In this document: positions 1-64,000 of the stretch, piece after piece | Position numbering within the stretch: position 1 is the stretch's first letter | Layout of the letters: each line of letters begins with the position of its first letter | Origin: Actinobacteria bacterium IMCC26207 | GTDB lineage: Bacteria; Actinomycetota; Acidimicrobiia; Acidimicrobiales; Microtrichaceae | DNA: 64,000 bases | NCBI GenBank assembly: GCA_001025035.1 | Contig: LCZK01000008.1 | Coordinates: forward strand, 1 to 64,000 | Direction: 5' to 3' | The notes under the pieces: generated by a model | What the model saw: the letters and a program-made list of their open reading frames with translations, nothing else | The model's database searches: none | What the model was told of the DNA's origin: nothing | Program-made: the position numbers and the translations under genes

Positions 1-182
1 ACGCCACCGGCTCGGGCCAGTGCGTCCATCCGCAACGCGTCGGAACCACCCTCGGCCAGCAGTCGCTCGGCGGCGTCCAGCAGTAGCTGCCGTCGCTGCG
101 CCGGGGGCGTGCGTGGTGCTCTGGCGCGGCCGACTTGCCCGGTGTCCGCCATTTTCTGCGTCGCCTGCTTCATCCCAGTCAT
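1..182 (-). CDS. TetR-family transcriptional regulator, N-terminal part (cut by window edge)
   Basis: The minus strand reads from an ATG at 182 off the left edge. After a basic tail rich in Arg/Pro come residues resembling the first helix of a TetR DNA-binding domain (RRQLLLDAAERLLAEGGSDA), then DALARAGGV, the start of the helix-turn-helix. The ligand domain lies outside the window, so the target is unknown. A second in-frame ATG at 173 is an alternative start and neither has a clear ribosome site. A perfect palindrome ends 3 bp upstream of the start, which suggests autorepression. By eye this stretch is clearly richer in G+C than the following genes. Confidence 0.75.
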   Translation of the reverse strand, partial: MTGMKQATQKMADTGQVGRARAPRTPPAQRRQLLLDAAERLLAEGGSDALRMDALARAGG

Positions 183-184
183 CG

Positions 185-203
185 TACCTACATCTCGTAG
201 GTA
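185..203. promoter_or_regulatory. Candidate TetR operator palindrome
   Basis: TACCTAC-ATCTC-GTAGGTA is a perfect 7-bp inverted repeat with a 5-bp centre, directly upstream of the TetR start at 182. Its position and size fit an autoregulatory operator. Binding is inferred. Confidence 0.55.
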
Positions 204-364
204 GTCAAGGAAAGGGGATGAGTCCGGGATCGAGGGCGCCCCGGGCATCCACCATGCCGCCACCGCAAGACGCGAGCATCAGTGGAGGGTTTGACCAGCG
301 AGGAGGCGAGAAAGCCGGTTTTAGGCCTCAGTCATCTCACCTTGCTGCCGAACTCAGGGCCGCC
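204..364. other. Gap between rhodanese-ThiF gene and TetR gene
   Basis: About 160 bp with no convincing ORF. It should carry the TetR promoter on the minus strand. I saw no clear terminator after the upstream gene. Confidence 0.4.
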
Positions 365-1540
365 TCAGGCAGCGGGTGCCTGCAACGGCGCAGGCTGGCA
401 CTGGTCCTCAAGCTCAACAACTTGAATCTGCTCTCGGTTTTCCCACGTGATCTGATTCGTCGGGTCCTTACGCAGTTTGTACTCCCGAAACTCCATGTCA
501 GCAGCGTCAAAGGTGAGGTAGCGACCGATCAGCGAATCACCAAAGCCGATAATCAACTTGATGGTCTCTACTGCTTGGATGCTGCCAATAATGCCAGGAA
601 GGACCCCGAGCACGCCTGCCTCCGAGCAACTCGGGGCCATTTCTGGTGGTGGGGGCTCGGGCAACATATCGCGGTAAGTCGGCCCGTTCTTGGGATCAAA
701 TACCGTCACCTGACCCTCAAAGCGGAAGATCGATCCGTGCACCACAGGAATGCCAAGTTTCACCGAGGCGTCATTGAGCATGTAGCGCACAGGGAAGTTG
801 TCAGCCCCGTCTACGACGATGTCGTACTGCGAGATGATGCGTTCCATATTCGAAGCATCAAGGCGAATATCGTGCGTAATCACGTCGATGTCAGGGTTGA
901 GCAAGGTGAGCGTCTTTTTTGCCGAATCAACCTTTCGCTCACCGATGCGATCGGTGTTGTGCAAAATCTGACGCTGCAGATTCGACTCATCCACCACGTC
1001 CATATCGACAATCCCGATGGTCCCTACGCCGGCAGCAGCTAGGTACAACGCGGCCGGAGAACCCAAGCCGCCAGCACCGAGCAACAACACGCGAGCCCCA
1101 AGCAGTTTCAACTGCCCCTCATCGCCCACCTCTGGCAAGAGCAAATGGCGGCTATAGCGATTTCGCTGGTCAGGAGTGAGCACCTCGGGTCGCTTCCAAT
1201 CGCGGCCCTCGTCTTTCCATTTGTTGAATCCGCCGATCATGGACACCACGTCGGTGTAGCCCAGTTCGCCCAACGTCTTTGCAGCAAAAGCCGACCGCAC
1301 TCCCCCGGCGCACATGACAATGACGGGCGCAGCCTTGTCATTCAGGCGACCCTCGACCTGAGCTTCAAGGTGTCCACGAGGGATGAATACCGATCCGGGC
1401 ACGGCACCTTGTTCAAACTCATCGGCCTCTCGCACATCCAGCAAGGCTGCACCAGCGGCAAGCTGGGCCTCCGCGGTAGCTGTATCTACCTCTTGGATCC
1501 CAGACTTTGTGTTGTTCAGGAGTTCTCGGAAATTACTCAT
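365..1540 (-). CDS. Rhodanese-ThiF/MoeB fusion, adenylyltransferase/sulfurtransferase
   Basis: This protein should activate the C-terminus of a small sulfur-carrier protein by adenylation and load sulfur on it (molybdopterin, thiamine, or thio-carrier pathways). Residues about 15-115 form a rhodanese domain with the active cysteine in CAGGVRS. Residues about 125-375 form the E1-like ThiF/MoeB domain, with the nucleotide loop GAGGLGSP, RQ near 190, D-x-x-DNF and the APSCSEAGVLGVLPG cysteine region. The CxxC zinc pairs of E. coli MoeB are not evident, as in many MoeZ-like proteins. In MoeZ/MOCS3 the rhodanese is C-terminal; here it is first. The ATG at 1540 is clear. The gene follows the sirtuin on the same strand with a 70-bp gap. 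Which carrier it serves cannot be told. Confidence 0.9.
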   Translation of the reverse strand: MSNFRELLNNTKSGIQEVDTATAEAQLAAGAALLDVREADEFEQGAVPGSVFIPRGHLEAQVEGRLNDKAAPVIVMCAGGVRSAFAAKTLGELGYTDVVSMIGGFNKWKDEGRDWKRPEVLTPDQRNRYSRHLLLPEVGDEGQLKLLGARVLLLGAGGLGSPAALYLAAAGVGTIGIVDMDVVDESNLQRQILHNTDRIGERKVDSAKKTLTLLNPDIDVITHDIRLDASNMERIISQYDIVVDGADNFPVRYMLNDASVKLGIPVVHGSIFRFEGQVTVFDPKNGPTYRDMLPEPPPPEMAPSCSEAGVLGVLPGIIGSIQAVETIKLIIGFGDSLIGRYLTFDAADMEFREYKLRKDPTNQITWENREQIQVVELEDQCQPAPLQAPAA

Positions 1541-1610
1541 ATCTGCATCTGCTCACTTCAGAGTTCGGGGGTCTGCTATTCGTATGAACTCTTAAACCCT
1601 ACCAAACTGG

Positions 1611-2375
1611 TCAAGATTCCGACAGGCCGGAGAAAATCTCGGGTAATAACTCGCTCAGAGAGCCCCGAAGCACCAGAGCCGACTCATCAAACTCGGTCCT
1701 CTCGGCATTCACAATCAGCACAGGTGTCCCCTCACCAAGTGCAATCGGGACCATTTCGGCCACGGGGTACACCGCGAGTGTGCTTCCCAAGCAGACCAAC
1801 AAGTCACAACTCGCAGCAGCATCAAATGCGGCCTGCACACAGGCTGGGTCAAGGCTCTGACCGAAGAACACCGTTGCCGATTTGAGTATCCCGCCGCACT
1901 CGCTGCATGCCGGATCAGCCTCGCCTGCACGAACTCGATCAAGGGTTTCGCTCATCGGCCCACGCCAGGTGCAAGAGGTACACACTGCTTCTCGGGTGTT
2001 GCCATGAGCCTCGGTGAGAAGCTCAGGGCTTGTTCCCGCTGCAAGGTGAAGTCCGTCAATATTCTGCGTGACTAATCGCTGCAACTTGCCAGAATGTTCC
2101 AATGCCACCAACGCGCTATGGCCTGCATTCGGCTGTGCAACGAGGACTGGATTCGACAATCGAAACTGCCAAGCTCGAACCCGTAACTCTGGGTCTGACA
2201 GGTAGAAGTCGATACTTGAGTACTTCTCTGCGTCTGGGTCCCGAGTCCACAAGCCTTTTGGTCCACGAAAATCTGGGATACCTGAATCAGTAGAAATTCC
2301 AGCGCCCGTCAGGACAGCAATTCCTTGGGCTCCTTGCACCAAGCTGCGAGCCTGGTCAATCCCCGCTGAGGTCAT
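1611..2375 (-). CDS. SIR2-family NAD-dependent protein deacylase
   Basis: Sirtuin of 254 residues, normal bacterial length. It removes acyl groups from lysines using NAD. Visible motifs are GAGIS and GIPDFRGP (NAD binding), TQNIDGLH, the catalytic HG in EAHGNTREAVC, two zinc pairs (CTSC and CSEC) and GSTLAVYPVAEM. The chain YLSDPELRVRAWQFR between the NAD motifs lacks the Tyr/Arg pair signature typical of succinyl-specific CobB, so acyl preference is open. It lies 6 bp downstream of the DUF427 gene on the same strand, so the two are probably cotranscribed. Confidence 0.9.
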   Translation of the reverse strand: MTSAGIDQARSLVQGAQGIAVLTGAGISTDSGIPDFRGPKGLWTRDPDAEKYSSIDFYLSDPELRVRAWQFRLSNPVLVAQPNAGHSALVALEHSGKLQRLVTQNIDGLHLAAGTSPELLTEAHGNTREAVCTSCTWRGPMSETLDRVRAGEADPACSECGGILKSATVFFGQSLDPACVQAAFDAAASCDLLVCLGSTLAVYPVAEMVPIALGEGTPVLIVNAERTEFDESALVLRGSLSELLPEIFSGLSES

Positions 2376-2381
2376 GGCAGG

Positions 2382-2666
2382 TCAGGACTCCACGCTGACG
2401 CCACGCCAGAATGCAACATGATTTGTAAGTTCCTGAGCGGCCTCTTTTGGCTCGCGGTAGTACCAGGCAGCATCTGGATTTTTCTGGCCGTCTACGAGCA
2501 GCGTGAAATAGTTAGCTGTGCCTTTCCAGCTGCAAACAGTGGTTTTACTGCTGGCTTCGAGGAACTCTGCGTTGACCGATTCCATGGGGAAATAATGATT
2601 TCCCTCAACGACAACCGTCTCGTTGCTCTCTGCAATCACGGTGTTATTCCATACTGCGCGTGCCAT
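2382..2666 (-). CDS. DUF427 domain protein
   Basis: A 94-residue single-domain protein matching the DUF427 family. Marks are the N-terminal ARAVWNNTVIAESNETVVVEG, the NHYFP segment, the core SWKGTANYFTL and the tail AAWYYREPKEAAQEL. The family is widespread in Actinobacteria and proteobacteria and its biochemical role is not established. The ATG at 2666 is preceded on the minus strand by GAGAGGAACGCAG, a good ribosome site. It sits 6 bp ahead of the sirtuin gene, the only context hint. Confidence 0.85.
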   Translation of the reverse strand: MARAVWNNTVIAESNETVVVEGNHYFPMESVNAEFLEASSKTTVCSWKGTANYFTLLVDGQKNPDAAWYYREPKEAAQELTNHVAFWRGVSVES

Positions 2667-2717
2667 CTGCGTTCCTCTCAGGACCTGTCATCTACCCCAA
2701 CACCCTAGAGTTTCAAC

Positions 2718-3155
2718 GTGTTCCGACAAATCGGATTCGACGCTACGGCTATGTGTGGGCAAGATATGGGAATGGAGAGTTCAACTCGGCCCTGGGGTTC
2801 GTATCTGGTGCTCAGCGATGAGGACGACCACAAGGTCAAGCGCATCACTGTCGACCCTCAGAAGCGACTCAGTTACCAACGTCATTTTCGACGTTCTGAG
2901 CACTGGTTTTTTGTCTCGGGTGAAGGCAAGTTTGTGCTCGACGATGTTGAGATTCTGGTGAGCAGCGGGGCTGCGGTTGATATTCCAGTTGGCAGCGCTC
3001 ATCGCATCGAGAACCTGAGCGAGACAGAGCCACTGGTCTTTATCGAGATTCAACACGGCACGTACTTTGGTGAGGACGACATCATCCGTTTGGATGATGA
3101 CTTCGGTAGGGCGAGTGATCAAAGCGAGCCTGTACCGGGCACTGCTCCCCGCTGA
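2718..3155 (+). CDS. Cupin protein, mannose-6-phosphate isomerase type II C-terminal-like
   Basis: The chain RPWGSYLVLSDEDDHKVKRI, the beta-barrel run EHWFFVSGEGKFVLDD, IPVGSAHRIEN and the ending GEDDIIRLDDDFGR match the stand-alone cupin domain found at the end of GDP-mannose pyrophosphorylase/phosphomannose isomerase enzymes. Metal-binding positions can be read from H in QRHFRRSEHW and H in SAHRIEN. A role in mannose or other sugar-phosphate isomerisation is likely. The start is uncertain: ATG 2718, 2766 or 2772 are in frame, and the family homology begins only just after 2772, so the first 18 residues may be untranslated. Confidence 0.8.
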   Translation: MFRQIGFDATAMCGQDMGMESSTRPWGSYLVLSDEDDHKVKRITVDPQKRLSYQRHFRRSEHWFFVSGEGKFVLDDVEILVSSGAAVDIPVGSAHRIENLSETEPLVFIEIQHGTYFGEDDIIRLDDDFGRASDQSEPVPGTAPR

Positions 3156-3212
3156 CAACCATCGCCGCAATCCATATGGTGCAAGGGTCCAGCCCTCGAC
3201 CATTGGAGCAAC

Positions 3213-3530
3213 ATGGCGAATCGACTCTCAGCTCAGATTCATCCTCTCTCATCGCTCATCAGCATGTCCGGATTGATTGCAGTCCTCTTCGTTGCAACGG
3301 CCTGCATCAGTTCCGATAGAACTCATCGGCAGCGGTTACCAAATTGGGACGCTCAACATGGACCGTCCACCGTTTTCCGAGGGCACGCCATAGTGCGTCG
3401 CCCGGTCCTGCGACTCGCAGCGTTCAGGCCTGTTCCTTGGCAGCCCACATCTGAAGACACAGGGGGCGCGTCTGGCCCCGACCGTGGAACCTGCGAGGCC
3501 ACCAAATCCTGCTCCCCAATCCCCAAGTAG
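3213..3530 (+). CDS. Possible small lipoprotein (doubtful)
   Basis: An ORF of 105 codons whose start resembles a lipoprotein signal: a hydrophobic stretch SGLIAVLFVATAC followed by ISSD, a plausible lipobox with the cysteine near residue 31. The rest is Arg/Pro-rich, has no recognisable domain and looks like chance coding. It fills an otherwise empty 480-bp gap between the cupin gene and the next gene. It could be a decayed lipoprotein gene or noncoding DNA. Confidence 0.25.
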   Translation: MANRLSAQIHPLSSLISMSGLIAVLFVATACISSDRTHRQRLPNWDAQHGPSTVFRGHAIVRRPVLRLAAFRPVPWQPTSEDTGGASGPDRGTCEATKSCSPIPK

Positions 3531-3637
3531 GGCTGTCTTTCAGCAGTGCCCTGTACCCACCGCACCCCCTCCCCTACCCCAACCCCGCCGCACTGGTAAT
3601 CCGACAGGCCTCGGCCGCCCAAAACATTGGAGAAAGC

Positions 3638-4183
3638 ATGTCCATTCTTGATCAACAAGCAGATGCACCTCACACCGAGCCTGAGCACGAGGCCCCGCCG
3701 AGCAGTCTGATTATTCGCCCTTGGTGGGACCCAGACCTTGCTGTAGCCGGATTTGATCCTCGCAGCGCCTACGTCGAGCGCTACTGGCTAGGCGTGCTTG
3801 GCCCATCAGTTGTATTCCTCCTTCGCCGCCTCAGCCGCGGGCTTGAAGAACACCCATCAGGGTTTCAAATTACTTTGGCCGACACATCGCGGGCCATTGG
3901 CCTTGGCGGCGGACTGGGGCGGCAAGCTCCCATCAATAGGACCATCGATCGAGCATGCATGTTCAACACCATGCGCCGAGGATCACCTACCGAACTTCAG
4001 GTTCGCGCTCATCTGCCACAGCTGAATCAGCGGCAACTTGCTCGCTTGCCGCTCGCTGTGCGGAGTGCTCATGAGCGCTGGCTGAGCGAACAACAAGCAG
4101 CCGGAGTGCGTCACCTAGAACCGATCAGGCTGCCGAGCTCGGCCGCTACCGGAAATCCATCGCCACCCCCGCGGGCAGCATAA
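3638..4183 (+). CDS. Actinobacterial hypothetical protein
   Basis: A 181-residue soluble protein that I cannot name. The centre has a well-structured stretch: WWDPDLAVAGFDPRSAYVE, YWLGVLGPSVVFLLRRLSR, then a Gly-rich turn IGLGGGLGRQAPINR and a Gln/Leu/Arg-rich helix ending in HERWL. The Leu/Arg pattern could be a winged-helix-like fold, but this is a guess. The start ATG has GGAGAAAGC just upstream, a strong ribosome site. It converges on pepA, with only 5 bp between stop codons. Confidence 0.65.
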   Translation: MSILDQQADAPHTEPEHEAPPSSLIIRPWWDPDLAVAGFDPRSAYVERYWLGVLGPSVVFLLRRLSRGLEEHPSGFQITLADTSRAIGLGGGLGRQAPINRTIDRACMFNTMRRGSPTELQVRAHLPQLNQRQLARLPLAVRSAHERWLSEQQAAGVRHLEPIRLPSSAATGNPSPPPRAA

Positions 4184-4188
4184 AACTC

Positions 4189-5682
4189 TCAGCTCTCCTC
4201 GGTAGAGTCCCAGGTCTCGAGCAACTCCAACAGGGTTCGCACAGCGAACCCAGTACCACCCTTGGGGTATTCGCCATCTGGCGCATCGAGGAATGCAGGC
4301 CCAGCCATGTCTAAGTGCACCCACGGTATTCCCGGCTCCACGAACTCCTGCAAAAAGAGCCCAGCTACAGAAGCGCCGCCCAAGCGACCGTTTCCGATGT
4401 TTCTCAAGTCGGCTACCTGTGAGTCCAGACCCTTGCGATAATCCGCTGGAAGAGGCAGCTGCCAGACTCGCTCCCCGGAGCGAGCTGCTGCTTGCTTGAC
4501 CTTGTCGGAAAACTTCTCGTCGTTGCCCATCAAGCCAGCAATGCTGTTTCCGAGCGCCACCATGCACGCACCGGTCAGGGTTGCAAGATCGACAATCGCG
4601 TCCGGTTCTTCCTCGGAGGCAAGCACGAGTGCTTCAGCTAGAACCAAACGGCCCTCAGAATCGGTGTTGAGCACCTCGACCGTGGTGCCATTACGAGCGG
4701 TGTAAACATCGCCGGGTCGCTGCGCATTACCGCCTGTCATGTTGTCGGTCATGGGAGTAAACGAGACCACACGAACCGCTACGTCGAGCTCAGGCAAAGC
4801 CGTCATGGTTGAGATCACGGCCGCAGCGCCGGCCATATCGCATTTCATAGTCATCATTGAGTCCGCTGGTTTCAGCGAGAGTCCGCCTGAATCGAAGGTG
4901 ATTCCCTTGCCGACGAGCGCAACCGTAGGGAATTCCCCGCCTTCTTCCTGCATCAGATCTGCCCGCGGCTCGTAGGTGAGCTTTAATAAACGAGGCGGCT
5001 CCTCAGAACCAAGATTCACTGCAATGATGCCGCCAAGCCGCTCGGCAGCGATTTCTTTCTCGGTCAGAATCTCTACCGTCAGTCCTGCTGCGGTTGCTCG
5101 CTCCGCGGCCCGATCAGCAAACACCGTCGGCGTCAGCGTGCCACCCGGCTCGTTGACCAAATCTCGGGCAAACCAAACAGCATGTGCCGTTACGCGTCCT
5201 CGTTCGGCAGCGATCCGTGCAGCAGTAATCTGATCACCAACGGCAATAGTGGCTGAGTCGGTGCGGGTCCGCTCGGCAGCTTTCGGCTTGTGCGTATCAA
5301 AGCTATACGCCCCAAGAATGAGGCCCTCGGTCACGGCTCGCACGCCTTCGTCAAAATCAAGACTCGGCAGAAGCTCCGCAGCGGGAAACTCAAAGGCGAT
5401 TTTCCTATGCGAGTTGACCGCTCGGGCAAACAGCGCTGCGGCGGTCCGCAACTGCACCGAACCGGCAGTCTCTGAGGGGCCGAGTCCCAGAATCACCCGA
5501 GTTAACTCGCCGTCATTCAGGACCAAGCTCTGACCCGCTGCGCCAGTAAAGCCGGCTCGCGTCATCGCCGCTTTTCGAACTCCAACGACTTTGCTGAGAC
5601 GATCAGAACACGCTGTTACGGCCAATGCAGTTGCACTGCCTGGGATGGTCTTTGCAATTTTGACAGCTACGGGATCAGACAC
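4189..5682 (-). CDS. pepA: Leucyl aminopeptidase (M17 family)
   Basis: Cytosolic two-metal exopeptidase that releases N-terminal residues from peptides. The length of 497 residues is usual for M17. The catalytic C-terminal half shows VGKGITFDSGGLSLKPA (metal-binding Lys and Asp), MKCDMAGAAAV and the signature NTDSEGRLVLAEAL with metal-binding Asp/Glu and catalytic Arg. The N-terminal half (residues 1-165) is the variable hexamerisation domain. ATG at 5682 is followed by SDPVAVKIAK. It stands alone, with the adenosyltransferase gene upstream on the same strand about 45 bp away. Confidence 0.95.
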   Translation of the reverse strand: MSDPVAVKIAKTIPGSATALAVTACSDRLSKVVGVRKAAMTRAGFTGAAGQSLVLNDGELTRVILGLGPSETAGSVQLRTAAALFARAVNSHRKIAFEFPAAELLPSLDFDEGVRAVTEGLILGAYSFDTHKPKAAERTRTDSATIAVGDQITAARIAAERGRVTAHAVWFARDLVNEPGGTLTPTVFADRAAERATAAGLTVEILTEKEIAAERLGGIIAVNLGSEEPPRLLKLTYEPRADLMQEEGGEFPTVALVGKGITFDSGGLSLKPADSMMTMKCDMAGAAAVISTMTALPELDVAVRVVSFTPMTDNMTGGNAQRPGDVYTARNGTTVEVLNTDSEGRLVLAEALVLASEEEPDAIVDLATLTGACMVALGNSIAGLMGNDEKFSDKVKQAAARSGERVWQLPLPADYRKGLDSQVADLRNIGNGRLGGASVAGLFLQEFVEPGIPWVHLDMAGPAFLDAPDGEYPKGGTGFAVRTLLELLETWDSTEES

Positions 5683-5760
5683 GTTTGGTCTCCTCTACAG
5701 GCGGTTCGGAATTTAGGGCTGTTGAGATTTAGGGATGTTGCGATTCAGGGCTGCGAGCCA
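5683..5760. repeat. Short degenerate tandem repeat at gene boundary
   Basis: Between pepA and the adenosyltransferase, and running into the latter's 3' end, an approximately 16-bp unit recurs about three times: ATTTAGGGCTGTTGAG, ATTTAGGGATGTTGCG, ATTCAGGGCTGCGAG. One of several similar boundary repeats in this window. Confidence 0.5.
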
Positions 5761-6280
5761 TCAGGGAGTCTCCCTCTTGCCAGCGGGCAAGTGTCCATAA
5801 CAGGTCAGAGAGTCGATTCAGGTACTCAAGCGCATGCGAGCCTTCGCAAGCCGCAGCCAAACTCTGTCGCTCAGCGCGACGCACGACAGTTCTCGCAACA
5901 TCAAGAAACGCCGCAACGCGATCCTCGCCAGGCACCACAAACTCTGTTGGCATCTCGAATCGGCTGGCATAGGAATCGATCAAGTCCTCGAGTCGCTTGA
6001 CCATCTGTTCGGTCACTAGGGAGACACCGGCAGTGAGCTTGTCGCGGTTTTGTTCATCAGTGGCAAGATCCGCCATCAGGACCCATAAGTCGCGTTCAAT
6101 AGAGACGAGCAGTTGGTCCAACTCTCCACCGGCACGACAATGCGCCCTGGCTAGCCCAATAGATGACTGCGCTTCGTCGACATCGCCGTAGGCAGTAGGA
6201 CCCGGGGCGTCTTTACGGACACGGCCGCCGTAGAGCAGGCCCGTAGTTCCGTCGTCACCTTGTCTTGTGTAGATCTTCAT
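5729..6280 (-). CDS. pduO: PduO-type cob(I)alamin adenosyltransferase
   Basis: Converts cob(I)alamin and ATP to adenosylcobalamin. The N-terminal motif KIYTRQGDDGTTGLLYGGRV is the ATP-binding signature of the PduO/MMAB family, followed by YGDVDEAQSSIGLARA. Later come FVVPGEDRVAAFLDVARTVVRRAER and YLNRLSDLLWTLARW, the usual C-terminal helices. I chose the ATG at 6280, because GGAGGA lies 10 bp upstream; a TTG three codons earlier sits too close to it. It is divergent from metH across about 100 bp, so B12 cofactor supply and a B12 enzyme share a control region. Confidence 0.92.
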   Translation of the reverse strand: MKIYTRQGDDGTTGLLYGGRVRKDAPGPTAYGDVDEAQSSIGLARAHCRAGGELDQLLVSIERDLWVLMADLATDEQNRDKLTAGVSLVTEQMVKRLEDLIDSYASRFEMPTEFVVPGEDRVAAFLDVARTVVRRAERQSLAAACEGSHALEYLNRLSDLLWTLARWQEGDSLMARSPESQHP

Positions 6281-6384
6281 GGCTAACAATCCTCCGTAAG
6301 AACTCCCACCTTACCGAAGGGATTGCCCTTGGCCGCCGCCCTATGAGGCACATTGGCAATGTCAGAAGTAATCTGATCTGCATC

Positions 6385-9300
6385 ATGGCTTTTTCGTATC
6401 TTGAAGCAGTTCAGAACCGAGTCCTTGTCTTTGATGGCGCAGCAGGCACCTGGCTGCAATTGCAGGATCTGCAACCTGATGACTACGGCTCCGAAGAACT
6501 TGACGGCTGCCCGGAAATTTTGAATGAAACTCGTCCGGCACTGATCCGCCAGTTGCACACCGAGTACCTCGACGCGGGCGCAGACATCATCGAGACCAAC
6601 ACCTTTGGCGGAATGCGCGCCACGCTCAACGAGTACGGCCTCGGGGATCGCACCGAAGAACTCAATGAGATGGCAGCAGGTATTGCCCGACAGGCCGCCG
6701 ATGATTATTCGACCCCCGAGAAGCCTCGATTTGTAGCTGGCTCGATTGGGCCAGGTACCCGCTTTGCCTCACTCGGTCACGTTCGCTACGAGGAATTACG
6801 AGATCAGGTTGCAGAGCAATCCAGGGGACTCATCCGAGGAGGGGTTGACCTCCTTCTGCTCGAAACCCAGTTTGACCTTCTGGGAATCAAGGCAGGCATG
6901 AACGGCTGCCGGGATGCCATGCGAGAGGTAGGCCGAGAAGTTCCTATTCAGGTGCAGGTCACGATTGAGTTGACGGGTCGGATGTTGCCGGGAACCGAAA
7001 TCGGTGCAGCCTTAGTTGCCCTTGACGCCATGAAGCCCGATGTCATTGGCCTGAATTGCGCCACGGGGCCCGAAGAGATGAGCGAGCACATTCGCCACCT
7101 CTCGCAGCATTCGCGCATTCCCATCTCTGTGCTACCAAATGCCGGCCTGCCTTCGGTTGTAGACGGACACATGCATTACGACTTGTCTGCAGAGCAGTTC
7201 GTTGAGTTCCATAAACGCTTCGTCACCGAATTCGGTGTCACCATCGTGGGCGGTTGCTGCGGCACCACACCGGAGTACATTCGCCAACTCGCCGAAGCAG
7301 TCAAAGACCTTCAACCCATGCAGCGGACGCCGGTTTTTGAACATGGAGTTGCCTCAATTTATTCCCCCGTCACACTTGGGAGCGAGGATGACTCAGCTAC
7401 CAATCTGCTGCTCATCGGTGAACGAACCAACGCGAACGGATCGAAAAAATTCAAAGAAGCAATGCTCGATTCGGACTGGGACACCTGCGTGGCGATGGCC
7501 AAAGAGCAGGTCAAAGAGGGCTCACACATCATTGATGTGTGCGTGGATTATGTGGGCCGTGACGGTGCAGGCGATATGGACGAGATTGCGCAGCGTTTTG
7601 CAACGCAAGCCTCGGTTCCACTGGTGCTCGATTCAACAGAGCCAGAGGTACTCGAGGCCGGCCTGCGCTGGCTCGGAGGCCGCGCCATACTCAACTCTGC
7701 AAACCTTGAAGATTCCGACACAGAAGGGTCTCGCGCCGACAGAGTCTTTAAGTTGGCTCAGGAGTTCGGAGCGGCTGTGATCTGCCTGCTCATTGATGAG
7801 GAAGGCCAAGCCCGAGATGTTGAATGGAAAATGCGCGTCGCACACCGAATCCATGACTTGGCTGTTGGACGCTACGGACTTGAACCGCAGGATCTGATCT
7901 TTGATGCGCTCACGTTCCCGCTGTCTACTGGAGATGACGCCCTGCGGCGAGATGCCATTGCGACGATTGAGGCGATTCGCAGGATCAAGGCAGAGCTTCC
8001 AGGCGTGACAACCACGCTTGGCCTGTCCAACGTGAGTTTCGGCCTCAAGCCTGCTGCCCGCCACGTGCTGAACAGCGTGTTTCTAGCCGAGTGCACCAAA
8101 GCTGGACTGGACTCGGCCATTGTCCATGCCGCCAAAATTTTGCCACTGAGCCGCATCCCTCAAGAACAACGTGATGTGTGTCTCGACCTGATCTGGGATC
8201 GCCGCGGGACTGAGGGTCTGCTTGCTGACGGCGACGAGAAATACGACCCCCTCATGAAGCTGCTCGAGATCTTTGCTGACGTGCAAACCACTGCTGTGGT
8301 TGTTGAGGACCGCACTGATTGGACAATCGACCACCGCCTCTCGCAGCGGATCATTGACGGCGACAGGGACGGACTGATTCCAGATCTCGAAACTGCACTG
8401 GCCGAGGAGTACACCCCACTAGCAATCATCAACGACGTGCTTCTCGCCGGCATGAAGGTGGTGGGTGAACTCTTCGCCTCGGGCGAAATGCAGCTGCCCT
8501 TCGTGCTGCAATCAGCGGAAACCATGAAGTCCGCTGTTGCGTTCCTAGAGCCCATGATGGAACGGGCCGAAGGCGAGACGGGCAAGGGCCGGATCGTGTT
8601 GGCCACTGTCAAAGGTGACGTGCACGACATCGGCAAGAACCTCGTTGACATCATCCTGACGAACAACGGTTACGAGGTGCACAACCTTGGCATCAAGATC
8701 TCGATTACCGAGATGATCGATAAGGCCCTTGAAATCAAGGCCGACGCAATTGGCATGTCCGGGCTACTCGTGAAGTCCACGCTCATTATGCGAGACAATC
8801 TGAACGAGTTGAATAGCCGCGGCCTGCAAAATATACCGGTGCTACTCGGCGGCGCAGCATTGACTCGAACATATGTGGAACGAGATCTTCGAGAGGTCTA
8901 CGAGGGTCGACTCTTTTACGGCAAGGATGCCTTTGAGGGCCTGCGCGTCATGGACCGTCTTGGAGAGATCCGCGTTGGCAAGCTTGATGTAGATGACGGC
9001 ATGGTTCCCACAGAGAAAGAACTTCACCGGCACCGAGTCGCAGACGAGGCAGGCGAAGCTGTAGAGATTCCAGAGCGATCCCCCGAAGCAACGATGGACA
9101 ACGAGATTTTTGTTCCGCCCTTCTTAGGCTCGAAAGTCATCAAAGGCATCTCACTTGATGACATCGCGGCCTATATCAATGAGACGGCGCTGTTTCGCAA
9201 TCAGTGGCAATTTCGGCCGGAAAAGCTCGCCGACGGCAGCAAAGAAACAGACGAGCAGTTCAAGGATCGCATCCGGCCGACCCTTCGAGAGCAATTCGCA

Positions 9301-9942
9301 GAGGCCAAAGAACAGGGCCTGCTGATTCCTCAAGTCGTCTATGGGTTCTATGCCGTGAACGCCGATGGTAATGACCTTGTGGTCTGGTCAGATGAGACTC
9401 GCAGCGAGGAACTCATGCGATTCAACTATCCACGGCAGTCGGTTGAACCGTTCTTGTGTATTTCGGATTTCTTTAGACCAATCGATTCGGGTGAGGCCGA
9501 CTACGCGGCATTCCACATCGTGACGATGGGTGCAGCGATTTCGGAACGAGCAGCCGAACTGTTTGCCGAGGACCGATATCAGGAGTACCTGCTGCTGCAC
9601 GGACTCGGTGTTGAGATGGCCGAGGCACTCGCTGAATTTTGGCATTGGAGGATTCGTGAGGAATGGGGTTTTGCTGATCAAGACCCCGAACCCATTGTTG
9701 GTAGTCCAACTCCAACTGCTCTAGCGGGTCTGTTCCGTCAGAAGTATCGTAGCGGCCGCTACTCCTGGGGGTATCCGGCGTGTCCGGACCTTGAAGACAA
9801 CGAGAAGGTTGCTCGACTGTTGGACTCAAGCCGTATTGGTGTTGAGTGCACCGAGGAAACAAGCTTTCAGTATCAGCCAGAGCAGACCACCTCTGCGCTG
9901 ATCTGTCATCACCCACGCGCCAAATACTTCGTTGCCAAGTAG
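6385..9942 (+). CDS. metH: Cobalamin-dependent methionine synthase
   Basis: Transfers a methyl group from methyltetrahydrofolate via cobalamin to homocysteine. All four modules are present: the zinc homocysteine-binding domain (LVFDGAAGTWLQ, LNCATGPEEM and GGCCGTTPEYI cysteines), the pterin-binding barrel (LLIGERTNANGSKKF), the cobalamin cap and Rossmann domain with the ligand His in VKGDVHDIGKNLVD, and the C-terminal reactivation domain binding AdoMet (RYSWGYPACPDLEDN). An upstream ATG at 6265 is in frame, but homology starts with MAFSYLEAVQNRVLVFDG at 6385, giving 1185 residues, the normal length. No strong ribosome site and no room for a full B12 riboswitch was seen. Confidence 0.95.
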   Translation: MAFSYLEAVQNRVLVFDGAAGTWLQLQDLQPDDYGSEELDGCPEILNETRPALIRQLHTEYLDAGADIIETNTFGGMRATLNEYGLGDRTEELNEMAAGIARQAADDYSTPEKPRFVAGSIGPGTRFASLGHVRYEELRDQVAEQSRGLIRGGVDLLLLETQFDLLGIKAGMNGCRDAMREVGREVPIQVQVTIELTGRMLPGTEIGAALVALDAMKPDVIGLNCATGPEEMSEHIRHLSQHSRIPISVLPNAGLPSVVDGHMHYDLSAEQFVEFHKRFVTEFGVTIVGGCCGTTPEYIRQLAEAVKDLQPMQRTPVFEHGVASIYSPVTLGSEDDSATNLLLIGERTNANGSKKFKEAMLDSDWDTCVAMAKEQVKEGSHIIDVCVDYVGRDGAGDMDEIAQRFATQASVPLVLDSTEPEVLEAGLRWLGGRAILNSANLEDSDTEGSRADRVFKLAQEFGAAVICLLIDEEGQARDVEWKMRVAHRIHDLAVGRYGLEPQDLIFDALTFPLSTGDDALRRDAIATIEAIRRIKAELPGVTTTLGLSNVSFGLKPAARHVLNSVFLAECTKAGLDSAIVHAAKILPLSRIPQEQRDVCLDLIWDRRGTEGLLADGDEKYDPLMKLLEIFADVQTTAVVVEDRTDWTIDHRLSQRIIDGDRDGLIPDLETALAEEYTPLAIINDVLLAGMKVVGELFASGEMQLPFVLQSAETMKSAVAFLEPMMERAEGETGKGRIVLATVKGDVHDIGKNLVDIILTNNGYEVHNLGIKISITEMIDKALEIKADAIGMSGLLVKSTLIMRDNLNELNSRGLQNIPVLLGGAALTRTYVERDLREVYEGRLFYGKDAFEGLRVMDRLGEIRVGKLDVDDGMVPTEKELHRHRVADEAGEAVEIPERSPEATMDNEIFVPPFLGSKVIKGISLDDIAAYINETALFRNQWQFRPEKLADGSKETDEQFKDRIRPTLREQFAEAKEQGLLIPQVVYGFYAVNADGNDLVVWSDETRSEELMRFNYPRQSVEPFLCISDFFRPIDSGEADYAAFHIVTMGAAISERAAELFAEDRYQEYLLLHGLGVEMAEALAEFWHWRIREEWGFADQDPEPIVGSPTPTALAGLFRQKYRSGRYSWGYPACPDLEDNEKVARLLDSSRIGVECTEETSFQYQPEQTTSALICHHPRAKYFVAK

Positions 9943-9954
9943 CCTAAGCAATTC

Positions 9955-10911
9955 ATGCACATTCTTGTCACCGGCTGCGCTGGCTTTATTGGAAGCCATA
10001 CCACCGAGCGCCTCTTACGCGACGGCCATCAAGTCCGAGGGGTGGACTGCTTCACGGATAACTACGACCCAGCCCTGAAGCGCTCTCATCTGCTCGGCAT
10101 AGCGGGGCATCCACAGTTTGAGCTGATTGAGTCGGACTTGGTGACCGCTGACCCACATGCCTTGCTCAGCGGGATCGACGCAGTGCTGCACCTCGCTGGC
10201 CAACCTGGAGTTCGAGACTCTTGGGCGAGTGGATTCGAGATCTATGTGCAGCGCAATATCACTGCCACGCAGCGACTACTCGAAGCAGCAAAGTCAACCA
10301 ACATCTCTAGGTTCGCCGCTGCGTCTAGCTCATCGGTCTACGGAAATGCCGAGACGTACCCAACCACTGAACTCGCTCTGCCTCAACCCGTTAGCCCGTA
10401 TGGGGTAACCAAGCTGGCCTCTGAGCATCTGTGCACCCTGTACGCAAAGAACTTTGGTGTGCCTACAGTCTCGCTGCGTTACTTCACCGTCTACGGGCCC
10501 CGTCAGCGGCCCGATATGGCGCTGCGACGCATGATTGACCTATCGCTTGCCGGCAAAGCGTTCCCTCTCTTTGGTGACGGCAGCGTGAGTCGAAGCTTTA
10601 CCTATATCAATGACGTAGTCGAAGCCAATCTTGCAGCCCTTCTGTCGGACGCACCGAGCGGCAGCGTCTGCAACATAGCGAATGAGTCCACGGCTTCGAT
10701 GACAGAACTCATCGAATTGGTGAGCAACGCCTTGGGACAGCCTGTCCGGCTTGATCTCTTGCCGGCAGCCGCAGGAGATGCAGAGCGAACAGGCGGATCC
10801 TCGAACCTTGCGCAGGAGTTGCTCGGTTGGTCGCCATCAACCACGCTCGAGCAGGGCGTAGCTGAGATGGTTGCTTGGTGTCGCCAGGAACAGGCTCGAG
10901 CGCAGAACTGA
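9955..10911 (+). CDS. NAD-dependent nucleotide-sugar epimerase/dehydratase
   Basis: Extended short-chain dehydrogenase of 318 residues, similar to UDP-glucuronate or UDP-glucose 4-epimerases. The NAD loop is TGCAGFIGSH. The catalytic Ser region is SSSSVYGNAE and the YxxxK motif is YGVTKLASEH. LRYFTVYGPRQRPDMA and the sugar-binding SRSFTYINDVV follow. It starts 12 bp after metH and may be cotranscribed, although the pathways are unrelated. A short tandem repeat begins at its stop codon. The exact sugar nucleotide cannot be read from the sequence. Confidence 0.88.
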   Translation: MHILVTGCAGFIGSHTTERLLRDGHQVRGVDCFTDNYDPALKRSHLLGIAGHPQFELIESDLVTADPHALLSGIDAVLHLAGQPGVRDSWASGFEIYVQRNITATQRLLEAAKSTNISRFAAASSSSVYGNAETYPTTELALPQPVSPYGVTKLASEHLCTLYAKNFGVPTVSLRYFTVYGPRQRPDMALRRMIDLSLAGKAFPLFGDGSVSRSFTYINDVVEANLAALLSDAPSGSVCNIANESTASMTELIELVSNALGQPVRLDLLPAAAGDAERTGGSSNLAQELLGWSPSTTLEQGVAEMVAWCRQEQARAQN

Positions 10912-10952
10912 TTAAAGCAGGGCTGATCAAACCAGGGCTGATCAGAACTGGC
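10908..10952. repeat. 15-bp tandem repeat at 3' end of epimerase gene
   Basis: Three imperfect copies of a 15- to 16-bp unit (ACTGATTAAAGCAGGG, CTGATCAAACCAGGG, CTGATCAGAACTGGC) overlap the epimerase stop codon and precede the convergent lipoprotein gene. TGATCA palindromes recur inside the units. No terminator was recognised besides this. Confidence 0.5.
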
Positions 10953-10967
10953 AGTTCAACTCGCCGG

Positions 10968-11942
10968 TCACTTCACCAAGTCACGCCGAAAGAGACCAAG
11001 GGCACCCACAAGGTCAGGGCTGGTGGTTGCGTCGTCGTAAATACTTCCACCAATGGAGCCTGAGTCAACCATGGCTGCGTTCATCCAGAACAAGTCCGGC
11101 CCTGACAGCTTGGCTGCTTCACCGCCGATTGGGTGGACGGGAAGATTCGCGTTACCAGTAGCTCGGCGCAACCGCACCACGCTCTCGTAGACATATCGAT
11201 ATGGGTCGAACCACCCCGATTGAGGCGTGCGGTATGACCAGTAGGCCATGGGCATCCAGGCATCAAAGAGCGGGGCGAGTTCTGTGTAGGGAAAGTTTGG
11301 CCACCAAGAACGGTTGAGTTCCTCCCAGATGACGGCACTCACCGGGATAGCAGCCATCGGTAGTTGCGGGAACACGCCCCGCAGGAAAGCGGACTCGGTA
11401 ATGAGATTTTGGGATCTTGCTGCAACATCTGCATTGGCTGTGGACTCAATATCTATGCCGAGCCCATCAAATCCAAATCTGGCAATCTCGACGAAGCGCT
11501 CGAGGTCGTAGCCAACGTCGTTGAACTCGGGTAGGTACCAACCCACCACACGAATTCCAAGGCTATGAGCTCGATCCACAATCTGCCGGAGCAACGCACG
11601 ATCGAGAAGTGGCTCGTTAGGTAGTCGATAGGTTGCGGTTTGAATGTAGAGAGTTTGCACACCCGCAGCAGCGAGTCGGTCAACATCTGCAATTCCATGA
11701 GGTGGTCGGGCAGCGGGATTGCGAGAACTCACAAAACTTGGGGACCAGTCATAGACATCCCACCAAGTCCCGAGACCCTTGAACACGATGGCGCGAACCG
11801 GGTCAGGGCTCGGCGGCCCGGCCGGCGGCGGAGCGGGGTCGCAAGCGGCGAGAAACACCGCTGCCACTGCCAGCAGCGCCAACAAAGCAAAGCGGGACCG
11901 GCGAAACCAAACCGGGGAAGACTTACTTGGCTCTGGGCGCAT
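10968..11942 (-). CDS. Lipoprotein with glycoside-hydrolase-like barrel
   Basis: A basic N-terminus, hydrophobic run FALLALLAVAAVFLAAC and cysteine followed by DPAPPP mark a lipoprotein of 324 residues. The rest reads like a TIM-barrel hydrolase related to the DUF4015/GHL group: WWDVYDW, LAAAGVQTLYIQTATY, AHSLGIRVVGWYLPEF, RFGFDGLGIDIEST (candidate acid Asp/Glu pair), then WMPMAYWSYRTP near the end. Substrate is unknown. It faces the epimerase gene tail to tail. An extracytoplasmic polysaccharide role is inferred from the fold and the lipobox. Confidence 0.7.
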   Translation of the reverse strand: MRPEPSKSSPVWFRRSRFALLALLAVAAVFLAACDPAPPPAGPPSPDPVRAIVFKGLGTWWDVYDWSPSFVSSRNPAARPPHGIADVDRLAAAGVQTLYIQTATYRLPNEPLLDRALLRQIVDRAHSLGIRVVGWYLPEFNDVGYDLERFVEIARFGFDGLGIDIESTANADVAARSQNLITESAFLRGVFPQLPMAAIPVSAVIWEELNRSWWPNFPYTELAPLFDAWMPMAYWSYRTPQSGWFDPYRYVYESVVRLRRATGNANLPVHPIGGEAAKLSGPDLFWMNAAMVDSGSIGGSIYDDATTSPDLVGALGLFRRDLVK

Positions 11943-12076
11943 TGTCCTATGTTAACCATGTAGCTCTCAAGAGGTCCAGAGTCTGTGTCCCCTTCGGGTG
12001 CCAGGCACTGCCTTATACCGAGAGTCGGCAATAGCCATAAGTTAGGCAAACAGTCAAAACCGCAGGAGAAGCAGGC
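11943..12076. promoter_or_regulatory. Divergent intergenic region
   Basis: This 134-bp stretch separates two divergent genes and must hold both promoters. I cannot assign -35/-10 boxes with confidence. AGGAGAAGCAGGC just before 12077 is the ribosome site of the downstream gene. Confidence 0.4.
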
Positions 12077-12520
12077 ATGGATCAGGCATCAAGTGAGCAG
12101 AGCAGTTCTACTGGACAAGAGATCACCGAGGCCCAAGCCCGTGCAGCAAGGCGTACACGCGGCATTGAGCGCATGTCTGAGATCTATAACTTTGAGGTGG
12201 GCGACGGTCCAGGCGACTTTTATGGCTACACGCTTGAGCACTTGTTCGGCGATATCTGGGAGCGCCCCGGCCTGTCGCTTCGAGATCGGCGCCTGTTGCT
12301 CATCGGCCTCATGGTGGCCGACGGACTGTCAGACACGCTTCAGGTGCAGCTCGACTCCTGCCTAGACAAGGGCGACCTGAGTGCAGATGACCTTGAAGAG
12401 ATTGTGGTCTTTCTGAGCCACTATGCCGGCTGGCCCAAGGGTGCGGGACTCAACAATCAGGTCTCCACCGCAATCGGCCGCCACAACAAGAAGTTGGCCA
12501 AACAGGCCGAAGAAAGTTAA
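12077..12520 (+). CDS. Carboxymuconolactone decarboxylase-family protein
   Basis: A 147-residue all-helical protein of the CMD/AhpD superfamily. The core reads GDFYGYTLEHLFGDIWERPGLSLRDRRLLLIGLMVADG, then LEEIVVFLSHYAGWPKGAGLNN. The AhpD CxxC pair is missing, so it is closer to the decarboxylase-like branch. The name is a family name; aromatic degradation genes are not nearby and the reaction is unknown. AGGAG lies 9 bp before the ATG. Confidence 0.8.
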   Translation: MDQASSEQSSSTGQEITEAQARAARRTRGIERMSEIYNFEVGDGPGDFYGYTLEHLFGDIWERPGLSLRDRRLLLIGLMVADGLSDTLQVQLDSCLDKGDLSADDLEEIVVFLSHYAGWPKGAGLNNQVSTAIGRHNKKLAKQAEES

Positions 12521-12549
12521 CTCCACCCCAAAGCAATGGACTCGAGTTG

Positions 12550-13407
12550 TTAGGCCATTGAGAGGATGGCTCGAGCTACCAAGTCGGTGCCAAATGCGGT
12601 CAGGATGGCTAGGTACAACAATCCCGTAGCTGCCATCACCGCCGAGTAGTAGCGCTCCTTGAGCGCAAGCCGGGTGACTACGACCAGCCCAATTGTGGTG
12701 ACCACGCAAGCCACCCAGAACCAGCCCAGCATTCCGTTGTACCCGTCGTCGATACTGCCGTCGAAAGCCGAGAACATGCCGGGCGCAATGAGCAGCAGAA
12801 TCACTTCGATCGGCCAGATGAAGCCCAAATATTTGACCAGCTCAAGCAGCGGAGCTCGCGGTAGACCAGGTTGAGTGAGATACCAGTGACCCAACAACAT
12901 GGCATCAGAGACGCACCCCAAAAAGGCTGCACCCACCACCATGCGAGCAACCGACAGCCAAACTGGGCTGCCCGCGGCTACCCCGCCAGCTACTACACCC
13001 ACGAGTCCGATCGCCGGAGCGATGAGGTCGAGAGCTGGGGGAAACTCCTTTTGATTGCTGTCAAACTTCTGCTCGGCGCGCTCGATGCCTGTCATCTGAG
13101 CTACCCGGGCGGAACGTTGCTCCACTAGGTCCCTCTGTCCAGATACCCCTGCGGATCTGCGGAACCAAGAAACTGCGCCCACTGCGCAGCAAGCCAGAAC
13201 CACGCCTGCCGAGGAGGCCTCTCGCAGTGGTACTGATCCGTAACGCAGACCCACCCACAGCGCAAGAGCCGCAATAACTCCGAACGTGCCTCGCAAGAGC
13301 CAGCCGTAGCCGATCGAGACCACTCGTCGGCGTGTCGTGACCCAGAGAAACGCCAACCCGCCTGTGGCCCACTGCAGAAGGAAGGTAGCGATTTCTAGCG
13401 ATATCAC
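12550..13407 (-). CDS. Polytopic membrane protein, unknown
   Basis: A 285-residue protein with about eight predicted membrane helices: IATFLLQWATGGLAFLWV, GTFGVIAALALWVGLRY, AGVVLACCAVGAVSW, then after a basic cytoplasmic loop (ERAEQKFDSNQKEF) IGLVGVVAGGVAAG, VVGAAFLGCVSDAMLLG, FIWPIEVILLLIAPG, WVACVVTTIGLVVVTRLAL and AATGLLYLAILTAFG. No family motif is recognised. It is last in a minus-strand run after the serine-hydrolase-like gene (40-bp gap). Confidence 0.7.
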   Translation of the reverse strand: MISLEIATFLLQWATGGLAFLWVTTRRRVVSIGYGWLLRGTFGVIAALALWVGLRYGSVPLREASSAGVVLACCAVGAVSWFRRSAGVSGQRDLVEQRSARVAQMTGIERAEQKFDSNQKEFPPALDLIAPAIGLVGVVAGGVAAGSPVWLSVARMVVGAAFLGCVSDAMLLGHWYLTQPGLPRAPLLELVKYLGFIWPIEVILLLIAPGMFSAFDGSIDDGYNGMLGWFWVACVVTTIGLVVVTRLALKERYYSAVMAATGLLYLAILTAFGTDLVARAILSMA

Positions 13408-13447
13408 AGCATTCCTAGGTTAGGCCCTGCAGACTGCCGCTCCCAGT

Positions 13448-14548
13448 TCAGATCAGGCCGAGACTGCGATAGATCGCATCTACCAAATTGACCCTGCGGA
13501 ATGACAACGCAGTATCGGCATCAAGGCCAGCGTTGAACAGGACCCCAAGCACAAGATCGTGATCTGGGTCGGCCATAGCAAAGCTGGTGCCTCCTTGGCC
13601 TGCATGTCCGAAGGCCCGAGCGCTAGGAGCGTCACCAAAGAAGTGTGAAGACAGCGGAGTCATAAAGCCCAGACCAAACCCAGCCTCGCGGTCGAGCGTC
13701 ACGTCATAGCTAATCGGCAATCTCGCTGTGATCGCATTGCTCACTAACTCAGCTGGCAGAACACGATCAGCTCCGCTCAAATCGCCGAGCAGTCCCTCAT
13801 AAAATGCAGCCATTGCGCTCATGGTTCCATAGGCACCAAACGCAGGATTCCACTCAGCAGCAGTCTCTGGCCCCACCTCGGCTAACAGGGGAACGGGCCG
13901 GTCCATGGTTAGGTCCAGCGTGGCCGAGATGCGCGAAGAGTAACGGTCGTATTGCTCTGGACTGATGCGCAAAATCAGGTCCTCAGCATCGACTTGGTAG
14001 GGGTCGAGAACGGCTGAGCGCACGTATGCATCAAAGGGTTGCGCCGCGAGTTCCTCGATCACACGACCCAGCAGGAACCAGCCGCCAAATTCCGAGTAAG
14101 CCGAATCTGAGCCAAATCTCCAGCCTGCAGGTGGCTCGGACGCGTAGACCCAGCCTTCGCGACTTCGTTCGGGCAGAATCCTGGCAAGGATGGTATTCAC
14201 CACATGCAGCCCAGCAGTGTGGCCGAGTACCTGCTCAATGGTTCGATCAGCAATCCACCGAGTTTCCAAGCCGTCGATCACGTCACCTAAGCGGTCACCA
14301 AGGCTGAGTTCCTCTTCGGCAATAAGTCGAAGCACCGCAACAGCTACGAGAGGCTTTGCCGTGCAGTACAGCGCTGAGAGAGTCGAGGTCTCATACGGGG
14401 CATGCAGATGCGTCTGCCCCGCCGCCATGTCCAACACAGTTGTTCCAGCGCGTGTTACTACGATCTGGGCGCCTGTATGAAAGAACCCTTCCTGAGCTTC
14501 ACGCCCAATGCGGTCAACAAGTTCTTCGAAGGGTTCAGTTACAAGCAC
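13448..14548 (-). CDS. Beta-lactamase class C-like hydrolase with Cys in the nucleophile position
   Basis: A 366-residue member of the serine beta-lactamase-like superfamily (penicillin-binding-protein fold). The first motif, normally SxxK, reads CTAK (residues 62-65, codon TGC), so serine is replaced by cysteine while the lysine is kept. The second motif, usually YxN, reads YSEFGGWFLLG. The third is HAGQGGTSFAMADP, close to the HxG form. Fold-level assignment is secure; activity is not. No signal peptide is visible, so it should be cytoplasmic. It lies 42 bp downstream of the acyl-CoA dehydrogenase, possibly in the same transcript, which hints at esterase-type lipid chemistry. Confidence 0.8.
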   Translation of the reverse strand: MLVTEPFEELVDRIGREAQEGFFHTGAQIVVTRAGTTVLDMAAGQTHLHAPYETSTLSALYCTAKPLVAVAVLRLIAEEELSLGDRLGDVIDGLETRWIADRTIEQVLGHTAGLHVVNTILARILPERSREGWVYASEPPAGWRFGSDSAYSEFGGWFLLGRVIEELAAQPFDAYVRSAVLDPYQVDAEDLILRISPEQYDRYSSRISATLDLTMDRPVPLLAEVGPETAAEWNPAFGAYGTMSAMAAFYEGLLGDLSGADRVLPAELVSNAITARLPISYDVTLDREAGFGLGFMTPLSSHFFGDAPSARAFGHAGQGGTSFAMADPDHDLVLGVLFNAGLDADTALSFRRVNLVDAIYRSLGLI

Positions 14549-14590
14549 GCTGCGAACCTACCCGCTCGGCAGGTCGACTGAGGCCATGTC

Positions 14591-15841
14591 TCAGTTCTTG
14601 GCAGCTTGTTCCGCTAGCAGTGAGCGAGCAACTGCAGAAATCTGAATCTCGTCGGTGCCGGCATAGATCTGCAGCACCTTGGCATCACGAGCAAGCTGTT
14701 CCACCTCGTACTCAGCCATGTAGCCGTTTCCACCAAAGAGCTGCACGGCCTCTAGTGCCACCTCGGTTGCAGCCTGGGCTGCATACAACTTGGCAGCCGA
14801 TGCCTCGGCGTAGCTCATCGCTACCCCTGCAGCAGACATCTCGATGTAGCGAAACACCAGATTCTGCAGATTCAACCGCGCTACTTCCATCTTGGCAAGT
14901 TTCAGTTGGATCAACTGGAACTGTCCGATGACTTGGCCGAACTGTTCGCGTTGATTCGCATACGACAAGCTCAGTTCCAAGCAACGGTCGACAATGCCGA
15001 GCGCCATTGCCGCCACGCCTGCTCGTTCCATCGAGAATGTTGCCTTCGATGCTTCCTTGCCACGTTTGCCCTCATAGGACTCCAGTGACTCGCCCAGCAG
15101 GCGGTCGAATCCAACGCGCACATCACTCAAGAAAAGCTGTCCCGTTGGTGAGGAATGGATTCCCATCTTGCGCAACGGCTTTGACTGCTCCAGCCCAGGC
15201 ATTCCTGAATCAAGAACAAACTGAACGATCTTGCGCTCAGCAGGCGGGTTGCCCTCATCTAGCTTGCAGATAAACACGATCGTGTCGGCATGCGGGCCGT
15301 TCGTAATAAAGGTCTTTGAGCCATTGAGCACGAACTCCTCGCCATCGAGGCGAGCAGTAGAGATCATCGAGCCGAATGCATCTGACCCAGAACCGGGCTC
15401 GGTAATGGCCCAAGCTCCAACCTTGTCCATGGTGAGTAGGTCTAAGGCCCAGCGCTCTTTCTGCGCCGTGGTTCCCTTGCCCATGACTGCCGCTGCGGTG
15501 AGCCCCATCGACACGCCCATGGCAGTCACCATTCCGGGACACACGCGGCAAAGCTCAATGATGGGAATCATGGTGAAGGCAATGCTGTTCGGGTCTCGCG
15601 GACCATCAGTGCTTCGTTCAATGGTCTCGCCTTCGGCTGCAGCTTTTTCAGCAGCAATCCGCTTGGCAAACGATGAGCGCTGCATATCGCTCATTCCAAA
15701 AGTCTTGAACAACTTTCGCAGCAAGTCGTAAGGAGGCATGTCACCGAATTCGAGTTCCTCCCGGTGTGGGCGAATCTCTTTGTCCACAAAGTCTCGAACT
15801 GCTTGTTGAACCATCTGTTGTTCTTCGGACCACTCGTACAT
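14591..15841 (-). CDS. Acyl-CoA dehydrogenase
   Basis: FAD-dependent enzyme introducing the alpha-beta double bond in acyl-CoA, 416 residues. Visible marks are AWAITEPGSGSDAFG (flavin and substrate site), FITNGPHADTIVFIC, the C-terminal helix bundle QREQFGQVIGQFQLIQLKLAKM and FGGNGYMAEYEVEQLARDAKVLQIYAGTDE-type ending. An insertion around residues 50-85 (AAEKAAAEGETIERSTDGPRDPN) is longer than usual. A TTGACCG palindrome lies 22 bp upstream of the ATG at 15841, shared with the hydroxyacyl-CoA dehydrogenase-like gene at 25883. Confidence 0.92.
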   Translation of the reverse strand: MYEWSEEQQMVQQAVRDFVDKEIRPHREELEFGDMPPYDLLRKLFKTFGMSDMQRSSFAKRIAAEKAAAEGETIERSTDGPRDPNSIAFTMIPIIELCRVCPGMVTAMGVSMGLTAAAVMGKGTTAQKERWALDLLTMDKVGAWAITEPGSGSDAFGSMISTARLDGEEFVLNGSKTFITNGPHADTIVFICKLDEGNPPAERKIVQFVLDSGMPGLEQSKPLRKMGIHSSPTGQLFLSDVRVGFDRLLGESLESYEGKRGKEASKATFSMERAGVAAMALGIVDRCLELSLSYANQREQFGQVIGQFQLIQLKLAKMEVARLNLQNLVFRYIEMSAAGVAMSYAEASAAKLYAAQAATEVALEAVQLFGGNGYMAEYEVEQLARDAKVLQIYAGTDEIQISAVARSLLAEQAAKN

Positions 15842-15862
15842 CAGTGCACTCCCTAAGTCTTC

Positions 15863-15878
15863 TTGACCGATCGGTCAA
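15863..15878. promoter_or_regulatory. Perfect 16-bp operator-like palindrome TTGACCGATCGGTCAA
   Basis: Both half-sites are intact, 22 bp upstream of the acyl-CoA dehydrogenase start. The same half-sites around a different centre occur at 25897-25912. Such palindromes are typical for TetR-family regulators of fatty acid use; the regulator is not identified here. Confidence 0.65.
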
Positions 15879-15911
15879 GTTTAGGCCGAGAGAGCGAAAA
15901 GAACGAGTCGT

Positions 15912-16676
15912 TCAATCATGGAATGAGTCACGCTGGGGAATCCAGGGAGCGACTTCGCCCCACCATCCAAGTTCTGCCGGCATCTGGGGCAGGCCTCGGT
16001 AGATGTCTACATAGGCAGGCTCTTGTAGGAGTCCGTGCAACAACAAGAGCAAGGTCCATCTGGCATCCACGGTGCCGCCTTCTTCGATGCCTTCTAGGGC
16101 AGTGACCTCGCCGGATCGCATGCGTAGATAGTTGCGCCAGGTCATTGACACATGCATTTCAGGTGCACCAAAGGCGGGTGCATCGGGCTGCAAATCTGCC
16201 CAGTCGTTCACGACCTCGCAAATATCTCGGCTGCCGTTGCGGTACTGAACTTCGAGAGCAAGTGGACCAACAGGGCTCCCCGTGAGTTCAAACTTTAATC
16301 TTGCTGTCGCATCTGGAATGACCGGGAGTTCTGTCCAGCGCTCGCTGCTCGTATCGTCAAGTGGGGGAAGCACAAATAAGTCCGGTCCAACTCGCACCTG
16401 CACAGCCTCAACCTGGTCAGGGCCCGCAAGCTCACTAGCAAAGGCATCGAACGGTTCGCCCAAGCGGACCAAGGCCCACGGACCGGGTGCCGAATCCTCA
16501 GTCCAAGACTGCAACAACCCACGGTCAAATACCTGATGGTGATAGATCCGAGTCCCGTCGGTAGCCACTGCCTCGTGGTAGACCGTGCCAGTTGCGTACT
16601 CGGGGCGCGGGTTTTCCATCTGCCCACCAGCCTGCTGACGAGTAGTCTGCTGCCCACCTTTGGCCACAATTCCCAT
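15912..16676 (-). CDS. Hypothetical protein, possible C-terminal SCP2-like segment
   Basis: A 254-residue soluble protein I do not recognise. Its N-terminal half is a beta-rich region (TGTVYHEAVATDGTRIYHHQ, SWTEDSAPGPWALVRLGEPF). The C-terminal part (MTWRNYLRMRSGEVTALEGIE, then TVDARWTLLLLLHGLLQ) resembles a sterol-carrier-type domain, which would suit the fatty acid context. The first 20 residues (GGQQTTRQQAGGQ) look non-conserved; ATG 16619 (MENPRPEYATG) is a plausible true start. It sits between the lipoylation gene and the acyl-CoA dehydrogenase on the same strand. Confidence 0.6.
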   Translation of the reverse strand: MGIVAKGGQQTTRQQAGGQMENPRPEYATGTVYHEAVATDGTRIYHHQVFDRGLLQSWTEDSAPGPWALVRLGEPFDAFASELAGPDQVEAVQVRVGPDLFVLPPLDDTSSERWTELPVIPDATARLKFELTGSPVGPLALEVQYRNGSRDICEVVNDWADLQPDAPAFGAPEMHVSMTWRNYLRMRSGEVTALEGIEEGGTVDARWTLLLLLHGLLQEPAYVDIYRGLPQMPAELGWWGEVAPWIPQRDSFHD

Positions 16677-16724
16677 TAGTGCTGTCCCCCGGTACTGATT
16701 GCCCTCATTAGTGCTCGTCCCTCA

Positions 16725-18587
16725 TTAGTGCTTGTCCACCGCTACGGATTGCACTGACGCAGCAGTCTGCTCGGCTGCCGCAGCGCTGCTTTTGGCGTGG
16801 TAGCTCGACCGGGTGAATGGGCTCGACTCAACATGGGTAATGCCAAAGCCCTCACCGATCAGTTTGAACTCATCAAATTCCGCTGGTGTCCACCAACGAG
16901 CCACCGGCAGGTGATGCGAAGTCGGCCTCAGGTATTGTCCGATCGTGACAATGCTTACCCCAACTGCAGCAAGGTCAGCCAAGGTTGAGGCGACCTCATC
17001 TGCATCTTCGCCCATTCCCAGAACTAAGCCCGATTTTGTTTGCAAACCCGCAGCCACCGATCGCGACAACACAGCGAGCGAGCGAGCATACGAGGCCGAT
17101 GGACGCACTGCCCGCTGCAGCCGAGCAACGGTTTCTATGTTGTGATTCAACACATTTGGGGCAGCATCAAAGATCAACTGAAGCGAAGCCGGGTCACCTT
17201 TGCAGTCAGAAATCAGCGCCTCGATCTGCGTGGCCGGGCGAGTCTGACGAATCGCTGCAATCGTGTCCGCCACATGTTGCGCGCCGCCATCGGCAAGGTC
17301 ATCACGGGCAACCATGGTGATGACGGCAAACTCCAAGCCCATGCGATCAACAGCCTGAGCGACACGCTCTGGCTCATGAGCGTCTAAGGCTTCTGGGTGC
17401 CGCGTATCTACCAAACAAAACCCACAAGCTCGCGTGCAGCGCTCGCCGCAAACCATAAAGGTGGCGGTTCCCTCTGCCCAACACTCGGTCAGGTTCGGGC
17501 AGCCCGCTTCCTCGCAGACTGTGACCAAATCAAGATCCCGAATGGTCTGCTTTACCTTCAGCACCTCGCTGCCAAGTTTGAGTTTGGCCCGCATCCAGTC
17601 TGGCTTGCGATCACCAAGAGCGATCCCCTCCATAACGCCAGCTTCTGCGAGTCGGCCTAGCAGTCTGACCGAGGTGCCCTCTGCTGGCTGAGCTTGGGCT
17701 GGCTGACCCTCTACTGACTGACCCTGCCCCGACTGACTCTGGGCGCTTGGGCGCAGTCGGTTCGATCCATCGGTAAGTTGCCCTGGTCCGGCACCTCTAC
17801 TAAAGGGCGCTAGATCTGTATCGGTCTGCCGCCACACCACATCGGAGCGCTCATTCCACTCGGGTTGCCAGTGTTGTTCGAACCGTGCCACAAATGCGTC
17901 AACAGCTTCACGCATGTTGACCTCCTGGCCCTCGTTGGCCAGAGATGTCACGCCAAAATCAGCAATTCCACAGGGAACGATATGGGCGAAGTACTCCATG
18001 TCAGGAGAGACATTCAGAGCAATTCCATGCAGGGATCTGCCGTGTTCGATCCGCACACCGATGGCTGCAATTTTGCGTGCACGGTCAGTGTTCGGTTCAA
18101 TCCAAACTCCCGGACAACCATCATGTCGACCTGCGCCCACTAGGCCAAGGTCTGCAATGGTCAGGATCAGGACCTGTTCGAGCGTGGCAATGTACGCCTG
18201 AGTGTCTGCCAACGTTCCAATCAGTTGCGGGTCGGAGTGACCCGGCCGCCACCCCTTGGGCGGCAGTTGAAGAATTGGGTAGGCAACAAGTTGACCGGGA
18301 CCGTGATACGTGACATCTCCGCCCCGATCGGATGCTACAAGTTCAGCCCGAACAGCAAGTGGGTCGACGAGGACATGATCAGGGTTGGCGTTGCGCCCCA
18401 ATGTAAAGGTGTGTGGGTGCTCAAGCAGCAGCAGCCGATCAACGCCAGTTTCGGTGAGCTCTGCGTGCAAGCCCCTCTGAAGCGCCCATGCATCTTGATA
18501 GGGCACCGTGCCCAGCCAACGCGTGCGCAGTCCCCCACCAAGGCCACGCAGCGCTTCCGGCGCACTGGAGTAAGAGAGCATCGTCAT
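16725..18587 (-). CDS. lipB-lipA: LipB-LipA fusion: octanoyltransferase plus lipoyl synthase
   Basis: One uninterrupted 620-codon frame encodes both steps of endogenous lipoate attachment. Residues about 20-250 are LipB: LEHPHTFTLGRNAN, DRGGDVTYHGPGQLVAYP, the catalytic Lys in RKIAAIGVRIEHG and catalytic Cys in IVPCGIADFG. A Gln/Ser/Ala-rich linker of about 50 residues follows. Residues about 310-595 are radical-SAM LipA, with the auxiliary cluster cysteines in CEEAGCPNLTEC and the SAM cluster CTRACGFC, plus the end motif SSPFTRSSYHA. LipB and LipA are usually separate genes; here octanoyl transfer and sulfur insertion are joined. It directly follows the E2 gene whose lipoyl domain is the substrate. 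Confidence 0.95.
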   Translation of the reverse strand: MTMLSYSSAPEALRGLGGGLRTRWLGTVPYQDAWALQRGLHAELTETGVDRLLLLEHPHTFTLGRNANPDHVLVDPLAVRAELVASDRGGDVTYHGPGQLVAYPILQLPPKGWRPGHSDPQLIGTLADTQAYIATLEQVLILTIADLGLVGAGRHDGCPGVWIEPNTDRARKIAAIGVRIEHGRSLHGIALNVSPDMEYFAHIVPCGIADFGVTSLANEGQEVNMREAVDAFVARFEQHWQPEWNERSDVVWRQTDTDLAPFSRGAGPGQLTDGSNRLRPSAQSQSGQGQSVEGQPAQAQPAEGTSVRLLGRLAEAGVMEGIALGDRKPDWMRAKLKLGSEVLKVKQTIRDLDLVTVCEEAGCPNLTECWAEGTATFMVCGERCTRACGFCLVDTRHPEALDAHEPERVAQAVDRMGLEFAVITMVARDDLADGGAQHVADTIAAIRQTRPATQIEALISDCKGDPASLQLIFDAAPNVLNHNIETVARLQRAVRPSASYARSLAVLSRSVAAGLQTKSGLVLGMGEDADEVASTLADLAAVGVSIVTIGQYLRPTSHHLPVARWWTPAEFDEFKLIGEGFGITHVESSPFTRSSYHAKSSAAAAEQTAASVQSVAVDKH

Positions 18588-18624
18588 ACCCTGTCAGATT
18601 CAGAGAGGCTCACAGCCGCGGGCT

Positions 18625-20079
18625 TCAGATCTCCGCTGCCCAGTCTCGAGTTTGAATGATCTCTTTAACCCGGTGCATGAATGCTGCCGCATAGGCGCCA
18701 TCAAAAGCTCGATGGTCCCAGGACAAGGTCAAGTTGCCCACCGAGTGAATCGCAATGCTCTCAACTCCAAAAGCATCAACAGCAACCACCGGCTGACGAG
18801 AAACCCCGTCAGTAGAAAGAATCGCAACCTGCGGCTGATTGATAATGGGGACGACAATCAGGGTTCCGTAGCTGCCCGAATTCGACAGCGTAAACGTGCC
18901 ACCAGAGATGTCATCCGGACCGAGCTGTCGGTTTCTGGCACGAGCAGCCAGGTCATGAATATCACTCGCAATGGCTCGGAGCCGCTTATCGTGTGCGTCA
19001 CGAACCACTGGTGCGATCAGGCCTTCGAACCCAAGGTCGACTGCGATGGAAAGGTGTACCGCGTCATGCAAGATGACGGCCCCATCACCCATCGAAGCGT
19101 TCATATGAGGGAACTCGTGCAGAGCGTCGACCACTGCCCGAGAAATAAACGGCAGATAGGTCAGGGAGTACCCCTCGTCGGATTTGAACTGATCACGATG
19201 GGCTTGTCTGACACGCTCAACTCCCTCGTAATCCACCTGGACAATGGTGACCGCATGCGGGGCCGAGGCCCTTGAGGTCAGCATCGCTTGGCCAGTGATG
19301 CGTCGGATCTTATTGAGCTCTTCTACGCGTTCTCCGGTGCCTGGCACCATCGGGGCAACGGCAGTACGCGGCGTAGCGGGTGCGGCGGCGGGTGCAGCAG
19401 CGGGTGACGGAGCTTGCGCAGCCGGAGCAGCAGGAGCCGGAGCTTGCGCAGCCGGAGCGCTACCGGCCCGGGAATCAACAACTGCGAGTACATCCTCTCG
19501 GGTGATGCGTCCGCCCACGCCCGTTCCAACAATGGTGGTCGGATCGAGCTGGTGCTCCTCGATCAGGCGTCGAACCAGCGGTGAGAGCAACGCCCCCGCA
19601 GCCATCGGCTGGGCCGGGGCCGGAGCTGCGGGCGCAGGAGCTACCGGAGCCTCGACTACCGGTGCAACAACTGGGGCCGGTGCAGCAACCGGCGCAGGTG
19701 CGGGTGCTGGAGCAGGTGCAGGAGCGGCCACAGGTGCCGGCGCAGGTGCGGGTACTGGAGCAGGTGCAGGTGCAACGGGTGCGGGAGCCTCAGGTGCAGG
19801 TGCAGGTGCAGCGGGTGCTTCTGCTGCCGGAGAAGCCTGTTCGGAGCCCCCTCCCACCACGGCAAGCACAGTCCCCACGTCTACCGTGTCGCCCTCGGGA
19901 ACACGAATCTCGGTGAGCACTCCAGCGGAAGGTGCAGGAACCTCGGTATCGACCTTGTCGGTTGAAACCTCAAAGAGCGGCTCATCCTCCTCAATCGACT
20001 CGCCGACTTGTTTGAACCATCGGGTAATGGTGCCTTCGGTGACTGATTCACCTAGCTGTGGCATCAAGATCTCGGGCAT
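18625..20079 (-). CDS. sucB: 2-oxoacid dehydrogenase E2 component (dihydrolipoyl acyltransferase)
   Basis: A 484-residue E2 with a single N-terminal lipoyl domain (lipoylated Lys in STDKVDTEVPAP), a long Pro/Ala/Val linker (residues about 88-160), a peripheral-subunit-binding domain (SPLVRRLIEEHQLDPTTIVGTG), a second Pro/Ala linker and the catalytic acyltransferase domain ending in LSWDHRAFDGAYAA with catalytic His and Asp. It transfers succinyl or another acyl group to CoA. The low-complexity linker DNA creates long false antisense frames. It sits between lpdA and lipB-lipA, one functional unit. Whether it serves pyruvate, 2-oxoglutarate or both cannot be settled; aceE is 7 kb away. Confidence 0.93.
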   Translation of the reverse strand: MPEILMPQLGESVTEGTITRWFKQVGESIEEDEPLFEVSTDKVDTEVPAPSAGVLTEIRVPEGDTVDVGTVLAVVGGGSEQASPAAEAPAAPAPAPEAPAPVAPAPAPVPAPAPAPVAAPAPAPAPAPAPVAAPAPVVAPVVEAPVAPAPAAPAPAQPMAAGALLSPLVRRLIEEHQLDPTTIVGTGVGGRITREDVLAVVDSRAGSAPAAQAPAPAAPAAQAPSPAAAPAAAPATPRTAVAPMVPGTGERVEELNKIRRITGQAMLTSRASAPHAVTIVQVDYEGVERVRQAHRDQFKSDEGYSLTYLPFISRAVVDALHEFPHMNASMGDGAVILHDAVHLSIAVDLGFEGLIAPVVRDAHDKRLRAIASDIHDLAARARNRQLGPDDISGGTFTLSNSGSYGTLIVVPIINQPQVAILSTDGVSRQPVVAVDAFGVESIAIHSVGNLTLSWDHRAFDGAYAAAFMHRVKEIIQTRDWAAEI

Positions 20080-20245
20080 AAGAGGATGTTCCCTTCACTG
20101 TCTGATTCACCGTTGAATCCGGCAGATCAGGATCAGTTTACTTGTGTTGAACTTGTCTCGTTACTCAGTCAAATTTCGGGTAGATCAGCAGCTCGCAGAC
20201 CCTTTGCAACCCGAGCATTCTTGGCCGCCAACTAACTCGTTTGGG
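20080..20245. other. Gap between lpdA and E2 gene
   Basis: 166 bp on the minus strand between the lpdA stop and the E2 start. No gene is visible. It could hold a secondary promoter for the E2-lipBA pair. Confidence 0.35.
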
Positions 20246-21736
20246 CTATCCGTGAAGCGATCTGCCGGTCAGCGCCAACATGGACTCTCCAAAGAGCTCG
20301 GTCAAAGATGGATGCGGCTGAATCAGCTCAGCGACCTCATCAACAGTGGCCTGCCAGTTGACTGCTAGGTAGCCACCCGACAACTGCTCAGTTACCCACG
20401 GGCCAACCATGTGAACACCCAAGACAGTGCCGGCAGTTCCATCAGCGCGCTGTTCTGCGATGATCTTGACGAGACCATCGGTCTCTCCCAAGATCTGAGC
20501 GCGGCTGTTTCCGGCGAAGCGGTGCTTCGACACCACGACCTCATATCCAGCCGCCTTTGCCGTTGCCTCTGAGTGGCCAGCAAAGGCAACCTCGGGATGG
20601 CAATAAATCGCCCAAGGAACCTTTCCGTAGTCGATTGGCGTCGGAGACTCACCAAGAATGTCTTTGATTGCAAGGATGCCCTCGGCAAAGGCCACATGCG
20701 CCAACTGCGGACTAGCAATGGCATCCCCAATTGCCCAGACCGAGGGCTCGGCAGTACGGCAGAGCGAATCGACTTCTAGGTGTCCACGATCAGAAACTTG
20801 AACCAGTGTTCCAGCGTCGAGAAGACCCCCGGAATACGGCACACGACCAACAGAGACCACCACTACATCAGTATCGATTGTTTCGCCGTCACCAAACTGC
20901 ACTGTTGTTCCACCAACTGGGTTTGGCGTGTGCCCCGTCACGGCGACCCCTGCGCGAACAGTTATGCCCTTCTTCTTAAATGACTGCAGCACGACGCGAG
21001 TGACATCGTCATCGCATCCGGGAAGCACCTTGGGCAGGGCCTCGAGGATTGTCACGCTGCTGCCCAAGTCGGCCAAGGTCGACGCAAATTCACAACCGAT
21101 CGCGCCTCCGCCAATGACCACCGCGCGTCGGGGGATCTGGCTGAGATGAAAGAACTCATCAGAGGTAACGACGATGGTTCCGTCGGGCTCAAAGCCCGGA
21201 ATGACGCGAGGCACAGACCCGGGTGCCAGGATGACCGCATCGCCAGAAATGTCCGCCTGTTCGCCATCAAGACCCACAATGTGGACCTGCTTGTCGGGGC
21301 CAAGAGAACCCAGACCATTGAACATCGTGACCTTGCGATTCTTCAGCAGCATGACCACACCGCCAGCAAGTTTGTTGATCACTTCTTGCTTGCGTGCCAG
21401 CGTGATGCTCCAGTCCACCGTCTTGGGCTCAACAATGACTCCGAACTCAGCTGCATGCTTGACGGTTCGGACGATTGAGGCCGTTTCAAGAAGCTCTTTT
21501 GCTGGGATACAGCCTCTGTGCAAACAGGTGCCACCAATTTTGTCCATCTCGACGAGTGCAACATTGAGACCAGCCGAGGCCCCATAAAGGGCTGCGCCGT
21601 ATCCGCCCGGCCCACCACCAATAACGACAACATCAAAATGTTGGCCTGAGGGTGCCGCTCCGTTACTGGTACCCGCTAGCAAGGGATCGGCTGTAGCAGT
21701 AGTCGCTGCTTGCGCATTGGTGTCATCCACGACCAA
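20246..21736 (-). CDS. lpdA: Dihydrolipoamide dehydrogenase (E3)
   Basis: Reoxidises dihydrolipoamide of E2 complexes with NAD. The FAD loop is VIGGGPGGYGAA, the redox disulfide lies in GGTCLHRGCIPAKELL, the NAD loop is VIGGGAIGCEFAS, and the C-terminal HPSLTELFGE has the catalytic His that completes the partner subunit's active site. Length 496 includes an N-terminal extension of about 35 residues (AQAATTATADPLLAGTSNG); homology begins near HFDVVVIGGG. First gene of the lpdA-sucB-lipBA run. Confidence 0.95.
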   Translation of the reverse strand: MVVDDTNAQAATTATADPLLAGTSNGAAPSGQHFDVVVIGGGPGGYGAALYGASAGLNVALVEMDKIGGTCLHRGCIPAKELLETASIVRTVKHAAEFGVIVEPKTVDWSITLARKQEVINKLAGGVVMLLKNRKVTMFNGLGSLGPDKQVHIVGLDGEQADISGDAVILAPGSVPRVIPGFEPDGTIVVTSDEFFHLSQIPRRAVVIGGGAIGCEFASTLADLGSSVTILEALPKVLPGCDDDVTRVVLQSFKKKGITVRAGVAVTGHTPNPVGGTTVQFGDGETIDTDVVVVSVGRVPYSGGLLDAGTLVQVSDRGHLEVDSLCRTAEPSVWAIGDAIASPQLAHVAFAEGILAIKDILGESPTPIDYGKVPWAIYCHPEVAFAGHSEATAKAAGYEVVVSKHRFAGNSRAQILGETDGLVKIIAEQRADGTAGTVLGVHMVGPWVTEQLSGGYLAVNWQATVDEVAELIQPHPSLTELFGESMLALTGRSLHG

Positions 21737-21744
21737 CAGACTAC

Positions 21745-21921
21745 TCAGATGAGCTGCGCTGCTTGCACAGCAAAGGCAACCAAAATTGCCATCCCACAGA
21801 TCAAAGCAAGAACAATCAGCATTCGGGTGCTCACCTGCCCCAAGTTAGGACCTTTTGACTGCATCGATACCACCGGGTCAAAGCGAGCGCAGCCATCCTG
21901 ACTAATGTCAGGGTCTGACAT
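21745..21921 (-). CDS. Small single-helix membrane protein
   Basis: A 58-residue ORF ending 8 bp before lpdA. Its C-terminal half is one clear membrane helix, TRMLIVLALICGMAILVAFAVQA. The ATG at 21921 overlaps the divergent reductase start at 21905; an internal ATG at 21864 (MQSKGPNLGQ) would avoid the overlap and leave 39 residues. No family is recognised. Its position suggests cotranscription with lpdA. Confidence 0.45.
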   Translation of the reverse strand: MSDPDISQDGCARFDPVVSMQSKGPNLGQVSTRMLIVLALICGMAILVAFAVQAAQLI

Positions 21922-22774
21922 GTGGCGCTCTGTCAGAGTGAGTGCGCCTGGAACAACACTAGAGCCGCAACAATCGAGCGCTACTGCGCCAGAACTGGAG
22001 AACCACGTGCGCGATGCACTAGGTGAAGTGCAATCAGTACTAGTACTCGGAGGCGGGTCAGACATTGGCCAAGCTGTCTGCCTGCGCCTCATACAAGGCC
22101 GCTGCAGAACCGTGATTCTGGCCGGACGCCCTGAAGATGGCATGGACGCTGTGGCTCAGGTGCTGCTCGCCGGAGGAGCAGACAAGGTAGAGATTGTTCA
22201 CTGGGATTGCACTGACGTTGACAGTCACCCAAAGGTCATTGGTGATGTGTTCGACGAGTTCGGCGATATCGATCTGGTGTACGCACCCGCCGGAATTTTG
22301 GGCAGCCAAGAAGCGTTCGAGGCTGACCCAGCCTTTGCTGCTGCGGCCGTGCAGATCAACTTTGCAGGGTTGGTCTCGGCCAGCTTGGTAGTAGCAGAAC
22401 GATTCAAGGCCCAAGGTCATGGCGTGTTGGTCCTGATGTCCTCCGTTGCTGGCCTCAGAGCCCGCAAAGACAACTTTGTGTATGGATCAACCAAAGCCGG
22501 CTTGGATGCATTTGCTCAGGGTCTTGGGGACAGCTTGGTTGGAACGGGCATCAAGGTCATCGTGGTGCGCCCTGGTTTTGTGCATACCAAGATGACCGCC
22601 GGCATGAAGGCCGCACCATTCTCGACCACTCCAGAAAATGTTGCAGAGCTGCTCAGCTCTGCACTTGCAAATGGCCACGAGGTGGTCTGGGCACCTCCAA
22701 TCCTGAAGTACCCGTTCTTCATTTTCCGCCTCCTGCCACGCGCAGTGTGGCGCAAGGTCAGTGAGCGCGGCTAG
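21905..22774 (+). CDS. DprE2-like NAD(P)-dependent reductase
   Basis: Short-chain dehydrogenase of 289 residues that resembles mycobacterial DprE2, the second enzyme of decaprenylphosphoryl-arabinose synthesis. Shared features from memory are VLVLGGGSDIG in place of the usual TGxxxGIG loop, the DxxDxxSHP-like segment CTDVDSHPKVI, SSVAG, the catalytic FVYGSTKAGLDAF, IKVIVVRPGFVHTKMT and the tail EVVWAPPILKYPFFIFRLLPRAVWRK. Residues 1-35 are likely non-conserved and the true start may lie further in. No DprE1 partner is in the window, so an arabinan role is only possible. Confidence 0.7.
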   Translation: MSGSDMWRSVRVSAPGTTLEPQQSSATAPELENHVRDALGEVQSVLVLGGGSDIGQAVCLRLIQGRCRTVILAGRPEDGMDAVAQVLLAGGADKVEIVHWDCTDVDSHPKVIGDVFDEFGDIDLVYAPAGILGSQEAFEADPAFAAAAVQINFAGLVSASLVVAERFKAQGHGVLVLMSSVAGLRARKDNFVYGSTKAGLDAFAQGLGDSLVGTGIKVIVVRPGFVHTKMTAGMKAAPFSTTPENVAELLSSALANGHEVVWAPPILKYPFFIFRLLPRAVWRKVSERG

Positions 22775-22891
22775 CTCAGATCAGTCTGCTGGTACCTGCG
22801 CTGCTACTGGCCTCGCGAGCGCGCAGGCTGTTAGCAGTGCTAACCAAGTATGCGTACCGGCACCTTCCGTCGGCGAAAGAGGAAATGACTC

Positions 22892-23830
22892 ATGAAGATT
22901 GCTCTCACTGGTGCTAGCGGCCTAATCGGCACGCAACTCATGGACGCGCTGCTGCGTGATGGCCACGAACTGACTCAGTTCAGCCGTCCGAATTCTGCCC
23001 CAGCAGCGAGCAAGGCTTCGGGCGTAGACGCAGGTGCTGCCGCTTCGGCGGTTCGTCGGGCCTCTTGGGACCCATCAAGGAAACTCATTGACGCCAGCGC
23101 ACTCAAGGGTATCGATGCAGTCATTCATCTAGCGGGAGTGGGCATTGCCGATAGCCGTTGGACTGCCCAACAGAAGGATCGCATTCTGACCTCTCGCACG
23201 CTGGGAACCAGCCTGCTGGCAACCGCCCTTGCCGCCATGGACCAACCACCCGCAGTGCTGCTCTCTGGGTCGGCCATTGGCTATTACGGCGAGCATGGAG
23301 ATGAGGTTCTTGATGAGAGCGGAACGCCTGGTTCGGATTTCACTGCCCGTGTCTGTATCGATTGGGAGGCTGCAGCCCAGCCGGCAGTAGACGCCGGCAT
23401 ACGAGTTGCCCTCTTACGCACAGGAATTGTTCAATCCACCGAAGGTGGAGCGCTTGCGAAACAACTGCCCTTCTTTAAATTGGGACTGGGCGGCAAGGTC
23501 GGTTCTGGCAAGCAGTACATCAGTTGGATCTCAATCGAAGACGAGGTTCGTGCAATCCAATTTCTTCTGACTCACGAGCTTGCCGGAGCAGTCAACCTGA
23601 CTGCGCCAGAGCCAGTCACCAACGCCGAGTACACCAAGATTCTGGGTGGCGTACTTCACAGGCCGACGACCATCTTGCCCATTACTGGCCCGCGATTGTT
23701 GTTTGGCAAGGAACTGGCCGACTCTCTGCTTCTGACGAGTTCACGGGTAGTGCCTGCCGCGCTTCTTGAAGCAGGGTTCACCTTTAGCTATCCAGAGCTC
23801 GAACCCGCGCTTGCTGCTTTGCTCGCCTAG
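22892..23830 (+). CDS. TIGR01777-type NAD-dependent epimerase
   Basis: A 312-residue protein of the YfcH/TIGR01777 group of extended SDRs. It starts KIALTGASGLIGTQL (nucleotide loop), contains IDAVIHLAGVGIADSRWT, LLSGSAIGYYGEHGDEVL (Ser/Tyr catalytic region), LLRTGIVQSTEGGALAKQLPFFKLGLGG and YISWISIEDEVRAI, followed by the typical NLTAPEPVTNAEYTK. The cellular substrate of this group is unknown. GAGGAAATGACTC provides the ribosome site. It probably heads a run with the SRPBCC and HAD genes that follow. Confidence 0.88.
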   Translation: MKIALTGASGLIGTQLMDALLRDGHELTQFSRPNSAPAASKASGVDAGAAASAVRRASWDPSRKLIDASALKGIDAVIHLAGVGIADSRWTAQQKDRILTSRTLGTSLLATALAAMDQPPAVLLSGSAIGYYGEHGDEVLDESGTPGSDFTARVCIDWEAAAQPAVDAGIRVALLRTGIVQSTEGGALAKQLPFFKLGLGGKVGSGKQYISWISIEDEVRAIQFLLTHELAGAVNLTAPEPVTNAEYTKILGGVLHRPTTILPITGPRLLFGKELADSLLLTSSRVVPAALLEAGFTFSYPELEPALAALLA

Positions 23831-23893
23831 CGTGGTGAATGATTAATTCGACTGCGCACCTCAGCGTAAGAGAAACAAAGATGGGAACAGATC

Positions 23894-24361
23894 TTGAGTG
23901 CAAACAACAAGCAAGTCTCCGCGACTCGTGTCATTGCAGCGGACGCGCAGCGTATTTTTGATGTAGTAGCGGACCCGACACTGCATCACGTCATCGACGG
24001 TTCTGGCAGCGTTCAAGGTGCTCAGGGAGAACCTCGCAAGCTGGCACTCGGCGACAAGTTCTCGACCAATATGCGTATCGTTGTGCCCTATCGGATCAGC
24101 AACAAGGTGGTGGAATACGCCGAAGGGCGACTCATTGCTTGGGCTCATGCTGGCGGGTGGCGATGGCGCTACGAGCTTGAACCAATCACCGAAGGTGCCG
24201 ACGCTGGCTCCACTTTGGTGACTGAGACCTTCGATTGGTCTACTTCAAAGTTCGGAGCGTATGTAGAGATCACAAAATCTCCGACCAAGAACTTGAAGTC
24301 CATGGAGTCAACCCTGGCGCGCCTAGATGCCTTCGTTGAAAACACCTCTTCACCCCTCTAA
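23894..24361 (+). CDS. SRPBCC-fold (polyketide cyclase/dehydrase-like) protein
   Basis: A 155-residue helix-grip protein with a hydrophobic ligand cavity: VSATRVIAADAQRIFDVVADP is the standard family opening, DKFSTNMRIVVPYRISNKVVEY the central sheet, and TETFDWSTSKFG plus the C-terminal helix NLKSMESTLARLDAFVE close the fold. The only start in frame is TTG at 23894. Ligand is unknown; the family binds lipids, sterols or polyketides. It overlaps the next gene if that starts at 24327. Confidence 0.75.
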   Translation: MSANNKQVSATRVIAADAQRIFDVVADPTLHHVIDGSGSVQGAQGEPRKLALGDKFSTNMRIVVPYRISNKVVEYAEGRLIAWAHAGGWRWRYELEPITEGADAGSTLVTETFDWSTSKFGAYVEITKSPTKNLKSMESTLARLDAFVENTSSPL

Positions 24362-25079
24362 GAATCCACGCTCCAGACTGGTACCTAGGTTGACTGAACT
24401 ATCGAGACGCAAAGTTGCTGCTTTTGACTTTGATGGAACTCTGTCGAAGAGCGACACGCTCATTCCCTTTCTACTGAGAGTTACAGGGCGCTCACGCTTT
24501 GCTCAGATTGCAGCAGAGGTTGGGGTTTCGGGGCTTCGAAGAAACGTTGATCTTCGCGATCGGGACGCCATTAAGGCCGAGATGATTCATCGCTCAATGT
24601 GCGGTCGGCGCGAGCAAGATTTGCAGCACCTAGGCAATCTGTATGCCCGTGACTTGCTCGTCAACGAGTTGAATCCAACGGTGCTGCAACGACTTGAGCA
24701 GCACCGTGACGCTGGCCATGAGTTGCTCTTCGTCTCGGCTTCTCTGACCTATTACCTAGAACCACTCGCTCAGGAACTGGGAGTGACTGCAGTGATCGCC
24801 GTAGAACCAAGCGTGGAGTACGGCCTACTGACAGGGCAGATGGAGTTTCCGAACGTGCGCGCTGAGCAGAAGGCTCTGCGGCTGCGTACATGGCTTGGAC
24901 AGCCGGCACTAGGTCCGATGAAAAACCTTGAACTTTGGTCCTATGGAAACTCCAGCGGCGACCACGCACTGCTCGCCATGGCCGATCACGCTTACTGGTT
25001 AGGCAAATCTTCAAAAACGCCAAGCGGAGCCAGCGTGATGATTCCCTCAGCAGCACCCTTTGATACTGCAGAACAGTGA
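24327..25079 (+). CDS. HAD-superfamily IB hydrolase
   Basis: Phosphatase-like protein with the catalytic Asp pair in AAFDFDGTLSKSDT, the motif II serine in ELLFVSASLTYYLEPLA and motif III/IV in LELWSYGNSSGDHALLAMADHAYW. Subfamily IB members act on serine phosphate, phospholipids or similar; the residues here fit the SerB/CicA-like branch with an acyltransferase-like neighbourhood missing. The first 21 residues overlap the previous gene; TTG at 24390 (LTELSRRKVAAFDFDG) is an equally likely start. Its stop faces the SDR gene 28 bp away. Confidence 0.8.
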   Translation: MPSLKTPLHPSKNPRSRLVPRLTELSRRKVAAFDFDGTLSKSDTLIPFLLRVTGRSRFAQIAAEVGVSGLRRNVDLRDRDAIKAEMIHRSMCGRREQDLQHLGNLYARDLLVNELNPTVLQRLEQHRDAGHELLFVSASLTYYLEPLAQELGVTAVIAVEPSVEYGLLTGQMEFPNVRAEQKALRLRTWLGQPALGPMKNLELWSYGNSSGDHALLAMADHAYWLGKSSKTPSGASVMIPSAAPFDTAEQ

Positions 25080-25106
25080 CCCGCCACACAGCGACAGGTC
25101 AGCGGA

Positions 25107-25883
25107 TCACTTCGGCTGCATCCTCGTGCCAGTGTCGATACGTACTGATTCACCGTTGATGTACCCGTTCGTGATCAGTTCAATGGCAAGCGAGGCGTAC
25201 TCGGATGCGAACCCAAGGCGCTTGGGGAAGAGAGTGTCCTTCATGAGGTGATCTTTCATCTCTTGATTGCCACCATAAATCGGTGTGTCAAAGAAACCAG
25301 GAATGATGGTGTTGCAGCGGATTCCGGCCGGTGCCAAGTCTCGTGCGATAACCAAGGTCATTCCGACGATGCCGGCCTTTGAAGCAGCGTAAGCAACCTG
25401 ACCAACTTGGCCTTCGACTGCAGCAACAGATGCAGTGTTGATGATTGCGCCACGTGCGTTGTCCTGATCTGGCTCATTCAATGACATTGCGGATGCGGCT
25501 AGGCGAGTCACGTTGAATGTTCCCACCAAGTTGATGTCGATGACCTTGCGGAAAAGCTCTAGGTTATGAGCTGATTCGTAGCTGCCGTCACGGCCGATCG
25601 TGCGGGAAGCCCAACCGATGCCTGCGGAGTTGATCACAGCCCGTAGCGGACCGAGTTCTTTTGCGGCCTCTACGGCAGCAATGACTTGCTCCTCGTCGGT
25701 CACGTCGGCTGCAGCAAAGATGCCACCGACCTCTTTGGCGAGGGCATCGCCCTTTTCTGCTTGGCGGTCAAGGTCAAGGATGACGACCTTGACGCCCTTC
25801 GCTGCGAGTGCGCGAACCGAGGCTTCGCCAAGTCCAGAGGCTCCACCTGTGACTATTGCTGATGCATTCTGAAGTTCTAACAT
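25107..25883 (-). CDS. Short-chain dehydrogenase, 3-hydroxyacyl-CoA dehydrogenase type II-like
   Basis: A 258-residue classical SDR. Motifs are SAIVTGGASGLGEAS (NAD loop), ADVTDEEQV, INSAGIGWA (NAG-like), NTASVAAVEGQVGQVAYAASKAG (catalytic Ser, Tyr, Lys) and IIPGFFDTP. The long loop after NAGI and the ending NGYINGESVRIDTGTRM match HSD17B10-like enzymes of fatty acid or branched-chain oxidation. I prefer the ATG at 25883 (MLELQNASAIVTGG), since residues before it include the palindromic operator. That operator matches the acyl-CoA dehydrogenase one, supporting a beta-oxidation role. Confidence 0.88.
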   Translation of the reverse strand: MLELQNASAIVTGGASGLGEASVRALAAKGVKVVILDLDRQAEKGDALAKEVGGIFAAADVTDEEQVIAAVEAAKELGPLRAVINSAGIGWASRTIGRDGSYESAHNLELFRKVIDINLVGTFNVTRLAASAMSLNEPDQDNARGAIINTASVAAVEGQVGQVAYAASKAGIVGMTLVIARDLAPAGIRCNTIIPGFFDTPIYGGNQEMKDHLMKDTLFPKRLGFASEYASLAIELITNGYINGESVRIDTGTRMQPK

Positions 25884-25896
25884 TTTGGAGACTCTA

Positions 25897-25912
25897 TTGA
25901 CCGAACGGTCAA
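25897..25912. promoter_or_regulatory. Operator-like palindrome TTGACCGAACGGTCAA
   Basis: Same half-sites as at 15863-15878 with a different centre (AA instead of AT), 14 bp upstream of the SDR start and within the divergent region towards the J-domain gene. Confidence 0.65.
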
Positions 25913-26035
25913 GCAAGCCAACCGAAACCATAAGAAATCTCGAATTTCGTTCACAATTCTTTAGTGACCGCGTTCCTCTGCCGAGAATCAAGCTGAATGA
26001 CCACTCAGCCCACCGAGCAACTAAAGGAAGCAGAC

Positions 26036-26323
26036 GTGAATACTGCCGCGGCCACCGCTACCGACTCCCCGACTATTCAAGGCCCACCGGGGTTGTTCAC
26101 TTACCCGGACCCAACCGCTGGACCGTATGCCGCGCTTGGCCTGACCAGATTGGCCACCTGGAAAGAAATCACTACTGCTCATCGCATTCTGCTCTCGGAA
26201 CTTCATCCAGACCGCCATGTTGAGGCCGATCAGGAACTCCGCGATCTTGCCGAACGGCGAGTCCGCGACGTCAATGAGGCATTCGCCACGATTCGTCGGC
26301 AGCGCTCTGGCAAGAACCGATAG
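26036..26323 (+). CDS. Short J-domain protein
   Basis: A DnaJ-like domain makes up most of this small protein: GPYAALGLTRLATWKEITTAHRILLSELHPDRH, with the HPD signature that stimulates Hsp70 ATPase, then ERRVRDVNEAFATI. No Gly/Phe region, zinc domain or client-binding domain follows, so it is a minimal type III J protein. I chose the GTG at 26036 because AAGGAAG lies 6 bp before it; an ATG at 25997 in the same frame lacks such a site. Partner Hsp70 and client are unknown. Confidence 0.8.
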   Translation: MNTAAATATDSPTIQGPPGLFTYPDPTAGPYAALGLTRLATWKEITTAHRILLSELHPDRHVEADQELRDLAERRVRDVNEAFATIRRQRSGKNR

Positions 26324-26341
26324 ACCAAACCTGTTGATCCG

Positions 26342-27436
26342 CTAACGCAGAAGCTGCAGTTCTATTTGCCAGACCTCATCACCTAAGGCCTGAGCAAATT
26401 TGTTGAGTTGCAACTCGGCTTCGCCGTTCACTCCATCGGTCACGACGATGGCGCCAAGCGACACAGACCTGAGCCAGCCATCCCTGCGTCCTAGCGCTGC
26501 TCGCTTTGCCGTGGCATCGGCTGGCAACTTTTTCTCTAGAGTCACCGTGCTCCTGGCCCCTGCGCAAGCTGTATCGAACACGGCGCGAGTATGTGCTGAC
26601 CACGACGATGCCGGATCTGGGTACGGCAACACGACCACATACGGAATGCCCGCGTCGCTTGCAGCCGCAGCAGCGAGCTGTTCGGCACCCGGGCGCAACC
26701 CAGTGAGGACAACAAGGTCAGAGCGAAGCTCGGCCTGAGCAGTCAACACCTCAGCTAGATGCCGGCGTAGCTTTTTCCCCGTCTCGGACTCAGCAAGATC
26801 AGCCGAGCGGATTCCGACCACCGCATAGGGTGAACCCTGAGGAATCCGCCCATCGCGAAGCGCCGGTCGATCGGCCCCGAGGTCGACCACCGCGGACCGT
26901 AATGAGGCCGAGCGCGGGCTCGGCGAATCAGGAGGGCCCATCTGATCCTCGGTAGGTGGTACCTCGCCACTCATGTTCTGCGTGGAGAGCGCTACAGCAA
27001 CTGCAAGTCGATCCACCACATCGTTCATGGGGTCACCACTGTGGCCCTTGACCCAGTCGAACGTGGTCTGGCTGCCGAGGGCAAGCTCAATAAACGGTTC
27101 CCATAAGTCACGATTTGCAACGGGTTCCTTCTTCGAGTTCTTCCACCCACGCTTTTGCCATCCACGCCACCACTCATCACGAAAGCAATTCACCACATAC
27201 GTGGAATCACTCACGATATGGACTGGGCCCTCAATTGTTTGCACTGCTTGGAAGGCCGCCAGAATTTCCATCCGCTGGTTTGTGGTTGACGGCTCATAGC
27301 CAGAGGCCCAGGCACCGCCGGGAATTGCCCAAGCCCAGCCGCCGGGGCCCGGATTTCCGCGGCACGCGCCATCGGTATATGCAACAGTTGCCCCATTCGG
27401 GGCGGCGAAAGGTTCGGGTCGAGACACTGATCGCAC
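26342..27436 (-). CDS. rnhA: RNase HI fused to a SLOG/YpsA-like domain
   Basis: Residues about 15-155 are a complete ribonuclease HI with all acidic residues: Asp in VAYTDGACRGNPGPGGWA, Glu in NQRMEILAAFQAV, Asp in HIVSDSTYVVNC, and VKGHSGDPMNDVVDRLA with His and Asp. It cuts RNA in RNA-DNA hybrids. A linker follows, and residues about 205-364 look like a Rossmann-type SLOG (YpsA/DUF1273-like) domain: LVVLTGLRPGAEQLAAAAAS, IPYVVVLPYPDP, then DGWLRSVSLGAIVVTDGV. SLOG domains bind nucleotide-like ligands. Start is GTG at 27436. The fusion suggests ligand-tuned RNase H or a DNA-stress link, but this is inference. Confidence 0.85.
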   Translation of the reverse strand: MRSVSRPEPFAAPNGATVAYTDGACRGNPGPGGWAWAIPGGAWASGYEPSTTNQRMEILAAFQAVQTIEGPVHIVSDSTYVVNCFRDEWWRGWQKRGWKNSKKEPVANRDLWEPFIELALGSQTTFDWVKGHSGDPMNDVVDRLAVAVALSTQNMSGEVPPTEDQMGPPDSPSPRSASLRSAVVDLGADRPALRDGRIPQGSPYAVVGIRSADLAESETGKKLRRHLAEVLTAQAELRSDLVVLTGLRPGAEQLAAAAASDAGIPYVVVLPYPDPASSWSAHTRAVFDTACAGARSTVTLEKKLPADATAKRAALGRRDGWLRSVSLGAIVVTDGVNGEAELQLNKFAQALGDEVWQIELQLLR

Positions 27437-27525
27437 GCTAGCCCCACAAGGCCGTCAGCAAATGATCATGACTGTGCCGCTCCTGCGCTTACCCTTCATC
27501 AGACCACTGCAACTCGGAGAGCTTC

Positions 27526-30273
27526 ATGAACATCGATGGCTTCGCTCATCAACTTCCCGACACCGATCCACAAGAGACTGAGGAATGGCTTGAGTCTCTG
27601 ACTGCCGTGGTCGAGACCCATGGCCACTCTCGAGCCCGCTATTTAATGGCAAGGCTACGTGAGCGCTCTATGGAACTCGCCGTTGACACTTCAGCGAGCG
27701 TCTCAACCCCGTATATCAACACCATCCCCAAGGCTGACGAACCTTGGTTCCCCGGAGATATCCACATCGAGCGCCACATCCGGGCGTATATCCGCTGGAA
27801 TGCCGCTGTCATGGTGGTACGTGCGAATCTGCATGCTGACGGGATCGGGGGCCACCTCTCTACTTTTGCTAGTTCCGCTGCCCTGTACGAAGTTGGGTTT
27901 AATCACTTCTTCAAGGGCAAGCAGGGAGGCCACCCCGGAGACCATGTGTACTTCCAAGGACATGGCTCCCCGGGGATCTATGCCCGAGCGTTCCTTGAGT
28001 ACCGACTCGACGAGGGAGACCTTGATCGATTCCGACGCGAAGTCACTGTGGCGGACTCGCCGCCCTCGCAAACCGGTCACGGTTTATCTTCTTACCCGCA
28101 CCCTCGCCTGATGCCCGAGTTCTGGGAATACCCAACTGTGTCGATGGGATTGGGTCCGATCCTGTCGATCTATCAGGCCCGCTTTAACAAGTACCTACAG
28201 AACCGCCGCATTGACGATGCCTTGAGTAGCCGAGTCTGGGGGTTCGTCGGTGACGGTGAGATTGACGAGCCCGAAACCCTTGGCGCAATCTCGCTTGCAG
28301 CGCGCGAGAAGCTCGACAATTTGACCTGGGTCGTGAACTGCAACCTGCAACGCCTAGACGGACCCGTTCGTGGCAACGGAAAGGTCATTCAAGAACTCGA
28401 AGCCATCTTCCGGGGCAACGGTTGGAACGTTATCAAAGTGATCTGGGGCGGAGGCTGGGACGAACTCCTCGAGAAGGACGTAGACGGTGTCCTGCTCAAC
28501 AAAATGAACTCAACGATCGATGGTGAGTTCCAGCAGTACGCGATTGAATCTGGAAGCTTTATCCGGGAGCACTTTTTCGGCCCCGACCCTAGGTTGCGCG
28601 CCATGGTCGAACATCTCTCCGATTCGGAACTTCAGAACCTGCCGCGAGGCGGTCACGATTATCAGAAGCTCTACGCCGCCTATGCCGCAGCTGTAGAAAC
28701 TACGGGTACACCCACGGTGATTTTGGCCAAAACAATTAAGGGCTGGACTCTGGGCAACGGGTTCGAGGGCCGAAACTCCACACATCAGATCAAGAAGATG
28801 AGCCCCAAGCAGCTCATCGAGCTACGGGACCGCTTACACCTTCAAGATGTCCTACCTGACTCAGCATTTGAGGGTGGCCTGCCGCCATACATTCGCCCCG
28901 CACCTGACTCAGAAATCGCTAGGTACCTACTTGGCCGAAGAACCGCTCTAGACGGCCCTTTGCCTTCGCGAGTAGTTGAAAACCGTCGCCCACTTGTCCT
29001 TCCGAATGACTCGGTGTTCACCGAGTTTCTGCAGGGTTCCGGCACGCAGGCAGTTTCCACCACCGTGGCATTTACTCGCCTGCTACGAAACTTGTGCCGC
29101 GACCCACAAGTTGGCAGCAGAATCGTCCCGATCATTCCTGATGAGGCCCGAACCTTTGGTATGGACGCGATGTTCAAAGAGCTGGGCATCTACTCGGCCC
29201 TTGGTCAGAACTACGAGCCTGTAGACCACGATCTGCTTCTGTCCTACAAGGAATCAACCGACGGGCAGATCCTTGAAGAAGGGATCACCGAGGCAGGTGG
29301 CCTAGCCGACTGGACAGCAGCAGCTACGAGCTACGCGCACCGCGGCGTGGCGATGATTCCCTTCTTCACCTTCTACTCAATGTTTGGATTCCAGAGGGTC
29401 GGCGATTTGATCTGGGCTGCTGCGGATGCACGGGCACGCGGATTCTTGATGGGGGCTACGGCCGGCCGTACGACCCTCCAAGGCGAAGGCTTGCAACACA
29501 ACGACGGTCAAAGCTTGGTGTTGTCAAGCGTCGTCCCCGTATGCCGCTCCTACGATCCAACCTTTGCTTTTGAAACGGCGCTGATTGTTCGAGATGGAAT
29601 CCACCGCATGTACCCCGGCGGGGATGCCACTGCTGGCGCGGACATTTTTTATTACATCACCTTGTATAACGAGAATTATCAGATGCCGGCGATGCCCGCT
29701 GACGAAGCAGGGCACAGCGTTGCCGAGGGCGTCGTCAAGGGCCTCTATAGGTCAGATCTTGGCCCATCAAACGCTGGCCCACGCGCAACAATCCTGTTCT
29801 CGGGTGCCGCCCATACCGAGGCACTTAAGGCTCAGGCTGAACTCACAGAGCACTACGGGGTGAGCGCCGAATTGTGGTCTGCCACGAGCTACCAACAGCT
29901 ACGGGTCGAGGCACTTGAAGTCGACCGCTGGAACTCGTTACATCCCGAAGAGCAGCCTCGAGTTCCATGGGTGACAAGTCAGCTAGAACGCTCCCAAGGT
30001 CCGATCGTTGCAGTCACTGACTTTATGCGGATGGTGCCCGATCAAGTCTCGCGCTGGTCACCACGCGCGTGGCATTCGCTCGGCACCGATGGGTTTGGAC
30101 GCTCAGATACTCGCGAGACTCTTCGCCACTATTTCGAGACTGATGCGCCCCATATTGTGCTGGCCGTCCTCAACCAACTTGTGGCCGACGGCACCTTGGT
30201 ACCCGCTGCCATTTCGGACGCAATTAGCCGCTACAACTTAGCCACAGAAGGCCAAGTTCCCTGGCACGGCTAG
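27526..30273 (+). CDS. aceE: Pyruvate dehydrogenase E1 component, homodimeric
   Basis: Thiamine diphosphate enzyme decarboxylating pyruvate and acetylating the E2 lipoyl group; 915 residues, the normal AceE length. The ThDP motif is in VGDGEIDEPETLGAISLA ending in the NCNLQRLDGPVRGN segment. Other marks are GGHPGDHVYFQGHGSPGIYARA, MPEFWEYPTVSMGLGPI, the catalytic-loop ENYQMPAMP and FYSMFGFQRVGDLIWAAAD. GGAGAGCTTC precedes the ATG. Monocistronic here; the E2/E3 genes sit at 18.6-21.7 kb. Confidence 0.96.
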   Translation: MNIDGFAHQLPDTDPQETEEWLESLTAVVETHGHSRARYLMARLRERSMELAVDTSASVSTPYINTIPKADEPWFPGDIHIERHIRAYIRWNAAVMVVRANLHADGIGGHLSTFASSAALYEVGFNHFFKGKQGGHPGDHVYFQGHGSPGIYARAFLEYRLDEGDLDRFRREVTVADSPPSQTGHGLSSYPHPRLMPEFWEYPTVSMGLGPILSIYQARFNKYLQNRRIDDALSSRVWGFVGDGEIDEPETLGAISLAAREKLDNLTWVVNCNLQRLDGPVRGNGKVIQELEAIFRGNGWNVIKVIWGGGWDELLEKDVDGVLLNKMNSTIDGEFQQYAIESGSFIREHFFGPDPRLRAMVEHLSDSELQNLPRGGHDYQKLYAAYAAAVETTGTPTVILAKTIKGWTLGNGFEGRNSTHQIKKMSPKQLIELRDRLHLQDVLPDSAFEGGLPPYIRPAPDSEIARYLLGRRTALDGPLPSRVVENRRPLVLPNDSVFTEFLQGSGTQAVSTTVAFTRLLRNLCRDPQVGSRIVPIIPDEARTFGMDAMFKELGIYSALGQNYEPVDHDLLLSYKESTDGQILEEGITEAGGLADWTAAATSYAHRGVAMIPFFTFYSMFGFQRVGDLIWAAADARARGFLMGATAGRTTLQGEGLQHNDGQSLVLSSVVPVCRSYDPTFAFETALIVRDGIHRMYPGGDATAGADIFYYITLYNENYQMPAMPADEAGHSVAEGVVKGLYRSDLGPSNAGPRATILFSGAAHTEALKAQAELTEHYGVSAELWSATSYQQLRVEALEVDRWNSLHPEEQPRVPWVTSQLERSQGPIVAVTDFMRMVPDQVSRWSPRAWHSLGTDGFGRSDTRETLRHYFETDAPHIVLAVLNQLVADGTLVPAAISDAISRYNLATEGQVPWHG

Positions 30274-30365
30274 CCGAGAACCCACACTGTTGTGCGCTGA
30301 TCCCCTGAAATCCCCTGTTGGGTGAGTTGGGTGGGGCTGCTGCGGGACAACTACCTTTCTGCATC

Positions 30366-31364
30366 ATGAACCGTGAATTGATTCGTCACGCCGAGGACGC
30401 ACTTCTAGAACAGCGCCGACTGCTCAGCGCAGATGAGTTAGCGGCTCTTGCAGCACTCGCTCCTGAGCACACGCCGGAACTCACAGCGCTGGCACATCAG
30501 GTGCGCTTGGCCTGGTGCGGTCCAGAAGTTGAAGTTGAAGGAATCCTCTCAGCCAAGACTGGCGGTTGCCCCGAGGATTGCCACTTCTGTTCGCAATCCT
30601 CCGCCTTTGATACACCAGTAAAGGCAACGCCATTCCTTGACACCGAAGAAGTGATTGCTGCAGCCAAAGAGACTGCGGCGCTTGGAGCCTCTGAGTTCTG
30701 CATCGTGCTGGCGATCAAGGGTCCAGATGAGCGCACCCTGAATCGCATCTTGGAACTTATTCCTATGGTCCAAAAAGAAACTGGGCTCAACGTGGCAATC
30801 TCGGCTGGGATCTTGTCTCGAGAGCAGGCGGAACGTCTCTCAGCCGGTGGCGTTCACCGCTATAACCACAACTTAGAAACTGCCCGCTCGTTCTTCCCGT
30901 CAGTGGCAACCACACACACATGGGAGGAGCGTTGGGATACTTGCCAACTCGTCAAGGAATACAACATGGAGTTGTGTTGCGGAGCGCTACTCGGCATGGG
31001 CGAAACAGATGCTCAGCGCCTTGAGTTGCTCGGCCAACTCGTTGAACTCAATCCCACCGAGGTACCGCTTAACTTTTTGAATCCACGGCCGGGAACACCG
31101 CTTCAGATTCGCAAACCTATGGGCGCCATGGAAGCTCTTCGCTGGATTGCGCTCTTTAGAATTGCGCTTCCATCGGTCATTCTTCGCTATGCCGGTGGTC
31201 GAGAAATCACGCTGCGAGAACTCCAAGTGATGGGTATGACCTCTGGGATTAACGCTCTGATTGTGGGTAACTATCTCACGACTTTGGGGCGCTCCCCAGA
31301 AGAAGACTTGCAGATGCTCCAAGACCTTCAGATGCCGATTGGCGCACTTACCGGCGTGCTGTGA
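30366..31364 (+). CDS. bioB: Biotin synthase
   Basis: Radical-SAM enzyme inserting sulfur into dethiobiotin. The SAM cluster motif is [12 protein letters not shown]; downstream lie the auxiliary cluster region and conserved [29 protein letters not shown] and [13 protein letters not shown]. Upstream in-frame ATG 30318 is possible, but [14 protein letters not shown] at 30366 is the better start and gives 332 residues. The stop overlaps the GTG start of bsaP, implying translational coupling. Confidence 0.95.
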
Positions 31365-31576
31365 GTAGTCAAGCAGGCAACAGCGAAGCTGCTCGGCAAT
31401 GCGAGTTCTGTAGTGGCTGCGGCGAGCGCCGAACTGCATGCTCAGGATGTCTGCCGGCTCTTGACCCACCTCGGTATTGCAGCACCTGCGGTACCTGGCT
31501 CTCGGTGCGGGTCAGCACCGGCGGATGGGTATCTCGATGCAAGACCTGCGACTCCACAAACAGTTCAGCGGCCTGA
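31361..31576 (+). CDS. bsaP: Biotin synthase auxiliary protein-like
   Basis: A 71-residue cysteine-rich protein with three CxxC-type pairs: [26 protein letters not shown] and RCKTCDS. Size, cysteine spacing and overlap with bioB match the BsaP family described in mycobacteria, which supports the iron-sulfur chemistry of BioB. The GTG start at 31361 overlaps the bioB stop by four bases (GTGA). It presumably carries or binds a cluster. I rate the assignment from pattern and position, not from an alignment. Confidence 0.8.
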
Positions 31577-31604
31577 ACTGAGCGGCACATAACGTCCCTG
31601 GATC

Positions 31605-32546
31605 TCAGCCGGGGGGATCTATCTGAGTTTCCCCAGCACTCTCTGCTGCTTCAACCTCTGCTGATTCAACCTCGGCTGCTTCAAGCTCGGCTGCTTCAAG
31701 CTCGGCTGCTTCAAGCTCGGCACTCTCAAGCTCTGCCTCGGTGGGCTGGGCAAGCACTGCGATCTGTTGCCGTGACAGCCACCCGAGCAAGACCGCAACC
31801 GCTCGCGGATCATGGCGCAGTTCGTGACCAGCACCGTTGATCAAACGAAACTCCGCATCGCCATGAGCTCGCGCTAGGGCTCGTCCGTCGTTGAGCGGGG
31901 TCAGGTCGTCGCTGTCGCCGTGAACCACGAGAAGTGGCCTCGGGGCCAATCGCTCTGCAGCTTCAACAGGGTGAACTGACTTAAACCCAGCTACCCATTC
32001 GTCGAAAGACGGAGGGAACTCCGGATCTTTGATTACCTGCACGTCACGGGCGTGGCGCAAAAGCCGTCGCGGGTTGCGCGCCCAGTCCTCAAAGTCTGTA
32101 GGGGTTGCGAGCGCTGCTACTCCCATGACGGAGGGGTTGCGCGCCCCCTCGCAGACTGCGAGCGAACCGCCAGTTCCGAAGCCTGCAATCCAGACCCCCT
32201 GAACGCCCAAGCGGTTGAGTTCAGCAACGCCTGCTGCAACATCGTCAAGCCATCCGAGCATCGAGTAGTTGCCCTCCGCAGCACCGCAACCGCGAAAGTT
32301 CATGGCAAGCACAACCCACCCCAACTCAACTGCGATTCGATCGGCTAGTTCCGGGAACGAGACCCCCGACTGAGGGGACTCGCGACCTCGCACTGGGAAG
32401 CCATGGCAGAGCAATAAGCCTGGAGCGCTATGCGGTCCCTCTGGTGGCTCGGCAAGGTGGCCCCTGAGTTGAAGCTCTCCAGATGGGAACCGATAATCCA
32501 TGATCGCAGGAGCCGAGTCGGTCCCCTCTGGCTGACTCTCTGGCAT
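31605..32546 (-). CDS. Alpha/beta hydrolase-fold protein with altered nucleophile elbow
   Basis: A 313-residue protein with the opening LRGHLAEPPEGPHSAPGLLLCHGFPV and the acid and base sites VVHGDSDDLTPL and NGAGHELRHDP. The nucleophile elbow, normally GxSxG, reads AGFGTGGS, so glycine takes the serine place. It is therefore a pseudo-hydrolase or uses a different nucleophile. The last 45 residues are an acidic low-complexity tail made of about six ELEAA/EVEAA units encoded by a 15-bp tandem repeat (31640-31735). No signal peptide is seen. It converges with bsaP and is otherwise isolated. Confidence 0.8.
   Translation of the reverse strand: MPESQPEGTDSAPAIMDYRFPSGELQLRGHLAEPPEGPHSAPGLLLCHGFPVRGRESPQSGVSFPELADRIAVELGWVVLAMNFRGCGAAEGNYSMLGWLDDVAAGVAELNRLGVQGVWIAGFGTGGSLAVCEGARNPSVMGVAALATPTDFEDWARNPRRLLRHARDVQVIKDPEFPPSFDEWVAGFKSVHPVEAAERLAPRPLLVVHGDSDDLTPLNDGRALARAHGDAEFRLINGAGHELRHDPRAVAVLLGWLSRQQIAVLAQPTEAELESAELEAAELEAAELEAAEVESAEVEAAESAGETQIDPPG
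31640..31735. repeat. 15-bp coding tandem repeat in hydrolase tail
   Basis: Units like TTCAAGCTCGGCTGC (three near-perfect) and TTCAACCTCTGCTGA repeat at 15-bp spacing within the alpha/beta hydrolase gene, keeping frame and adding five acidic/Ala residues per unit. Likely length-variable between strains. Confidence 0.7.
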
Positions 32547-32572
32547 CAGTACCCACCCCTCGTCATAGCGGA

Positions 32573-32791
32573 TCAGCTTTCGTGGAGTGCCCGCTGTTTA
32601 CTAAAGAGGTGGTAGCCGCGATTTCGGGCCTCGGGAAGTGTGTCTGGGCCAAAGCACACATACGTCTCGGCCAACATGAGTTCCTCTATCAGCGCTTCGT
32701 CTTCGCCCTCAAGGGCATCCACGTCGTAGACCACCTGTGTGCGCTTATCGCCCACAAACTGATTATGTTCAAACTTCACTGGACGTTCCAT
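32573..32791 (-). CDS. Small conserved-looking hypothetical protein
   Basis: A 72-residue acidic protein with no match I know: KFEHNQFVGDKRTQVVYDVD, then EALIEELMLAETYVCFGPDT and a basic end. CAGGAGTACGAG directly before the ATG at 32791 is a strong ribosome site, and codon use looks normal, so it is probably real. It lies between the hydrolase and a membrane-anchored protein on the same strand. Confidence 0.55.
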   Translation of the reverse strand: MERPVKFEHNQFVGDKRTQVVYDVDALEGEDEALIEELMLAETYVCFGPDTLPEARNRGYHLFSKQRALHES

Positions 32792-32864
32792 CTCGTACTC
32801 CTGAACTTGTACTCGTAGTTGTCATCGTAAGGGGAATCAGCACAAGCGCGCTAAGCGCCATCAC

Positions 32865-33311
32865 TCAAGCCGACGGATCCTGCGGAAGATCCACCATTGG
32901 GCCGAAGGCACCAATCGCCCGGTAATACTCGGATTCGGCATCAAGTATCTGCAGAACCTGCTCATCGTTGAGTTGCAGGTCTGACTCACTCACCTTGCCA
33001 AGCACATAGGCAATGGGCTCATCCTCCGGCACGACCACCAAGGCAGAACCCATGTCATCTGCTGTTGCGAGTGAAGCCACGCCCTTATCTGCGAGGTAGT
33101 CGCAATGAAATAGCAACACTGCACGAACCTCTTCAAAGCTGACTACAGATGTGAGGTCTTCCGGAAGCCGATCAGCAACAAATTCCACCGCCTCTTCAAT
33201 GTCATACACACTGCGTCGAGGTCGTCGCGCAAGTGAGCCGGTCACCATTCCAATCGACACTGTGGCGATGAAGAAGGTGCACAAAATTCCCAGAGCGATC
33301 CAAAACCACAT
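32865..33311 (-). CDS. Membrane-anchored hypothetical protein
   Basis: A 148-residue protein with one N-terminal helix (FWIALGILCTFFIATVSIGMVTGSL), a basic stop (ARRPRRS) and an acidic cytoplasmic domain (EEAVEFVADRLPEDLTSVVSFEEVRAVLLFHCDYL, DLQLNDEQVLQILDAESEYYRAIGAFGP). The soluble part is mostly helical. I know of no functional assignment; similar proteins are common in Actinobacteria. Confidence 0.65.
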   Translation of the reverse strand: MWFWIALGILCTFFIATVSIGMVTGSLARRPRRSVYDIEEAVEFVADRLPEDLTSVVSFEEVRAVLLFHCDYLADKGVASLATADDMGSALVVVPEDEPIAYVLGKVSESDLQLNDEQVLQILDAESEYYRAIGAFGPMVDLPQDPSA

Positions 33312-33394
33312 GGGTCACACAGTACTGCCGCGCTAGCAAAACCTAGGCAGCGGCTCAGGGCACAGGTCTTCTATGTCCGCCAACTGAACACCCG

Positions 33395-33997
33395 CTACAA
33401 AAATGAGACCCGCTGCAGAAGCTCAACATAGGCAATCAGCGGTTCCACTCGCAGACCCTCAAGTTTGCCGCCGTCATCCCATCGCCGAAGTCGGACTGCG
33501 TTTGTGCTTGCTGGGTTTCGTTCAAAGACGCGAAGTTCGGTCACGCTCATCGGTCCACCTTGCAGCTCTAGGCTGCGCACCGACCCATCTGAGAGTCCCT
33601 GAATGTAGTCAGCTTGCATGGCGCACAAATAGCGCTTCGCTCGGACATGGAGTGCAATCGGACCCGTCACGGAGGGGGGAAACAGCCCTGCTAGATAGCG
33701 AGCGCCTACGGCCTCGTGGGTGAGATCCTGAGCAGGGACGGCGGACTCCCCCTCTGCTCGGCCGGCCTGAATTGCTAGGAGATGTCCAACGTCGTGCAGC
33801 AATGCCGCTACTACAAGCTCATCCGAGGCTTCCTCGTGTACGGCCAAGGCTGCAGTCTGCAAAGCGTGATCAATCTGGGCTAGCTCTTCGTCATAGTGCA
33901 GCTTCCCAAATTCCTCGTACAAAGCAAGGACAGAATCAATGCTTGCAGCGCTCTCTGGACGAGGCAGTTCCGAAGGGTGTTGGTACTGCGCGTTCAC
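33395..33997 (-). CDS. phnZ: PhnZ-like HD-domain oxygenase
   Basis: HD-fold di-iron protein of 200 residues. It shows the metal ligands H...HD (QIDHALQTAALAVHEE, VAALLHDVGHLL) and the PhnZ-specific segments HVRAKRYLCAMQADYIQGLSD and LQGGPMSVTELRVFE, then RRWDDGGK. PhnZ cleaves 1-hydroxy-2-aminoethylphosphonate to glycine and phosphate. The ATG overlaps the upstream dioxygenase stop by four bases, so the pair is translationally coupled. Related TmpB acts on the trimethylated substrate; the two cannot be told apart by eye. Confidence 0.82.
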   Translation of the reverse strand: MNAQYQHPSELPRPESAASIDSVLALYEEFGKLHYDEELAQIDHALQTAALAVHEEASDELVVAALLHDVGHLLAIQAGRAEGESAVPAQDLTHEAVGARYLAGLFPPSVTGPIALHVRAKRYLCAMQADYIQGLSDGSVRSLELQGGPMSVTELRVFERNPASTNAVRLRRWDDGGKLEGLRVEPLIAYVELLQRVSFL

Positions 33998-34830
33998 CCG
34001 ACAGACCGGCCTTGGAAGTCTCCGATTAGTGAGACTCGAACCCGTCCCTCGGCTGCTTCTCCGGCTGCAAATTCTGCAACCTTGCGCTCGTAGTACTCGT
34101 CTCTCAGGTCACCTTCAACTAAAGCGTTGTACGTCGGGTACAAAGCTCGACGCGGCAGTCTGGAGTTATTCGCCCCACTGCGATGCGGGGTACGCGAGTG
34201 GAACCACAGCGTTTGACCCGCTTGGACTGGGACTAGATCCCACTGCAGAGAGTCCACGATCTCTTGTGTAATGCAACCAGAATCATCTGTTGCAAGGAGC
34301 ATCTGATGCTGAGCCGAGGCAACTTCTAAACATCCGTTCTCTGGCGTTGAATCATCGATTGCGACCATGCACGAGACGTGTGAGTCAATGAACGGGTAGG
34401 CCGGCGCATCTTGATGAGGGGCGTACCCCGCACCGCCTGGAAGTTTGTAATTGACCTTCTCTTTGTACAGCACGGCTTGCGAGCCGAGGAGCCCCGAGGC
34501 AACCTCGATCAGTGCACCAGTAGTGATCAATTCGCGCAGCCCCGAATGAAACGGGATCAGATTTTCGCTGCGGCAAAGTTTGGGACCCTCATCAGTGAGT
34601 TCATAATGATGCATCCAGCCATCACCCTGTTCGGGCCACTCAGCGATCTCATCCATCCAGGATCGCAATTCTTCAACGCCTGCCGCATCAAGCGTGTCGG
34701 TCAGCAACCAACCCGTGCGATTGAAATGCTCAATGTCTGCAGGGCTCACAGCGGTGCTGATTACCGAGGGGTTCGGGCCGGTTCTGTTCGAGTCGTTCAC
34801 TATCCCAATGGTACGCGCAGAGCGCTTCAC
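33994..34830 (-). CDS. phnY: PhnY-like Fe(II)/2-oxoglutarate dioxygenase
   Basis: Phytanoyl-CoA dioxygenase-family protein of 278 residues. Iron ligands are in GYAPHQDAPAYPF (HxD) and the distal PHRSGANNS. CRSENLIPFHSGLRELI, YKEKVNYKLPGGAG and ALYPTYNALVEGDLRDEYYERK match the PhnY/TmpA group that hydroxylates C1 of aminoethylphosphonates. Coupling to the PhnZ-like gene strengthens this: together they would release phosphate oxidatively without C-P lyase. The first 25 residues look unconserved, so the start may be internal. No phosphonate transporter is adjacent. Confidence 0.8.
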   Translation of the reverse strand: MKRSARTIGIVNDSNRTGPNPSVISTAVSPADIEHFNRTGWLLTDTLDAAGVEELRSWMDEIAEWPEQGDGWMHHYELTDEGPKLCRSENLIPFHSGLRELITTGALIEVASGLLGSQAVLYKEKVNYKLPGGAGYAPHQDAPAYPFIDSHVSCMVAIDDSTPENGCLEVASAQHQMLLATDDSGCITQEIVDSLQWDLVPVQAGQTLWFHSRTPHRSGANNSRLPRRALYPTYNALVEGDLRDEYYERKVAEFAAGEAAEGRVRVSLIGDFQGRSVG

Positions 34831-34899
34831 CCGCTAAGGGAACCGGCACACGCTCTTCACAATGGGGCGGAGCCAGCCTAGAAGTGCAAACCTAAAGAG

Positions 34900-35838
34900 A
34901 TGAAACATCCTTCATGGACGGTGGACGATATGGGCGATCAGCGCAACATCATTGTGTTGGTTACGGGGGCAAACAGCGGTTTGGGACTTGCTTCGGCTCG
35001 GGCGTTTGCAGGATCGGGAGCACAGGTACTGCTGGCCTGTCGCAATCTTGAGCGCGGCAACGCTGCTCTTGATGAAGTCACTGCTGCCTCCACCGGCGCA
35101 GCCCCTCAACTGATTGAGCTTGATCTGGCAGATTTTGAATCAGTAGAGCGGGCTAGTCAGCAGGTCGCCGAATCGGTGGGGCATCTTGATGTGCTGCTGA
35201 ACAACGCAGGCGTGATGGCACTACCTCTGCGCAGAACTGCTCAAGGCCACGAGATGCAGTTCGGCACCAACCACCTAGGACACTTCGCCCTTACTGCGCG
35301 TTTGTTACCACTTCTGCTCGCATCGCAGAAGGCAAGAGTGGTGACGACTTCCTCGGGCGCACACCGGATCGGAAAGATGCGCTGGCAGGATCTTGACTGG
35401 CAGAAGGATTACCAAAAGTGGCCCGCCTACGGTCAGTCAAAGTTGGCCAACTTGATGTTCAGCTTTGAACTCGAGCGGCAGGCTGTTGCGGCGAAAACCA
35501 CTCTCAGTTCGATGGCGGCACACCCGGGATACGCATCTACGCACCTGCAAGCGGCTGGGCCTGAGTTGGCCGGACAAGCACTCATGGGGCGAGTGATGGC
35601 TGCGGGCAACAAAGTATTTGCACAATCTGCAGCCCAAGGGGCGCTTCCTCAACTTTTTGCAGCAACGAGCCCTGAAGCGGTCGGCGGTTGCTACTACGGG
35701 CCCAGCGGCCTTGGCGAGATGCGGGGCAACCCCCAGCTTGTACAAGCAACTTCTTCAGCACTCAAGACTGAGGAGTGGGCAAAATTATGGTCAGCCTCCG
35801 AGGAACTCACCGGGTTGAGCTTCAACTGGCCGAAGTAG
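34900..35838 (+). CDS. Short-chain dehydrogenase (retinol dehydrogenase-like)
   Basis: A 312-residue SDR with VLVTGANSGLGLASARAFA, LACRNLERG, LLNNAGVMALP, MQFGTNHLGHFALTARLLPLL, VVTTSSGAH and YGQSKLANLMFSFEL. These are the signatures of the plant/actinobacterial retinol-dehydrogenase or protochlorophyllide-reductase-like group; Ser, Tyr and Lys are intact. An alternative start is ATG 34930 (MGDQRNIIVLVTG). Substrate is unknown. It is divergent from phnY. Confidence 0.85.
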   Translation: MKHPSWTVDDMGDQRNIIVLVTGANSGLGLASARAFAGSGAQVLLACRNLERGNAALDEVTAASTGAAPQLIELDLADFESVERASQQVAESVGHLDVLLNNAGVMALPLRRTAQGHEMQFGTNHLGHFALTARLLPLLLASQKARVVTTSSGAHRIGKMRWQDLDWQKDYQKWPAYGQSKLANLMFSFELERQAVAAKTTLSSMAAHPGYASTHLQAAGPELAGQALMGRVMAAGNKVFAQSAAQGALPQLFAATSPEAVGGCYYGPSGLGEMRGNPQLVQATSSALKTEEWAKLWSASEELTGLSFNWPK

Positions 35839-36035
35839 GTTTATGGCCTTCGCCCAGTACCCGCCGAACTACTGCTTGCATGCAAGGGTCTCAGTGAGCC
35901 GAAACAGTTCTCACTACACGAACTTCTCACCCCAACAGCTTCTCACCCAAATAACTTCTCACCCAAATAACTTCTCACCCAAATAACTTCTCACCCCACT
36001 AGCTTCTCACCCCACTAGCAAGGAGTCCCTGCGAT
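35839..36035. other. Gap upstream of the pentose phosphate operon
   Basis: Almost 200 bp without a gene. Half of it is the 16-bp tandem array at 35922-36017; the gnd ribosome site AAGGAG follows. The gnd promoter should lie before or in the array. Confidence 0.5.
35922..36017. repeat. Six-copy 16-bp tandem repeat before gnd
   Basis: Six head-to-tail units of ACTTCTCACCCAAATA (variants end CCAACA or CCACTA, first base A or G), spanning 96 bp. Two central units are identical. The array ends 18 bp before the gnd start, so it is inside the 5' region and may change transcription or translation if its copy number varies. Confidence 0.9.
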
Positions 36036-37088
36036 ATGACCACGACCGATGAGTCCAGCCAGCCGAATCCCAGCGTTAACTCGGCGCCGCAAAACCAGAG
36101 TTCCACTCAAGGCGCACCACCAGAACTTGGCATGGTCGGTCTGGGCCGAATGGGGGCGAATCTGGTGCGCAGACTCGTGAGTGGCGGTGGAAGGTCTGTT
36201 GTTTTCGACACGGATCCAGCCGTTGCGGCTGCACTGGCTGAGGAACTTGGCTCGGGTGTGCGCGCAGCCTCAACGCTGGCCGAACTCGTTGCAGCGCTCC
36301 CCACCCCCAGAGCAATCTGGGTCATGGTTCCTGCCTCAGTTGCCGGCGCCGTGGTATCTGAAATTGCCGATCTGATCGACCCAGGCGACGTGATTATCGA
36401 CGGGGGCAACACCGACTGGCGCGAGGACGGTCCTCGGGGTGCTGCGTTAGCTGAGCGCAACATCTCGCTTCTTGATGTCGGCACGAGTGGTGGCGTCTGG
36501 GGCTTGGAGCGCGGCTACTGCATGATGGTCGGCGGTGCCGAGGAAGCAGTGCTGCAACTCCGGCCCGTGTTTGACATCTTGTCCCCTCCGGCTGATTCAG
36601 TGGAACGCACACCGGGCCGCGATGGTGACCTCACCCAGGCAGAGCAAGGCTGGCTGCACTGCGGCCCAACCGGATCCGGGCACTTTGTCAAGATGGTGCA
36701 TAACGGCATTGAGTACGGCTTGATGGGTGCCTACGCAGAGGGTCTGAATCTGCTCGGCCACACTGCCCCGTATGGGTTCGATGTTGACATTCCCGCTGTT
36801 ACTGAACTCTGGCGGCGAGGCAGCGTTGTTGGGTCTTGGTTGCTCGACCTGACTGCAGCAGCCTTTGTTGCAGACCCCACCCTTGATGGGTTTACCGGCG
36901 TTGTAAGCGATAGTGGCGAAGGCCGCTGGTCACTTGAAGCCGCTGTGGACCTTGGGGTTCCAGCACCGGTACTCGCCAGCGCGCTGTTCTCGCGCTTCTC
37001 CTCTCGCGGCGAAGAAACTATGGCCAACAAAGTTCTGTCAGCCATGCGGAACGAATTTGGCGGCCATGTTGAGAGCTCCGCACCGTGA
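36036..37088 (+). CDS. gnd: 6-phosphogluconate dehydrogenase, decarboxylating (short type)
   Basis: Oxidises 6-phosphogluconate to ribulose 5-phosphate. The cofactor loop is MVGLGRMGANLVRRLVSGG, then VIDGGNTDWREDG, the substrate motif DVGTSGGVWGLERGYCMMVGG and catalytic KMVHNGIEYGLMGAYAEG. At 350 residues it is the short bacterial (GndA-like, often NAD-linked) form, about 120 residues shorter than E. coli Gnd. The first 25 residues are Ser/Gln-rich and unconserved. AAGGAG precedes the ATG. First gene of gnd-zwf-pgl. Confidence 0.93.
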   Translation: MTTTDESSQPNPSVNSAPQNQSSTQGAPPELGMVGLGRMGANLVRRLVSGGGRSVVFDTDPAVAAALAEELGSGVRAASTLAELVAALPTPRAIWVMVPASVAGAVVSEIADLIDPGDVIIDGGNTDWREDGPRGAALAERNISLLDVGTSGGVWGLERGYCMMVGGAEEAVLQLRPVFDILSPPADSVERTPGRDGDLTQAEQGWLHCGPTGSGHFVKMVHNGIEYGLMGAYAEGLNLLGHTAPYGFDVDIPAVTELWRRGSVVGSWLLDLTAAAFVADPTLDGFTGVVSDSGEGRWSLEAAVDLGVPAPVLASALFSRFSSRGEETMANKVLSAMRNEFGGHVESSAP

Positions 37089-38524
37089 GGGACAAGACTC
37101 CACATCAGGTCGATTCAGCCAACACCGGTGATGCCCTAGTCCTGTTCGGGATCACCGGAGATTTGGGGTTCAAAAAACTCCTACCAGCGCTGTATCACCT
37201 AGCCGCTACCGGCCAACTCGAGGTGCCAGTTATTGGGGTTGCTTCCTCTGAGTGGACCGTGGAAGACCTCAAAGCTCGCCTGCGCTCAGCGCTAGATGCA
37301 CAACATGTTGTGCCAGATGTCGAGGTGCTCAACGACCTTGAGTCTCGTTTGTCATATGTGCAAGGTGACTACGCAAACCCCGCAACCTTTGTTTCACTCA
37401 ATGAAGCCCTCGATGGATCCAAGCTGCCCGTGGTGTACCTGGCTATTCCCCCTGTGCTCTTCCCTGAAGTCATTGAGGGCTTAGCTTCAGTGGGCCTGAA
37501 CGATCGAGCAAGGGTCGTTCTTGAAAAGCCTTTTGGTAGGGACCTGACCTCGGCACAAGAACTCAATGCAACTGTTCTCTCTGCCTTCCCCGATGAGCGG
37601 GTCTTTCGGATTGATCATTTCTTAGGCAAAGAACCAGTGCTCAACCTTTTGGTCTTCCGGTTTGCCAACACAGTGCTCGAGCCACTCTGGAACCGTCATC
37701 AGATCTCTAAAGTTGAAATCACGATGGCCGAGAGTTTTGGGGTTGAAGGGAGAGGCGGCTTTTATGATCGAGTGGGAACGCTTCGCGATGTTGTTCAGAA
37801 TCACCTGCTACAGATTTTGACCCTGCTCGCCATGGAACCTCCTAGTTCGGAATCACCCGAGGCTCTTCGCGATGAGAAGATCAAAGTGCTTCGCGCTATC
37901 GAGACTGTCGATGTGTCAACGGTGGTCCGCGGCCAGTACGAGGGCTACCTAGATGAGGATGGTGTCGCTGAAGGTTCAGACACTGAGACATTTGTGGCCA
38001 TGCGTTTCTTCATTAACAACTGGCGTTGGGCGGGTGTGCCTTGGTACGTGCGCTCCGGCAAGGCCATGGCCGCAACATTTACCGAAGCAGTGATTGAGTT
38101 TGAGTCGGCGCCCCAACCCCTCTTCGTTGACCCGGCCCACCCACCCGAGCCAAACCGGTTGCGTTTCCGCTTGAACCCAGATGACGAGATAACGCTAGAA
38201 GTTCAAGCCAAGCGGCCTGGAGAGGAATTGCTCAGCCAGACGGTCGATCTTGATGTGGATCACTTCTCGGCTGCGGATCGAATTCCCGAGGCCTATGAGC
38301 GCCTGCTTCGTGATGTCATCGAAGGCGACCAGACACATTTTGGGCGAGAGGATTCAGTGGAAGAGTCTTGGAGGATTGTGCAACCTCTCCTAGAGAACCC
38401 CCCGCCTGTTGTGCCCTATGCGCGGGGTAGTTGGGGACCCGAACTCAGCCCCGAGGAAGACCCTTTCCCATGGATCGACTGCGGGCCAGATGGGCGAACG
38501 GTCAGCCGGCAATCCAAACAATGA
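37085..38524 (+). CDS. zwf: Glucose-6-phosphate dehydrogenase
   Basis: Oxidises glucose 6-phosphate to 6-phosphogluconolactone. The nucleotide loop is LFGITGDLGFKKLLPALYHL and the active-site peptide is RIDHFLGKEPVLNLL with substrate Lys and catalytic His. EKPFGRDL and RFANTVLEPLWNRHQI also match. Length 479 is normal. The GTG start overlaps the gnd stop (GTGA), so the genes are coupled. Confidence 0.96.
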   Translation: MRDKTPHQVDSANTGDALVLFGITGDLGFKKLLPALYHLAATGQLEVPVIGVASSEWTVEDLKARLRSALDAQHVVPDVEVLNDLESRLSYVQGDYANPATFVSLNEALDGSKLPVVYLAIPPVLFPEVIEGLASVGLNDRARVVLEKPFGRDLTSAQELNATVLSAFPDERVFRIDHFLGKEPVLNLLVFRFANTVLEPLWNRHQISKVEITMAESFGVEGRGGFYDRVGTLRDVVQNHLLQILTLLAMEPPSSESPEALRDEKIKVLRAIETVDVSTVVRGQYEGYLDEDGVAEGSDTETFVAMRFFINNWRWAGVPWYVRSGKAMAATFTEAVIEFESAPQPLFVDPAHPPEPNRLRFRLNPDDEITLEVQAKRPGEELLSQTVDLDVDHFSAADRIPEAYERLLRDVIEGDQTHFGREDSVEESWRIVQPLLENPPPVVPYARGSWGPELSPEEDPFPWIDCGPDGRTVSRQSKQ

Positions 38525-39267
38525 CAACAGCAGAACGACATGAACTGCGTGTGCTTCCCACTGCTGCCGAAGCTGCAACAGAGGCCGCCAGAATCATCTG
38601 CGAGTTGCTAGCCGCTGCCCTCATTTCTGCACGAGAGGAGAACCCAGCTTCGGGGGCGCAGGCAAGCCGAGCCTCGGTGGCTTTCAGCGGTGGCTCCTCA
38701 CCAAAATTGATGTTCGCTGAGCTGCTCGCGGTTCAAGATCAACCTGACTGGTCTCGAATAGATCTCTTCCAAGTAGACGAACGAGTAGCACCCGATGGCG
38801 ACCCGAGCCGCAACCTTGTTGACCTGCAGCATGAACTCCTCGACCACCTCAACCCGCAAGCGTTACTGCATCAGATTCCCGTTGAAGCTGGAGCAGCCCA
38901 GGCTGCAGTGAAGTACGCAGACTCCATCAGCCGAGTTCTTGGCAGTAGTGCTCAATTAGATGTTGTGCACCTTGGCTTGGGGAACGACGGTCACTGCGCG
39001 TCACTTGTCCCGGGTGACCAAGCCTTGCTTGTAGTGGATTCAGATACCTCAGCAACAGCGAAGTATCAGGGCCTCGAGCGAGTCACCATGACCTACCCGA
39101 TGTTGAATCGGGCACGCTGCGTTGTTTGGCTTGTTACTGGGGAGTCAAAGCGACCTGCGCTCGCAGCTCTACTCAGGGACGACCCCGCGATTCCGGCCGC
39201 TCATGTGCAGTGCAATCGTTCGATCATTGTTGCTGACCAATCAGCCGTCAGCAGCGCTGACCGATGA
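38521..39267 (+). CDS. pgl: 6-phosphogluconolactonase
   Basis: Hydrolyses the Zwf product. ATG 38521 overlaps the zwf stop by four bases (ATGA), which is why I reject the longer frame from 38431. Family motifs are VAFSGGSSPKLMFAELL, IDLFQVDERVAPDGDPSRN, LDVVHLGLGNDGHCASLVPG and TMTYPMLNRARCVVWLVTG. Its last codons run into a 24-bp tandem repeat. Confidence 0.92.
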   Translation: MTTAERHELRVLPTAAEAATEAARIICELLAAALISAREENPASGAQASRASVAFSGGSSPKLMFAELLAVQDQPDWSRIDLFQVDERVAPDGDPSRNLVDLQHELLDHLNPQALLHQIPVEAGAAQAAVKYADSISRVLGSSAQLDVVHLGLGNDGHCASLVPGDQALLVVDSDTSATAKYQGLERVTMTYPMLNRARCVVWLVTGESKRPALAALLRDDPAIPAAHVQCNRSIIVADQSAVSSADR

Positions 39268-39318
39268 GTACTCAGCCGCGCTGACCGATGAGCACTCAGC
39301 AGCGCTGACCGATGAGTA
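39255..39318. repeat. 24-bp tandem repeat at the convergent pgl/methyltransferase ends
   Basis: Two full copies and one partial copy of a unit beginning CGCTGACCGATGAG. The repeat covers both stop codons: pgl ends in copy 1 and the minus-strand methyltransferase ends in copy 2. Expansion here can shift where either protein ends. Confidence 0.85.
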
Positions 39319-40036
39319 GAGCGTGTGGGTGCACGTAGTGGCGGTCAAGTGCACGAGTGGTGACATCGAGTCCAGCTTCTTGCATCACGGTTCGGATTGC
39401 ATCGAGTGGAACAAGTTCAACTGTTTCGCCCTCGGTCACGCGAGTGAGTTTGGTAGAGATCAGTTCCTGGGTTGAACACCAAGCAGACTTAGCGCGCAGA
39501 GTTGTGTCCATCTCTTTGATCAGCAGCGTTCCCCCGGGTTGAACAACCCGAGCGGCGGCGGCGGTTAAGTCCAGCGCTGCGGCAATTCCCAACAAATACA
39601 ACACGTCGATAATCACAACGGCCCCGTAGGTTTGCTCCACTGGTGGCCTCCAGTCGGATTCGACCTGAACAAATTCAAGTCGATCCTGCCCTAACCCCGC
39701 TGCCTGAGCGGCACGGCGTGCCTCGACAAGTTTTGCTCCGTCGATATCGGTGCCAATGACTCGGCGGTCTTCGCTACCCAAAGCGGCTGTCAGTGAGAAC
39801 AGGCCGTGTCCGCAGCCGATCTCGAGTACCTCGCCCGAGGATGGCAGTTCTTGTTGCACTGTTTCCATTGGAATCGAAGCCCATCGAACCATTGTGTGCG
39901 CCCGGGTTGACCAGGGCTCCGCTTCGTAGGCAGCAATAATCCCCGGCGGCCGATGCCAGCGACTGCCGCCGCTCGCCGTGTTCGCTTCTGATGGCGTATC
40001 GGGTGTGGGTTGAGGTCCTGCTCCTCGGCCCGTCAT
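39296..40036 (-). CDS. Class I SAM-dependent methyltransferase
   Basis: A 246-residue methyltransferase with motif I EVLEIGCGHGLFSLTAALG, IGTDIDGAKLVEARRAA (acidic loop), YGAVVIIDVLYLLG (motif IV) and GGTLLIKEMDTT (motif VI). Substrate is unknown. It starts in an ATGA overlap with the YdjC-type gene upstream, and the neighbours are glycosyl- and mannosyltransferases, so a glycan or lipid acceptor is reasonable but unproven. Confidence 0.85.
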   Translation of the reverse strand: MTGRGAGPQPTPDTPSEANTASGGSRWHRPPGIIAAYEAEPWSTRAHTMVRWASIPMETVQQELPSSGEVLEIGCGHGLFSLTAALGSEDRRVIGTDIDGAKLVEARRAAQAAGLGQDRLEFVQVESDWRPPVEQTYGAVVIIDVLYLLGIAAALDLTAAAARVVQPGGTLLIKEMDTTLRAKSAWCSTQELISTKLTRVTEGETVELVPLDAIRTVMQEAGLDVTTRALDRHYVHPHALLIGQRC

Positions 40037-40845
40037 CGGAGATCACCGAAGGTGCCGAGTTGTAATCCTGCAGAGGCGATTCGCTCGCTCACGGTCTTGC
40101 TGCGCAAGCCCGCTGCCTCTTCTGCCCAATGGTATGACCAGTCATAGCGGGCGCGATCGGGGTCGTGCACTGCACCCGGATGACAGCCAATCTCCACAGA
40201 CTGACTACTGCTAGAAATCGAGTCAATCAGTTTGAGTAGCTCTGGTTCAGTCAAGGAACCCGAATGTGAAAACCCAGCGAAGCTCTGCGTGGTCAGCAGC
40301 CCAGCCCGCTTGGCGCGGGCAGCGGCGAGCTTGCCAAGGATCGACATGGGCCCCAGCCCACTCGACCTAGTTGTTCGTACAGCTTTGACTCCAGCCACTG
40401 CTGCAAGTCGCTGGATAACTGGCCAAAGAGTTGGCCACTCATGAAGGTGTTGATGCGAGTCGATGTGAGTCAACGCAACACCTTCTGCCTGCACGGCGCG
40501 TATCTGAGCTGTGAGTTCACGTTCAACGTCTTCTGAGTTGATCCGCCCCTTGGCGGCAGAAGCGGCGAACTGTTTCCAGGAGATGGGGAACCTGCCGTGG
40601 TCATCTACCAAGCTGGGGACCTCGGCAGCTGTCAACACAGGAGGGTCCTCACCTACAAGTGCAAGGTGCACTCCCACTCCGAGCTTGGGGTAGCCCTCGA
40701 GCAGTCCAACTGTGGTTGCAAATGCAGGTGCGGGAACCAGCACGCTCGTTGAGGTCAGGACTCCGTGTTCATGACATTCAAGAATCGCTCGAGAGGTCGC
40801 CTCGGTAAGGCCGTAGTCGTCGGCATTAATAATCAGAAGAGTCAT
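40033..40845 (-). CDS. YdjC/ChbG-family carbohydrate deacetylase
   Basis: Metal-dependent deacetylase of 270 residues. The opening LLIINADDYGLTEATSRAILE is the family signature with metal-binding Asp; further ligands are in VGVHLALVGEDP and THIDSHQHLHEWP, and the end has EIGCHPGAVHDPDRARYDW. ChbG removes an acetyl from chitooligosaccharides; with GT2 and PIG-V-like neighbours this one may act on a lipid-linked aminosugar. I take the ATG at 40845; the longer frame to 40908 overlaps the GT2 gene. Confidence 0.88.
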   Translation of the reverse strand: MTLLIINADDYGLTEATSRAILECHEHGVLTSTSVLVPAPAFATTVGLLEGYPKLGVGVHLALVGEDPPVLTAAEVPSLVDDHGRFPISWKQFAASAAKGRINSEDVERELTAQIRAVQAEGVALTHIDSHQHLHEWPTLWPVIQRLAAVAGVKAVRTTRSSGLGPMSILGKLAAARAKRAGLLTTQSFAGFSHSGSLTEPELLKLIDSISSSSQSVEIGCHPGAVHDPDRARYDWSYHWAEEAAGLRSKTVSERIASAGLQLGTFGDLR

Positions 40846-40855
40846 GACACCATGC

Positions 40856-41653
40856 TCAGTTGACCGGATTGGTCGGAGTTTTGGTGCTTTTTCGGAGCTC
40901 AGCTCCAAGGGAGAACATTTCTCGAAGCATCTTAAGAATCACCGCTGGAGAAGAGAGCGTTGAAACACCGCGAGTGCGGGGGAAGTAGTCGACCCCAAAT
41001 TGGATGATCTCTGCCCCTTCGTTGCGTGCCCGAGCCAAGAGCTCGGCATCAATGAACGAGCCTTCGCTCTTGAGCTGCACCGAGTCAATGACCCAGCGCT
41101 TAGCCAGCTTGAAGGCAAAGTTCACATCGCGGATCCGCAGCCCCAACAATGCATTCACCAGTGTGTTGTATAGATAGCTATAGAAGAAGCGCAGCGGTCC
41201 TTCACCTTTGCGTTGCAGACGGTATGCAGCAACCACGTCGGCGCTGTACAGGTCCAGCAGATGGATCGCCTGTCGAATCTCTGCAGGATCGAAAGGAAGA
41301 TCAGCGTCGGTATAGAGAATCAGATCCCCGCTAGCCGCGGCTAGTCCAGTGCGGATTGACCCTCCGAGCTTGCGGTTGGTCACATGGTGGCGAACCTGGA
41401 TGCGTGCGTCAGCCGCTGAGTACTCATCAGCCAGTTCGCCGCAACCGTCAGTGGATGCATCATCAACAAAGAGAAGTTCCCAGTTTCCAACTGCACCCTG
41501 CTCGACGAGTGAATCTAATTCCTTCGACATGGCCTCGATTGTCCGCGGCAGCATCTCGAGCTCATTCCACATGGGTATGACTACCGTGATCAAGCGCTCC
41601 GAGATAGCAACCTCGGAGTTTGGATCGGTTTCAGAACCCAGTTCAGGCGACAT
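40856..41653 (-). CDS. Family 2 glycosyltransferase
   Basis: GT-A enzyme with ITVVIPMWNELEMLPRTIEAM, LLFVDDASTDGCGELADEY and the DxD-type region LILYTDADLPFDPAEI. The layout resembles polyprenyl-phosphate sugar synthases. No C-terminal membrane helices are evident, though YSYLYNTLVNALLGL suggests membrane contact. I choose ATG 41653, which overlaps the end of the PIG-V-like gene by 11 bp; the listed longer frame to 41758 runs inside that gene. Confidence 0.85.
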   Translation of the reverse strand: MSPELGSETDPNSEVAISERLITVVIPMWNELEMLPRTIEAMSKELDSLVEQGAVGNWELLFVDDASTDGCGELADEYSAADARIQVRHHVTNRKLGGSIRTGLAAASGDLILYTDADLPFDPAEIRQAIHLLDLYSADVVAAYRLQRKGEGPLRFFYSYLYNTLVNALLGLRIRDVNFAFKLAKRWVIDSVQLKSEGSFIDAELLARARNEGAEIIQFGVDYFPRTRGVSTLSSPAVILKMLREMFSLGAELRKSTKTPTNPVN

Positions 41654-42842
41654 AGACACCACGAGCGTACGAGTAAGAGAGAAAGAGGGCCAGCGCAGCG
41701 CTTGATATCCAGATGCTGCAACGGAGTGCCAGCGGCTTTTTTGAGAGCCAGTCACCAATCACAGCGAGCACTGGAAAGGCTGCAAGCACGTACCTTCCCA
41801 AGCCGTAAAAGTCTTTGCTCGACACTGCTGGAATTCCAATCAGCATGAGGCAGTACAAGCCGTAGCCCCAGCCAAATTTTTGAATGACCTTGGGTATGAG
41901 CAGGAGTGCGCCAATCGCTAGCGCCCCGTGGAGCAACATTGCGTACACGCCTTGTGTCAACCCGCCGTTGCGCAAGTTTTCATAAATCGCAACCTTGAAC
42001 CAAGTATGTGGGCCCGGCTTGTGATCCCAACCTGGGACTCCTTCTGCATCAATAAATGCGAGCGGGGTTCCTTGGGTGCGTGCGAGAAAGGCTAGGTACA
42101 AAGCGGGACCCATGAGGGCCAGAAAAACCCCAGCGTCTCGGAAGCGAACATGTCTCAGGGTCATCCTGCGAGGAACACGCAGCCAGACCAACGGCCGACG
42201 CCACAGCGGATCGCTCTGCAAACCAGATCGGGGCAGCAGCGGTTTGAAGCAGTCTCGCCGCTCCAACATCAACAAGATCAGCCCACAGGCAACAGCAATT
42301 CCCATTGGCCGACCTGCAGCGGCAACAGCCCCCACTATGCCCGCTAGCACGGGGCGGTCGCTCTCAAGCAAGAGAAAAGCTCCGAGTACGCAAGCTGCAA
42401 AGAATGCGTCGCCATAGACAGACCAGTGCAGGTACCAGGCGAATGGAAAGACCAAGATCGTTACCACCGCAGAGATTGCTGCGAGTCGGGTCAGGTGCTG
42501 TTCGCACCACTTGGCGAGCAACAAAATTGCTGCGAACCCGCTGATCCAGGTGATGATCAGCCCAGCGTCATATTCATCGTGAGTGAGCAACGAGACTGCC
42601 CGAATTGCCATCGGGTAGGAGGGCCAGAAGGCGATTGAACGAAACTGTCCCGTTCCCCAGTCATAACCGTCGCGGGCTATATGGAAATACCAGTTGCCAT
42701 CCCAGCGCACCCAAGGCCCAAACCACCCGCCTCCGGGTTCGAACTCTTGGCGACCGGGAAACATCTCGTGGGCTTCCGCAAAGCGGCCGAGCACCAAGAG
42801 CACTCCGGAAACCAGCAGGAATCCAACGACTGCCACCTGCAT
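41643..42842 (-). CDS. PIG-V-like integral membrane mannosyltransferase
   Basis: About 400 residues with roughly nine membrane helices. After helix 1 comes the family hallmark WVRWDGNWYFHIARDGYDWG with catalytic-type Asp, then FWPSYPMAIRAVSLL and the second loop AAAGRPMGIAVACG. GT76/PIG-V enzymes use polyprenyl-phosphate mannose on the outer face of the membrane. The GT2 gene directly downstream could make that donor. ATG 42842 (MQVAVVGFLLVSG) and GTG 42875 are possible starts; the frame to 42968 would cross the operator-like repeat. Confidence 0.8.
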   Translation of the reverse strand: MQVAVVGFLLVSGVLLVLGRFAEAHEMFPGRQEFEPGGGWFGPWVRWDGNWYFHIARDGYDWGTGQFRSIAFWPSYPMAIRAVSLLTHDEYDAGLIITWISGFAAILLLAKWCEQHLTRLAAISAVVTILVFPFAWYLHWSVYGDAFFAACVLGAFLLLESDRPVLAGIVGAVAAAGRPMGIAVACGLILLMLERRDCFKPLLPRSGLQSDPLWRRPLVWLRVPRRMTLRHVRFRDAGVFLALMGPALYLAFLARTQGTPLAFIDAEGVPGWDHKPGPHTWFKVAIYENLRNGGLTQGVYAMLLHGALAIGALLLIPKVIQKFGWGYGLYCLMLIGIPAVSSKDFYGLGRYVLAAFPVLAVIGDWLSKKPLALRCSIWISSAALALFLSYSYARGVYVA

Positions 42843-42912
42843 CGGTGTAACGCTGGTCCCCTTTGGGTGAGCCACAACCCTTAAATCTACTCTCGCGCCC
42901 CCCAACCCAACG

Positions 42913-42976
42913 GTTCTGTTATGCGACGACCATCTGAACAAGCCCCCTCCCCAGAGGGTCTGACGCATGACAGAAC
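42913..42976. promoter_or_regulatory. Widely spaced inverted repeat between PIG-V gene and crtE
   Basis: GTTCTGTTATGC (42913-42924) and, inverted, GCATGACAGAAC (42965-42976) match at 11 of 12 positions. Their centres are 52 bp apart, about five helical turns, which would allow looping by one regulator. The region is the divergent control region for the carotenoid operon and the mannosyltransferase. Confidence 0.45.
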
Positions 42977-43080
42977 GGGCTTTTGGGAAGGGCAGTCAGG
43001 ACGGAAAGTTAGGACGCATCGTTGGGTTGCACTGCGTGCCTGACTATAAAAACTCTCTCAGGAGAAGTAAGAATGAGGTA

Positions 43081-44154
43081 GTGACGCCTCCTTCTATCGC
43101 CACCGAAACTACAAGCCCCGCCCCGCTGGCATTCGTCGCCGCGCTCACGGATGCTCGACTCAAGGCTTTCCTGACCTCTGAGCAGCGGCGCTGGGAAGCA
43201 TTCGACGCCGACCTTGGACCGGCTCTGGGCGAGCTTGACCGCTTCTGTGGCGAAGGCGGAAAGCGAGTTCGCCCCGCATTTGCCTACTGGACCTTCCTAG
43301 GTGCTGGTGGGGACCCCGACAACCCTTGGATCATCGACCTGTGCGCCGGGCTTGAACTCCTACATGCCTTTGCCCTGCTGCATGACGACGTCATGGACGG
43401 CTCGGATATGCGCCGTCACCACCAGACGGTTCATATTGGCGCAGCGGAACAACATCGCAACTCTCACTGGAGGGGCGAAGCTCGGCGCTTCGGAGAGGGA
43501 GTTGCAATCCTGCTCGGAGACCTCGCCCTTACCTATGCGGATCAGCTCATGAGCCCATTAGATTTTGATACGCGTACGATCTACAGCGAACTCAAAACCG
43601 AGCTGATGGTTGGCCAATATCTTGACTTAGTGAGCGCTGCACGAGGAGATACCGATGCCGATCGCGGCCGGCGAATCGTGTTGTACAAGTCCGCCAAGTA
43701 CACCGTGGAACGACCAATGCATATGGGTGCCGCTTTGGCAGGACGAGCCGGCGAGATGACCGAGCCGCTGTCACGTGTGGGACTACCTCTCGGCGAGGCA
43801 TTCCAGCTTCGTGACGACTTGCTCGGCGTGTTTGGCAGCGAACTCACCGTCGGTAAGCCAGTCGGGGACGACCTGCGAGAAGGCAAGGCCACTCTGCTGC
43901 TGACGCTTACGACTGAACTTGCAAATCCCGCTCAACAAACCGAGCTTGCCAAAGTTGGCTCACAGCTCAGCCAAGAGTCAGTGGATCGACTCTGCGAGAT
44001 CATCACCGAGACGGGCGCTCGTTCGCAGGTTGAACAGCGCATTGAGAATCTGACCATCGAGGCACTAGCCGCACTCGATTCCATGCAGCTCACCGAGACG
44101 GCTCGGGCCGCACTGATCGAACTAGCGGCTTATGTCGGAATGAGGGATGTGTGA
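43081..44154 (+). CDS. crtE: Geranylgeranyl/polyprenyl diphosphate synthase
   Basis: Chain elongation prenyltransferase, first enzyme of the carotenoid operon. First aspartate motif: FALLHDDVMDGSDMRRH; second: AFQLRDDLLGVFGSE, where the last Asp of DDxxD is Gly, as in many CrtE-type enzymes. Start is uncertain. GTG 43081 (VTPPSIATETT) is favoured: an ATG at 43073 hits a stop at once, and the longer frame to 42967 spans the operator-like repeat. Coupled to crtI by a GTGA overlap. Confidence 0.92.
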   Translation: MTPPSIATETTSPAPLAFVAALTDARLKAFLTSEQRRWEAFDADLGPALGELDRFCGEGGKRVRPAFAYWTFLGAGGDPDNPWIIDLCAGLELLHAFALLHDDVMDGSDMRRHHQTVHIGAAEQHRNSHWRGEARRFGEGVAILLGDLALTYADQLMSPLDFDTRTIYSELKTELMVGQYLDLVSAARGDTDADRGRRIVLYKSAKYTVERPMHMGAALAGRAGEMTEPLSRVGLPLGEAFQLRDDLLGVFGSELTVGKPVGDDLREGKATLLLTLTTELANPAQQTELAKVGSQLSQESVDRLCEIITETGARSQVEQRIENLTIEALAALDSMQLTETARAALIELAAYVGMRDV

Positions 44155-45662
44155 AAGTAGCCATTGTTGGTGCTGGCTTAGGTGGACTTGCAGCAGCTTG
44201 TCACCTTGCAGGTAATGGCCACGATGTGACCGTGGTGGAGCGTGACCCTGCCCCTGGCGGGAGGGCGGGCCGATGGGAATCCAACGGCTACAGCTTCGAC
44301 ACCGGGCCGACAGTATTTACCATGGTGGAGTTTCTCGAGAGAACCTTCAATGCGGCTGGCGCCTCGGTAGAGGATCACGTCACCTTTGATCGCCTCGACC
44401 CTGGATACCGCGCCTGTTACGCAGACGGCTCCGAATTGTTTGTTCGCGCTGGCCGTGAGGCCATGACCGAAGAGATCCGCACAGTCTGTGGGGCACATGA
44501 CGCCGCAGCCTTCGGACCCTTTTGCGATTGGCTGACGGAACTCAACCGTGTTGAGGTTCCTAACTTTATTGATCGCAACTTCAACACCCCTTTCGACCTT
44601 GCCTCATCGCCGAAGGCGGGCATCGAACTGTTGCGCCTTGGCGGGTTTGGCAAGCTCGAAGCCAAAGTCAAAACCTTCTTTGACGACTACCGGCTGCATC
44701 GCCTGTTCTCCTTCCAAGCGCTCTATGCAGGCCTCTCCCCCTTTGACGCACTCGCTTTGTACGGCGTGATCACCTACATGGACACAGTCGCAGGAGTCTG
44801 GGCGCCACGCGGTGGAATCCATGCAGTCGCAACCGGTCTGGCCGAAGCCGCAGAAAAGGCGGGGGCACAGTTCCACTATGGGGATCCAGTGATTCGCATT
44901 GAGCGCCGTCCCGGCAGCGGCGAGGTGAGCGGAGTTCGCACAGCAGGCGGGCAACGATTCGAGGCCGATGTGGTGGTGGCGAATCCCGATGTTCCAGCGG
45001 TGTACCGAGAGCTTCTTTCGGCCACACCCCCTTGGCGTGCACGCACCGGCACCTACTCCCCCTCCTGCTTGTTATGGCTGGTTGGCGTAAAGGGAGACAT
45101 GCCTGAGCGGGCAGTGCACCACAACATTCACTTCAGTAAAGAGTGGACAGTGTCATTCGATGAGTTGCTCAAAAAGGGCACGATGATGACCGACCCATCG
45201 ATCCTTGTATCAGCACCTTCTGTGACTGACCCGAGCTGCGCACCCGCCGGTAGCAACACGCTCTATGTCTTGGAGCCAGTGCCAAATCTCGATGGCAAAG
45301 TTGACTGGTCTACTGAGCGCGTGCCAGCCCGTGATCGCCTAGCTGCACGAGTTGCGGCGCTGGGGTATCCAGAGGTCATTGAGTGCGAGCAACTCATTGA
45401 CCCGCTTGATTGGGATGCACTCGGCATGGAACGCGGGACTCCGTTTGCAATGGCGCATAAGTTCGCAAGGACTGGCCCCTTCCGTGCACCCAATATTGAT
45501 CGCAAGATTCCCGGTCTGGTTCTTGTCGGATCTGGAACTGTCCCCGGCGTTGGCGTACCAATGGTTCTGGTCTCTGGTCGTCTTGCAGCCGAGCGCGCCG
45601 AGGCCATGGCTGGTGCTGGAAGCCGAGGCAAAGCGGGCCGATCCGGGTCTGCAAGCAGGTGA
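44151..45662 (+). CDS. crtI: Phytoene desaturase (CrtI type)
   Basis: FAD enzyme converting phytoene to lycopene in four steps. FAD loop VAIVGAGLGGLAAACHLAGN, followed by GGRAGRWESNGYSFDTGPTVF, the membrane-contact region and the C-terminal signature LVLVGSGTVPGVGVPMVLVSG. Length 503 is typical. GTG start overlaps the crtE stop; its own stop overlaps the crtB GTG start. Confidence 0.95.
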   Translation: MKVAIVGAGLGGLAAACHLAGNGHDVTVVERDPAPGGRAGRWESNGYSFDTGPTVFTMVEFLERTFNAAGASVEDHVTFDRLDPGYRACYADGSELFVRAGREAMTEEIRTVCGAHDAAAFGPFCDWLTELNRVEVPNFIDRNFNTPFDLASSPKAGIELLRLGGFGKLEAKVKTFFDDYRLHRLFSFQALYAGLSPFDALALYGVITYMDTVAGVWAPRGGIHAVATGLAEAAEKAGAQFHYGDPVIRIERRPGSGEVSGVRTAGGQRFEADVVVANPDVPAVYRELLSATPPWRARTGTYSPSCLLWLVGVKGDMPERAVHHNIHFSKEWTVSFDELLKKGTMMTDPSILVSAPSVTDPSCAPAGSNTLYVLEPVPNLDGKVDWSTERVPARDRLAARVAALGYPEVIECEQLIDPLDWDALGMERGTPFAMAHKFARTGPFRAPNIDRKIPGLVLVGSGTVPGVGVPMVLVSGRLAAERAEAMAGAGSRGKAGRSGSASR

Positions 45663-46549
45663 CCACACTCGAGGCGAGCTACGCCGAGTGCAAGCGACTC
45701 AACCGCAAGTCGGGAACCACTTACTACTGGGCAACTCAGGTTCTGCCCGCCGTCAAACGTCATCATGTGCACGCGCTCTATGGGTTCTGCCGCTATGCCG
45801 ATGACATCGTGGACGATATGGGCCCGGCAAGCCCCGAGCAGAGAGCTGACGCTCTGGCCGCCTTCGGGGACAGCTTTTTTGCTGATCTAGATCGAGGTGA
45901 GTCTGATGACTTGGTCCTCAAGGCCGTGGTGCATACCGTCAAGGCCTTCTCCATTGACCCAGAGCTTTTCCACCGCTTCTTGAACTCCATGACCATGGAT
46001 CTGAGCGTGGATTCCTACGCCACTTGGGATGACCTCTGCGATTACATGGACGGCTCTGCCTGCGTGATCGGCGAGATGATGCTGCCCATTTTGGAGCCGG
46101 CTAGCCCAGCGGCGATTCCGCACGCTCGAGACTTGGGCCTGGCATTCCAACTGACGAATTTTCTGCGTGACGTGGGTGAAGATCTTGATCGCGGTCGGGT
46201 GTACATCCCTCAGGAAGACCTAGAGAAATTCGGCGCCGACCCACACCTGCGAAGGGTTACCCCGGAATGGCGAAATCTGATGCAGTTCGAGATTGAGCGC
46301 TCCAGAGAGCTCTACCTCTCTGCAGACCTTGGCGTAGCCGAACTGTACGGTTCCTCTGCTCGCTCAATTCGCGCTGCGCGAATTCTGTACTCAGAAATTC
46401 TGGATCACATCGAGGCGAACGAGTACGACGTGTTCAGTCAACGTGCTCGTGTGCCACTCATGCGCAAAGTAGCGGTAGCTACCGAGATGATTGTTCCTCT
46501 CGGACAGTTCTGGAATGCCCACGCTCCCGCAGCGCTTCGTCGGCACTGA
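45659..46549 (+). CDS. crtB: Phytoene synthase
   Basis: Condenses two geranylgeranyl diphosphates. The first Asp-rich motif is GFCRYADDIVDDMG, the second FLRDVGEDLDRGRVYIP. N-terminal KRLNRKSGTTYYWATQVLP is standard for CrtB. 296 residues. Last gene of the plus-strand operon; converges on crtZ. Confidence 0.95.
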   Translation: MTTLEASYAECKRLNRKSGTTYYWATQVLPAVKRHHVHALYGFCRYADDIVDDMGPASPEQRADALAAFGDSFFADLDRGESDDLVLKAVVHTVKAFSIDPELFHRFLNSMTMDLSVDSYATWDDLCDYMDGSACVIGEMMLPILEPASPAAIPHARDLGLAFQLTNFLRDVGEDLDRGRVYIPQEDLEKFGADPHLRRVTPEWRNLMQFEIERSRELYLSADLGVAELYGSSARSIRAARILYSEILDHIEANEYDVFSQRARVPLMRKVAVATEMIVPLGQFWNAHAPAALRRH

Positions 46550-46645
46550 GTTAGCGCTTCGCTGCCTCAGCGGCGAAACATCTGGCTGCTGAAGCTAACT
46601 GGCCGCCTGGGCTAACTTGCCGTTTGGGCTAACTGGCTGTTTGAG
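46550..46645. repeat. 17-bp degenerate tandem repeat between crtB and crtZ
   Basis: From 46595, three units CTAACTGGCCGCCTGGG, CTAACTTGCCGTTTGGG, CTAACTGGCTGTTTGAG lie head to tail across the crtZ stop codon (46629). No clean terminator hairpin is seen in the 80-bp gap. Confidence 0.7.
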
Positions 46646-47141
46646 CCGCTGCTGTTGGAGCGGCTGATGCAACGCGAATCGGGTCACGAGTCGTGCTCGC
46701 TGCACGCTCTCGAAGTGCAGCTGGAATCACCGGCGCCAACATGCCGTATGGCGCAGCGTTATAGAGGTGATGAATCCGGTGTGCCTCGCGAAGCGGCTCT
46801 AAGAACGCAACACGCTCGGGCAACACAGAAAGACGACGATGGATATAAAAGTCGTGAATCACCAAATAGGACATTCCGTAAGCAGTGATTCCGGCACCGA
46901 TTGCAATCAGAATGCTCAGCTGTGGTTGAAGCGCCCCGATAGCCATGATGGCAATCGTGGACCCCGCAAAGATAACCGGGAAAAAATCGTTCGCTTCCCA
47001 GCCCGTGCTACCGGGGCGGTGATGGCTGCGATGCAAAAAATGTCCAAACCCATGAAAGACCACGCGATGAGTTAGTGCAGTGACTGGCTCCATCACCAAA
47101 AAAGCAGCTACCGCCGCCAAGACCACAACAAGCACATTCAT
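46629..47141 (-). CDS. crtZ: Beta-carotene hydroxylase
   Basis: Membrane di-iron hydroxylase of 170 residues, adding 3-OH groups to beta-ionone rings. The histidine boxes are LTHRVVFHGF, HRSHHRPGS, VIHDFYIHRR and EAHRIHHLYN; four membrane helices lie between them. The Ala/Thr-rich tail after residue 150 is unconserved and partly repeat-encoded. ATG 47141 directly abuts the crtYd stop. Confidence 0.92.
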   Translation of the reverse strand: MNVLVVVLAAVAAFLVMEPVTALTHRVVFHGFGHFLHRSHHRPGSTGWEANDFFPVIFAGSTIAIMAIGALQPQLSILIAIGAGITAYGMSYLVIHDFYIHRRLSVLPERVAFLEPLREAHRIHHLYNAAPYGMLAPVIPAALRERAASTTRDPIRVASAAPTAAAQTAS

Positions 47142-47519
47142 CTATGCCTCACTTTCACTGACAGCCTCGCTGTCGGGTACCACGTTCTTGTTATTTAGTT
47201 CTACCGACTGAGTGGCTCTTCGGCCAAGTTGATCCCAGACCACCATCGTGAGGGTCACGAGCGCAAAGCCAAACCCAAAGTCCTCAAGAGGAGAATGAAA
47301 GAACACTCGGATGCCAGAGAACACATCGCTGTTGTAGTTCACGATGGGCGAAGAGGCCTTGGTCAACCAACCATCAACTAGCACCTGAAAGAACCCAACA
47401 ATTGCCATTGCAATCCAGTAGCTGCCTGTGCGAAAGATTCCCGTTCGAGCAATGAGCAACTCGTAGAGCACCACGAGCACCATGGCAAGAAGCGTGAGAA
47501 ACGTGTACGCACCCATCAT
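47142..47519 (-). CDS. crtYd: Lycopene cyclase subunit CrtYd-like
   Basis: A 125-residue three-helix membrane protein of the lycopene cyclase domain family, the C-terminal partner of the heterodimer. Key element is FHSPLEDFGFGFALVTLTMVVWDQL with the conserved Pro-Leu-Glu-Asp. The ATG overlaps the crtYc stop (ATGA). With CrtZ downstream, beta-cyclisation (CrtYcd) is likelier than the C50 CrtYef/LbtBC function, as no UbiA-type elongase is present. Confidence 0.88.
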   Translation of the reverse strand: MMGAYTFLTLLAMVLVVLYELLIARTGIFRTGSYWIAMAIVGFFQVLVDGWLTKASSPIVNYNSDVFSGIRVFFHSPLEDFGFGFALVTLTMVVWDQLGRRATQSVELNNKNVVPDSEAVSESEA

Positions 47520-47827
47520 CGACCTCTCAATTTGCGAACTGTTTCAAGGGTCAGCAGCCCGCAGATTGGAATCACTAAGAAGAAGGTAAGTTCTTCAATG
47601 GGTAAGGCACCCGGCAGTTCCCAACCTGTCACAAACTCTGGGGTGTAGCTCCAATGATCCCAAGCAATAGCAAACACATCCCACACAGCGAAGACGCAGA
47701 CCGGAACAATCATGGTCAGCATCAGTCGACGAGGTTGCCGATAGACCCTTGCGCCAAGGACGAGTTCCAAGGGCAAAGTGCCCAGAATGCAGAGCCCCAT
47801 CAAAATGAGGTATTGGTACCTGTCCAC
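47516..47827 (-). CDS. crtYc: Lycopene cyclase subunit CrtYc-like
   Basis: N-terminal half of the heterodimeric cyclase: three helices with RYQYLILMGLCILGTLPLELV, FAVWDVFAIAWDHWSYTPEFVTG and LPGALPIEELTFFLVIPICGL (the PxEE motif). GTG 47827 gives 103 residues, the usual size; the longer frame to 48010 runs through idi on the other strand and is rejected. Part of the crtYc-crtYd-crtZ run. Confidence 0.85.
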   Translation of the reverse strand: MDRYQYLILMGLCILGTLPLELVLGARVYRQPRRLMLTMIVPVCVFAVWDVFAIAWDHWSYTPEFVTGWELPGALPIEELTFFLVIPICGLLTLETVRKLRGR

Positions 47828-47857
47828 CCCCCAATTGTAGATGCCACGCAGGTCGTA

Positions 47858-48370
47858 GTGTTGGTCGACGATCAGGGAATTCCCACCGGAACGATGGATA
47901 AGTTGGCCGCACATTCTGGGGCTGGAGCGCTCCACAGCGCCTTTTCGGTTTTCCTGTACGACACGGCGGGCCGGGTACTGCTTCAACGGCGAGCTGCGCA
48001 GAAGCACCATTTCAGAAACAAGTGGTCAAACACCTGTTGTAGCCACCCGCTACCTGGGGAAACGGTGACTGCTGCAGCATCACGTCGGCTCCTGCAAGAG
48101 GTCGGAATCACTGCCTCTGCCGAGGTTGTTGGCAGCTTTACGTATCGCGCGCCGGACCTTGACAGCGGCCTGATTGAGGTGGAGTTCGATTACGTTCTGA
48201 TTGGCCAATATGAAGGTGACGTCTCGCCCAATCCGGATGAAGTCTCGGAGGTGCAGTGGGTGAACTTTCAAGGGCTGAGAGAACAGATTGCGCTAGACCC
48301 CGAGGCGTACACCCCATGGCTCACGCTCGCACTCGACGTGATCGAACAGCAAACTCCCACGCCGATCTGA
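47858..48370 (+). CDS. idi: Isopentenyl-diphosphate delta-isomerase type I
   Basis: Nudix-fold isomerase balancing IPP and DMAPP for crtE. Visible are VLVDDQGIPTGTMDKLAAH, FSVFLYDTAGRVLLQRRA, NTCCSHPLPGE (catalytic Cys), ASRRLLQEVGI, and EVEFDYVLIGQY with the catalytic-site Glu, then NPDEVSEVQWV. The start is unclear: GTG 47858 or TTG 47813 fit, the latter adding residues that read VPVHPPIVDATQ. Divergent from and nearly overlapping crtYc. Confidence 0.93.
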   Translation: MLVDDQGIPTGTMDKLAAHSGAGALHSAFSVFLYDTAGRVLLQRRAAQKHHFRNKWSNTCCSHPLPGETVTAAASRRLLQEVGITASAEVVGSFTYRAPDLDSGLIEVEFDYVLIGQYEGDVSPNPDEVSEVQWVNFQGLREQIALDPEAYTPWLTLALDVIEQQTPTPI

Positions 48371-48469
48371 CAGAATCTCCGGATCTAGCCTGCAACATCA
48401 GTGCATCGTTGACATAGCGACACAGCCGATGGCTTTTAGGATCAGGTGATCAAATCGGAGGAACGAGCA

Positions 48470-49321
48470 ATGCTTCTACAGGACCCAATTCGCCCGGTCA
48501 CGCAGGCCGAGGTTGAAACCTTCTGGCAGGACGGCGTCGTTCTGCTTCGGGGAATTTTGGATACGGACTGGCTCGACGCTCTGGCTGGTCCTCTTGAGCA
48601 AACAATCTCTCAGGGCGAGTCCGTCAACTTGGGGATTATGGCTCCGGATTCAGGTTCGGTCTCTGGCTCGGATTCGAACCCGGATGCACCTGCGTTTTCT
48701 GCTGGCACGGATCACTGGCGACATGACCCAACCTTTCTTGCTTTCGCTACTGCTTCTCCCCTCGCTCCCATCGCTGCAACCCTGTTGAATTCCGAGCAGA
48801 TCTGGTTATGGGAAGACAGCGTGCTGGTGAAAGAGGCGGGCTCTCCATTCGTCACCAAGTTCCATACTGATGCGAGCTACTTCAACCTCAAGGGTAATCA
48901 GGTGTGCACCATGTGGATTCCACTTGATGCCGCAACCCCCTCGAGCGGAGTAGTGAGTTGGGTGCGCGGTTCGCATCGTGATCCGGTGGAGTATCGGCCA
49001 AATATGTTCGTGACCGACGAGCCCATTCCCGGCACGAAAGGTGAGTCGATTCCCGATGTGCTCGGGACGCCAGAACTCTCTTCGCGCTTGATTAGCTTTG
49101 ACCTTGAGCCGGGTGACCTGACTGTGCACCATGCGCGCACCTTGCATGGATCTCCGGCGAATACCTCAGAGGTTCGTCGCCGCGCAGTCTCTATGCGCTA
49201 CTTCGGAGATGATGCTCGCTACCGCCGCAAGCCCGGGCTGATGGTGCGCCCTGCTATGACCGCTCTCTCCGACGGTGACCCCCTTGGTCCACCTGATTGT
49301 CCCCTGGCTTGGCCGAGGTAG
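48470..49321 (+). CDS. Phytanoyl-CoA dioxygenase-family protein
   Basis: Fe(II)/2-oxoglutarate oxygenase of 283 residues. Iron ligands are TKFHTDASYFN (HxD) and HHARTLHGSPANTS; MWIPLDAATPSSGVVSWVRGSH and RRAVSMRYFGDDARY are family-typical. It differs from the PhnY-like protein at 34 kb and its substrate is unknown; carotenoid tailoring is possible because of position only. ATG 48470 has CGGAGGAACGAGCA before it. An in-frame GTG-type start at 48446 is less likely. Confidence 0.85.
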   Translation: MLLQDPIRPVTQAEVETFWQDGVVLLRGILDTDWLDALAGPLEQTISQGESVNLGIMAPDSGSVSGSDSNPDAPAFSAGTDHWRHDPTFLAFATASPLAPIAATLLNSEQIWLWEDSVLVKEAGSPFVTKFHTDASYFNLKGNQVCTMWIPLDAATPSSGVVSWVRGSHRDPVEYRPNMFVTDEPIPGTKGESIPDVLGTPELSSRLISFDLEPGDLTVHHARTLHGSPANTSEVRRRAVSMRYFGDDARYRRKPGLMVRPAMTALSDGDPLGPPDCPLAWPR

Positions 49322-49436
49322 CCCTGCAGGCTGCAGCTGAGGGAATTGCAGGGAAGCGCCTGTTCATCGTTGGTCGCTCGCTGGTGGAAGCTAACTTGTT
49401 GGGACTGATACTTGACTATGTAGACGAGGAATAATC
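49322..49436. other. Intergenic region before the Tat lipoprotein gene
   Basis: 115 bp, the left border of the unusual locus. It must contain a promoter for the plus-strand gene, but no convincing -35/-10 pair was found. ACGAGGAATAATC before the ATG is the ribosome site. Confidence 0.4.
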
Positions 49437-50333
49437 ATGGCGACATCTCGACGACAGTTCATCACGGGAACAGCAGGCATTGGGCTTGGCGCCGTTGCAG
49501 TTGCCGCTGTGGCAGCCTGCACCAAAGAAGACACCGCTGCACCGGCAACTTCGACCTCTGCCCCGCCAACTACCAAGCCACCCAAGCTGATCACCGCAGC
49601 CGAGACCCAGGCCGAGTTCGAGGGCTACTTGCAACAAAAGGGCCTGACCGAAGCTCCTACTCAGCCACTGATCTCTGGCATCGAATTCAACGGCGGCCTT
49701 CGCTACGACGACGACCCATCAACACTGACCAACGCCAACTATGTGAAGCAGATCGCTGCTCGCCCCGAGGATGTTGAGAAGAAGGACAATCCGGGAACGC
49801 TTCCTGTCTTCACAGTCATGGGCGTATCAACCACCACCCCAGAACAAGCTGTAGTTGCCACAGACCTAGTCATGACATACCTCACTGGAACCGTCGGCCT
49901 AGACATGGATCGACTTCGCGTAACTACCACTGATCGCTCTGCGCAGTTTTTCCCGCAACTCGACAAGTATGGAATCAGCACCGAGCAAATCACTCTTCGC
50001 CCTTGGGACGAGGCAGTCAAGGATGGCTCAGGCTCCGGATTCTTCGCCCCAGCGGGACACCCCGGAAATCCAGCAGTTCCAAGTTTCTCGATTGAATACA
50101 TGCTCTCTTCTGGCGTCAGGCTTGAGCTCGCCGAGATCACCTACGGGGACGGAACCGTTCCCACAGCGGGTGGCATCGGCGTGGAGCGAGTCTCGATGGC
50201 ACGCAACGATCTAGTTACCAGTTGGGGTGATTCACTCCCAGCGTTCAAGACAGCCGTTGAGGACTCGGTCACAGCAACTGGCGCAGCACGCCCAGCCGGG
50301 TACTACACGATCCTCGAACAAAAGCAGCCCTGA
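49437..50333 (+). CDS. Tat-exported lipoprotein with alanyl-tRNA-synthetase-like domain
   Basis: The start TSRRQFITGTAGIG is a twin-arginine signal, and AVAAVAAC followed by TKED is a lipobox (Cys about residue 25), so this should be a folded, lipid-anchored protein outside the membrane. After a Thr/Pro linker, residues about 60-290 recall the class II catalytic core of alanyl-tRNA synthetase: PVFTVMGVSTTTPEQAVVAT, YLTGTVGLDMDRLRVTT, LDKYGISTEQITLRPWDEA, FFAPAGHPGNPAVPSFSIEY, and GGIGVERVSMAR in place of the DTGMGLERL motif. The likeness is judged by eye and may be structural only. It could be a former synthetase domain reused as a binding protein. Confidence 0.55.
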   Translation: MATSRRQFITGTAGIGLGAVAVAAVAACTKEDTAAPATSTSAPPTTKPPKLITAAETQAEFEGYLQQKGLTEAPTQPLISGIEFNGGLRYDDDPSTLTNANYVKQIAARPEDVEKKDNPGTLPVFTVMGVSTTTPEQAVVATDLVMTYLTGTVGLDMDRLRVTTTDRSAQFFPQLDKYGISTEQITLRPWDEAVKDGSGSGFFAPAGHPGNPAVPSFSIEYMLSSGVRLELAEITYGDGTVPTAGGIGVERVSMARNDLVTSWGDSLPAFKTAVEDSVTATGAARPAGYYTILEQKQP

Positions 50334-50355
50334 CCGCTCCACCCTTGGGGCTTAC

Positions 50356-50406
50356 GCGTCTGGAGCGGTTTTTCGACAGTATGTGTCGAAAAACCGCTCC
50401 AGACGC
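50356..50406. terminator. Long hairpin element, copy 1
   Basis: Perfect 23-bp arms around loop GTATG. The 35-bp core AGCGGTTTTTCGACA-GTATG-TGTCGAAAAACCGCT is identical in four copies. It lies in the 73-bp gap between two convergent stop codons, so it can act as a bidirectional terminator. The A/T runs lie inside the stem rather than after it, unlike a textbook terminator. Confidence 0.8.
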
Positions 50407-51966
50407 TCAGGTCACGCAGTTCAGAACGACGCTACTACCCGCGTTGCCTTCAGAATCGGTGGCCGTCGCTATGAGTGAGAACGTTTGCGATGGGTCATTG
50501 GGGCTGACGGTCGGGAACGTTGCTTTCCATGAACTGCTACTCCCAAACATTGAGGTTGAGCCTGAGCGACCAAACGTGCTCGTCCAGCTGAGGGTGACAG
50601 TCACCACGGTGGCAGCGCTTGTCACTCTGGCCACATAGACCTGATTACTACAACCAGTCAGAGCCCCAGAAAGCGTGACTTGGGGTGGCAGCACTGGCGG
50701 TGAAGTTGTCGGAGCTGCAGTAGTCGGAACTGCAGTTGCAGGAGGTGCAGTAGTCGGAACTGCGGTAACTGGAGGTGCAGTAACTGCTGAGGTCACCGTT
50801 GATGTGGTCGACTCGAGAATACTCACACCTCCCGCATCCAACATCGATGTTGTTGTCTGCACAGAACCCAACGAGGTATCCACCCTCGGCCAGAACAACA
50901 CAAACCCAGATCCGTCCGCATCTGGATCCCTCAAGTCGCTCGAAGCGCCCTCTGAACGAACAGCCGTGTCTGGTGGATCCAACAACACCGAACCACCTAG
51001 AACCAGCAACAACACAACAAGCACCGCGAGCCCCACAACGAGCGCCCGGCGTCGAGCAGCACCATCCGCTGGCGGGAAACCATCCCCCCGCCATGGCCGC
51101 CCACCCGCATGTGAACCACCCGCACCCGCTGCGGCACTGGCAAGGACACGCTTGCGAACCGAAATCGGAACCCCCAGCAACGGCGACGCACCCGCAACAC
51201 CAGACAGTACAAACGCAGGCACCTTCTTTCGCGACTGTTCACACACCTCACAAGAATCAACATGGCGATTCACCCGCTTACGCCACAGAACCGAAAACTC
51301 GCCATCCCAACTAGCCAAGACAGCAGCGAGTTCCTCGCAATCAGCTTGACCCCTACTGGCAATCAGCAAGGCCCCCAATGACTGGCCCACACGCTCCTTC
51401 ATCCGGAACGTCGCTAGGTGAGCCTTGCTTGGCGACACACCTAGTGCGCTTGCTAGGTCAGCGCCATCAATTCCCTGCAACACCAGTTCCAGCACCAGGC
51501 GATCACTGCTCTCTAACCCGGCCGAGGCCTGAGCAATTAGCTGTGCCAGCTCGGCCTGTTCCGCCGAGGCCTCAACTGATACCTCAACGATCGTCGACGA
51601 GGCATCAGCTGTGCGTAACGCTTCAAAGTCAGACATCTCAGATACCTCCTCACTCGCAACGGTGCGAGAGCCACGCCGGGTTTTCAAATACACCTGCCGG
51701 CGAGCAATAGCGAACAACCAAGGCTTCAAACGAGACGGATCACGAAGCTGACCCATGCGCTCAACCGCAACCAGAAACACATCACCGCACACATCCTCAG
51801 CCGCAGAACGATCAGCCAACATATGCGCACACATCGTGTACACCCGACTTGCGTAACGGTCATAGATCTCTGCCAGAGCCTGCTGATCACCCGCACAAAA
51901 ACGGCGCACTAATTCGGCGTCCTCAGCCGCAGCCTTCGTTGTACTCGCTTCTTGCTCAGCAGTCAT
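50407..51966 (-). CDS. Membrane-tethered ECF sigma factor with zinc-finger and Ig-like ectodomain (paralogue 1)
   Basis: One 519-residue chain. Residues 20-100 are sigma region 2 (LAEIYDRYASRVYTMCAHML, SRLKPWLFAIARRQVYLKTR). Residues 138-200 are region 4 with helix-turn-helix GADLASALGVSPSKAHLATF. Residues 210-245 hold C-x24-H-x3-C-x2-C (HVDSCEVC), as in zinc-finger anti-sigma proteins. Residues 308-329 are one membrane helix. A Thr/Pro/Ala stalk (390-428) leads to an Ig-like beta domain (430-519) with two cysteines. Sigma and anti-sigma/sensor parts are thus joined, so release probably needs proteolysis. AGGGAG lies 8 bp before ATG. Paralogue at 54873. Confidence 0.85.
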   Translation of the reverse strand: MTAEQEASTTKAAAEDAELVRRFCAGDQQALAEIYDRYASRVYTMCAHMLADRSAAEDVCGDVFLVAVERMGQLRDPSRLKPWLFAIARRQVYLKTRRGSRTVASEEVSEMSDFEALRTADASSTIVEVSVEASAEQAELAQLIAQASAGLESSDRLVLELVLQGIDGADLASALGVSPSKAHLATFRMKERVGQSLGALLIASRGQADCEELAAVLASWDGEFSVLWRKRVNRHVDSCEVCEQSRKKVPAFVLSGVAGASPLLGVPISVRKRVLASAAAGAGGSHAGGRPWRGDGFPPADGAARRRALVVGLAVLVVLLLVLGGSVLLDPPDTAVRSEGASSDLRDPDADGSGFVLFWPRVDTSLGSVQTTTSMLDAGGVSILESTTSTVTSAVTAPPVTAVPTTAPPATAVPTTAAPTTSPPVLPPQVTLSGALTGCSNQVYVARVTSAATVVTVTLSWTSTFGRSGSTSMFGSSSSWKATFPTVSPNDPSQTFSLIATATDSEGNAGSSVVLNCVT

Positions 51967-52016
51967 CTCACAAACTCCCTGCGCCCAACGCTAGACCAAC
52001 GGCGCTTTTCCCGAAC

Positions 52017-52067
52017 GCGCCTGCAGCGGTTTTTCGACAGTATGTGTCGAAAAACCGCTCAGGACGC
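52017..52067. terminator. Long hairpin element, copy 2
   Basis: Core 52025-52059 identical to copy 1; outer arm positions differ. It lies between the end of surface protein A and the start of sigma paralogue 1, both on the minus strand, so it separates two transcription units. Confidence 0.8.
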
Positions 52068-52077
52068 AAGACTCGGT

Positions 52078-52800
52078 TCAGGCAGCCCGACGGCTACGAA
52101 CCAGCCTGGCTACAACAAGCGCCGCAGCGCCAGCAAGCAACACACCGATACCTAAGAACAACAGCGTGGAGCTACTGCCTGTGAAGGCAAGGACACCAGC
52201 CGGCGTTGACTTCGAATCGGTCGCAGGAGGCGAATTTTGAGCCGTCTTATGCACTACCTCTTCGGAAGGAACATTGCTGCCAGTTGTAGATTCTGGAACG
52301 GTCGTCGAGGTCGTCGAGTTCGGCACCGTGGTTGTGGTGGTCTCCTCGGGGCAGGGCTGATAGAGCGGTAGCGCTGGGTCATTGCCGCAACCTGGTGAGC
52401 CTGTTGTGCTGGCATCCCTAGGCGGGTAGACCGGGTTCGGCGTATCGCCAGCAACGCGGACAAGCGGTGCGATGGGATCTGGGGCCTCTTCAGCTAGATG
52501 AAGGCAGCCATCACAGCCTTCGGCGTCACCCGCAGCAGGGTCATCTCCATCGTCATCCACGATGGCAACGGCAGGGGGGACCGTGGTTGTTGTGACCGTG
52601 GGCGTGGGCAAGTGTGGAAACGCTGGAAGTACGTAAACCGGGTCGAGAGTAAAGACGACTCCTGGCGGCACAGTTGGTGCAGGTTCTGCCGAGGCTGAAG
52701 CTGCGAATGGTCCAGCACCAAGGACCACAACTGCAGCAGTCGCTGCTAGGGCCGTCAGAGTGGCACAGCTTTGGTGGAATCGATTGCGAGAGATTTTCAT
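52078..52800 (-). CDS. LAFTG-anchored surface protein A
   Basis: Secreted protein with an N-terminal signal peptide (TALAATAAVVVLGAGPFAASASA), a Pro/Thr/Asp-rich body with TTTTTVP stalk blocks, a short cysteine module (GSPGCGNDPALPLYQPCPEE) and the wall-sorting end VLAFTGSSS, membrane helix, RSRRAA. LAxTG is the form used by class E sortases of Actinobacteria; no sortase gene is in the window. I set the start at the second ATG (MKIS, 52800), because it aligns with the start used by paralogue C and gives 8-bp spacing to AAGGAG; ATG 52806 gives only 2 bp. Confidence 0.8.
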   Translation of the reverse strand: MKISRNRFHQSCATLTALAATAAVVVLGAGPFAASASAEPAPTVPPGVVFTLDPVYVLPAFPHLPTPTVTTTTVPPAVAIVDDDGDDPAAGDAEGCDGCLHLAEEAPDPIAPLVRVAGDTPNPVYPPRDASTTGSPGCGNDPALPLYQPCPEETTTTTVPNSTTSTTVPESTTGSNVPSEEVVHKTAQNSPPATDSKSTPAGVLAFTGSSSTLLFLGIGVLLAGAAALVVARLVRSRRAA

Positions 52801-52900
52801 GTTCATAGCTCCTTGTGTCTGAGGAGGGGTTGTTCCCTCGTTCAGATGTCCAGAGCCAGGAGCGCTCAGAATCTTTCAGTTTTTTAGAAAAGATTTTGCA
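52801..52900 (-). promoter_or_regulatory. Conserved leader, copy A
   Basis: About 95 bp nearly identical to the leader of surface protein B and recognisable in two more genes. Shared blocks in gene direction: CTGAAAGATTCTGAGCGCTC, CTCTGGACATCTGA, GAGGGAACAACCCCTC (small hairpin), AAGGAGCT. It must contain promoter and/or 5' UTR signals. Confidence 0.75.
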
Positions 52901-52918
52901 GAAAGTTTCAGTCTTCAC

Positions 52919-52946
52919 TTGACAGAGTGCTTTACATACCTACATT
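52919..52946 (+). promoter_or_regulatory. Candidate vegetative promoter for surface protein D
   Basis: TTGACA at 52919-52924, 16-bp spacer, TACATT at 52941-52946, in an AT-rich island upstream of the plus-strand gene. This differs from the leaders of the other surface genes, which lack such boxes. Confidence 0.4.
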
Positions 52947-53034
52947 ATGTATATAACCTGATGCAGCAGTTCACTAGTCCCGGTTGGCTTGTTCTGCTGC
53001 TAACACCAAACCCAACAACACATATGGAGTGATC

Positions 53035-53799
53035 ATGAAACACACCGTTCGAGTTCTGCTGCTTCTGGCAGTAACAACACTTGGGTTGTCGGCCCTCAGC
53101 GGATCAGCCTCCGCTACGACCTCGACGCCAAGGGCCATTGTGCCAAGTACTACCTGCTCAGGCAGTTTGGTGAGCATCGTGCTCAACGGACCAGGGGGCA
53201 GCAGCACCGCACCAACAGGATCGACAGTCGAAGTCCGGGGAAGGATCATCATGGCACCCGGTGCTGATCTTGGTCTGGGTGTAGATGAGTCAATCAGCAA
53301 CGTCATCGATTCAATCACCGCATCCCTAAATGGCGGCGCCGGGGTTGATGCCGAGGGCGAGGGCGGGTCGATCAGGGCCAGCCTGTCACCAATACAAACG
53401 GGAGAAAACACAATCACGGTGAAAGTCGACATCGACACAGGAGACGACGAAGAGGAACTTACCTGCAAGTTCAAGGTGACTGGGGTGAGTGAGACTCCCA
53501 CGACAACGCTTGTTCCCGTTGATGATGCCGCCACTGCCCCCACTGCAGACGTTTCCACTACAACCGTTCCGACCGCTACAACAGTTCCGGCTGCTGGCGC
53601 AGTTCCGACCGCTGCGGCCTCGGTGCAAGGTGCCTCTGCAACTTCCTCTGCCGCAACTCCTGCTGCGAGTCCGCAGAGCGAACTCGCATTCACCGGAAAG
53701 AGTTCCGTACCTCTCGGGCTACTCGGCTTAGCACTCGCACTACTCGGCGCTGGACTCCTGATGATCGAGCGTAAGCAACGAGTGAAGCAAGCGGCCTAG
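53035..53799 (+). CDS. LAFTG-anchored surface protein D
   Basis: A 254-residue protein on the opposite strand from its relatives. It has signal peptide VRVLLLLAVTTLGLSALSGSASA, then a beta-rich domain with one cysteine pair (STTCSGSLVSIVLNG to ELTCKFKVTG) rather than the Cys-module of A and B. A Thr/Ala/Pro stalk follows, and the end is SELAFTGKSS, a helix and MIERKQRVKQ. ATG 53035 (MKHTVRV) follows ATGGAGTGATC. The globular domain could bind a ligand. It shares only the anchor plan with A-C. Confidence 0.8.
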   Translation: MKHTVRVLLLLAVTTLGLSALSGSASATTSTPRAIVPSTTCSGSLVSIVLNGPGGSSTAPTGSTVEVRGRIIMAPGADLGLGVDESISNVIDSITASLNGGAGVDAEGEGGSIRASLSPIQTGENTITVKVDIDTGDDEEELTCKFKVTGVSETPTTTLVPVDDAATAPTADVSTTTVPTATTVPAAGAVPTAAASVQGASATSSAATPAASPQSELAFTGKSSVPLGLLGLALALLGAGLLMIERKQRVKQAA

Positions 53800-53813
53800 A
53801 TAGCTAGCGAGGC

Positions 53814-53864
53814 GCGTCCGGAGCGGTTTTTCGACAGTATGTGTCGAAAAACCGCTCCAAACGC
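53814..53864. terminator. Long hairpin element, copy 3
   Basis: Core 53822-53856 identical to the other copies. It fills the gap between the convergent ends of surface proteins D and B, fitting a bidirectional terminator. Confidence 0.8.
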
Positions 53865-53871
53865 AGGCGGG

Positions 53872-54696
53872 TCAGGCAACCCGACGGCTACGAACCAGCC
53901 TGGCTACAACAAGCACTGCAGCGCCCGCTAGCAGCACACCAACACCCAAGAACAACAAGGTGGAACTGCTACCCGTGAACGCAAGCACACCAGTCTTTTC
54001 TACAGTCTTTTCGACACTCTTGTCTTCAACGCTTACAGCTGGCACCGTGCTAGTGGTCGTTGATCCTGGAACAGTGGTTGTAGTTGTCGAGTCAGGCACC
54101 GTGGTTGTGGTGGTCTCCTCGGGGCAGGGCTGATAGACCGCTAGTGCTGGGTCGTTGCCGCACCCCGGTGAGCCTTGTGTGCCTGTTGGTCCTGGCACGG
54201 TCGTAGTGGTGGTCTCCTCGGGGCACGGTATCTCTTGTTGAAGATCGACATTGTCGCAAGGCCCTGGTTGCCATTCGGGGCGTTCCGTGGGCCCGCTACA
54301 GAACTTCTCACCGCAAGGAACCCCACCCTCATCAGGAACCCCACCCTCATCAGGAACCCCGCCGTAGGGGGACGGTTCTGCTTCCGAACCAGCGTCACCT
54401 CCGTCCGAGTCGACATCTCGGGGGTCGGGGCCGATAGTGCGTGGAGTCGCGCCTGGTGTGCCTGATCGACCGGTACCCGCTGCTGCGATGGTGGTTGTCG
54501 TGACAGTCGCTCGAGGAATAATCGGAGCAACGAAGTTCTCAGGAAGGTAGTAGTCATCTCGGGGCGAGCCAGGGTTAGGCGCCGCCGAGGCGGAAGATAC
54601 AAACGGGCCGACGCAGAGAACTGCCACTGCTGCGACCGAGGCACAAGCAGTAACCGTCCGGAGAACTTTCCGTGAGGTTCCAACAGAGATTTTCAT
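53872..54696 (-). CDS. LAFTG-anchored surface protein B
   Basis: Paralogue of A with the same plan: signal peptide (VTACASVAAVAVLCVGPFVSSASA), variable Asp/Gly/Pro body, cysteine modules, TTTTTVP stalks and an anchor almost identical to that of A (VLAFTGSSSTLLFLGVGVLL, then RSRRVA). The phrase PCPEETTTTTVP occurs twice. A three-unit GGVPDE repeat is encoded by an 18-bp tandem repeat near 54310-54362. Ends are conserved and the middle differs, which suggests module exchange or diversifying selection. Start MKIS at 54696 is chosen by the leader alignment. Confidence 0.8.
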   Translation of the reverse strand: MKISVGTSRKVLRTVTACASVAAVAVLCVGPFVSSASAAPNPGSPRDDYYLPENFVAPIIPRATVTTTTIAAAGTGRSGTPGATPRTIGPDPRDVDSDGGDAGSEAEPSPYGGVPDEGGVPDEGGVPCGEKFCSGPTERPEWQPGPCDNVDLQQEIPCPEETTTTTVPGPTGTQGSPGCGNDPALAVYQPCPEETTTTTVPDSTTTTTVPGSTTTSTVPAVSVEDKSVEKTVEKTGVLAFTGSSSTLLFLGVGVLLAGAAVLVVARLVRSRRVA

Positions 54697-54797
54697 GTTC
54701 ATAGCTCCTTGCTCTGAAGAGGGGTTGTTCCCTCGCTCAGATGTCCAGAGATAGGAGCGCTCAGAATCTTTCAGTTTTTAGAAAAAGATTTTCAGCG
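54697..54797 (-). promoter_or_regulatory. Conserved leader, copy B
   Basis: Nearly the same as leader A over about 95 bp, including CTGAAAGATTCTGAGCGCTC, CTCTGGACATCTGA, GAGGGAACAACCCCTC and AAGGAGCT. Confidence 0.75.
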
Positions 54798-54872
54798 GAC
54801 TTTGCAGGGCGGGCAGCCTTCACAGCAGCCTCTCCTACCCCGAGCAGTTCAGTGCCGTTCATCGAGTGCAGT

Positions 54873-56438
54873 TCAGCGCGTGCAGTTGAGCACTGCGCTG
54901 CTACCGGTGTTACCGGCGAGGTCTGTGGCTACAGCCACAAATCCGAAGCTGGTTGCAGTGGGCTGGGTCGAAGGATTGAATGATGCAACCCAGGTACTCC
55001 CAGCTCCTGACATGGGTACTGACCCCGAGGTTGCAACGTCACTAGTCCAATTGAGACTCACCGATGCAACCCCGACTGCGGAACTCACCGTTGCTGTATA
55101 TGGCGTGTCGCAACCGCTAGTGAACCCACTGAGTGAAACCTGGGGTGGCAGCGCTGGCGGTGCAGTGGTCGGAGCTGCTGTAGGCGGCACTGCGGTAGGC
55201 GGCACTGCTGTTGCAGGCGGTGCTGTTGCAGGCGGTGCGGTAATCGGAGGTGCAGTGACTGCTGAGGCAACCGTTGATGTGGTCGACTCGGGAATACTCA
55301 CACCTCCCGCATCCAACATCGATGTTGTTGTCTGCACAGAACCCAACGAGGTATCGACACGAGGCCAGAACAACACAAACCCAGACTCGTCCGCATCTGG
55401 ATCCCTCAATTCGCTCGAAGCACCCTCTGAACGAACAGCCGTGTCACCTGAATCCAACAACACCGAACCACCAAGAACCAACAACAACACAACAAGCACC
55501 GCGAGCCCCACAACGAGCGCCCGGCGTCGAGCAGCACCATCCGCTGGCGGGAAACCATCCCCACGCCATGGCCGCCCACCCACTGTGTTCCCAGCACTTG
55601 CAGTAGCACCCACTCCAGCACTTGCAAGAACACGTTTGCGAACCGAAATCGGAACCCCCAGCAACGGCGACGCACCCGCAACACCAGACAACACAAACGC
55701 AGGCACCTTCTTGCGCGAACGCTCACACACCTCACAAGAATCAACATGGCGATTCACCCGCTTACGCCACAACACAGAAAACTCACCATCCCAACTAGCC
55801 AACACAGCAGCGAGTTCCGGGCAATCCGCTTGACCCCGACTAGCAATGAGCAACGCCCCCAACGACTGGCCCACACGCTCCTTCATCCGGTGTGAGGCCT
55901 GGTGTGCGTTATTCGCCGAAACTCCCAGAGTGCTTGCCAAGTCAGCGCCATCAATTCCCTGCAACACCAGTTCCAGCACCAGGCGGTCACTGCTCTCCAA
56001 CCCAGCGGCAGCTTGAGCAATCAACTGCGCCAACTCAGCCTGCTCCGCCGAGGCCTCAACCATCGTCGAAGAGGAATCAGCTGTGCGTAACGCTTCAGAA
56101 TCAGACATCTCAGATACCTCCTCTACAAGAACTGATCGAGACTCACGGCGGGTTTTCAAATACACCTGCCGGCGAGCAATAGCGAACAACCAAGGCTTCA
56201 AACGAGACGGATCACGAAGCTGTCCAAGGCGCTCAACCGCAACAAGAAACACATCACCGCACACATCCTCAGCCGCTGAACGATCAGCCAACATATGCGC
56301 ACACATCGTGTACACCCGACTTGCGTAACGGTCATAGATCTCTGCCAGAGCCTGCTGATCACCCGCACAAAAACGGCGCACTAACTCGGCGTCCTCAGCC
56401 GAACCCACCGTTGTGCTTGTTACTTGCTCAGCAGCCAT
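54873..56438 (-). CDS. Membrane-tethered ECF sigma factor with zinc-finger and Ig-like ectodomain (paralogue 2)
   Basis: A 521-residue paralogue of the protein at 50407. The sigma regions, HVDSCEVC finger and membrane helix (RRRALVVGLAVLVVLLLVLG) are almost identical. The recognition helix differs slightly (GVSANNAHQASH against GVSPSKAHLATF), which could alter promoter choice. The stalk (APPATAVPPTAVPPTAAP) and the Ig-like domain have diverged most (GFTSGCDTPYTATVSSAVG), so signal recognition may differ. The leader next to the ATG is shared with paralogue 1. Surface protein B follows about 180 bp downstream on the same strand. Confidence 0.85.
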   Translation of the reverse strand: MAAEQVTSTTVGSAEDAELVRRFCAGDQQALAEIYDRYASRVYTMCAHMLADRSAAEDVCGDVFLVAVERLGQLRDPSRLKPWLFAIARRQVYLKTRRESRSVLVEEVSEMSDSEALRTADSSSTMVEASAEQAELAQLIAQAAAGLESSDRLVLELVLQGIDGADLASTLGVSANNAHQASHRMKERVGQSLGALLIASRGQADCPELAAVLASWDGEFSVLWRKRVNRHVDSCEVCERSRKKVPAFVLSGVAGASPLLGVPISVRKRVLASAGVGATASAGNTVGGRPWRGDGFPPADGAARRRALVVGLAVLVVLLLVLGGSVLLDSGDTAVRSEGASSELRDPDADESGFVLFWPRVDTSLGSVQTTTSMLDAGGVSIPESTTSTVASAVTAPPITAPPATAPPATAVPPTAVPPTAAPTTAPPALPPQVSLSGFTSGCDTPYTATVSSAVGVASVSLNWTSDVATSGSVPMSGAGSTWVASFNPSTQPTATSFGFVAVATDLAGNTGSSAVLNCTR

Positions 56439-56524
56439 CTCACAAACTCCCTATAACCAACGCTAGACCAGCTTTCCAAAGACCCCGAGCGAGTTCGGAC
56501 GAGAACTTCGTGTCACGTTGCGAG

Positions 56525-56662
56525 CTACTTCATAGCTCGAAATCCCAAGATGACGGTCATGGTCGCAACTAGGCCGGCTGTTCGTGAACTGATCCAGCGA
56601 TACAGCTCCACGGCGATGCTGTCACTCATTGAATAGCTTGGGGGTGTATGGGAAAGATTCAT
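56525..56662 (-). CDS. 45-residue ORF under the shared leader
   Basis: Starts MNLSHTPP at the position where paralogue C starts MNLSLHS, behind the same AAGGAG leader, but then departs completely. A hydrophobic C-terminal stretch (TAGLVATMTVILGF) could span the membrane. Either a decayed surface-protein gene whose leader survives, or a small membrane peptide that would be coexpressed with the surface proteins. Confidence 0.4.
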   Translation of the reverse strand: MNLSHTPPSYSMSDSIAVELYRWISSRTAGLVATMTVILGFRAMK

Positions 56663-56755
56663 GTTCTTAGCTCCTTAGTAATGACGAGGGCTTGTGCCTT
56701 CGTTCAAGTGTCCAGAGCACCGAACCCACAGAACCTGACAACTTTTCGAACAAAT
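56663..56755 (-). promoter_or_regulatory. Conserved leader, copy of the small ORF
   Basis: Nearly identical to leader C (CTCTGGACACTTGAACGAAG, GCACAAGCCCTCGTCATTAC, AAGGAGCT) and related to leaders A/B. Confidence 0.75.
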
Positions 56756-56925
56756 CTCCTGGACTTATTCGGGGCCGATCAGCCCCCGGACGCGGCTGTG
56801 GCCCAGGCTCGACATCTGGTGTCGAGCCCGGGCCACTGGCTTGTAGGCGCCGGGTTGAAGCCGCCGTGTTGAAGGCTCCGGGTTGCAGGCGCCAGCCTTC
56901 GGTTCCCGCTCAAGGAGAAGCGCTG
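56756..56925. other. Gap with GC-rich stem-loop
   Basis: 170 bp between the small ORF's leader and the end of surface protein C. It holds the stem-loop at 56798-56836 and GGGTTGAAG/GGGTTGCAG-type short repeats; no gene. Confidence 0.5.
56798..56836. terminator. GC-rich stem-loop after surface protein C
   Basis: Arms of 17 bp (GTGGCCCAGGCTCGACA and its complement, one mismatch) around loop TCTGG. It shares the inner TCGACA-N5-TGTCGA geometry with the four long hairpins, but the rest differs. Position after surface protein C suggests termination. Confidence 0.65.
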
Positions 56926-57612
56926 TTAGGCCGTCCGAGGTTTCCGAACCAGCTTGGCTGCTACAAGTGCAACAGCACCGAGCAGCAACACTGCGAGACC
57001 TACGACCAACAGCGTGGAGTTGCTGCCAGTGAAGGCCAACACACCGGATTTCTCAGCAGTGTCATCCTTCACCTGCGGCGAGACCGTTGTAGTGGTCTGA
57101 GGCACCGAGGTGGTGGTAGTGGTGGTTGGGCATGGCGGGTAGTCGGCTCCGACAACTGGCCCACACGGAACCGTAGTAGGAACCGTTTCGGGGACGGTCG
57201 TGGTAGGGCCAGCAAGCGGGTTGGGGTCAGTTTGACCCTTAAGCGCCGCTGGAGTCGGGATTGAACTGGGGTCGGCGTGTGTGGGGTCTGGAACCGCTGC
57301 AGGTGTCGGGGCCGAGCTGGGGTCAGCAGGTGCAGGGTTTGGAACCGCTGCAGGTGTGGGAATTGAGGACGGATCAGCAACCTGTGGCAGTGGGATGCGA
57401 GCAAGGGTCCGGCTCGAGTATGTGGGGGCCTGGTCCATGTTGATCACCGGATCGGCCTCAGGTGCCTGATTCATGTTGATCACCGGATCAGGGTCAGTGA
57501 ATGGATCTGCTGACGCAACTGCTGCAAGCGGTCCAAAGCTCAACGCTCCGAGGCAAAGAACTGCTGCTGTTGCAACGAGGCCTCGATTGATGGAATGAAG
57601 TGAAAGATTCAT
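56926..57612 (-). CDS. LAFTG-anchored surface protein C
   Basis: A 228-residue relative of A and B. After signal peptide VATAAVLCLGALSFGPLAAVASA come two DPVINMNQAP-like units, then three 17-residue repeats of the type ADPSSIPTPAAVPNPAP, TTTVP stalks with PCGP and PPCPTTT, and the anchor VLAFTGSNS, helix, RKPRTA. The repeats would form an extended wall-spanning rod. Start is ATG 57612 behind AAGGAGCTACGAAC; the longer frame to 57657 runs into the leader. Confidence 0.8.
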   Translation of the reverse strand: MNLSLHSINRGLVATAAVLCLGALSFGPLAAVASADPFTDPDPVINMNQAPEADPVINMDQAPTYSSRTLARIPLPQVADPSSIPTPAAVPNPAPADPSSAPTPAAVPDPTHADPSSIPTPAALKGQTDPNPLAGPTTTVPETVPTTVPCGPVVGADYPPCPTTTTTTSVPQTTTTVSPQVKDDTAEKSGVLAFTGSNSTLLVVGLAVLLLGAVALVAAKLVRKPRTA

Positions 57613-57710
57613 GTTCGTAGCTCCTTGGTAATGACGAGGGCTTGTGCCTTCGTTCAAGTGTCCAGAGCACCGAACTCAGAAAACCTGACAACTTTTCGAA
57701 CAAGATTTCA
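57613..57710 (-). promoter_or_regulatory. Conserved leader, copy C
   Basis: Blocks CTCTGGACACTTGAACGAAG, GCACAAGCCCTCGTCATTAC and AAGGAGCT in gene direction. TGAAC-N15-CGTC inside it resembles an ECF promoter in spacing, but lies so close to the start codon that it could equally be an untranslated-region element. Confidence 0.7.
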
Positions 57711-57766
57711 TCTCTTCAGATTCCTGGTGGCAGCGGACAGCTATGAGCGCTGCGCTGTTCCCGAAC

Positions 57767-57817
57767 GCGTCTGGAGCGGTTTTTCGACAGTATGTGTCGA
57801 AAAACCGCTGCAGACGC
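57767..57817. terminator. Long hairpin element, copy 4
   Basis: Core 57775-57809 identical to the other copies. It lies downstream of the stop codon of the minus-strand gene remnant at 57843-58007 and upstream of surface gene C. Confidence 0.8.
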
Positions 57818-57842
57818 GACTCAACCTTCCCCTCATGATCGA

Positions 57843-58007
57843 TCAACGCCGGGGATAGGTATTGATTGCGGGGAACTGCCCTTCCGTAGTCAGTACAAGG
57901 TCCCGACCGTTCTGCTGAAACGCAGCGGCCTCGCCCTGAGACTCAGGTTGAATCTGAACCGAACAGGGCGGTGCAGTAAATGCGCCCGAGATGCTGTTGA
58001 CCTCGCC
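57843..58007 (-). pseudogene. 3' remnant of a beta-propeller-type lipoprotein gene
   Basis: Reads in frame GEVNSISGAFTAPPCSVQI and on to TEGQFPAINTYPRR, then stop; the last 37 codons are DNA-identical to the end of the gene at 62422-63450. An in-frame stop sits just upstream at 58008 and further similarity is lost. It is therefore a broken duplicate of the tail of that gene, ending about 320 bp before the permease-channel gene. Confidence 0.8.
57862..57971. repeat. 110-bp direct repeat, left copy
   Basis: Identical over 110 bp to 62441-62550 in the same orientation, with weaker similarity for some 20 bp on each side. The two copies bracket 4.5 kb holding the permease-channel gene. Confidence 0.95.
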
Positions 58008-58009
58008 TC

Positions 58010-58296
58010 AATTCCCCTCTAGCGAGAGGGCCTCTGGCAGCGGGTAAACGATGGAGGCTTTCAGGGTCCAAGGCCAGAAAATCTGCATGCCCAACGTCAA
58101 TTCGTTCAGAAATCGTTGGGATGGGTGGGTCTAGGTACTCAAGAACTTGCCGGGACAAACCACCGCTTCTTGGTACCCGGTGGAGGACCCCTCTTGACAT
58201 TTCAGAAAAGTGACCACGCTAGGACTGTTAAAGCCCATCAACCTATGGGGCTGCCATGTCGCAACTATGTTTGAATATAAGGGGAGGGGATGAGGC
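58010..58296. other. Region upstream of the permease-channel gene
   Basis: About 290 bp. A minus-strand frame of 85 codons ending at 57943 crosses it, but shows no known domain and I do not call it. It should contain the promoter of the permease-channel gene; GGGGAGGGGA at 58281-58290 is a strong ribosome site. Confidence 0.4.
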
Positions 58297-58329
58297 ATGC
58301 AGAAACGTTCGATTAGCGGTGCGCAATGA
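58297..58329 (+). CDS. Possible 10-codon leader peptide
   Basis: ATG at 58297 lies behind GGGGAGGGGATGAGGC and reads MQKRSISGAQ, then stop. Its TGA overlaps the ATG of the 1301-residue gene, which lacks its own ribosome site. This suggests translational coupling through a short leader. Confidence 0.35.
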   Translation: MQKRSISGAQ

Positions 58330-61300
58330 CTCCTGTTCAGGAAAACTTGGATGAGGGCGAGCTGACCACCAGATCACGCCAACCGATGGCCTACCTGTGG
58401 CCGGCACTTGCGCTGCTGGTACCAACCGCCTGCTACCTGAACTCCAACGGGAATGGTTTTCTCTATTTCCTAACAGGGGCTCTCCTGATGGTTCTCGCCA
58501 TCGCTGGACAGGGCCGAATGAATTGGGAACGATCTCTGGAGAACAGGACTCCGTTCGGGCGAGAAGCCTGGCTCCCCTTAAGCTACCTAGTGCTAGGGGC
58601 TCTGCTTGGCGTCTTCACGTCAAGAATGATCGCAGATGCTTTCTTCGGAAAGATCGGCATCATTTTATTCATTCTGGCGTTCTCCCTAGCGTCTGAGGGA
58701 ATCAGCCGGTCCGGCCTATTTACTTACCTCGCGTACCGAATCTCAGAGAACGCTAACGGATCTACACCTCGCCTCATTCTTTACCTTTTCCTCTTAGCCT
58801 CGTTCCTCACCGCTGTGACATCGAACGACATTGTGGTATTAGCGCTCACACCCATCGTTATGTCTGTTTGTGCACAAGCAAAAATAAAGAATCCAATCCT
58901 TATTCTTCTCTCCACATTTGTAGCAGCAAACACATTCTCGATGCTTCTGCTGATTGGTTCACCCACAAATATCATCATTTCAGAAGCTATAGGGCTCAAT
59001 GCTTTCACCTATTCCTTACTCATGATTGCTCCGGCACTACTTGCATTCCTTCTCACTTTCATCGTCATTTCAAAGGTCCTTGACCAGACCGAGAAGCGAG
59101 CGAATCTGACGCCAGTTGAAAGCGAAGACGTTTCCCTCAGAGAGAAATTCGGACTGATCCTACAAAGACGGGCAGTCCCAAGCAGTTGGACCATTCAGAA
59201 AACCTACGACATTCCTCGCTTCTCAACGTCTGAATCGATTACGCGGGAGATGAAGGAATGGGTCTGGCTCTTTGCATTGTCGGTCCTCGCTCTGTCAATT
59301 GTCTCCTTCAGAGAGGCGAGTTTAATCTGGTGCGCGACACCAATAGCGGTCGCCGCACTTGTCCTGAGTTCACGGCACCGGCGCAGGGAGGATGGCGACG
59401 AGACTCAACCCCTCACCGTGACACAGGAAATCCGAGCTGCTGGTGACATGCTTCGGGAAGTTCCCTGGGGGCTTCTATTTTTCGGAATTACCTTCTTCGT
59501 CGTTGCATCAGCCTTCGCCTCAACGGAATACTTTCAGACTGAAATCATTCATGCGGTGGGGAGTCTCATCTCCCACGGAGGGCCGTTCTCCATCGCGGCG
59601 GCCATAGTAGGTACGGCGACCGTTGTGAGCCTCTTCAATGACCTGCCAGCAGCAGCGTTATGTGGAGAGACTCTCCAGCAGCTCGATTTTGTGAACCCAT
59701 TCAACAGAGCGATGGCCACGGCGGGGATCTTGGTGGGTCTCAATATCGGGACCTACCTGTTCCCAACCGGAGCTCTTGCAGGACTCCTCTGGTTTCGGGT
59801 CATGCGGAAAGAGAGAGACAAGCTTGGGTCTGAAACTGACTCGGAATTTCTTCTTAATATACCGGCTAGATCTGACCTGATTCGATTTGGGTTTCTGGTC
59901 TTCATACCGGTCACCATCATCCTGAGTCTCTGTCTATTTGGAATAGTCGGAGCATTCTCATTCCTGCTCAGCAGTTGGACGGAACACTCACTGTTACTAA
60001 CTTCGCCTCTTAGTGCATGTATTTCACTGATTGGGCTTCTGATGTGCATCCTCACGGTTCGAGGATTCAGTACGGAACTCAAGAAGCGTGATATTTTCCT
60101 AAAACACTTTACACAGCTACTAACATTTCTAGACCGATCATATGAATGGTCAATGAAACACAGGGTCGCTTATATTCTTGCAATCTCGGGTGCCTTATTG
60201 GCGACTTCAGCCGTAATTTTATACTGGGTAGAGCGAGCACACAGCATTCTCTACACGCCCAATGAACAGACCTACTCATCCCCAAAACAGTTCGTTACTT
60301 GGCTAAGCACGATTTCTACGAGTGGATTTGATGACACATTTTTTCCTAACTCACTAGCCGGAGCCATGTTCGTAGGTCTTCTTCCGGTTGTAGGCGTGGC
60401 GCTTATCATCCAGTTGGTTAGAACTCCGGGCGGTGTCTATAGGGAAAAGTTGAGATCCAGAATTGCTAAGGGTGATGCTCTTTCCCATCGGACATTTATT
60501 ATTGGAAACTACCTCAGGGACAGGCAACTTATTGGCCTAATACATGATAGTTCAGACCGATTTATCGTCCTGCTCGATAGGTCGTCCGGCCACATCAAGA
60601 TGCCGGACAAGGAAGACGACACGGCAGATCGCCTTCACATCGTTGAAGGTAGGAACCTCCAAGCCGAGGAGATCGTGGCAAATTTCTCCCTTCTTGCGAC
60701 AAGTGAGATCTTGATCCTCGCTGATCCATCCGAGGATGCCGATCTGGAGAACCTTCTACTGCTCAAGGCGCTCAGCAATTCGATTCAGGCACAGCACCCG
60801 CAAATTCAGCGAATTCCGAATGTTCTCATCGAATGGTCTCGCCCTGAGATGGAAGAGAACCTTTCGGAATATCTAGATCCGCTAGTCATGGAGCGTCTGG
60901 GGAGCATTAGCGCTGCTGGGTCAGTTGGCGAGTGGGCTGCCGCTGAGATGGTCTCTCAGAGTGTCCTGACGGAGCGGCTCTGCGGAATCGGACCCCTGAC
61001 GGGAGATCCGGTGCCCGAACATTCAGCCTGGATTGACAGCAGAAGTTTCGCTGAGCGGGGATTCCGTTCGATTCCCCTTTCTGGGAAGCTAGCTGTGGGT
61101 TCTGGATCCCTGCTGAGTTCCGAACCAAAGTCCGCCCGGGAAAAGAAGGTGAAGTGGATTGCTGCGGCCTCTTCGGCAGCAGAAGTCAACCCATTCCTAG
61201 TGGTGGGACTCGGCCTTGAAATCGGGGGCACCGAAGTGGGACTTGGTTGCTCTGACCCTGGCTTTCTCAAGCGCTCAGCCTCGGCAAATTCACTTCTGGT

Positions 61301-62231
61301 TCTTGAGCAGCGCGAGTCAGCGCCCGCCCTAGCCGCAGAGACTGCTTCCCTAGGAGCCATACGAGTACATGTCGTCGGATATACCCAGACGGCCCGCGCT
61401 GCCATTGCGGCGCTGCGGAAACTTGAAGCTTCGGGGGTGACGCCCCAGATTGAAATCATTGCTCACGACACCAGAACGCCACGTCCCGAACCACAAGTTG
61501 CAGATCGAGTCCGTTTCGCCTTGCATGATGGCGAGAGTGAAATGGCAAGGGCTCTGACCAGTGCGTTCTCTCCGACCCAGGGCGAGTTGGACCTCCGCCC
61601 AGGTGACCGCCTCTTCATCTTCTCACCCGATGGCGAAGTACGACAGGCTGGGTTGTACAGCGCCAAGTTCGCCGGAAAGGTTCTGGAGGGATTGCGATCT
61701 AACGAGGGGTCAATAAGCGGTGCCGACCCGACCAATCACGCCTGCACCTCAAGCGAGATCCTGATCGCGGTCGAGTCAGCAGACCCATCGACGCGCTTCA
61801 TGCTGGAACACCTACAGGTGGACAAGATTCTCGACACGGGCAATATCCGTGCGTCTTGGCTAGCGAGGTGGACAGACATCTACTTCAAGGTGCCGTTGGA
61901 ACGAGCCAAGGATCTCGGCATCGTTGCGCCCAGTCAGAACTCGGCGTCAGATTTCCGCGATTCGATTGCCTATTCAAATCGTTTTCAATTCTTCTCAATT
62001 GTTCCGGCTAGTGAGCCCATTAGCGGAGTAGGTGTCACCGCCAGCAGAAAGTTTAGCGAAGTCGTCATATCGGTTCGCGAGAACTCGAGTCAATCGCAAC
62101 AACTACTTGGGATTGTGAGCCACAACCCGTCGAGTGGCACTCCGAGCGACGGGCATACGGCTCGAGTTGTCTGCGATCCCGACTATGTCATCACCGACAC
62201 AGACCGGTTGCTGCTAACCAGCATTCTCTAG
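58326..62231 (+). CDS. Permease-channel-RCK fusion protein
   Basis: A 1301-residue chimera. Residues about 20-500 look like a complete ArsB/NhaD-type ion transporter with about eleven helices: TSNDIVVLALTPIV and GSPTNIIISE in the first half, SLFNDLPAAALCG and GLNIGTYLFPTGALAGLLW in the second. Residues 520-600 add helices. Residues 614-697 look like a two-helix channel with pore loop FVTWLSTISTSGFDD, close to the TxGxGD filter. Residues about 715-900 and 1010-1150 resemble RCK/CASTOR-type nucleotide-binding domains (HRTFIIGNYL, IRVHVVGYTQTARAAI). Cation or anion specificity is unknown. Codon choice looks more AT-rich than neighbours, and flanking 110-bp repeats suggest insertion. No ribosome site of its own. 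Confidence 0.8.
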   Translation: MTPVQENLDEGELTTRSRQPMAYLWPALALLVPTACYLNSNGNGFLYFLTGALLMVLAIAGQGRMNWERSLENRTPFGREAWLPLSYLVLGALLGVFTSRMIADAFFGKIGIILFILAFSLASEGISRSGLFTYLAYRISENANGSTPRLILYLFLLASFLTAVTSNDIVVLALTPIVMSVCAQAKIKNPILILLSTFVAANTFSMLLLIGSPTNIIISEAIGLNAFTYSLLMIAPALLAFLLTFIVISKVLDQTEKRANLTPVESEDVSLREKFGLILQRRAVPSSWTIQKTYDIPRFSTSESITREMKEWVWLFALSVLALSIVSFREASLIWCATPIAVAALVLSSRHRRREDGDETQPLTVTQEIRAAGDMLREVPWGLLFFGITFFVVASAFASTEYFQTEIIHAVGSLISHGGPFSIAAAIVGTATVVSLFNDLPAAALCGETLQQLDFVNPFNRAMATAGILVGLNIGTYLFPTGALAGLLWFRVMRKERDKLGSETDSEFLLNIPARSDLIRFGFLVFIPVTIILSLCLFGIVGAFSFLLSSWTEHSLLLTSPLSACISLIGLLMCILTVRGFSTELKKRDIFLKHFTQLLTFLDRSYEWSMKHRVAYILAISGALLATSAVILYWVERAHSILYTPNEQTYSSPKQFVTWLSTISTSGFDDTFFPNSLAGAMFVGLLPVVGVALIIQLVRTPGGVYREKLRSRIAKGDALSHRTFIIGNYLRDRQLIGLIHDSSDRFIVLLDRSSGHIKMPDKEDDTADRLHIVEGRNLQAEEIVANFSLLATSEILILADPSEDADLENLLLLKALSNSIQAQHPQIQRIPNVLIEWSRPEMEENLSEYLDPLVMERLGSISAAGSVGEWAAAEMVSQSVLTERLCGIGPLTGDPVPEHSAWIDSRSFAERGFRSIPLSGKLAVGSGSLLSSEPKSAREKKVKWIAAASSAAEVNPFLVVGLGLEIGGTEVGLGCSDPGFLKRSASANSLLVLEQRESAPALAAETASLGAIRVHVVGYTQTARAAIAALRKLEASGVTPQIEIIAHDTRTPRPEPQVADRVRFALHDGESEMARALTSAFSPTQGELDLRPGDRLFIFSPDGEVRQAGLYSAKFAGKVLEGLRSNEGSISGADPTNHACTSSEILIAVESADPSTRFMLEHLQVDKILDTGNIRASWLARWTDIYFKVPLERAKDLGIVAPSQNSASDFRDSIAYSNRFQFFSIVPASEPISGVGVTASRKFSEVVISVRENSSQSQQLLGIVSHNPSSGTPSDGHTARVVCDPDYVITDTDRLLLTSIL

Positions 62232-62370
62232 CTTCACAGCTTGGCCTATCAAGACCGAAGTGCCAGATCCGCGCTCCTCGGCGACGGGGCGATTCCAGTT
62301 GCAGGGCAACTGACGATTCAAGAACACCTGCTCGGATCTCCAGAGCTTGCCCCAGACCAGTCTTCGCTCG

Positions 62371-62413
62371 TTTGCAGCGCTAAATCAACCCATACTGTCG
62401 GTTGCGCTGCAAA
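62371..62413. terminator. Stem-loop between convergent genes
   Basis: TTTGCAGCGC at 62371-62380 pairs with GCGCTGCAAA at 62404-62413; an inner AACC/GGTT pair extends the stem. It lies between the permease-channel stop and the stop of the minus-strand lipoprotein, fitting a shared terminator. Confidence 0.6.
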
Positions 62414-62421
62414 CACTCGAG

Positions 62422-63450
62422 TCAGCTGGCGACATAGGTGTTGATTGCGGGGAACTGCCCTTCCGTAGTCAGTACAAGGTCCCGACCGTTCTGCTGAAAC
62501 GCAGCGGCCTCGCCCTGAGACTCAGGTTGAATCTGAACCGAACAGGGCGGAGCGGTAAATGCGTCCGAGATGCTCTCACCCGTCAAGCGTGGCCAGAGAT
62601 ACACGCGGTTATAGGTGCGAAGCATGATGTTGGCGCCGTCGGGCGAGATATCACCGCCGGTGACCGATCGGTCGAACCCCATTGGCAGTTCAAGGGAGGC
62701 CACCTCACGAAGAGTCTGGGGCGATCCAGAGGCGGCCTGAGCAGCGGGAAGCTGGTACACAATGCTGTTGGCCTCGCCGCTCTTGGTCACCACATAGATG
62801 TCGGCTGATAGTGGGTCAACGAGAAGCGCCTCTGCGTCCCAAGCCAAGCCATCGGGATACATAACGTCAATCCGCTCAGCGGGTACGGAACCCCGAATGC
62901 CAGTTGCACCCGGCAAGATCCCCGGCTCGACTGCACGATAGATCGACAGGTTGGAGCGGCCCTTATTGCCACCAATATCTCCGAGGTACAGGTAGCTGGT
63001 TCCTGACTCCGGTCCAGGGCCAACGGCGATGTCCTCCCAATCTCGTGCCTGCGCTCCGTCAATTTGGAATCTTCCGATCGCAGCGCCGGAAAGATCGGTC
63101 GCGAACACTCTGGCGCTATCGCCCGAATCGTTGTGAACCCAATAAATGCCCGGGTTGGTTCGCGATGCTGCAATGCCGGAGGCCTCGGTGATGGCTGGGT
63201 CCTGCAGAGTGCCGGTCTGAACTGCTGCACCGAACAGTGGGCAGGTCCGCAGCGTGGAGCTCGGCGCTGTAGTGGTGGTTCTCAGACTGCTTACCGTGGT
63301 GGGCGAGATCGTTGGCGGGGCCGAACTCGTACTTGAGCTTGCCTGATTCGAGGTATTGGCAGAATTCGACTGCTGGCAACCGACTAAAGCCACTAGTCCA
63401 AGAAGTCCTAGGGCCGCTGCAGATTTCAAGAAGGCAACTCGCGGCAGCAC
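62422..63450 (-). CDS. Lipoprotein with beta-propeller-like repeats
   Basis: A 342-residue lipoprotein: LGLLGLVALVGC is followed by QQSNS and a Ser/Thr linker. The body has propeller-like blades: EASGIAASRTNPGIYWVHND, ARDWEDIAVGPGPESG, YLYLGDIGGNKGRSNLSIYR, DAEALLVDPLSADIYVVTKS and GGDISPDGANIMLRTYNRVY. This pattern is common in exported proteins of unknown role. Start is GTG 63450. The last 110 bp of the coding region (62441-62550) are repeated at 57862. Confidence 0.8.
   Translation of the reverse strand: MLPRVAFLKSAAALGLLGLVALVGCQQSNSANTSNQASSSTSSAPPTISPTTVSSLRTTTTAPSSTLRTCPLFGAAVQTGTLQDPAITEASGIAASRTNPGIYWVHNDSGDSARVFATDLSGAAIGRFQIDGAQARDWEDIAVGPGPESGTSYLYLGDIGGNKGRSNLSIYRAVEPGILPGATGIRGSVPAERIDVMYPDGLAWDAEALLVDPLSADIYVVTKSGEANSIVYQLPAAQAASGSPQTLREVASLELPMGFDRSVTGGDISPDGANIMLRTYNRVYLWPRLTGESISDAFTAPPCSVQIQPESQGEAAAFQQNGRDLVLTTEGQFPAINTYVAS
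62441..62550. repeat. 110-bp direct repeat, right copy
   Basis: Identical to 57862-57971. Here it belongs to the intact reading frame of the lipoprotein gene, so this copy is probably the original. Confidence 0.95.
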
Positions 63451-63454
63451 GCTG

Positions 63455-63620
63455 TCAGTGTAGGGACACCGTGCCTGCGAATGTTTGGCTAGCTACGCCA
63501 GATCTTCCTGAGGTCTTGGGCATGCAACCGATGACCAGGTCATCGCCCTCAAAGAGCAGGTTCGTTCCGTTGACTCGCGGTGAACCATCTGCGTGCAGCG
63601 TGGCGAGCACATGGTGTTCA
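63455..63620 (-). pseudogene. Remnant of a PPOX/FMN-binding-fold protein
   Basis: The minus strand reads [40 protein letters not shown] and PKTSGRSGVAS before a stop at 63455. The run HVLATLxxDGSPRVNGT is the typical start of pyridoxamine 5'-phosphate oxidase-like proteins. No in-frame start codon precedes it and the fold is far too short, so it looks like a truncated gene. Confidence 0.45.
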
Positions 63621-63624
63621 GAAG

Positions 63625-64000
63625 CTATTCGATCCTCAACCCAGAGATGGCCCGGCTGATGACTAGTTGCTGGATCTGCTCAGTGCCCTCGAAGATGTCG
63701 AAGATCTTTGCATCACGGTGCCAGCGCTCCACGGGGTACTCACGGGTGTAGCCGTAACCGCCGAGAATCTGAATGGCGCGCTCGGTTACCCACACGGCTG
63801 TGCGGCCGGCCATGAGCTTCGACATTGAGCCTTCTGCGTTAACAAATCCTCCGCCGTTACCCGACAACCAAGCTGCGCGATAGACCATCAGTCGAGCGGC
63901 CTCAATCTGCGTGGCCATATCGGCCAGCATGAACGCAATCGACTGATTCATGATGATGGGCTTGCCGAATGCTGTGCGCTCTTGGGCGTACTGCAGTGCG
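63625..64000 (-). CDS. Acyl-CoA dehydrogenase, C-terminal part (cut by window edge)
   Basis: The last 124 residues of an acyl-CoA dehydrogenase, open at the right edge. It begins [20 protein letters not shown] and continues [37 protein letters not shown] and [20 protein letters not shown], the standard C-terminal helical domain. A different enzyme from the one at 14.6-15.8 kb. Its promoter is outside the window. Confidence 0.9.

Follow-up and report, generated by a model that had tools for sequence, protein, structure and literature searches.

Tethered sigma factors among anchored surface proteins

Does a membrane-tethered sigma factor encoded beside wall-anchored surface proteins control the genes around it? 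The question is raised by a locus in Actinobacteria bacterium IMCC26207, probably a freshwater organism; we analyzed the locus within a window of 64,000 nucleotides (contig LCZK01000008.1, positions 1 to 64,000). At 50.3-57.8 kb, two proteins with sigma2-sigma4 domains, an HxxxCxxC finger, a transmembrane (TM) segment and an Ig domain (the proteins are called sigma1 and sigma2 below) are encoded together with four LAFTG proteins and a 45-aa ORF; the locus also holds four leaders and four 51-nt palindromes. All of these components had been listed in a sequence-only reading, and their coordinates were confirmed (Table 1). That reading treated 49437-57817 as a single locus, an extent that stands from sigma1 to 57.8 kb; the tat/lipoprotein gene at the sigma1 end showed no link to the sigma/LAFTG system and falls outside the regulon.

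On the minus strand the genes are ordered LAFTG57, small ORF, sigma2, LAFTG54, then LAFTG52 and sigma1; LAFTG53, unlike the other locus genes, is on the plus strand. The arrangements LAFTG57-small ORF-sigma2-LAFTG54 and LAFTG-sigma1 are repeated, on separate contigs, in a second species of the same genus (G007), so the composition of the locus is not due to chance. The genome (3.3 Mb) has no further sigma protein of this kind; its other sigma matches reach at most 36.7 bits.

Table 1. Features of the sigma/LAFTG locus and its flank. Promoters are putative; TM, transmembrane.
Feature	Coordinates	Strand	Remarks
tat/lipoprotein gene	49437-50333		flanks sigma1 side
Palindrome	50356..50406		51 nt; between converging 3' ends of lipoprotein and sigma1
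sigma1	50407..51966	-	519 aa; ECF sigma2-sigma4, HxxxCxxC finger, TM, stalk, Ig-like ectodomain
sigma1 Ig-like ectodomain	50410..50691	-	type 1
sigma1 TM helix	50977..51066	-	approximate
sigma1 HxxxCxxC finger	51241..51264	-	residues 235-242; fused anti-sigma/ZAS-like
sigma1 -35 recognition helix region	51403..51447	-	residues 174-188, ALGVSPSKAHLATFR; derived type
Palindrome	52017..52067		at LAFTG52 3' end, before sigma1
LAFTG52	52078..52800	-	sortase-signal protein upstream of sigma1
5'UTR stem-loop, LAFTG52 leader	52824..52839	-	
Type A promoter, LAFTG52/sigma1	52850..52881	-	
LAFTG53	53035..53799	+	LAFTG protein without ECF-type leader
Palindrome	53814..53864		between converging 3' ends of LAFTG53 and LAFTG54
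LAFTG54	53872..54696	-	sortase-signal protein downstream of sigma2
Type A promoter, LAFTG54	54745..54776	-	AACTGAAAG-N17-CTCTGG
sigma2	54873..56438	-	521 aa; architecture as sigma1
sigma2 Ig-like ectodomain	54876..55148	-	type 2, beta sandwich; AlphaFold model, Foldseek
sigma2 TM helix	55458..55541	-	residues 300-327; AlphaFold model
sigma2 HxxxCxxC finger	55725..55748	-	residues 231-238
sigma2 -35 recognition helix region	55887..55931	-	residues 170-184, TLGVSANNAHQASHR; family-typical form
Small ORF	56525..56662	-	45 aa, single-TM, between LAFTG57 and sigma2; type B promoter of its own; kept in G007
Type B promoter, small ORF/sigma2	56712..56744	-	
LAFTG57	56926..57612	-	Thr/Pro-rich, LAFTG sortase signal
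5'UTR stem-loop, LAFTG57 leader	57634..57653	-	one of four
Type B promoter, LAFTG57	57662..57694	-	AAGTTGTCAG-N17-CTCTGG
Palindrome	57767..57818		follows the decayed 3' end of a gene with a longer G007 counterpart

Architecture of the sigma proteins

Both chains fall within the ECF superfamily, having sigma2 and sigma4 domains only and profile scores above cut-off. Sigma70_r2 (Pfam) is found in each, and the sigma70-ECF superfamily profile (NCBIfam TIGR02937, cut-off 42.9) scores 55.4 and 61.3 bits in the two chains, the Pfam and NCBIfam assignment covering residues 1-200. The two are 83-84% identical overall and about 91% identical in the sigma-to-membrane part. Each continues into the C-terminal ZAS-like finger and TM helix of ECF48/52/53-type factors, and a Thr/Pro stalk then separates the helix from a C-terminal Ig-like sandwich. 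Pfam zf-HC2 left the finger unscored in both window proteins and was sub-threshold in one relative only. In the full homologue alignment, which extends from Microthrixaceae and Ilumatobacter-like bacteria to Nocardioidaceae, the histidine and first cysteine of HxxxCxxC are invariant, and the second cysteine is at least 90% conserved.

An AlphaFold model of sigma2 comprises the sigma2 and sigma4 domains, the finger helices, the TM helix, a disordered stalk and a beta sandwich at residues 431-521, mostly at pLDDT >90; with a pTM of 0.42, the arrangement of the domains relative to each other carries no confidence. Foldseek matched the sigma part to SigW/RsiW, AlgU/MucA and SigK, and the ectodomain to bacterial Ig domains. 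The carbohydrate-binding module that characterizes the ECF52 ectodomain was not seen, as no such family appeared in the Pfam scan and the Ig-like sandwich occupies its place. Further homologues occur in Streptomyces and other bacteria; there a glycosidase-like core, CAP domain or beta helix may take the place of the Ig-like ectodomain.

Leaders and the genes that carry them

The four leaders lie upstream of LAFTG52, LAFTG54, LAFTG57 and the small ORF. Their 28-nt core, searched with up to three mismatches, has exactly four copies in the 3.3-Mb genome, all in this locus. Each leader is an ECF-type promoter-like element, presumably active as a promoter, followed by a 5'UTR stem-loop. Types A and B share an identical -10 box and differ in the -35 box (CTGAAAG versus TTGTCAG). 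Alignment across genera of the regions upstream of anchored genes gave AAAGTGTCAG-N16/17-CTCYTG, then a stem-loop, a ribosome site and the start codon; the form in other genera is AAGTGTCAG-N16/17-CTCYWG.

The arms of the stem-loop change among genera yet stay complementary. RNAalifold returned no consensus structure from the MAFFT alignment of the 5'UTRs, because the stem arms are misaligned there. A per-sequence stem count against shuffled sequences was used in its place, and the 5'UTR stems summed to 94 pairs, versus a mean of 65 and a maximum of 76 in 500 shuffles. Such a stem-loop might protect the mRNA. A riboswitch reading was rejected, as no Rfam family matched in the window or the locus.

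The LAFTG proteins are predicted substrates of a class E-type sortase: they have a signal peptide, LAXTG motif, TM segment and basic tail, and a class E sortase scores over cut-off in the same genome (C9:37585). The reading that the sigma factors switch on the surface proteins through the leaders goes too far for LAFTG53. Upstream of LAFTG53 there is a sigma70-like box and no ECF-type leader, making this gene probably a neighbor outside the regulon, and the leader is missing from LAFTG genes elsewhere in the genome as well.

Divergence of the two sigma paralogues

Of the 260 core positions, 18 differ between sigma1 and sigma2, and seven of these substitutions fall in the 21-residue helix-turn-helix end that includes the -35 recognition helix (P=1.4e-4). 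Divergence is greatest in this helix and the Ig domain, both of which match the G007 orthologue of the respective protein, bearing out the earlier proposal of a duplication with divergent ectodomains. Elsewhere, at residues 21-100 and 301-400, the paralogues are more alike than sigma1 and its G007 orthologue, as expected from gene conversion, and these stretches look homogenized in that way.

Tracts of this kind also suit a different reading, in which the locus is a recombining array of surface antigens: palindromes and repeated ends would diversify the LAFTG genes by conversion or cassette shuffling, with the sigma genes as passengers. The palindromes are nearly identical (their 33-nt core is the same in all four locus copies, with one single-mismatch copy elsewhere in the genome), and G009, of the same genus, has a LAFTG gene plus palindrome where the present genome (G000) has the palindrome alone. 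However, the palindromes also occur at 3' ends of unrelated genes, the genome has only five copies, gene order is kept in G007, and we noticed no recombinase-like ORF among the locus genes, so that we regard an antigen array as improbable. Two other roles for the palindromes were rejected: they are no LAFTG signature, being found at 3' ends of any kind of gene, and as intrinsic terminators they lack a T run after the stem and went unflagged by a terminator scan.

If each sigma factor reads its own promoters, helix and -35 box should change together, a check that the earlier reading had proposed. Among homologues, a helix Gln goes with TC in the -35 box in a ratio of 13:2 and a non-Gln residue in a ratio of 0:14 (Fisher 1.8e-6, uncorrected for relatedness); L067 and L072 keep the Gln with a -35 box lacking TC. 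This association holds as a count, but on a tree built without the helix columns only two independent changes underlie it (p 0.5), so the covariation is suggestive and unproven. From operon position and this trend, we infer that sigma2 would be matched to the type B promoters (LAFTG57, small ORF, sigma2) and sigma1 to the type A promoters (LAFTG52-sigma1, LAFTG54).

Distribution of the putative promoter and operon

The sigma protein is present in 18 of 33 family genomes (most genomes compared here are MAGs). The strict pattern AAGTGTMAG-N16/17-CTCYWG has 15 matches in 11 of these 18 and none in the 15 sigma-less genomes (P=1.7e-4, with genomes that are not independent); counted by genus, it is present in 6/9 sigma-bearing versus 0/7 sigma-less. 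The backward control gave one match. Promoter variants were found by a looser matrix scan at most remaining family sigma loci, and a wider regular expression, applied to the upstream regions of 77 sigma homologues, matched in 27 on the forward strand and in none on the reverse. The proposal that the leaders are the target of these sigma factors thus agrees with the distribution of the strict pattern within the family. The exact AAGTGTCAG promoter does not hold as an order-wide rule: beyond the family, matches to the strict pattern (5/283 genomes) do not exceed background, and only variants occur there.

This distribution bears on whether the leaders are instead read by the housekeeping sigma factor or another regulator, leaving the tethered sigma an operon bystander. 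The lack of leaders on LAFTG53 and the other LAFTG genes of the genome is in keeping with that possibility, since the leader is evidently not needed for LAFTG display. It is nevertheless unlikely given that the leaders show ECF-type spacing and no sigma70-like box pair, that the -35 box differs where the sigma helix differs, and that every sigma-less family genome lacks the strict pattern.

Near sigma loci, 43-49 nt separate the promoter from the start of the next gene. With the sole exception of L048, this first ORF encodes a LAXTG or single-TM protein of 41-245 aa, and in most family loci the sigma gene follows 72-259 nt after this ORF. With promoter, LAXTG or single-TM gene and sigma gene in this order, the operon looks self-regulated, and the proposed pairing of sigma factor and cargo is conserved in most family sigma loci.

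The upstream protein need not be an output. It could be a regulator or ligand that holds or triggers the Ig or TM part of the sigma protein and is co-expressed for stoichiometry, a tentative reading that is compatible with the self-regulated channels proposed below. Its gene lies between self-promoter and sigma gene in most family loci; the single-TM peptide of 41-45 aa in L059, L063 and the window could scarcely be a structural surface protein; and the upstream protein varies in sequence while keeping its C-terminal membrane anchor and, mostly, a basic tail. Against this, LAFTG54 and an orphan LAFTG gene in G009 carry the leader without preceding a sigma gene, and lipoproteins elsewhere have the same promoter (the off-locus matches L203-L205 precede secreted lipoproteins). 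Four of the five other same-genus genomes, G009 among them, lack the sigma, which counts against the self-regulated channels, although these genomes are incomplete (62-84%).

Co-occurrence of the gene pairs in relatives, a further check proposed by the earlier reading, is supported within the family. Outside it, a point against the channels, most sigma homologues have no anchored gene upstream, indicating that the sigma-LAXTG pairing is lineage-specific. A separate linkage exists in Nocardioidaceae: in Aeromicrobium and Nocardioides a class F sortase-like gene lies downstream of sigma (a profile match just under the curated cut-off in L111, catalytic-motif matches in L099 and L104), and same-type promoters precede Pro-rich secreted proteins with a C-terminal TM segment. 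A link to sortase-type display therefore appears in two distant clades.

A model of two self-regulated channels

The best explanation of these observations as a whole, to which we assign a probability of roughly two-thirds, is a pair of paralogous, self-regulated tethered-sigma channels driving operons for anchored proteins. Each would join an ECF sigma factor to an anti-sigma segment of its own that resembles a zinc finger, to a single membrane helix and to an Ig-like sensor outside the cell. As long as it is tethered, the sigma part would stay inactive, probably held by the finger; an outside event (some state of the wall or surface, or contact with a partner protein) would free it, most likely through regulated proteolysis. 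The freed sigma could then transcribe its own operon from the -35/-10 promoter, with the gene for the wall-anchored LAXTG or small single-TM protein first and the sigma gene second. As a more specific signal, one might imagine that the tethered sigma monitors the work of sortase, the membrane stub left by LAXTG cleavage, which the single-TM proteins of 41-45 aa at the cargo position resemble, or the anchored product contacting its TM or Ig part and coupling display to transcription; we consider this a long shot.

The channels proposed here belong to a conserved, apparently self-regulated module: its sigma architecture is known, the linkage to targets is of a new kind, and the duplicated pair is instructive. 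Receptors that fuse sigma and anti-sigma occur widely in Actinobacteria, but very little is known of the promoters they use, their targets and their signals. In this case, sequence by itself yields a candidate promoter and target class: anchored surface proteins and, in Nocardioidaceae, also sortase. Since one genome holds two paralogous channels that have diverged mainly in the DNA-reading helix and the sensor, the pairing of input with output and the splitting of a duplicated signaling channel are open to direct test with small reporters.

Comparison with known systems

That no described system has this composition was an overstatement. By published domain plan the sigma architecture is of a known type: ECF52 (SCO4117), ECF48 and ECF53 of Actinobacteria likewise join an ECF sigma factor to a zinc finger, TM segment and regulatory extension, and ECF52 has a Pro-rich stalk with an extracellular domain (PMC8999054, PMC5826349). 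Proteolytic release has been proposed for ECF52-type factors and self-regulation suggested for SCO4117 (PMC8999054, PMC5826349). The ECF52 ectodomain is a carbohydrate-binding module, whereas that of the window proteins is Ig-like, and the putative SCO4117 motif, CSGYN-17bp-SRHA, differs from the window promoters. Unlike ECF48/52/53, the window factors share operons with sortase-type anchored proteins and occur as paralogues with split helix and ectodomain. A tethered sigma paired with surface proteins seems to be new to the literature; our open-access literature search for ECF factors linked to LAFTG or a class F sortase returned nothing relevant.

ECF41 resembles the family in its -35 TGTCA with a 16-nt spacer and in a target gene that adjoins the sigma gene, often in one operon (PMC3426412). 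It differs in its fused regulatory domain, which lacks the finger-TM-ectodomain plan, its COE protein target and its -10 CGTC. IutY of Pseudomonas putida (ECF243) is also a sigma fused to an anti-sigma, with release by RIP shown (PMC8999054), but it serves Gram-negative siderophore signaling. The SigI-RsgI systems of Clostridium thermocellum provide several paralogous channels with different extracellular sensors, comparable to the window pair, and RseP cleaves within the TM helix (PMC12203970, PMC4711584). Unlike the window proteins, their sigma and anti-sigma factors are separate, SigI is non-ECF and the targets are cellulosomal.

In Streptomyces, BldN-RsbN and the chaplins provide an example in which an ECF sigma factor with a membrane anti-sigma controls LAXTG-type surface proteins, as proposed here. 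There, unlike in the window, the anti-sigma is a separate protein and the targets are dispersed.

Genes of the window

The paralogous tethered sigma genes (50407-51966 and 54873-56438, both minus strand) look homogenised in a gene-conversion-like manner from which the helix and ectodomain are exempt. At 57843-57960 lies a gene remnant, a decayed 3' part; in G007, a second species of the genus, a longer copy sits before LAFTG57, the gene of a sortase-anchored protein. Read by eye from the ORF list, 44151-48010 resembles a carotenoid-type cluster with phytoene desaturase, phytoene synthase and lycopene cyclase-like ORFs, and the 1301-aa ORF at 58326-62231 an SLC13-type permease with a fused TrkA/Castor-like part.

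Related loci elsewhere

The same-genus genome G009 has an orphan LAFTG gene, its leader bearing the -35 element AAGTGAAAG, flanked by a thiolase-like gene on one side and a lipoprotein gene on the other; the corresponding site in the window's genome (G000:C4:173815; L064, about 9805-9860) holds the palindrome only. The family promoter also occurs on secreted lipoprotein genes distant from the sigma locus (G026, contigs C24 and C183; G027, C15).

LAFTG and sortase-like genes outside the window
Feature	Source	Locus and positions
Orphan LAFTG gene with leader and 3' palindrome	G009	L216 1557-2358
Class F sortase-like gene directly 3' of fused sigma gene	Aeromicrobium, Nocardioides (Nocardioidaceae)	L111 7715-8314; L099 7854-8519; L104 2526-3119

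Promoters of the same type lie close to the sortase-like and fused sigma genes in L111 and L099. In Streptomyces and relatives (L116, L121, L124, L127, L113), the tethered sigma architecture of the window carries other ectodomains: a glycosidase-like core, CAP or beta-helix.

Follow-up and report, generated by a model that had tools for sequence, protein, structure and literature searches.

The window analysed here, a stretch of 64,000 nucleotides from the 3.3-Mb, 10-contig genome of Actinobacteria bacterium IMCC26207, contains two genes of the same layout, sigB and sigA, that encode ECF sigma factors predicted to be tethered to the membrane. Four genes for LAFTG-anchored surface proteins and one short ORF lie between or beside them, and four copies of a promoter-like element precede genes of this group. 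The features are as follows.

50407..51966, minus strand: sigB, membrane-tethered ECF sigma factor, 519 amino acids (intact ORF, ATG start)
52078..52806, minus strand: class-1 gene for a LAFTG-anchored surface protein, lying upstream of sigB
52850..52883, minus strand: class-1 promoter-like element, ACTGAAAG-N16-GCTCTGG
52984..53799, plus strand: LAFTG-anchored surface protein gene without a promoter element
53872..54702, minus strand: class-1 LAFTG-anchored surface protein gene
54745..54778, minus strand: class-1 promoter-like element, ACTGAAAG-N16-TCTCTGG
54873..56438, minus strand: sigA, paralogous tethered sigma factor, 521 amino acids, diverged in the Ig domain and region 4.2
56525..56662, minus strand: short ORF of about 45 amino acids with a hydrophobic C-terminal part and a class-2 element, directly upstream of sigA
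56712..56746, minus strand: class-2 promoter-like element, GTTGTCAG-N16-GCTCTGG
56926..57612, minus strand: class-2 gene for a LAFTG-anchored surface protein (the ATG that follows AAGGAGC was assigned as start by reading the sequence)
57662..57696, minus strand: class-2 promoter-like element, GTTGTCAG-N16-GCTCTGG

The locus and its surface-protein genes

Judged by pattern, the neighbouring proteins end in LAFTG, a transmembrane helix and an R/K tail, which is the arrangement of sortase-anchored proteins (an LPXTG-like pentapeptide, a transmembrane helix and a basic tail), and the genome encodes a class E sortase that scores above its cut-off as well as two further sortases. NCBIfam anchor models scored the LAFTG proteins below cut-off. 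The short ORF shares its leader with the class-2 gene and could be the remnant of a surface-protein gene. Elsewhere in the genome, a gene for an RseP-type site-2 protease (TIGR00054, above cut-off) lies between dxr and ispG.

Four near-identical palindromes of 23-24 bp, with the sequence GAGCGGTTTTTCGACA-GTATG-TGTCGAAAAACCGCTC, occur at 50356-50406, 52017-52067, 53814-53864 and 57767-57818, and an extra copy with one mismatch is found on contig C4. They are not claimed as classic terminators because no T-run follows the stem. Since one of them sits between sigB and the adjacent class-1 gene, co-transcription of these two genes is uncertain. Further out in the window, a 1301-residue ORF at 58326-62231 on the plus strand has a CitMHS/ArsB-type transporter domain at residues 89-448 only, the other 850 residues being without explanation. 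A phytoene synthase gene (SQS_PSY) lies at 45659-46549 on the plus strand, and is followed by ORFs, including the region at 46629-47519 on the minus strand, that by eye resemble a carotenoid hydroxylase and a lycopene cyclase.

Architecture of sigB

A preliminary description of the window had proposed that sigB joins ECF regions 2 and 4, an H-x3-C-x2-C finger, a single membrane helix, a Pro/Thr stalk and a two-cysteine beta domain in one polypeptide. Prediction of the whole chain with AlphaFold2 (AF2), from an alignment of 41 sequences, agrees with that layout, and the parts are likewise fused in homologues. All segments are on the minus strand.

51661..51924, minus strand: region 2, residues 15-102 (Pfam PF04542 and AF2 helices)
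51343..51588, minus strand: region 4, residues 127-208 (AF2; Pfam Sigma70_r4_2 in homologues)
51403..51432, minus strand: region 4.2 recognition helix, residues 179-188, PSKAHLATFR (diverged from ANNAHQASHR in sigA)
51121..51342, minus strand: zinc anti-sigma-like domain, residues 209-282 (invariant ligands and AF2 helices)
50983..51042, minus strand: single transmembrane helix, about residues 309-328 (hydropathy; AF2 helix 301-324)
50686..50982, minus strand: extracytoplasmic stalk, its distal part Pro/Thr-rich (sequence; much of it has pLDDT below 50)
50410..50685, minus strand: Ig-like sensor domain with two cysteines, residues 428-519 (AF2 and Foldseek)

The N-terminal part has sigma2 and sigma4 only, in the ECF arrangement. 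It matches the sigma70-ECF model TIGR02937 with 55.4 bits (cut-off 42.9), region 2 is recognised by Pfam Sigma70_r2 (PF04542, E=2e-9), and Foldseek matches this half of the protein to the ECF sigma factors AlgU, SigE and SigW. Region 4 is below the Pfam threshold in both sigA and sigB; of 22 homologues, 19 have a Sigma70_r4_2 match, and AF2 predicts a helical sigma4 for sigB. By coverage, the nearest solved sigma folds are those of anti-sigma-bound SigW, with TMt 0.62-0.64, and CnrH, with 0.69, and ECF sigma factors bound to RNA polymerase reach only 0.38-0.46.

The zinc domain begins about two residues past sigma4. The finger proposed earlier is present, but its first ligand, C210, had been overlooked: the full motif is C210-x24-H235-x3-C239-x2-C242, and all four ligands are invariant in the 41-sequence alignment. 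Class I zinc anti-sigma domains are defined by a three-helix bundle with an Hx3Cx2C motif, together with a fourth helix for binding sigma2 (PMC7406223). The sigB domain has the motif and predicted helices in matching positions (211-219, 226-248, 251-259 and, as the fourth, 268-282), which makes it a candidate member of this class. As Pfam zf-HC2 gave no match in the domain, its identity rests on motif conservation and the AF2 model.

A conserved GFPP juxtamembrane motif precedes the transmembrane helix. Beyond the membrane, AF2 predicts a disordered Pro/Thr stalk over about residues 328-413, followed at the C-terminus by a beta-sandwich (residues 429-518, pLDDT about 95) which resembles Ig, FnIII and CBM56-like folds in Foldseek and carries two cysteines, C439 and C517, each conserved in at least 90% of aligned sequences. 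An alignment-free fold of the ectodomain alone had low confidence (pLDDT 58.6) and was set aside.

Distribution of the family

A sister species (G004) carries both sigA and sigB; one of its two sigma contigs is represented by a MAG record (L029). Among 80 related loci from named genomes, 79 retain the motif C-x24-RH-x3-C-x2-C, and these loci generally encode one clear transmembrane helix and an extension. Most of the ectodomains have exactly two cysteines and an Ig-like strand pattern at the end, and some consist only of a Pro-rich tail. Core residues of sigma2 and sigma4 are invariant across the family, which in the tree spans Acidimicrobiia, Mycobacteriaceae, Nocardioidaceae, Pseudonocardiaceae and Jiangellaceae. 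The family profile gives about 300 bits for the best Mycobacterium-like genomes and about 155 or less for fused sigma factors from presumed Streptomyces. A phylum-wide profile search gave matches in 251 of 396 genomes, which are not taken as tethered sigma factors because many align over sigma2-sigma4 only. A plasmid search gave no match reaching 60% identity.

Of 17 other loci that belong to the Microthrixaceae clade, 14 have a gene for a protein with a C-terminal membrane anchor directly upstream of the sigma factor gene, and one further locus (L030) has it downstream. Within the 701 kb of loci L029-L108, every LAxTG signal found is no more than about 350 bp away from a sigma factor gene.

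Other tandem pairs of tethered sigma factors occur in different subclades of the same family, at L022 (G024) and L188 (G748), the latter with an LAFTG gene that has its own TGTCAG element in between. In an Ilumatobacteraceae subclade (L064-L067, L074, L075, L083 and L088), the tethered sigma factor gene is preceded by one that encodes what looks by eye like the C-terminus of an apolipoprotein N-acyltransferase. Three loci titled as Bifidobacterium breve MAGs are probably mislabelled: L043 and L047 fall among Acidimicrobiia, and L087 falls among Mycobacteriaceae.

Of 10 more distant fused sigma factors examined from presumed Streptomyces, 6 carry a CAP domain outside the membrane (L149 and L153-L157, from G423, G211, G354, G143, G162 and G221), and another (L158) has an AbfB domain there. 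The inner half of the proteins is conserved and the outer sensor is variable.

A promoter-like element associated with the tethered sigma factors

The two class-1 genes and the class-2 gene share a leader with the short ORF; this leader is present in four copies in the genome, all at this locus. Each leader contains the bipartite element, with TGAAAG at the two class-1 sites and TGTCAG at the two class-2 sites; further matches to the element in the genome are at control level. Comparison with Rfam gave no known RNA element in the leaders at E values up to 1. In other species the element AAAAGTGTCAG-N16-GCTC is common to the upstream regions of anchored genes. Its general form is [T/C]GNNAG-N16-[G/A]CTC, located upstream of a sigma factor gene or of a gene for a membrane-anchored surface protein that immediately precedes the sigma factor gene. 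The form with a 16-nt spacer is present in 21 of 91 upstream regions, counted on the same loci on which the element was discovered before testing, while each other spacer length from 8 to 26 nt occurs zero to two times and dinucleotide shuffles of the 91 regions contain a mean of 0.1 elements. In an Ilumatobacteraceae-type clade the element precedes the sigma factor gene itself by 55-90 nt, as expected if these sigma factors regulate their own synthesis. Many distant relatives, including Mycobacteriaceae, show no such element.

Divergence of sigA and sigB

Comparison of the two paralogues in the window genome and in the sister species indicates which parts of the proteins have been kept apart. 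The Ig domains of sigA and sigB are about 50% identical, with fourfold sites saturated, yet each shares 88-94% identity with its orthologue in the sister species. Differences fixed between the A and B copies number 33 of 89 positions in the Ig domain and 0 of 72 in the transmembrane helix and proximal stalk; within the sigma domain they fall at 7 of 22 positions in region 4.2 and at 4 of 182 in the rest (p=1.6e-5). The fixed differences concentrate in the sensor and the DNA-reading helix, which are therefore the parts held distinct. The region 4.2 differences are maintained between species within each copy, and synonymous sites are more diverged than the protein. The transmembrane helix and stalk of the two copies are nearly identical in the window genome, where fourfold identity between the copies in the proximal stalk is 86% versus 32% in the sister species, a pattern that indicates homogenisation of the shared body by gene conversion in the window lineage.

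The diverged recognition helix can be set against the two classes of element: sigA has Q184 and H187 and is proposed to read class 2 (TGTCAG), and sigB has L184 and F187 and is proposed to read class 1 (TGAAAG). Across the family, residues 184 and 187 track the -35 sequence as it can be read upstream of these genes. TGTCAG accompanies 12 of 13 sigma factors with Q184 and H187, the exception being L030 (TGCGAG), and none of 18 others, counts that come from the same related, non-independent loci from which the rule was derived. Phylogenetically independent pairs on supported branches were concordant in three of three cases (p=0.25; three pairs cannot reach significance). The rule was fixed in writing before new genomes were read. 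Among the new loci whose element was usable and close to the start of the sigma factor gene, six were predicted to be 'not C' and had G or A, with G in three of them whereas the rule as written said A; the one informative locus predicted to have C had TGTCAG, recognised only on re-inspection and with a spacer of 15 nt. The fresh loci support the rule and do not amount to proof of it.

A model for the locus and its alternatives

The sequences show the architecture, the predicted folds, conservation and gene linkage, the element with its restriction to this locus, and the association of the recognition helix with the -35 sequence; the promoter function of the element and its reading by these sigma factors, cis inhibition, proteolysis and the nature of the signal are inferred. 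In the favoured model, each sigma factor is a single-pass protein whose zinc anti-sigma domain would inhibit it in cis, and the Ig-like sensor, held outside the cell on its stalk, would detect a surface signal, probably a wall or surface partner that binds or is lost. The protein would then be cut outside the membrane and subsequently within it, with the RseP-type protease whose gene lies between dxr and ispG as a candidate for the second cut. The cytosolic remnant would also have to shed or unfold its zinc domain, because a cut in the membrane leaves that domain attached to the sigma factor. Once freed, the sigma factor would direct transcription from [T/C]GNNAG-N16-[G/A]CTC promoters of its own operon and the adjacent genes for anchored surface proteins, with sigA acting at TGTCAG and sigB at TGAAAG promoters, so that two sensor-to-promoter channels may operate at one locus. 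This model of cis-inhibited sigma factors, surface-triggered cleavage and two channels is considered reasonably probable. Its most complete version is more tentative, a possibility somewhat short of an even chance: a full two-channel switch in which a homogenised body bears distinct sensors and helices, promoters and surface proteins are matched to each, and two helix residues set the -35 sequence.

Activation may instead proceed without cleavage. Ligand binding or loss of zinc might reshape the zinc domain of an uncut, autoinhibited protein, so that the sigma factor works from the membrane or becomes exposed there, and some anti-sigma zinc fingers, such as that of RsrA, are reported to switch without proteolysis (PMC4960319). 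An outside sensor, a single transmembrane helix and a long disordered stalk are better suited to cleavage, however, the genome has an RseP-type gene, and the comparable fusion IutY is activated through RseP (PMC8999054); an uncut switch is accordingly judged unlikely. It is also rather unlikely that the leader merely survives from duplication of the surface genes, or serves another sigma factor, while the tethered proteins act on unrelated targets. The four leaders do belong to related genes, and the element is promoter-like in sequence, but with its fixed 16-nt spacer it recurs in distant clades, precedes unrelated surface proteins and the sigma factor genes themselves, and tracks the region 4.2 residues.

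The sub-threshold Pfam scores for region 4 in both copies might suggest decayed sigma factors that now serve only as surface or structural proteins. This is very improbable given the family-wide invariance of the sigma2/sigma4 core, the preservation of region 4.2 differences between species within each copy, and the excess of synonymous over protein divergence. The objection raised in the preliminary description, that the halves might be separate genes fused by an assembly or gene-calling artefact, fails and has a negligible probability: the same fusion is present in both copies and in two species, independent assemblies show it in 79 of 80 loci, and a local artefact was ruled out on these grounds. 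The other objection in that description, that the N-terminal part might lack a sigma fold, fails as well, since this part is predicted to fold as a sigma factor.

Relationship to known tethered sigma factors

The preliminary description treated the tethered architecture as unusual, but it is of a recognised kind; that account of the architecture otherwise holds, and the paralogue, the surface-protein genes and the promoter elements were absent from it. In the ECF48, ECF52 and ECF53 groups of Actinobacteria, a sigma factor is joined to a zinc anti-sigma domain, with one or two transmembrane helices and an extracytoplasmic extension, and proteolytic release has been proposed as the model for their activation (PMC8999054). 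The view in the preliminary description that a tethered sigma factor would need cleavage is reasonable and agrees with this model. Like them, sigB fuses a zinc-finger anti-sigma-like domain and one transmembrane helix to its C-terminal side. The example protein for ECF48 is mycobacterial (reference WP_048473130.1), and Mycobacteriaceae homologues fall inside the family tree. ECF52 proteins have a carbohydrate-binding domain, whereas the sensor of sigB is Ig-like; sigB has a stalk, but Pfam shows no carbohydrate-binding family in the protein. As far as published descriptions of the three groups go, sigB and sigA are further set apart by the linked genes for anchored surface proteins, the TGNNAG-N16-CTC element, and the tandem arrangement in which sensor and -35 helix have co-diverged.

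Streptomyces coelicolor SCO4117, an ECF52 member for which autoregulation has been proposed, resembles sigB in its sigma factor, zinc finger, transmembrane helix, Pro-rich stalk and extracellular module, but has a carbohydrate-binding module (smart00776) and a different reported motif, CSGYN-17-SRHA, and its regulon is pleiotropic, in contrast to the local set of four sites described here (PMC5826349). IutY of Pseudomonas putida (ECF243) is likewise a sigma factor fused to a membrane anti-sigma factor, is activated by intramembrane proteolysis through RseP, and is the only tethered sigma factor that the review consulted names as experimentally worked out; unlike sigB it belongs to Gram-negative iron-starvation cell-surface signalling, and no Ig-like sensor is described for it (PMC8999054). 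ECF41 sigma factors also have a fused C-terminal regulatory domain but lack the membrane tether and zinc finger, and their -10 sequence is CGTC. Their -35 sequence of TGTCACA, spacer of 16 +/- 1 nt and single local target operon give the shape of the element and the local regulon a precedent (PMC3426412).

The tethered architecture is thus already known, and the matched promoters and the link to surface proteins look new; no published description of the Ig-sensor family, its promoter or its surface-protein link was found in a search whose scope stopped short of the key ECF classification papers. In Clostridium thermocellum, the SigI/RsgI systems link a surface-sensing module across the membrane to a sigma factor, but the sigma and anti-sigma factors are separate proteins, unlike in sigB.

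Tethered ECF sigma factors have long been proposed, yet little is known of their promoters and signals. The family described here offers a candidate promoter as well as a class of targets, the anchored surface proteins. As a natural pair that differs mainly in the sensor and the DNA-reading helix, sigA and sigB make the sensor-to-output specificity and the promoter choice of tethered sigma factors directly testable, and they could supply orthogonal sigma factor/promoter pairs.

Follow-up and report, generated by a model that had tools for sequence, protein, structure and literature searches.

A single open reading frame in the 64,000-nt stretch analysed here (the window; positions 1 to 64,000 of contig LCZK01000008.1, Actinobacteria bacterium IMCC26207, GCA_001025035.1) encodes a chain that we regard, with slightly better than even confidence, as a real fusion of a full-length secondary carrier, a K+-channel-superfamily pore whose filter is altered and two diverged RCK-like domains (Table 1). 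The frame runs from an ATG at 58326 to a stop at 62231 with no internal stop codon, and the coordinates and the 1301-residue length given in an earlier sequence-only reading of this DNA proved exact. The gene does not start further 5′, since a stop codon closes the frame immediately before the ATG. The motifs named in that reading were all located in the chain: TSNDIVVLALTP at residues 165-176, GSPTNIII at 211-218, FNDLP at 437-441 and STISTSGFDD at 661-670. The gene has a G+C content of 52.7% (57.0% for the window) and its product occurs once in its own genome. A possible short leader frame with a strong ribosome-binding sequence upstream was also noted; its TGA overlaps the fusion-gene ATG (ATGA), an arrangement in which translational coupling is possible.

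Table 1. Coordinates in the window of the fusion gene, its predicted parts and the flanking repeat.
Feature	Position	Strand	Basis or remark
Left copy of 141-bp direct repeat	57855..57995	.	97% identical to right copy; fragment of the 3′ end of gene 62422-63450(-)
Candidate 10-codon leader, MQKRSISGAQ	58297..58329	+	Speculative; AAGGGGAGGGG ahead; read from sequence
Fusion gene, 1301 aa	58326..62231	+	Single open frame; architecture repeated in a second genome
Carrier domain, CitMHS/ArsB type, ion transporter superfamily, residues ~1-545	58326..59960	+	Pfam; stand-alone relative L051
Extra hydrophobic helix, residues ~556-580	59991..60065	+	Hydropathy peak in both homologues
Pore module M1-P-M2 (putative), residues ~606-700	60141..60425	+	K+-channel profile; shuffles; natural background
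Predicted selectivity filter TSGFDD, residues 665-670	60318..60335	+	Alignments with homologue and K+ channels
RCK1-like alpha/beta domain (tentative), residues ~720-885, without nucleotide-binding glycines	60483..60980	+	Pattern, position after M2, profile score of 701-1301; weak
RCK2-like domain (probable) and C-terminal part, residues ~1012-1301 (VHVVG... VDKILDTGNIRAS)	61359..62228	+	Profile-profile alignment to TrkA_N/TrkA_C
Right copy of 141-bp direct repeat	62434..62574	.	Inside the 3′ end of gene 62422-63450(-)

For the N-terminal half, residues 89-448 matched the Pfam model CitMHS (PF03600) over most of the profile with 117.9 bits (cut-off 31.9, E 6.8e-34), and ArsB (PF02040) gave 55.3 bits on the carrier half (cut-off 22.2, E 9.6e-15); the carrier match is far above chance. 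In the PDB sequence search convincing matches were obtained for the carrier half alone, and the best match was a solved ArsB chain. Of the ArsB/NhaD-like permease proposed earlier, the ArsB part is borne out by the CitMHS and ArsB models, while the NhaD part was dropped, as no NhaD model matched. Because the NCBIfam arsenite-pump ArsB models stayed far below their cut-offs on the fusion protein (88 bits for a cut-off of 457, 59.5 for 760 and 56 for 415), we designate this half a CitMHS/ArsB-type carrier and name no substrate. Among stand-alone carriers, the nearest one seen (L051, 491 aa) aligned to residues 116-527 with 30% identity and ended soon after, which places the end of the carrier near residue 545; the last carrier helix spans residues ~515-542.

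Residues 546-1301 gave no match in Pfam, NCBIfam or PDB sequences, and the Pfam model Ion_trans_2 did not match the fusion protein. In the hydropathy plot, the carrier is followed by an extra helix at 556-580 and by a loop flanked by M1 and M2, beyond which this protein has no further membrane segment. A profile was built from 26 K+ channels found in related genomes. On it, residues 606-700 scored 18.9 bits, with M1, pore helix, filter and M2 all covered by a single alignment; the best of 1000 shuffles that kept the hydrophobic pattern reached 11.3 bits, and shuffle maxima overall were 11.3-11.5 bits. Against a natural background of 2271 ORFs from the loci at hand, the full-length fusion protein (14.9 bits) ranked just below the true K+-channel proteins; the ORFs ranked next, at 7.2 and 6.5 bits, were Trk/Ktr transporters, which belong to the same superfamily, and no other ORF exceeded 6.5 bits. 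By its sequence, the segment looks like an M1-P-M2 unit of the K+-channel superfamily. The corresponding segment of the homologue described below obtained 0.3 bits, that is, no score, so that the pore claim is drawn from one sequence and its homology with the other. The four M-P-M repeats per chain of Trk/Ktr/HKT proteins are absent, the fusion protein having one pore loop, and a Trk/Ktr repeat was rejected as the source of the pore, the repeat profiles giving 1.4 and -0.1 bits only.

In the alignment with K+ channels, TISTSGFDD of the fusion protein lies on TITTVGYGD. Residue for residue, T-V-G-Y-G-D of K+ channels corresponds to T-S-G-F-D-D in the fusion protein and to S-S-G-F-E-N in the homologue, an acid (D here, E in the homologue) replacing the second glycine. 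A TVGYG-type K+ filter is absent from both proteins (TSGFD here, SSGFE in the homologue), and we describe the filter type of the pair as (T/S)SGF(D/E)(D/N). The earlier term "K-channel-like pore loop" is apt for the layout, which the profile, the shuffles and the background favour, and not for the filter, which is not a K+ filter. NirBac and NaK are pores of the K+-channel superfamily made non-selective by an altered filter (PMC4607889, PMC9822992), that of NaK being TVGDGN (PMC9822992). Given the altered filter, analogy with these two channels suggests that the putative pore is probably not K+-selective. Another departure from TVGYGD was observed in three K+-channel-like proteins with TrkA_N (L125, L127 and L128), in which TVGF is followed by T/N-E.

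With plain HMMER the RCK profiles were not significant on the fusion protein, and Pfam TrkA_N did not match it. A profile-profile comparison of the stretch 701-1301 of both homologues with 27 TrkA_N sequences gave a score of 23.8, above all of 60 shuffles (mean 13.7, maximum 21.0). An RCK set taken from CASTOR-like channels scored 21.2 vs. a shuffle maximum of 20.4, and the score of the whole CASTOR profile was tied by one of 60 shuffles. The best TrkA_N/TrkA_C alignment extended from residue 1014 to ~1295; in it VHVVG falls on the first strand, and VDKILDTGNIRAS pairs with GADHVVNPLNIGA. From such alignments we judge an RCK fold probable in RCK2 and tentative in RCK1. The GxGxxG motif is absent from RCK1 of both homologues (IIGNYL/VVNCAV) and partial in RCK2 (VVGYTQ/VVGAGC). 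The two nucleotide-binding regions of the sequence-only reading are thus weakly upheld as RCK-like folds, but not as nucleotide binders, RCK1 being without the motif and RCK2 having part of it. AlphaFold, run on the protein's own sequence with no alignment, returned two low-confidence models (pLDDT 36 and 39).

A homologue built in the same order, which the earlier reading had proposed to look for, was found as a single chain in a genome of another family of the same order (G853, L050:4043-7438). It aligned with E 1.9e-125 and 37% identity over residues 8-819, the parts being in identical order, and the region beyond the carrier aligned independently (E 3e-21). Carrier, pore-like segment and RCK-like domains thus form one chain, as had been proposed, and the second genome agrees. 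Identity by part was 42% for the carrier, 34% for M1, 34% for pore loop and filter, 17% for M2, 23% for RCK1 and 27% for RCK2; F, TWL, SGF, the acid, FP and S..G are kept in the pore loop and filter of both proteins. No third fusion was detected in searches at the level of phylum, class, order and family (genomes numbered to ~G1088), of which the one over the class was run with just the channel half as query and another covered only genomes at least 94% complete; none was found in the family's 32 other genomes, which include incomplete ones. Searches of genome_contigs, viral_contigs and plasmids for relatives of the full protein or the channel half likewise gave no fusion, but these negatives are weak, as the peptide patterns used were few and poorly placed. 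The number of members known is two. Matches of the C-terminal half to L007 and L008 were discarded as chance; these ORFs are, as we take them, tyrosyl-tRNA synthetases.

The fusion gene sits between the two copies of the direct repeat, which are 4579 bp apart. In another genome of the same genus (G004; L108) the two flanks adjoin directly and only one copy of the repeat is present, i.e., the site is empty. The empty site and the bracketing 141-bp repeat indicate that the fusion gene was most likely inserted alone, and the simplest history would be a recent single-gene insertion in which the neighbour's end was duplicated; loss of the gene in G004 by recombination between the repeats is a conceivable alternative. 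The window also contains four palindrome copies around GAGCGGTTTTTCGACAGTATGTGTCGAAAAACCGCTC (50341-50406, 52002-52067, 53799-53864 and 57752-57817), perhaps a REP-like or terminator-like element. Also seen was a large direct duplication (50696-51870 and 55171-56342) with stretches 87-91% identical, at a distance of about 4.48 kb. Its second copy is located in 54873-56438(-), a gene with a Sigma70_r2 domain.

KefC-type antiporters are carriers regulated by RCK/KTN domains, and the fusion protein might likewise be an RCK-regulated carrier whose pore module has lost conduction and acts only in membrane anchoring and oligomerisation, bringing RCK-like sensors to the carrier. The filter matches no known conducting one, M2 is poorly conserved between the homologues (17%) and the carrier well (42%), and L052-L055, from the same taxonomic order, are carriers with inserts that by eye appear to be of TrkA-C type. 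Yet pore loop and filter (34%) are better kept than M2 or RCK1, and the retention of the pore-loop and filter residues listed above argues against a dead-pore anchor, since an anchor would not need them; we find this explanation, the main rival, less likely than the fusion with a cation pore. Were the carrier instead fused to a CASTOR/POLLUX-type (Ca2+-type) channel, the two RCK-like domains in series, the non-TVGYG filter, the two CASTOR-like channels elsewhere in the genome and the weak match of the CASTOR profile to both Rossmann-like parts would fit. However, that profile finds nothing in the pore, PF06241 misses the fusion protein yet finds two other proteins of the genome, and the CASTOR-like channels of these genomes have DPGTMGGD or a similar sequence as their filter. 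The CASTOR-like channels identified by their filter also score no more than 2.3 bits on the K+-channel profile vs. 14.9 bits for the fusion protein, and we consider this origin quite improbable. The CASTOR/POLLUX-like channels of the same genome are located at L021:966-3077(-) and L022:1141-3573(+), the latter with a borderline PF06241 match.

Two further explanations take up, in a wider form, the ways in which the sequence-only reading said it could fail. If the middle segment consisted of extra permease helices, or of unrelated membrane anchors, its likeness to a pore would be coincidental; the pore is indeed reported by no database model, and only one of the two homologues scores on the K+-channel profile. 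The 18.9-bit match as compared with shuffles and the natural-ORF background speak against it, as does the closest carrier relative, L051, which ends before the pore part and has no such helices there, so we rate coincidence as very unlikely. The other, two genes merged through sequencing or assembly error, was ruled out by the second genome, where the same chain order recurs at 37% identity; nothing was found in its favour, its probability is negligible and the fusion is not an artefact of merging.

Our preferred reading therefore remains the single-chain fusion of carrier, altered-filter pore and RCK-like domains. K+ channels form tetramers through their pore and RCK parts, and the fusion chains would most likely assemble via the same parts, four to a complex, which would put a rim of four carriers around the pore. 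Gating of the pore would come from a cytosolic ligand bound to the RCK-like ring. The carboxylates at the position of the second filter glycine may make the pore unselective for K+, so that mixed or divalent cations could pass. The pore could then furnish a flow of charge or of counter-cations next to carrier transport; alternatively, both might be gated by the ring. The coupling of exchange to a cation leak that the sequence-only reading proposed is speculative. A further proposal is possible but held only tentatively, namely that secondary carrier and gated cation channel both work within the one chain, that a single RCK-type ring governs the two and that the filter is of a new type.

Carriers and channels are usually regarded as separate classes, and literature searches of incomplete coverage turned up no description of a carrier fused with a pore module. 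Residues 1-545 are like CitMHS/ArsB carriers, above curated cut-offs, but the fusion protein has ~750 extra residues of channel-like and cytosolic character. With 2-TM K+ channels carrying RCK/KTN domains (MthK type, PF07885 + PF02254) it shares the order of M1-P-M2 followed by RCK-like domains; it differs from them in its filter (T/S-S-G-F-D/E-D/N), the lack of a Pfam match, the diverged RCKs and the N-terminal carrier. The likeness to NirBac and NaK is that of a K+-channel-superfamily pore with an altered filter, whereas the filter sequences differ and neither of the two has a carrier. CASTOR/POLLUX/DMI1 channels combine a non-TVGYG filter, an RCK ring and membrane helices ahead of the soluble part (PMC6697748). 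The fusion protein resembles them in its non-TVGYG filter and in the membrane helices before the soluble RCK-like part, but has a carrier, another filter and no PF06241 match. In SLC9C1, the sperm Na+/H+ exchanger carrying a voltage sensor and a CNBD (PMC6052114, PMC12332018), a carrier likewise bears channel-type modules at its C-terminal end; these are borrowed sensor modules, whereas the module borrowed here resembles the pore itself and is accompanied by RCK-like domains. A carrier-pore chain would permit a direct test of flux coupling between carrier and channel and would bring a new filter sequence into the K+-channel superfamily. RCK-regulated carriers and the carrier-sensor fusion SLC9C1 are already known; what seems new, in the literature covered, is the carrier together with a pore-like module.
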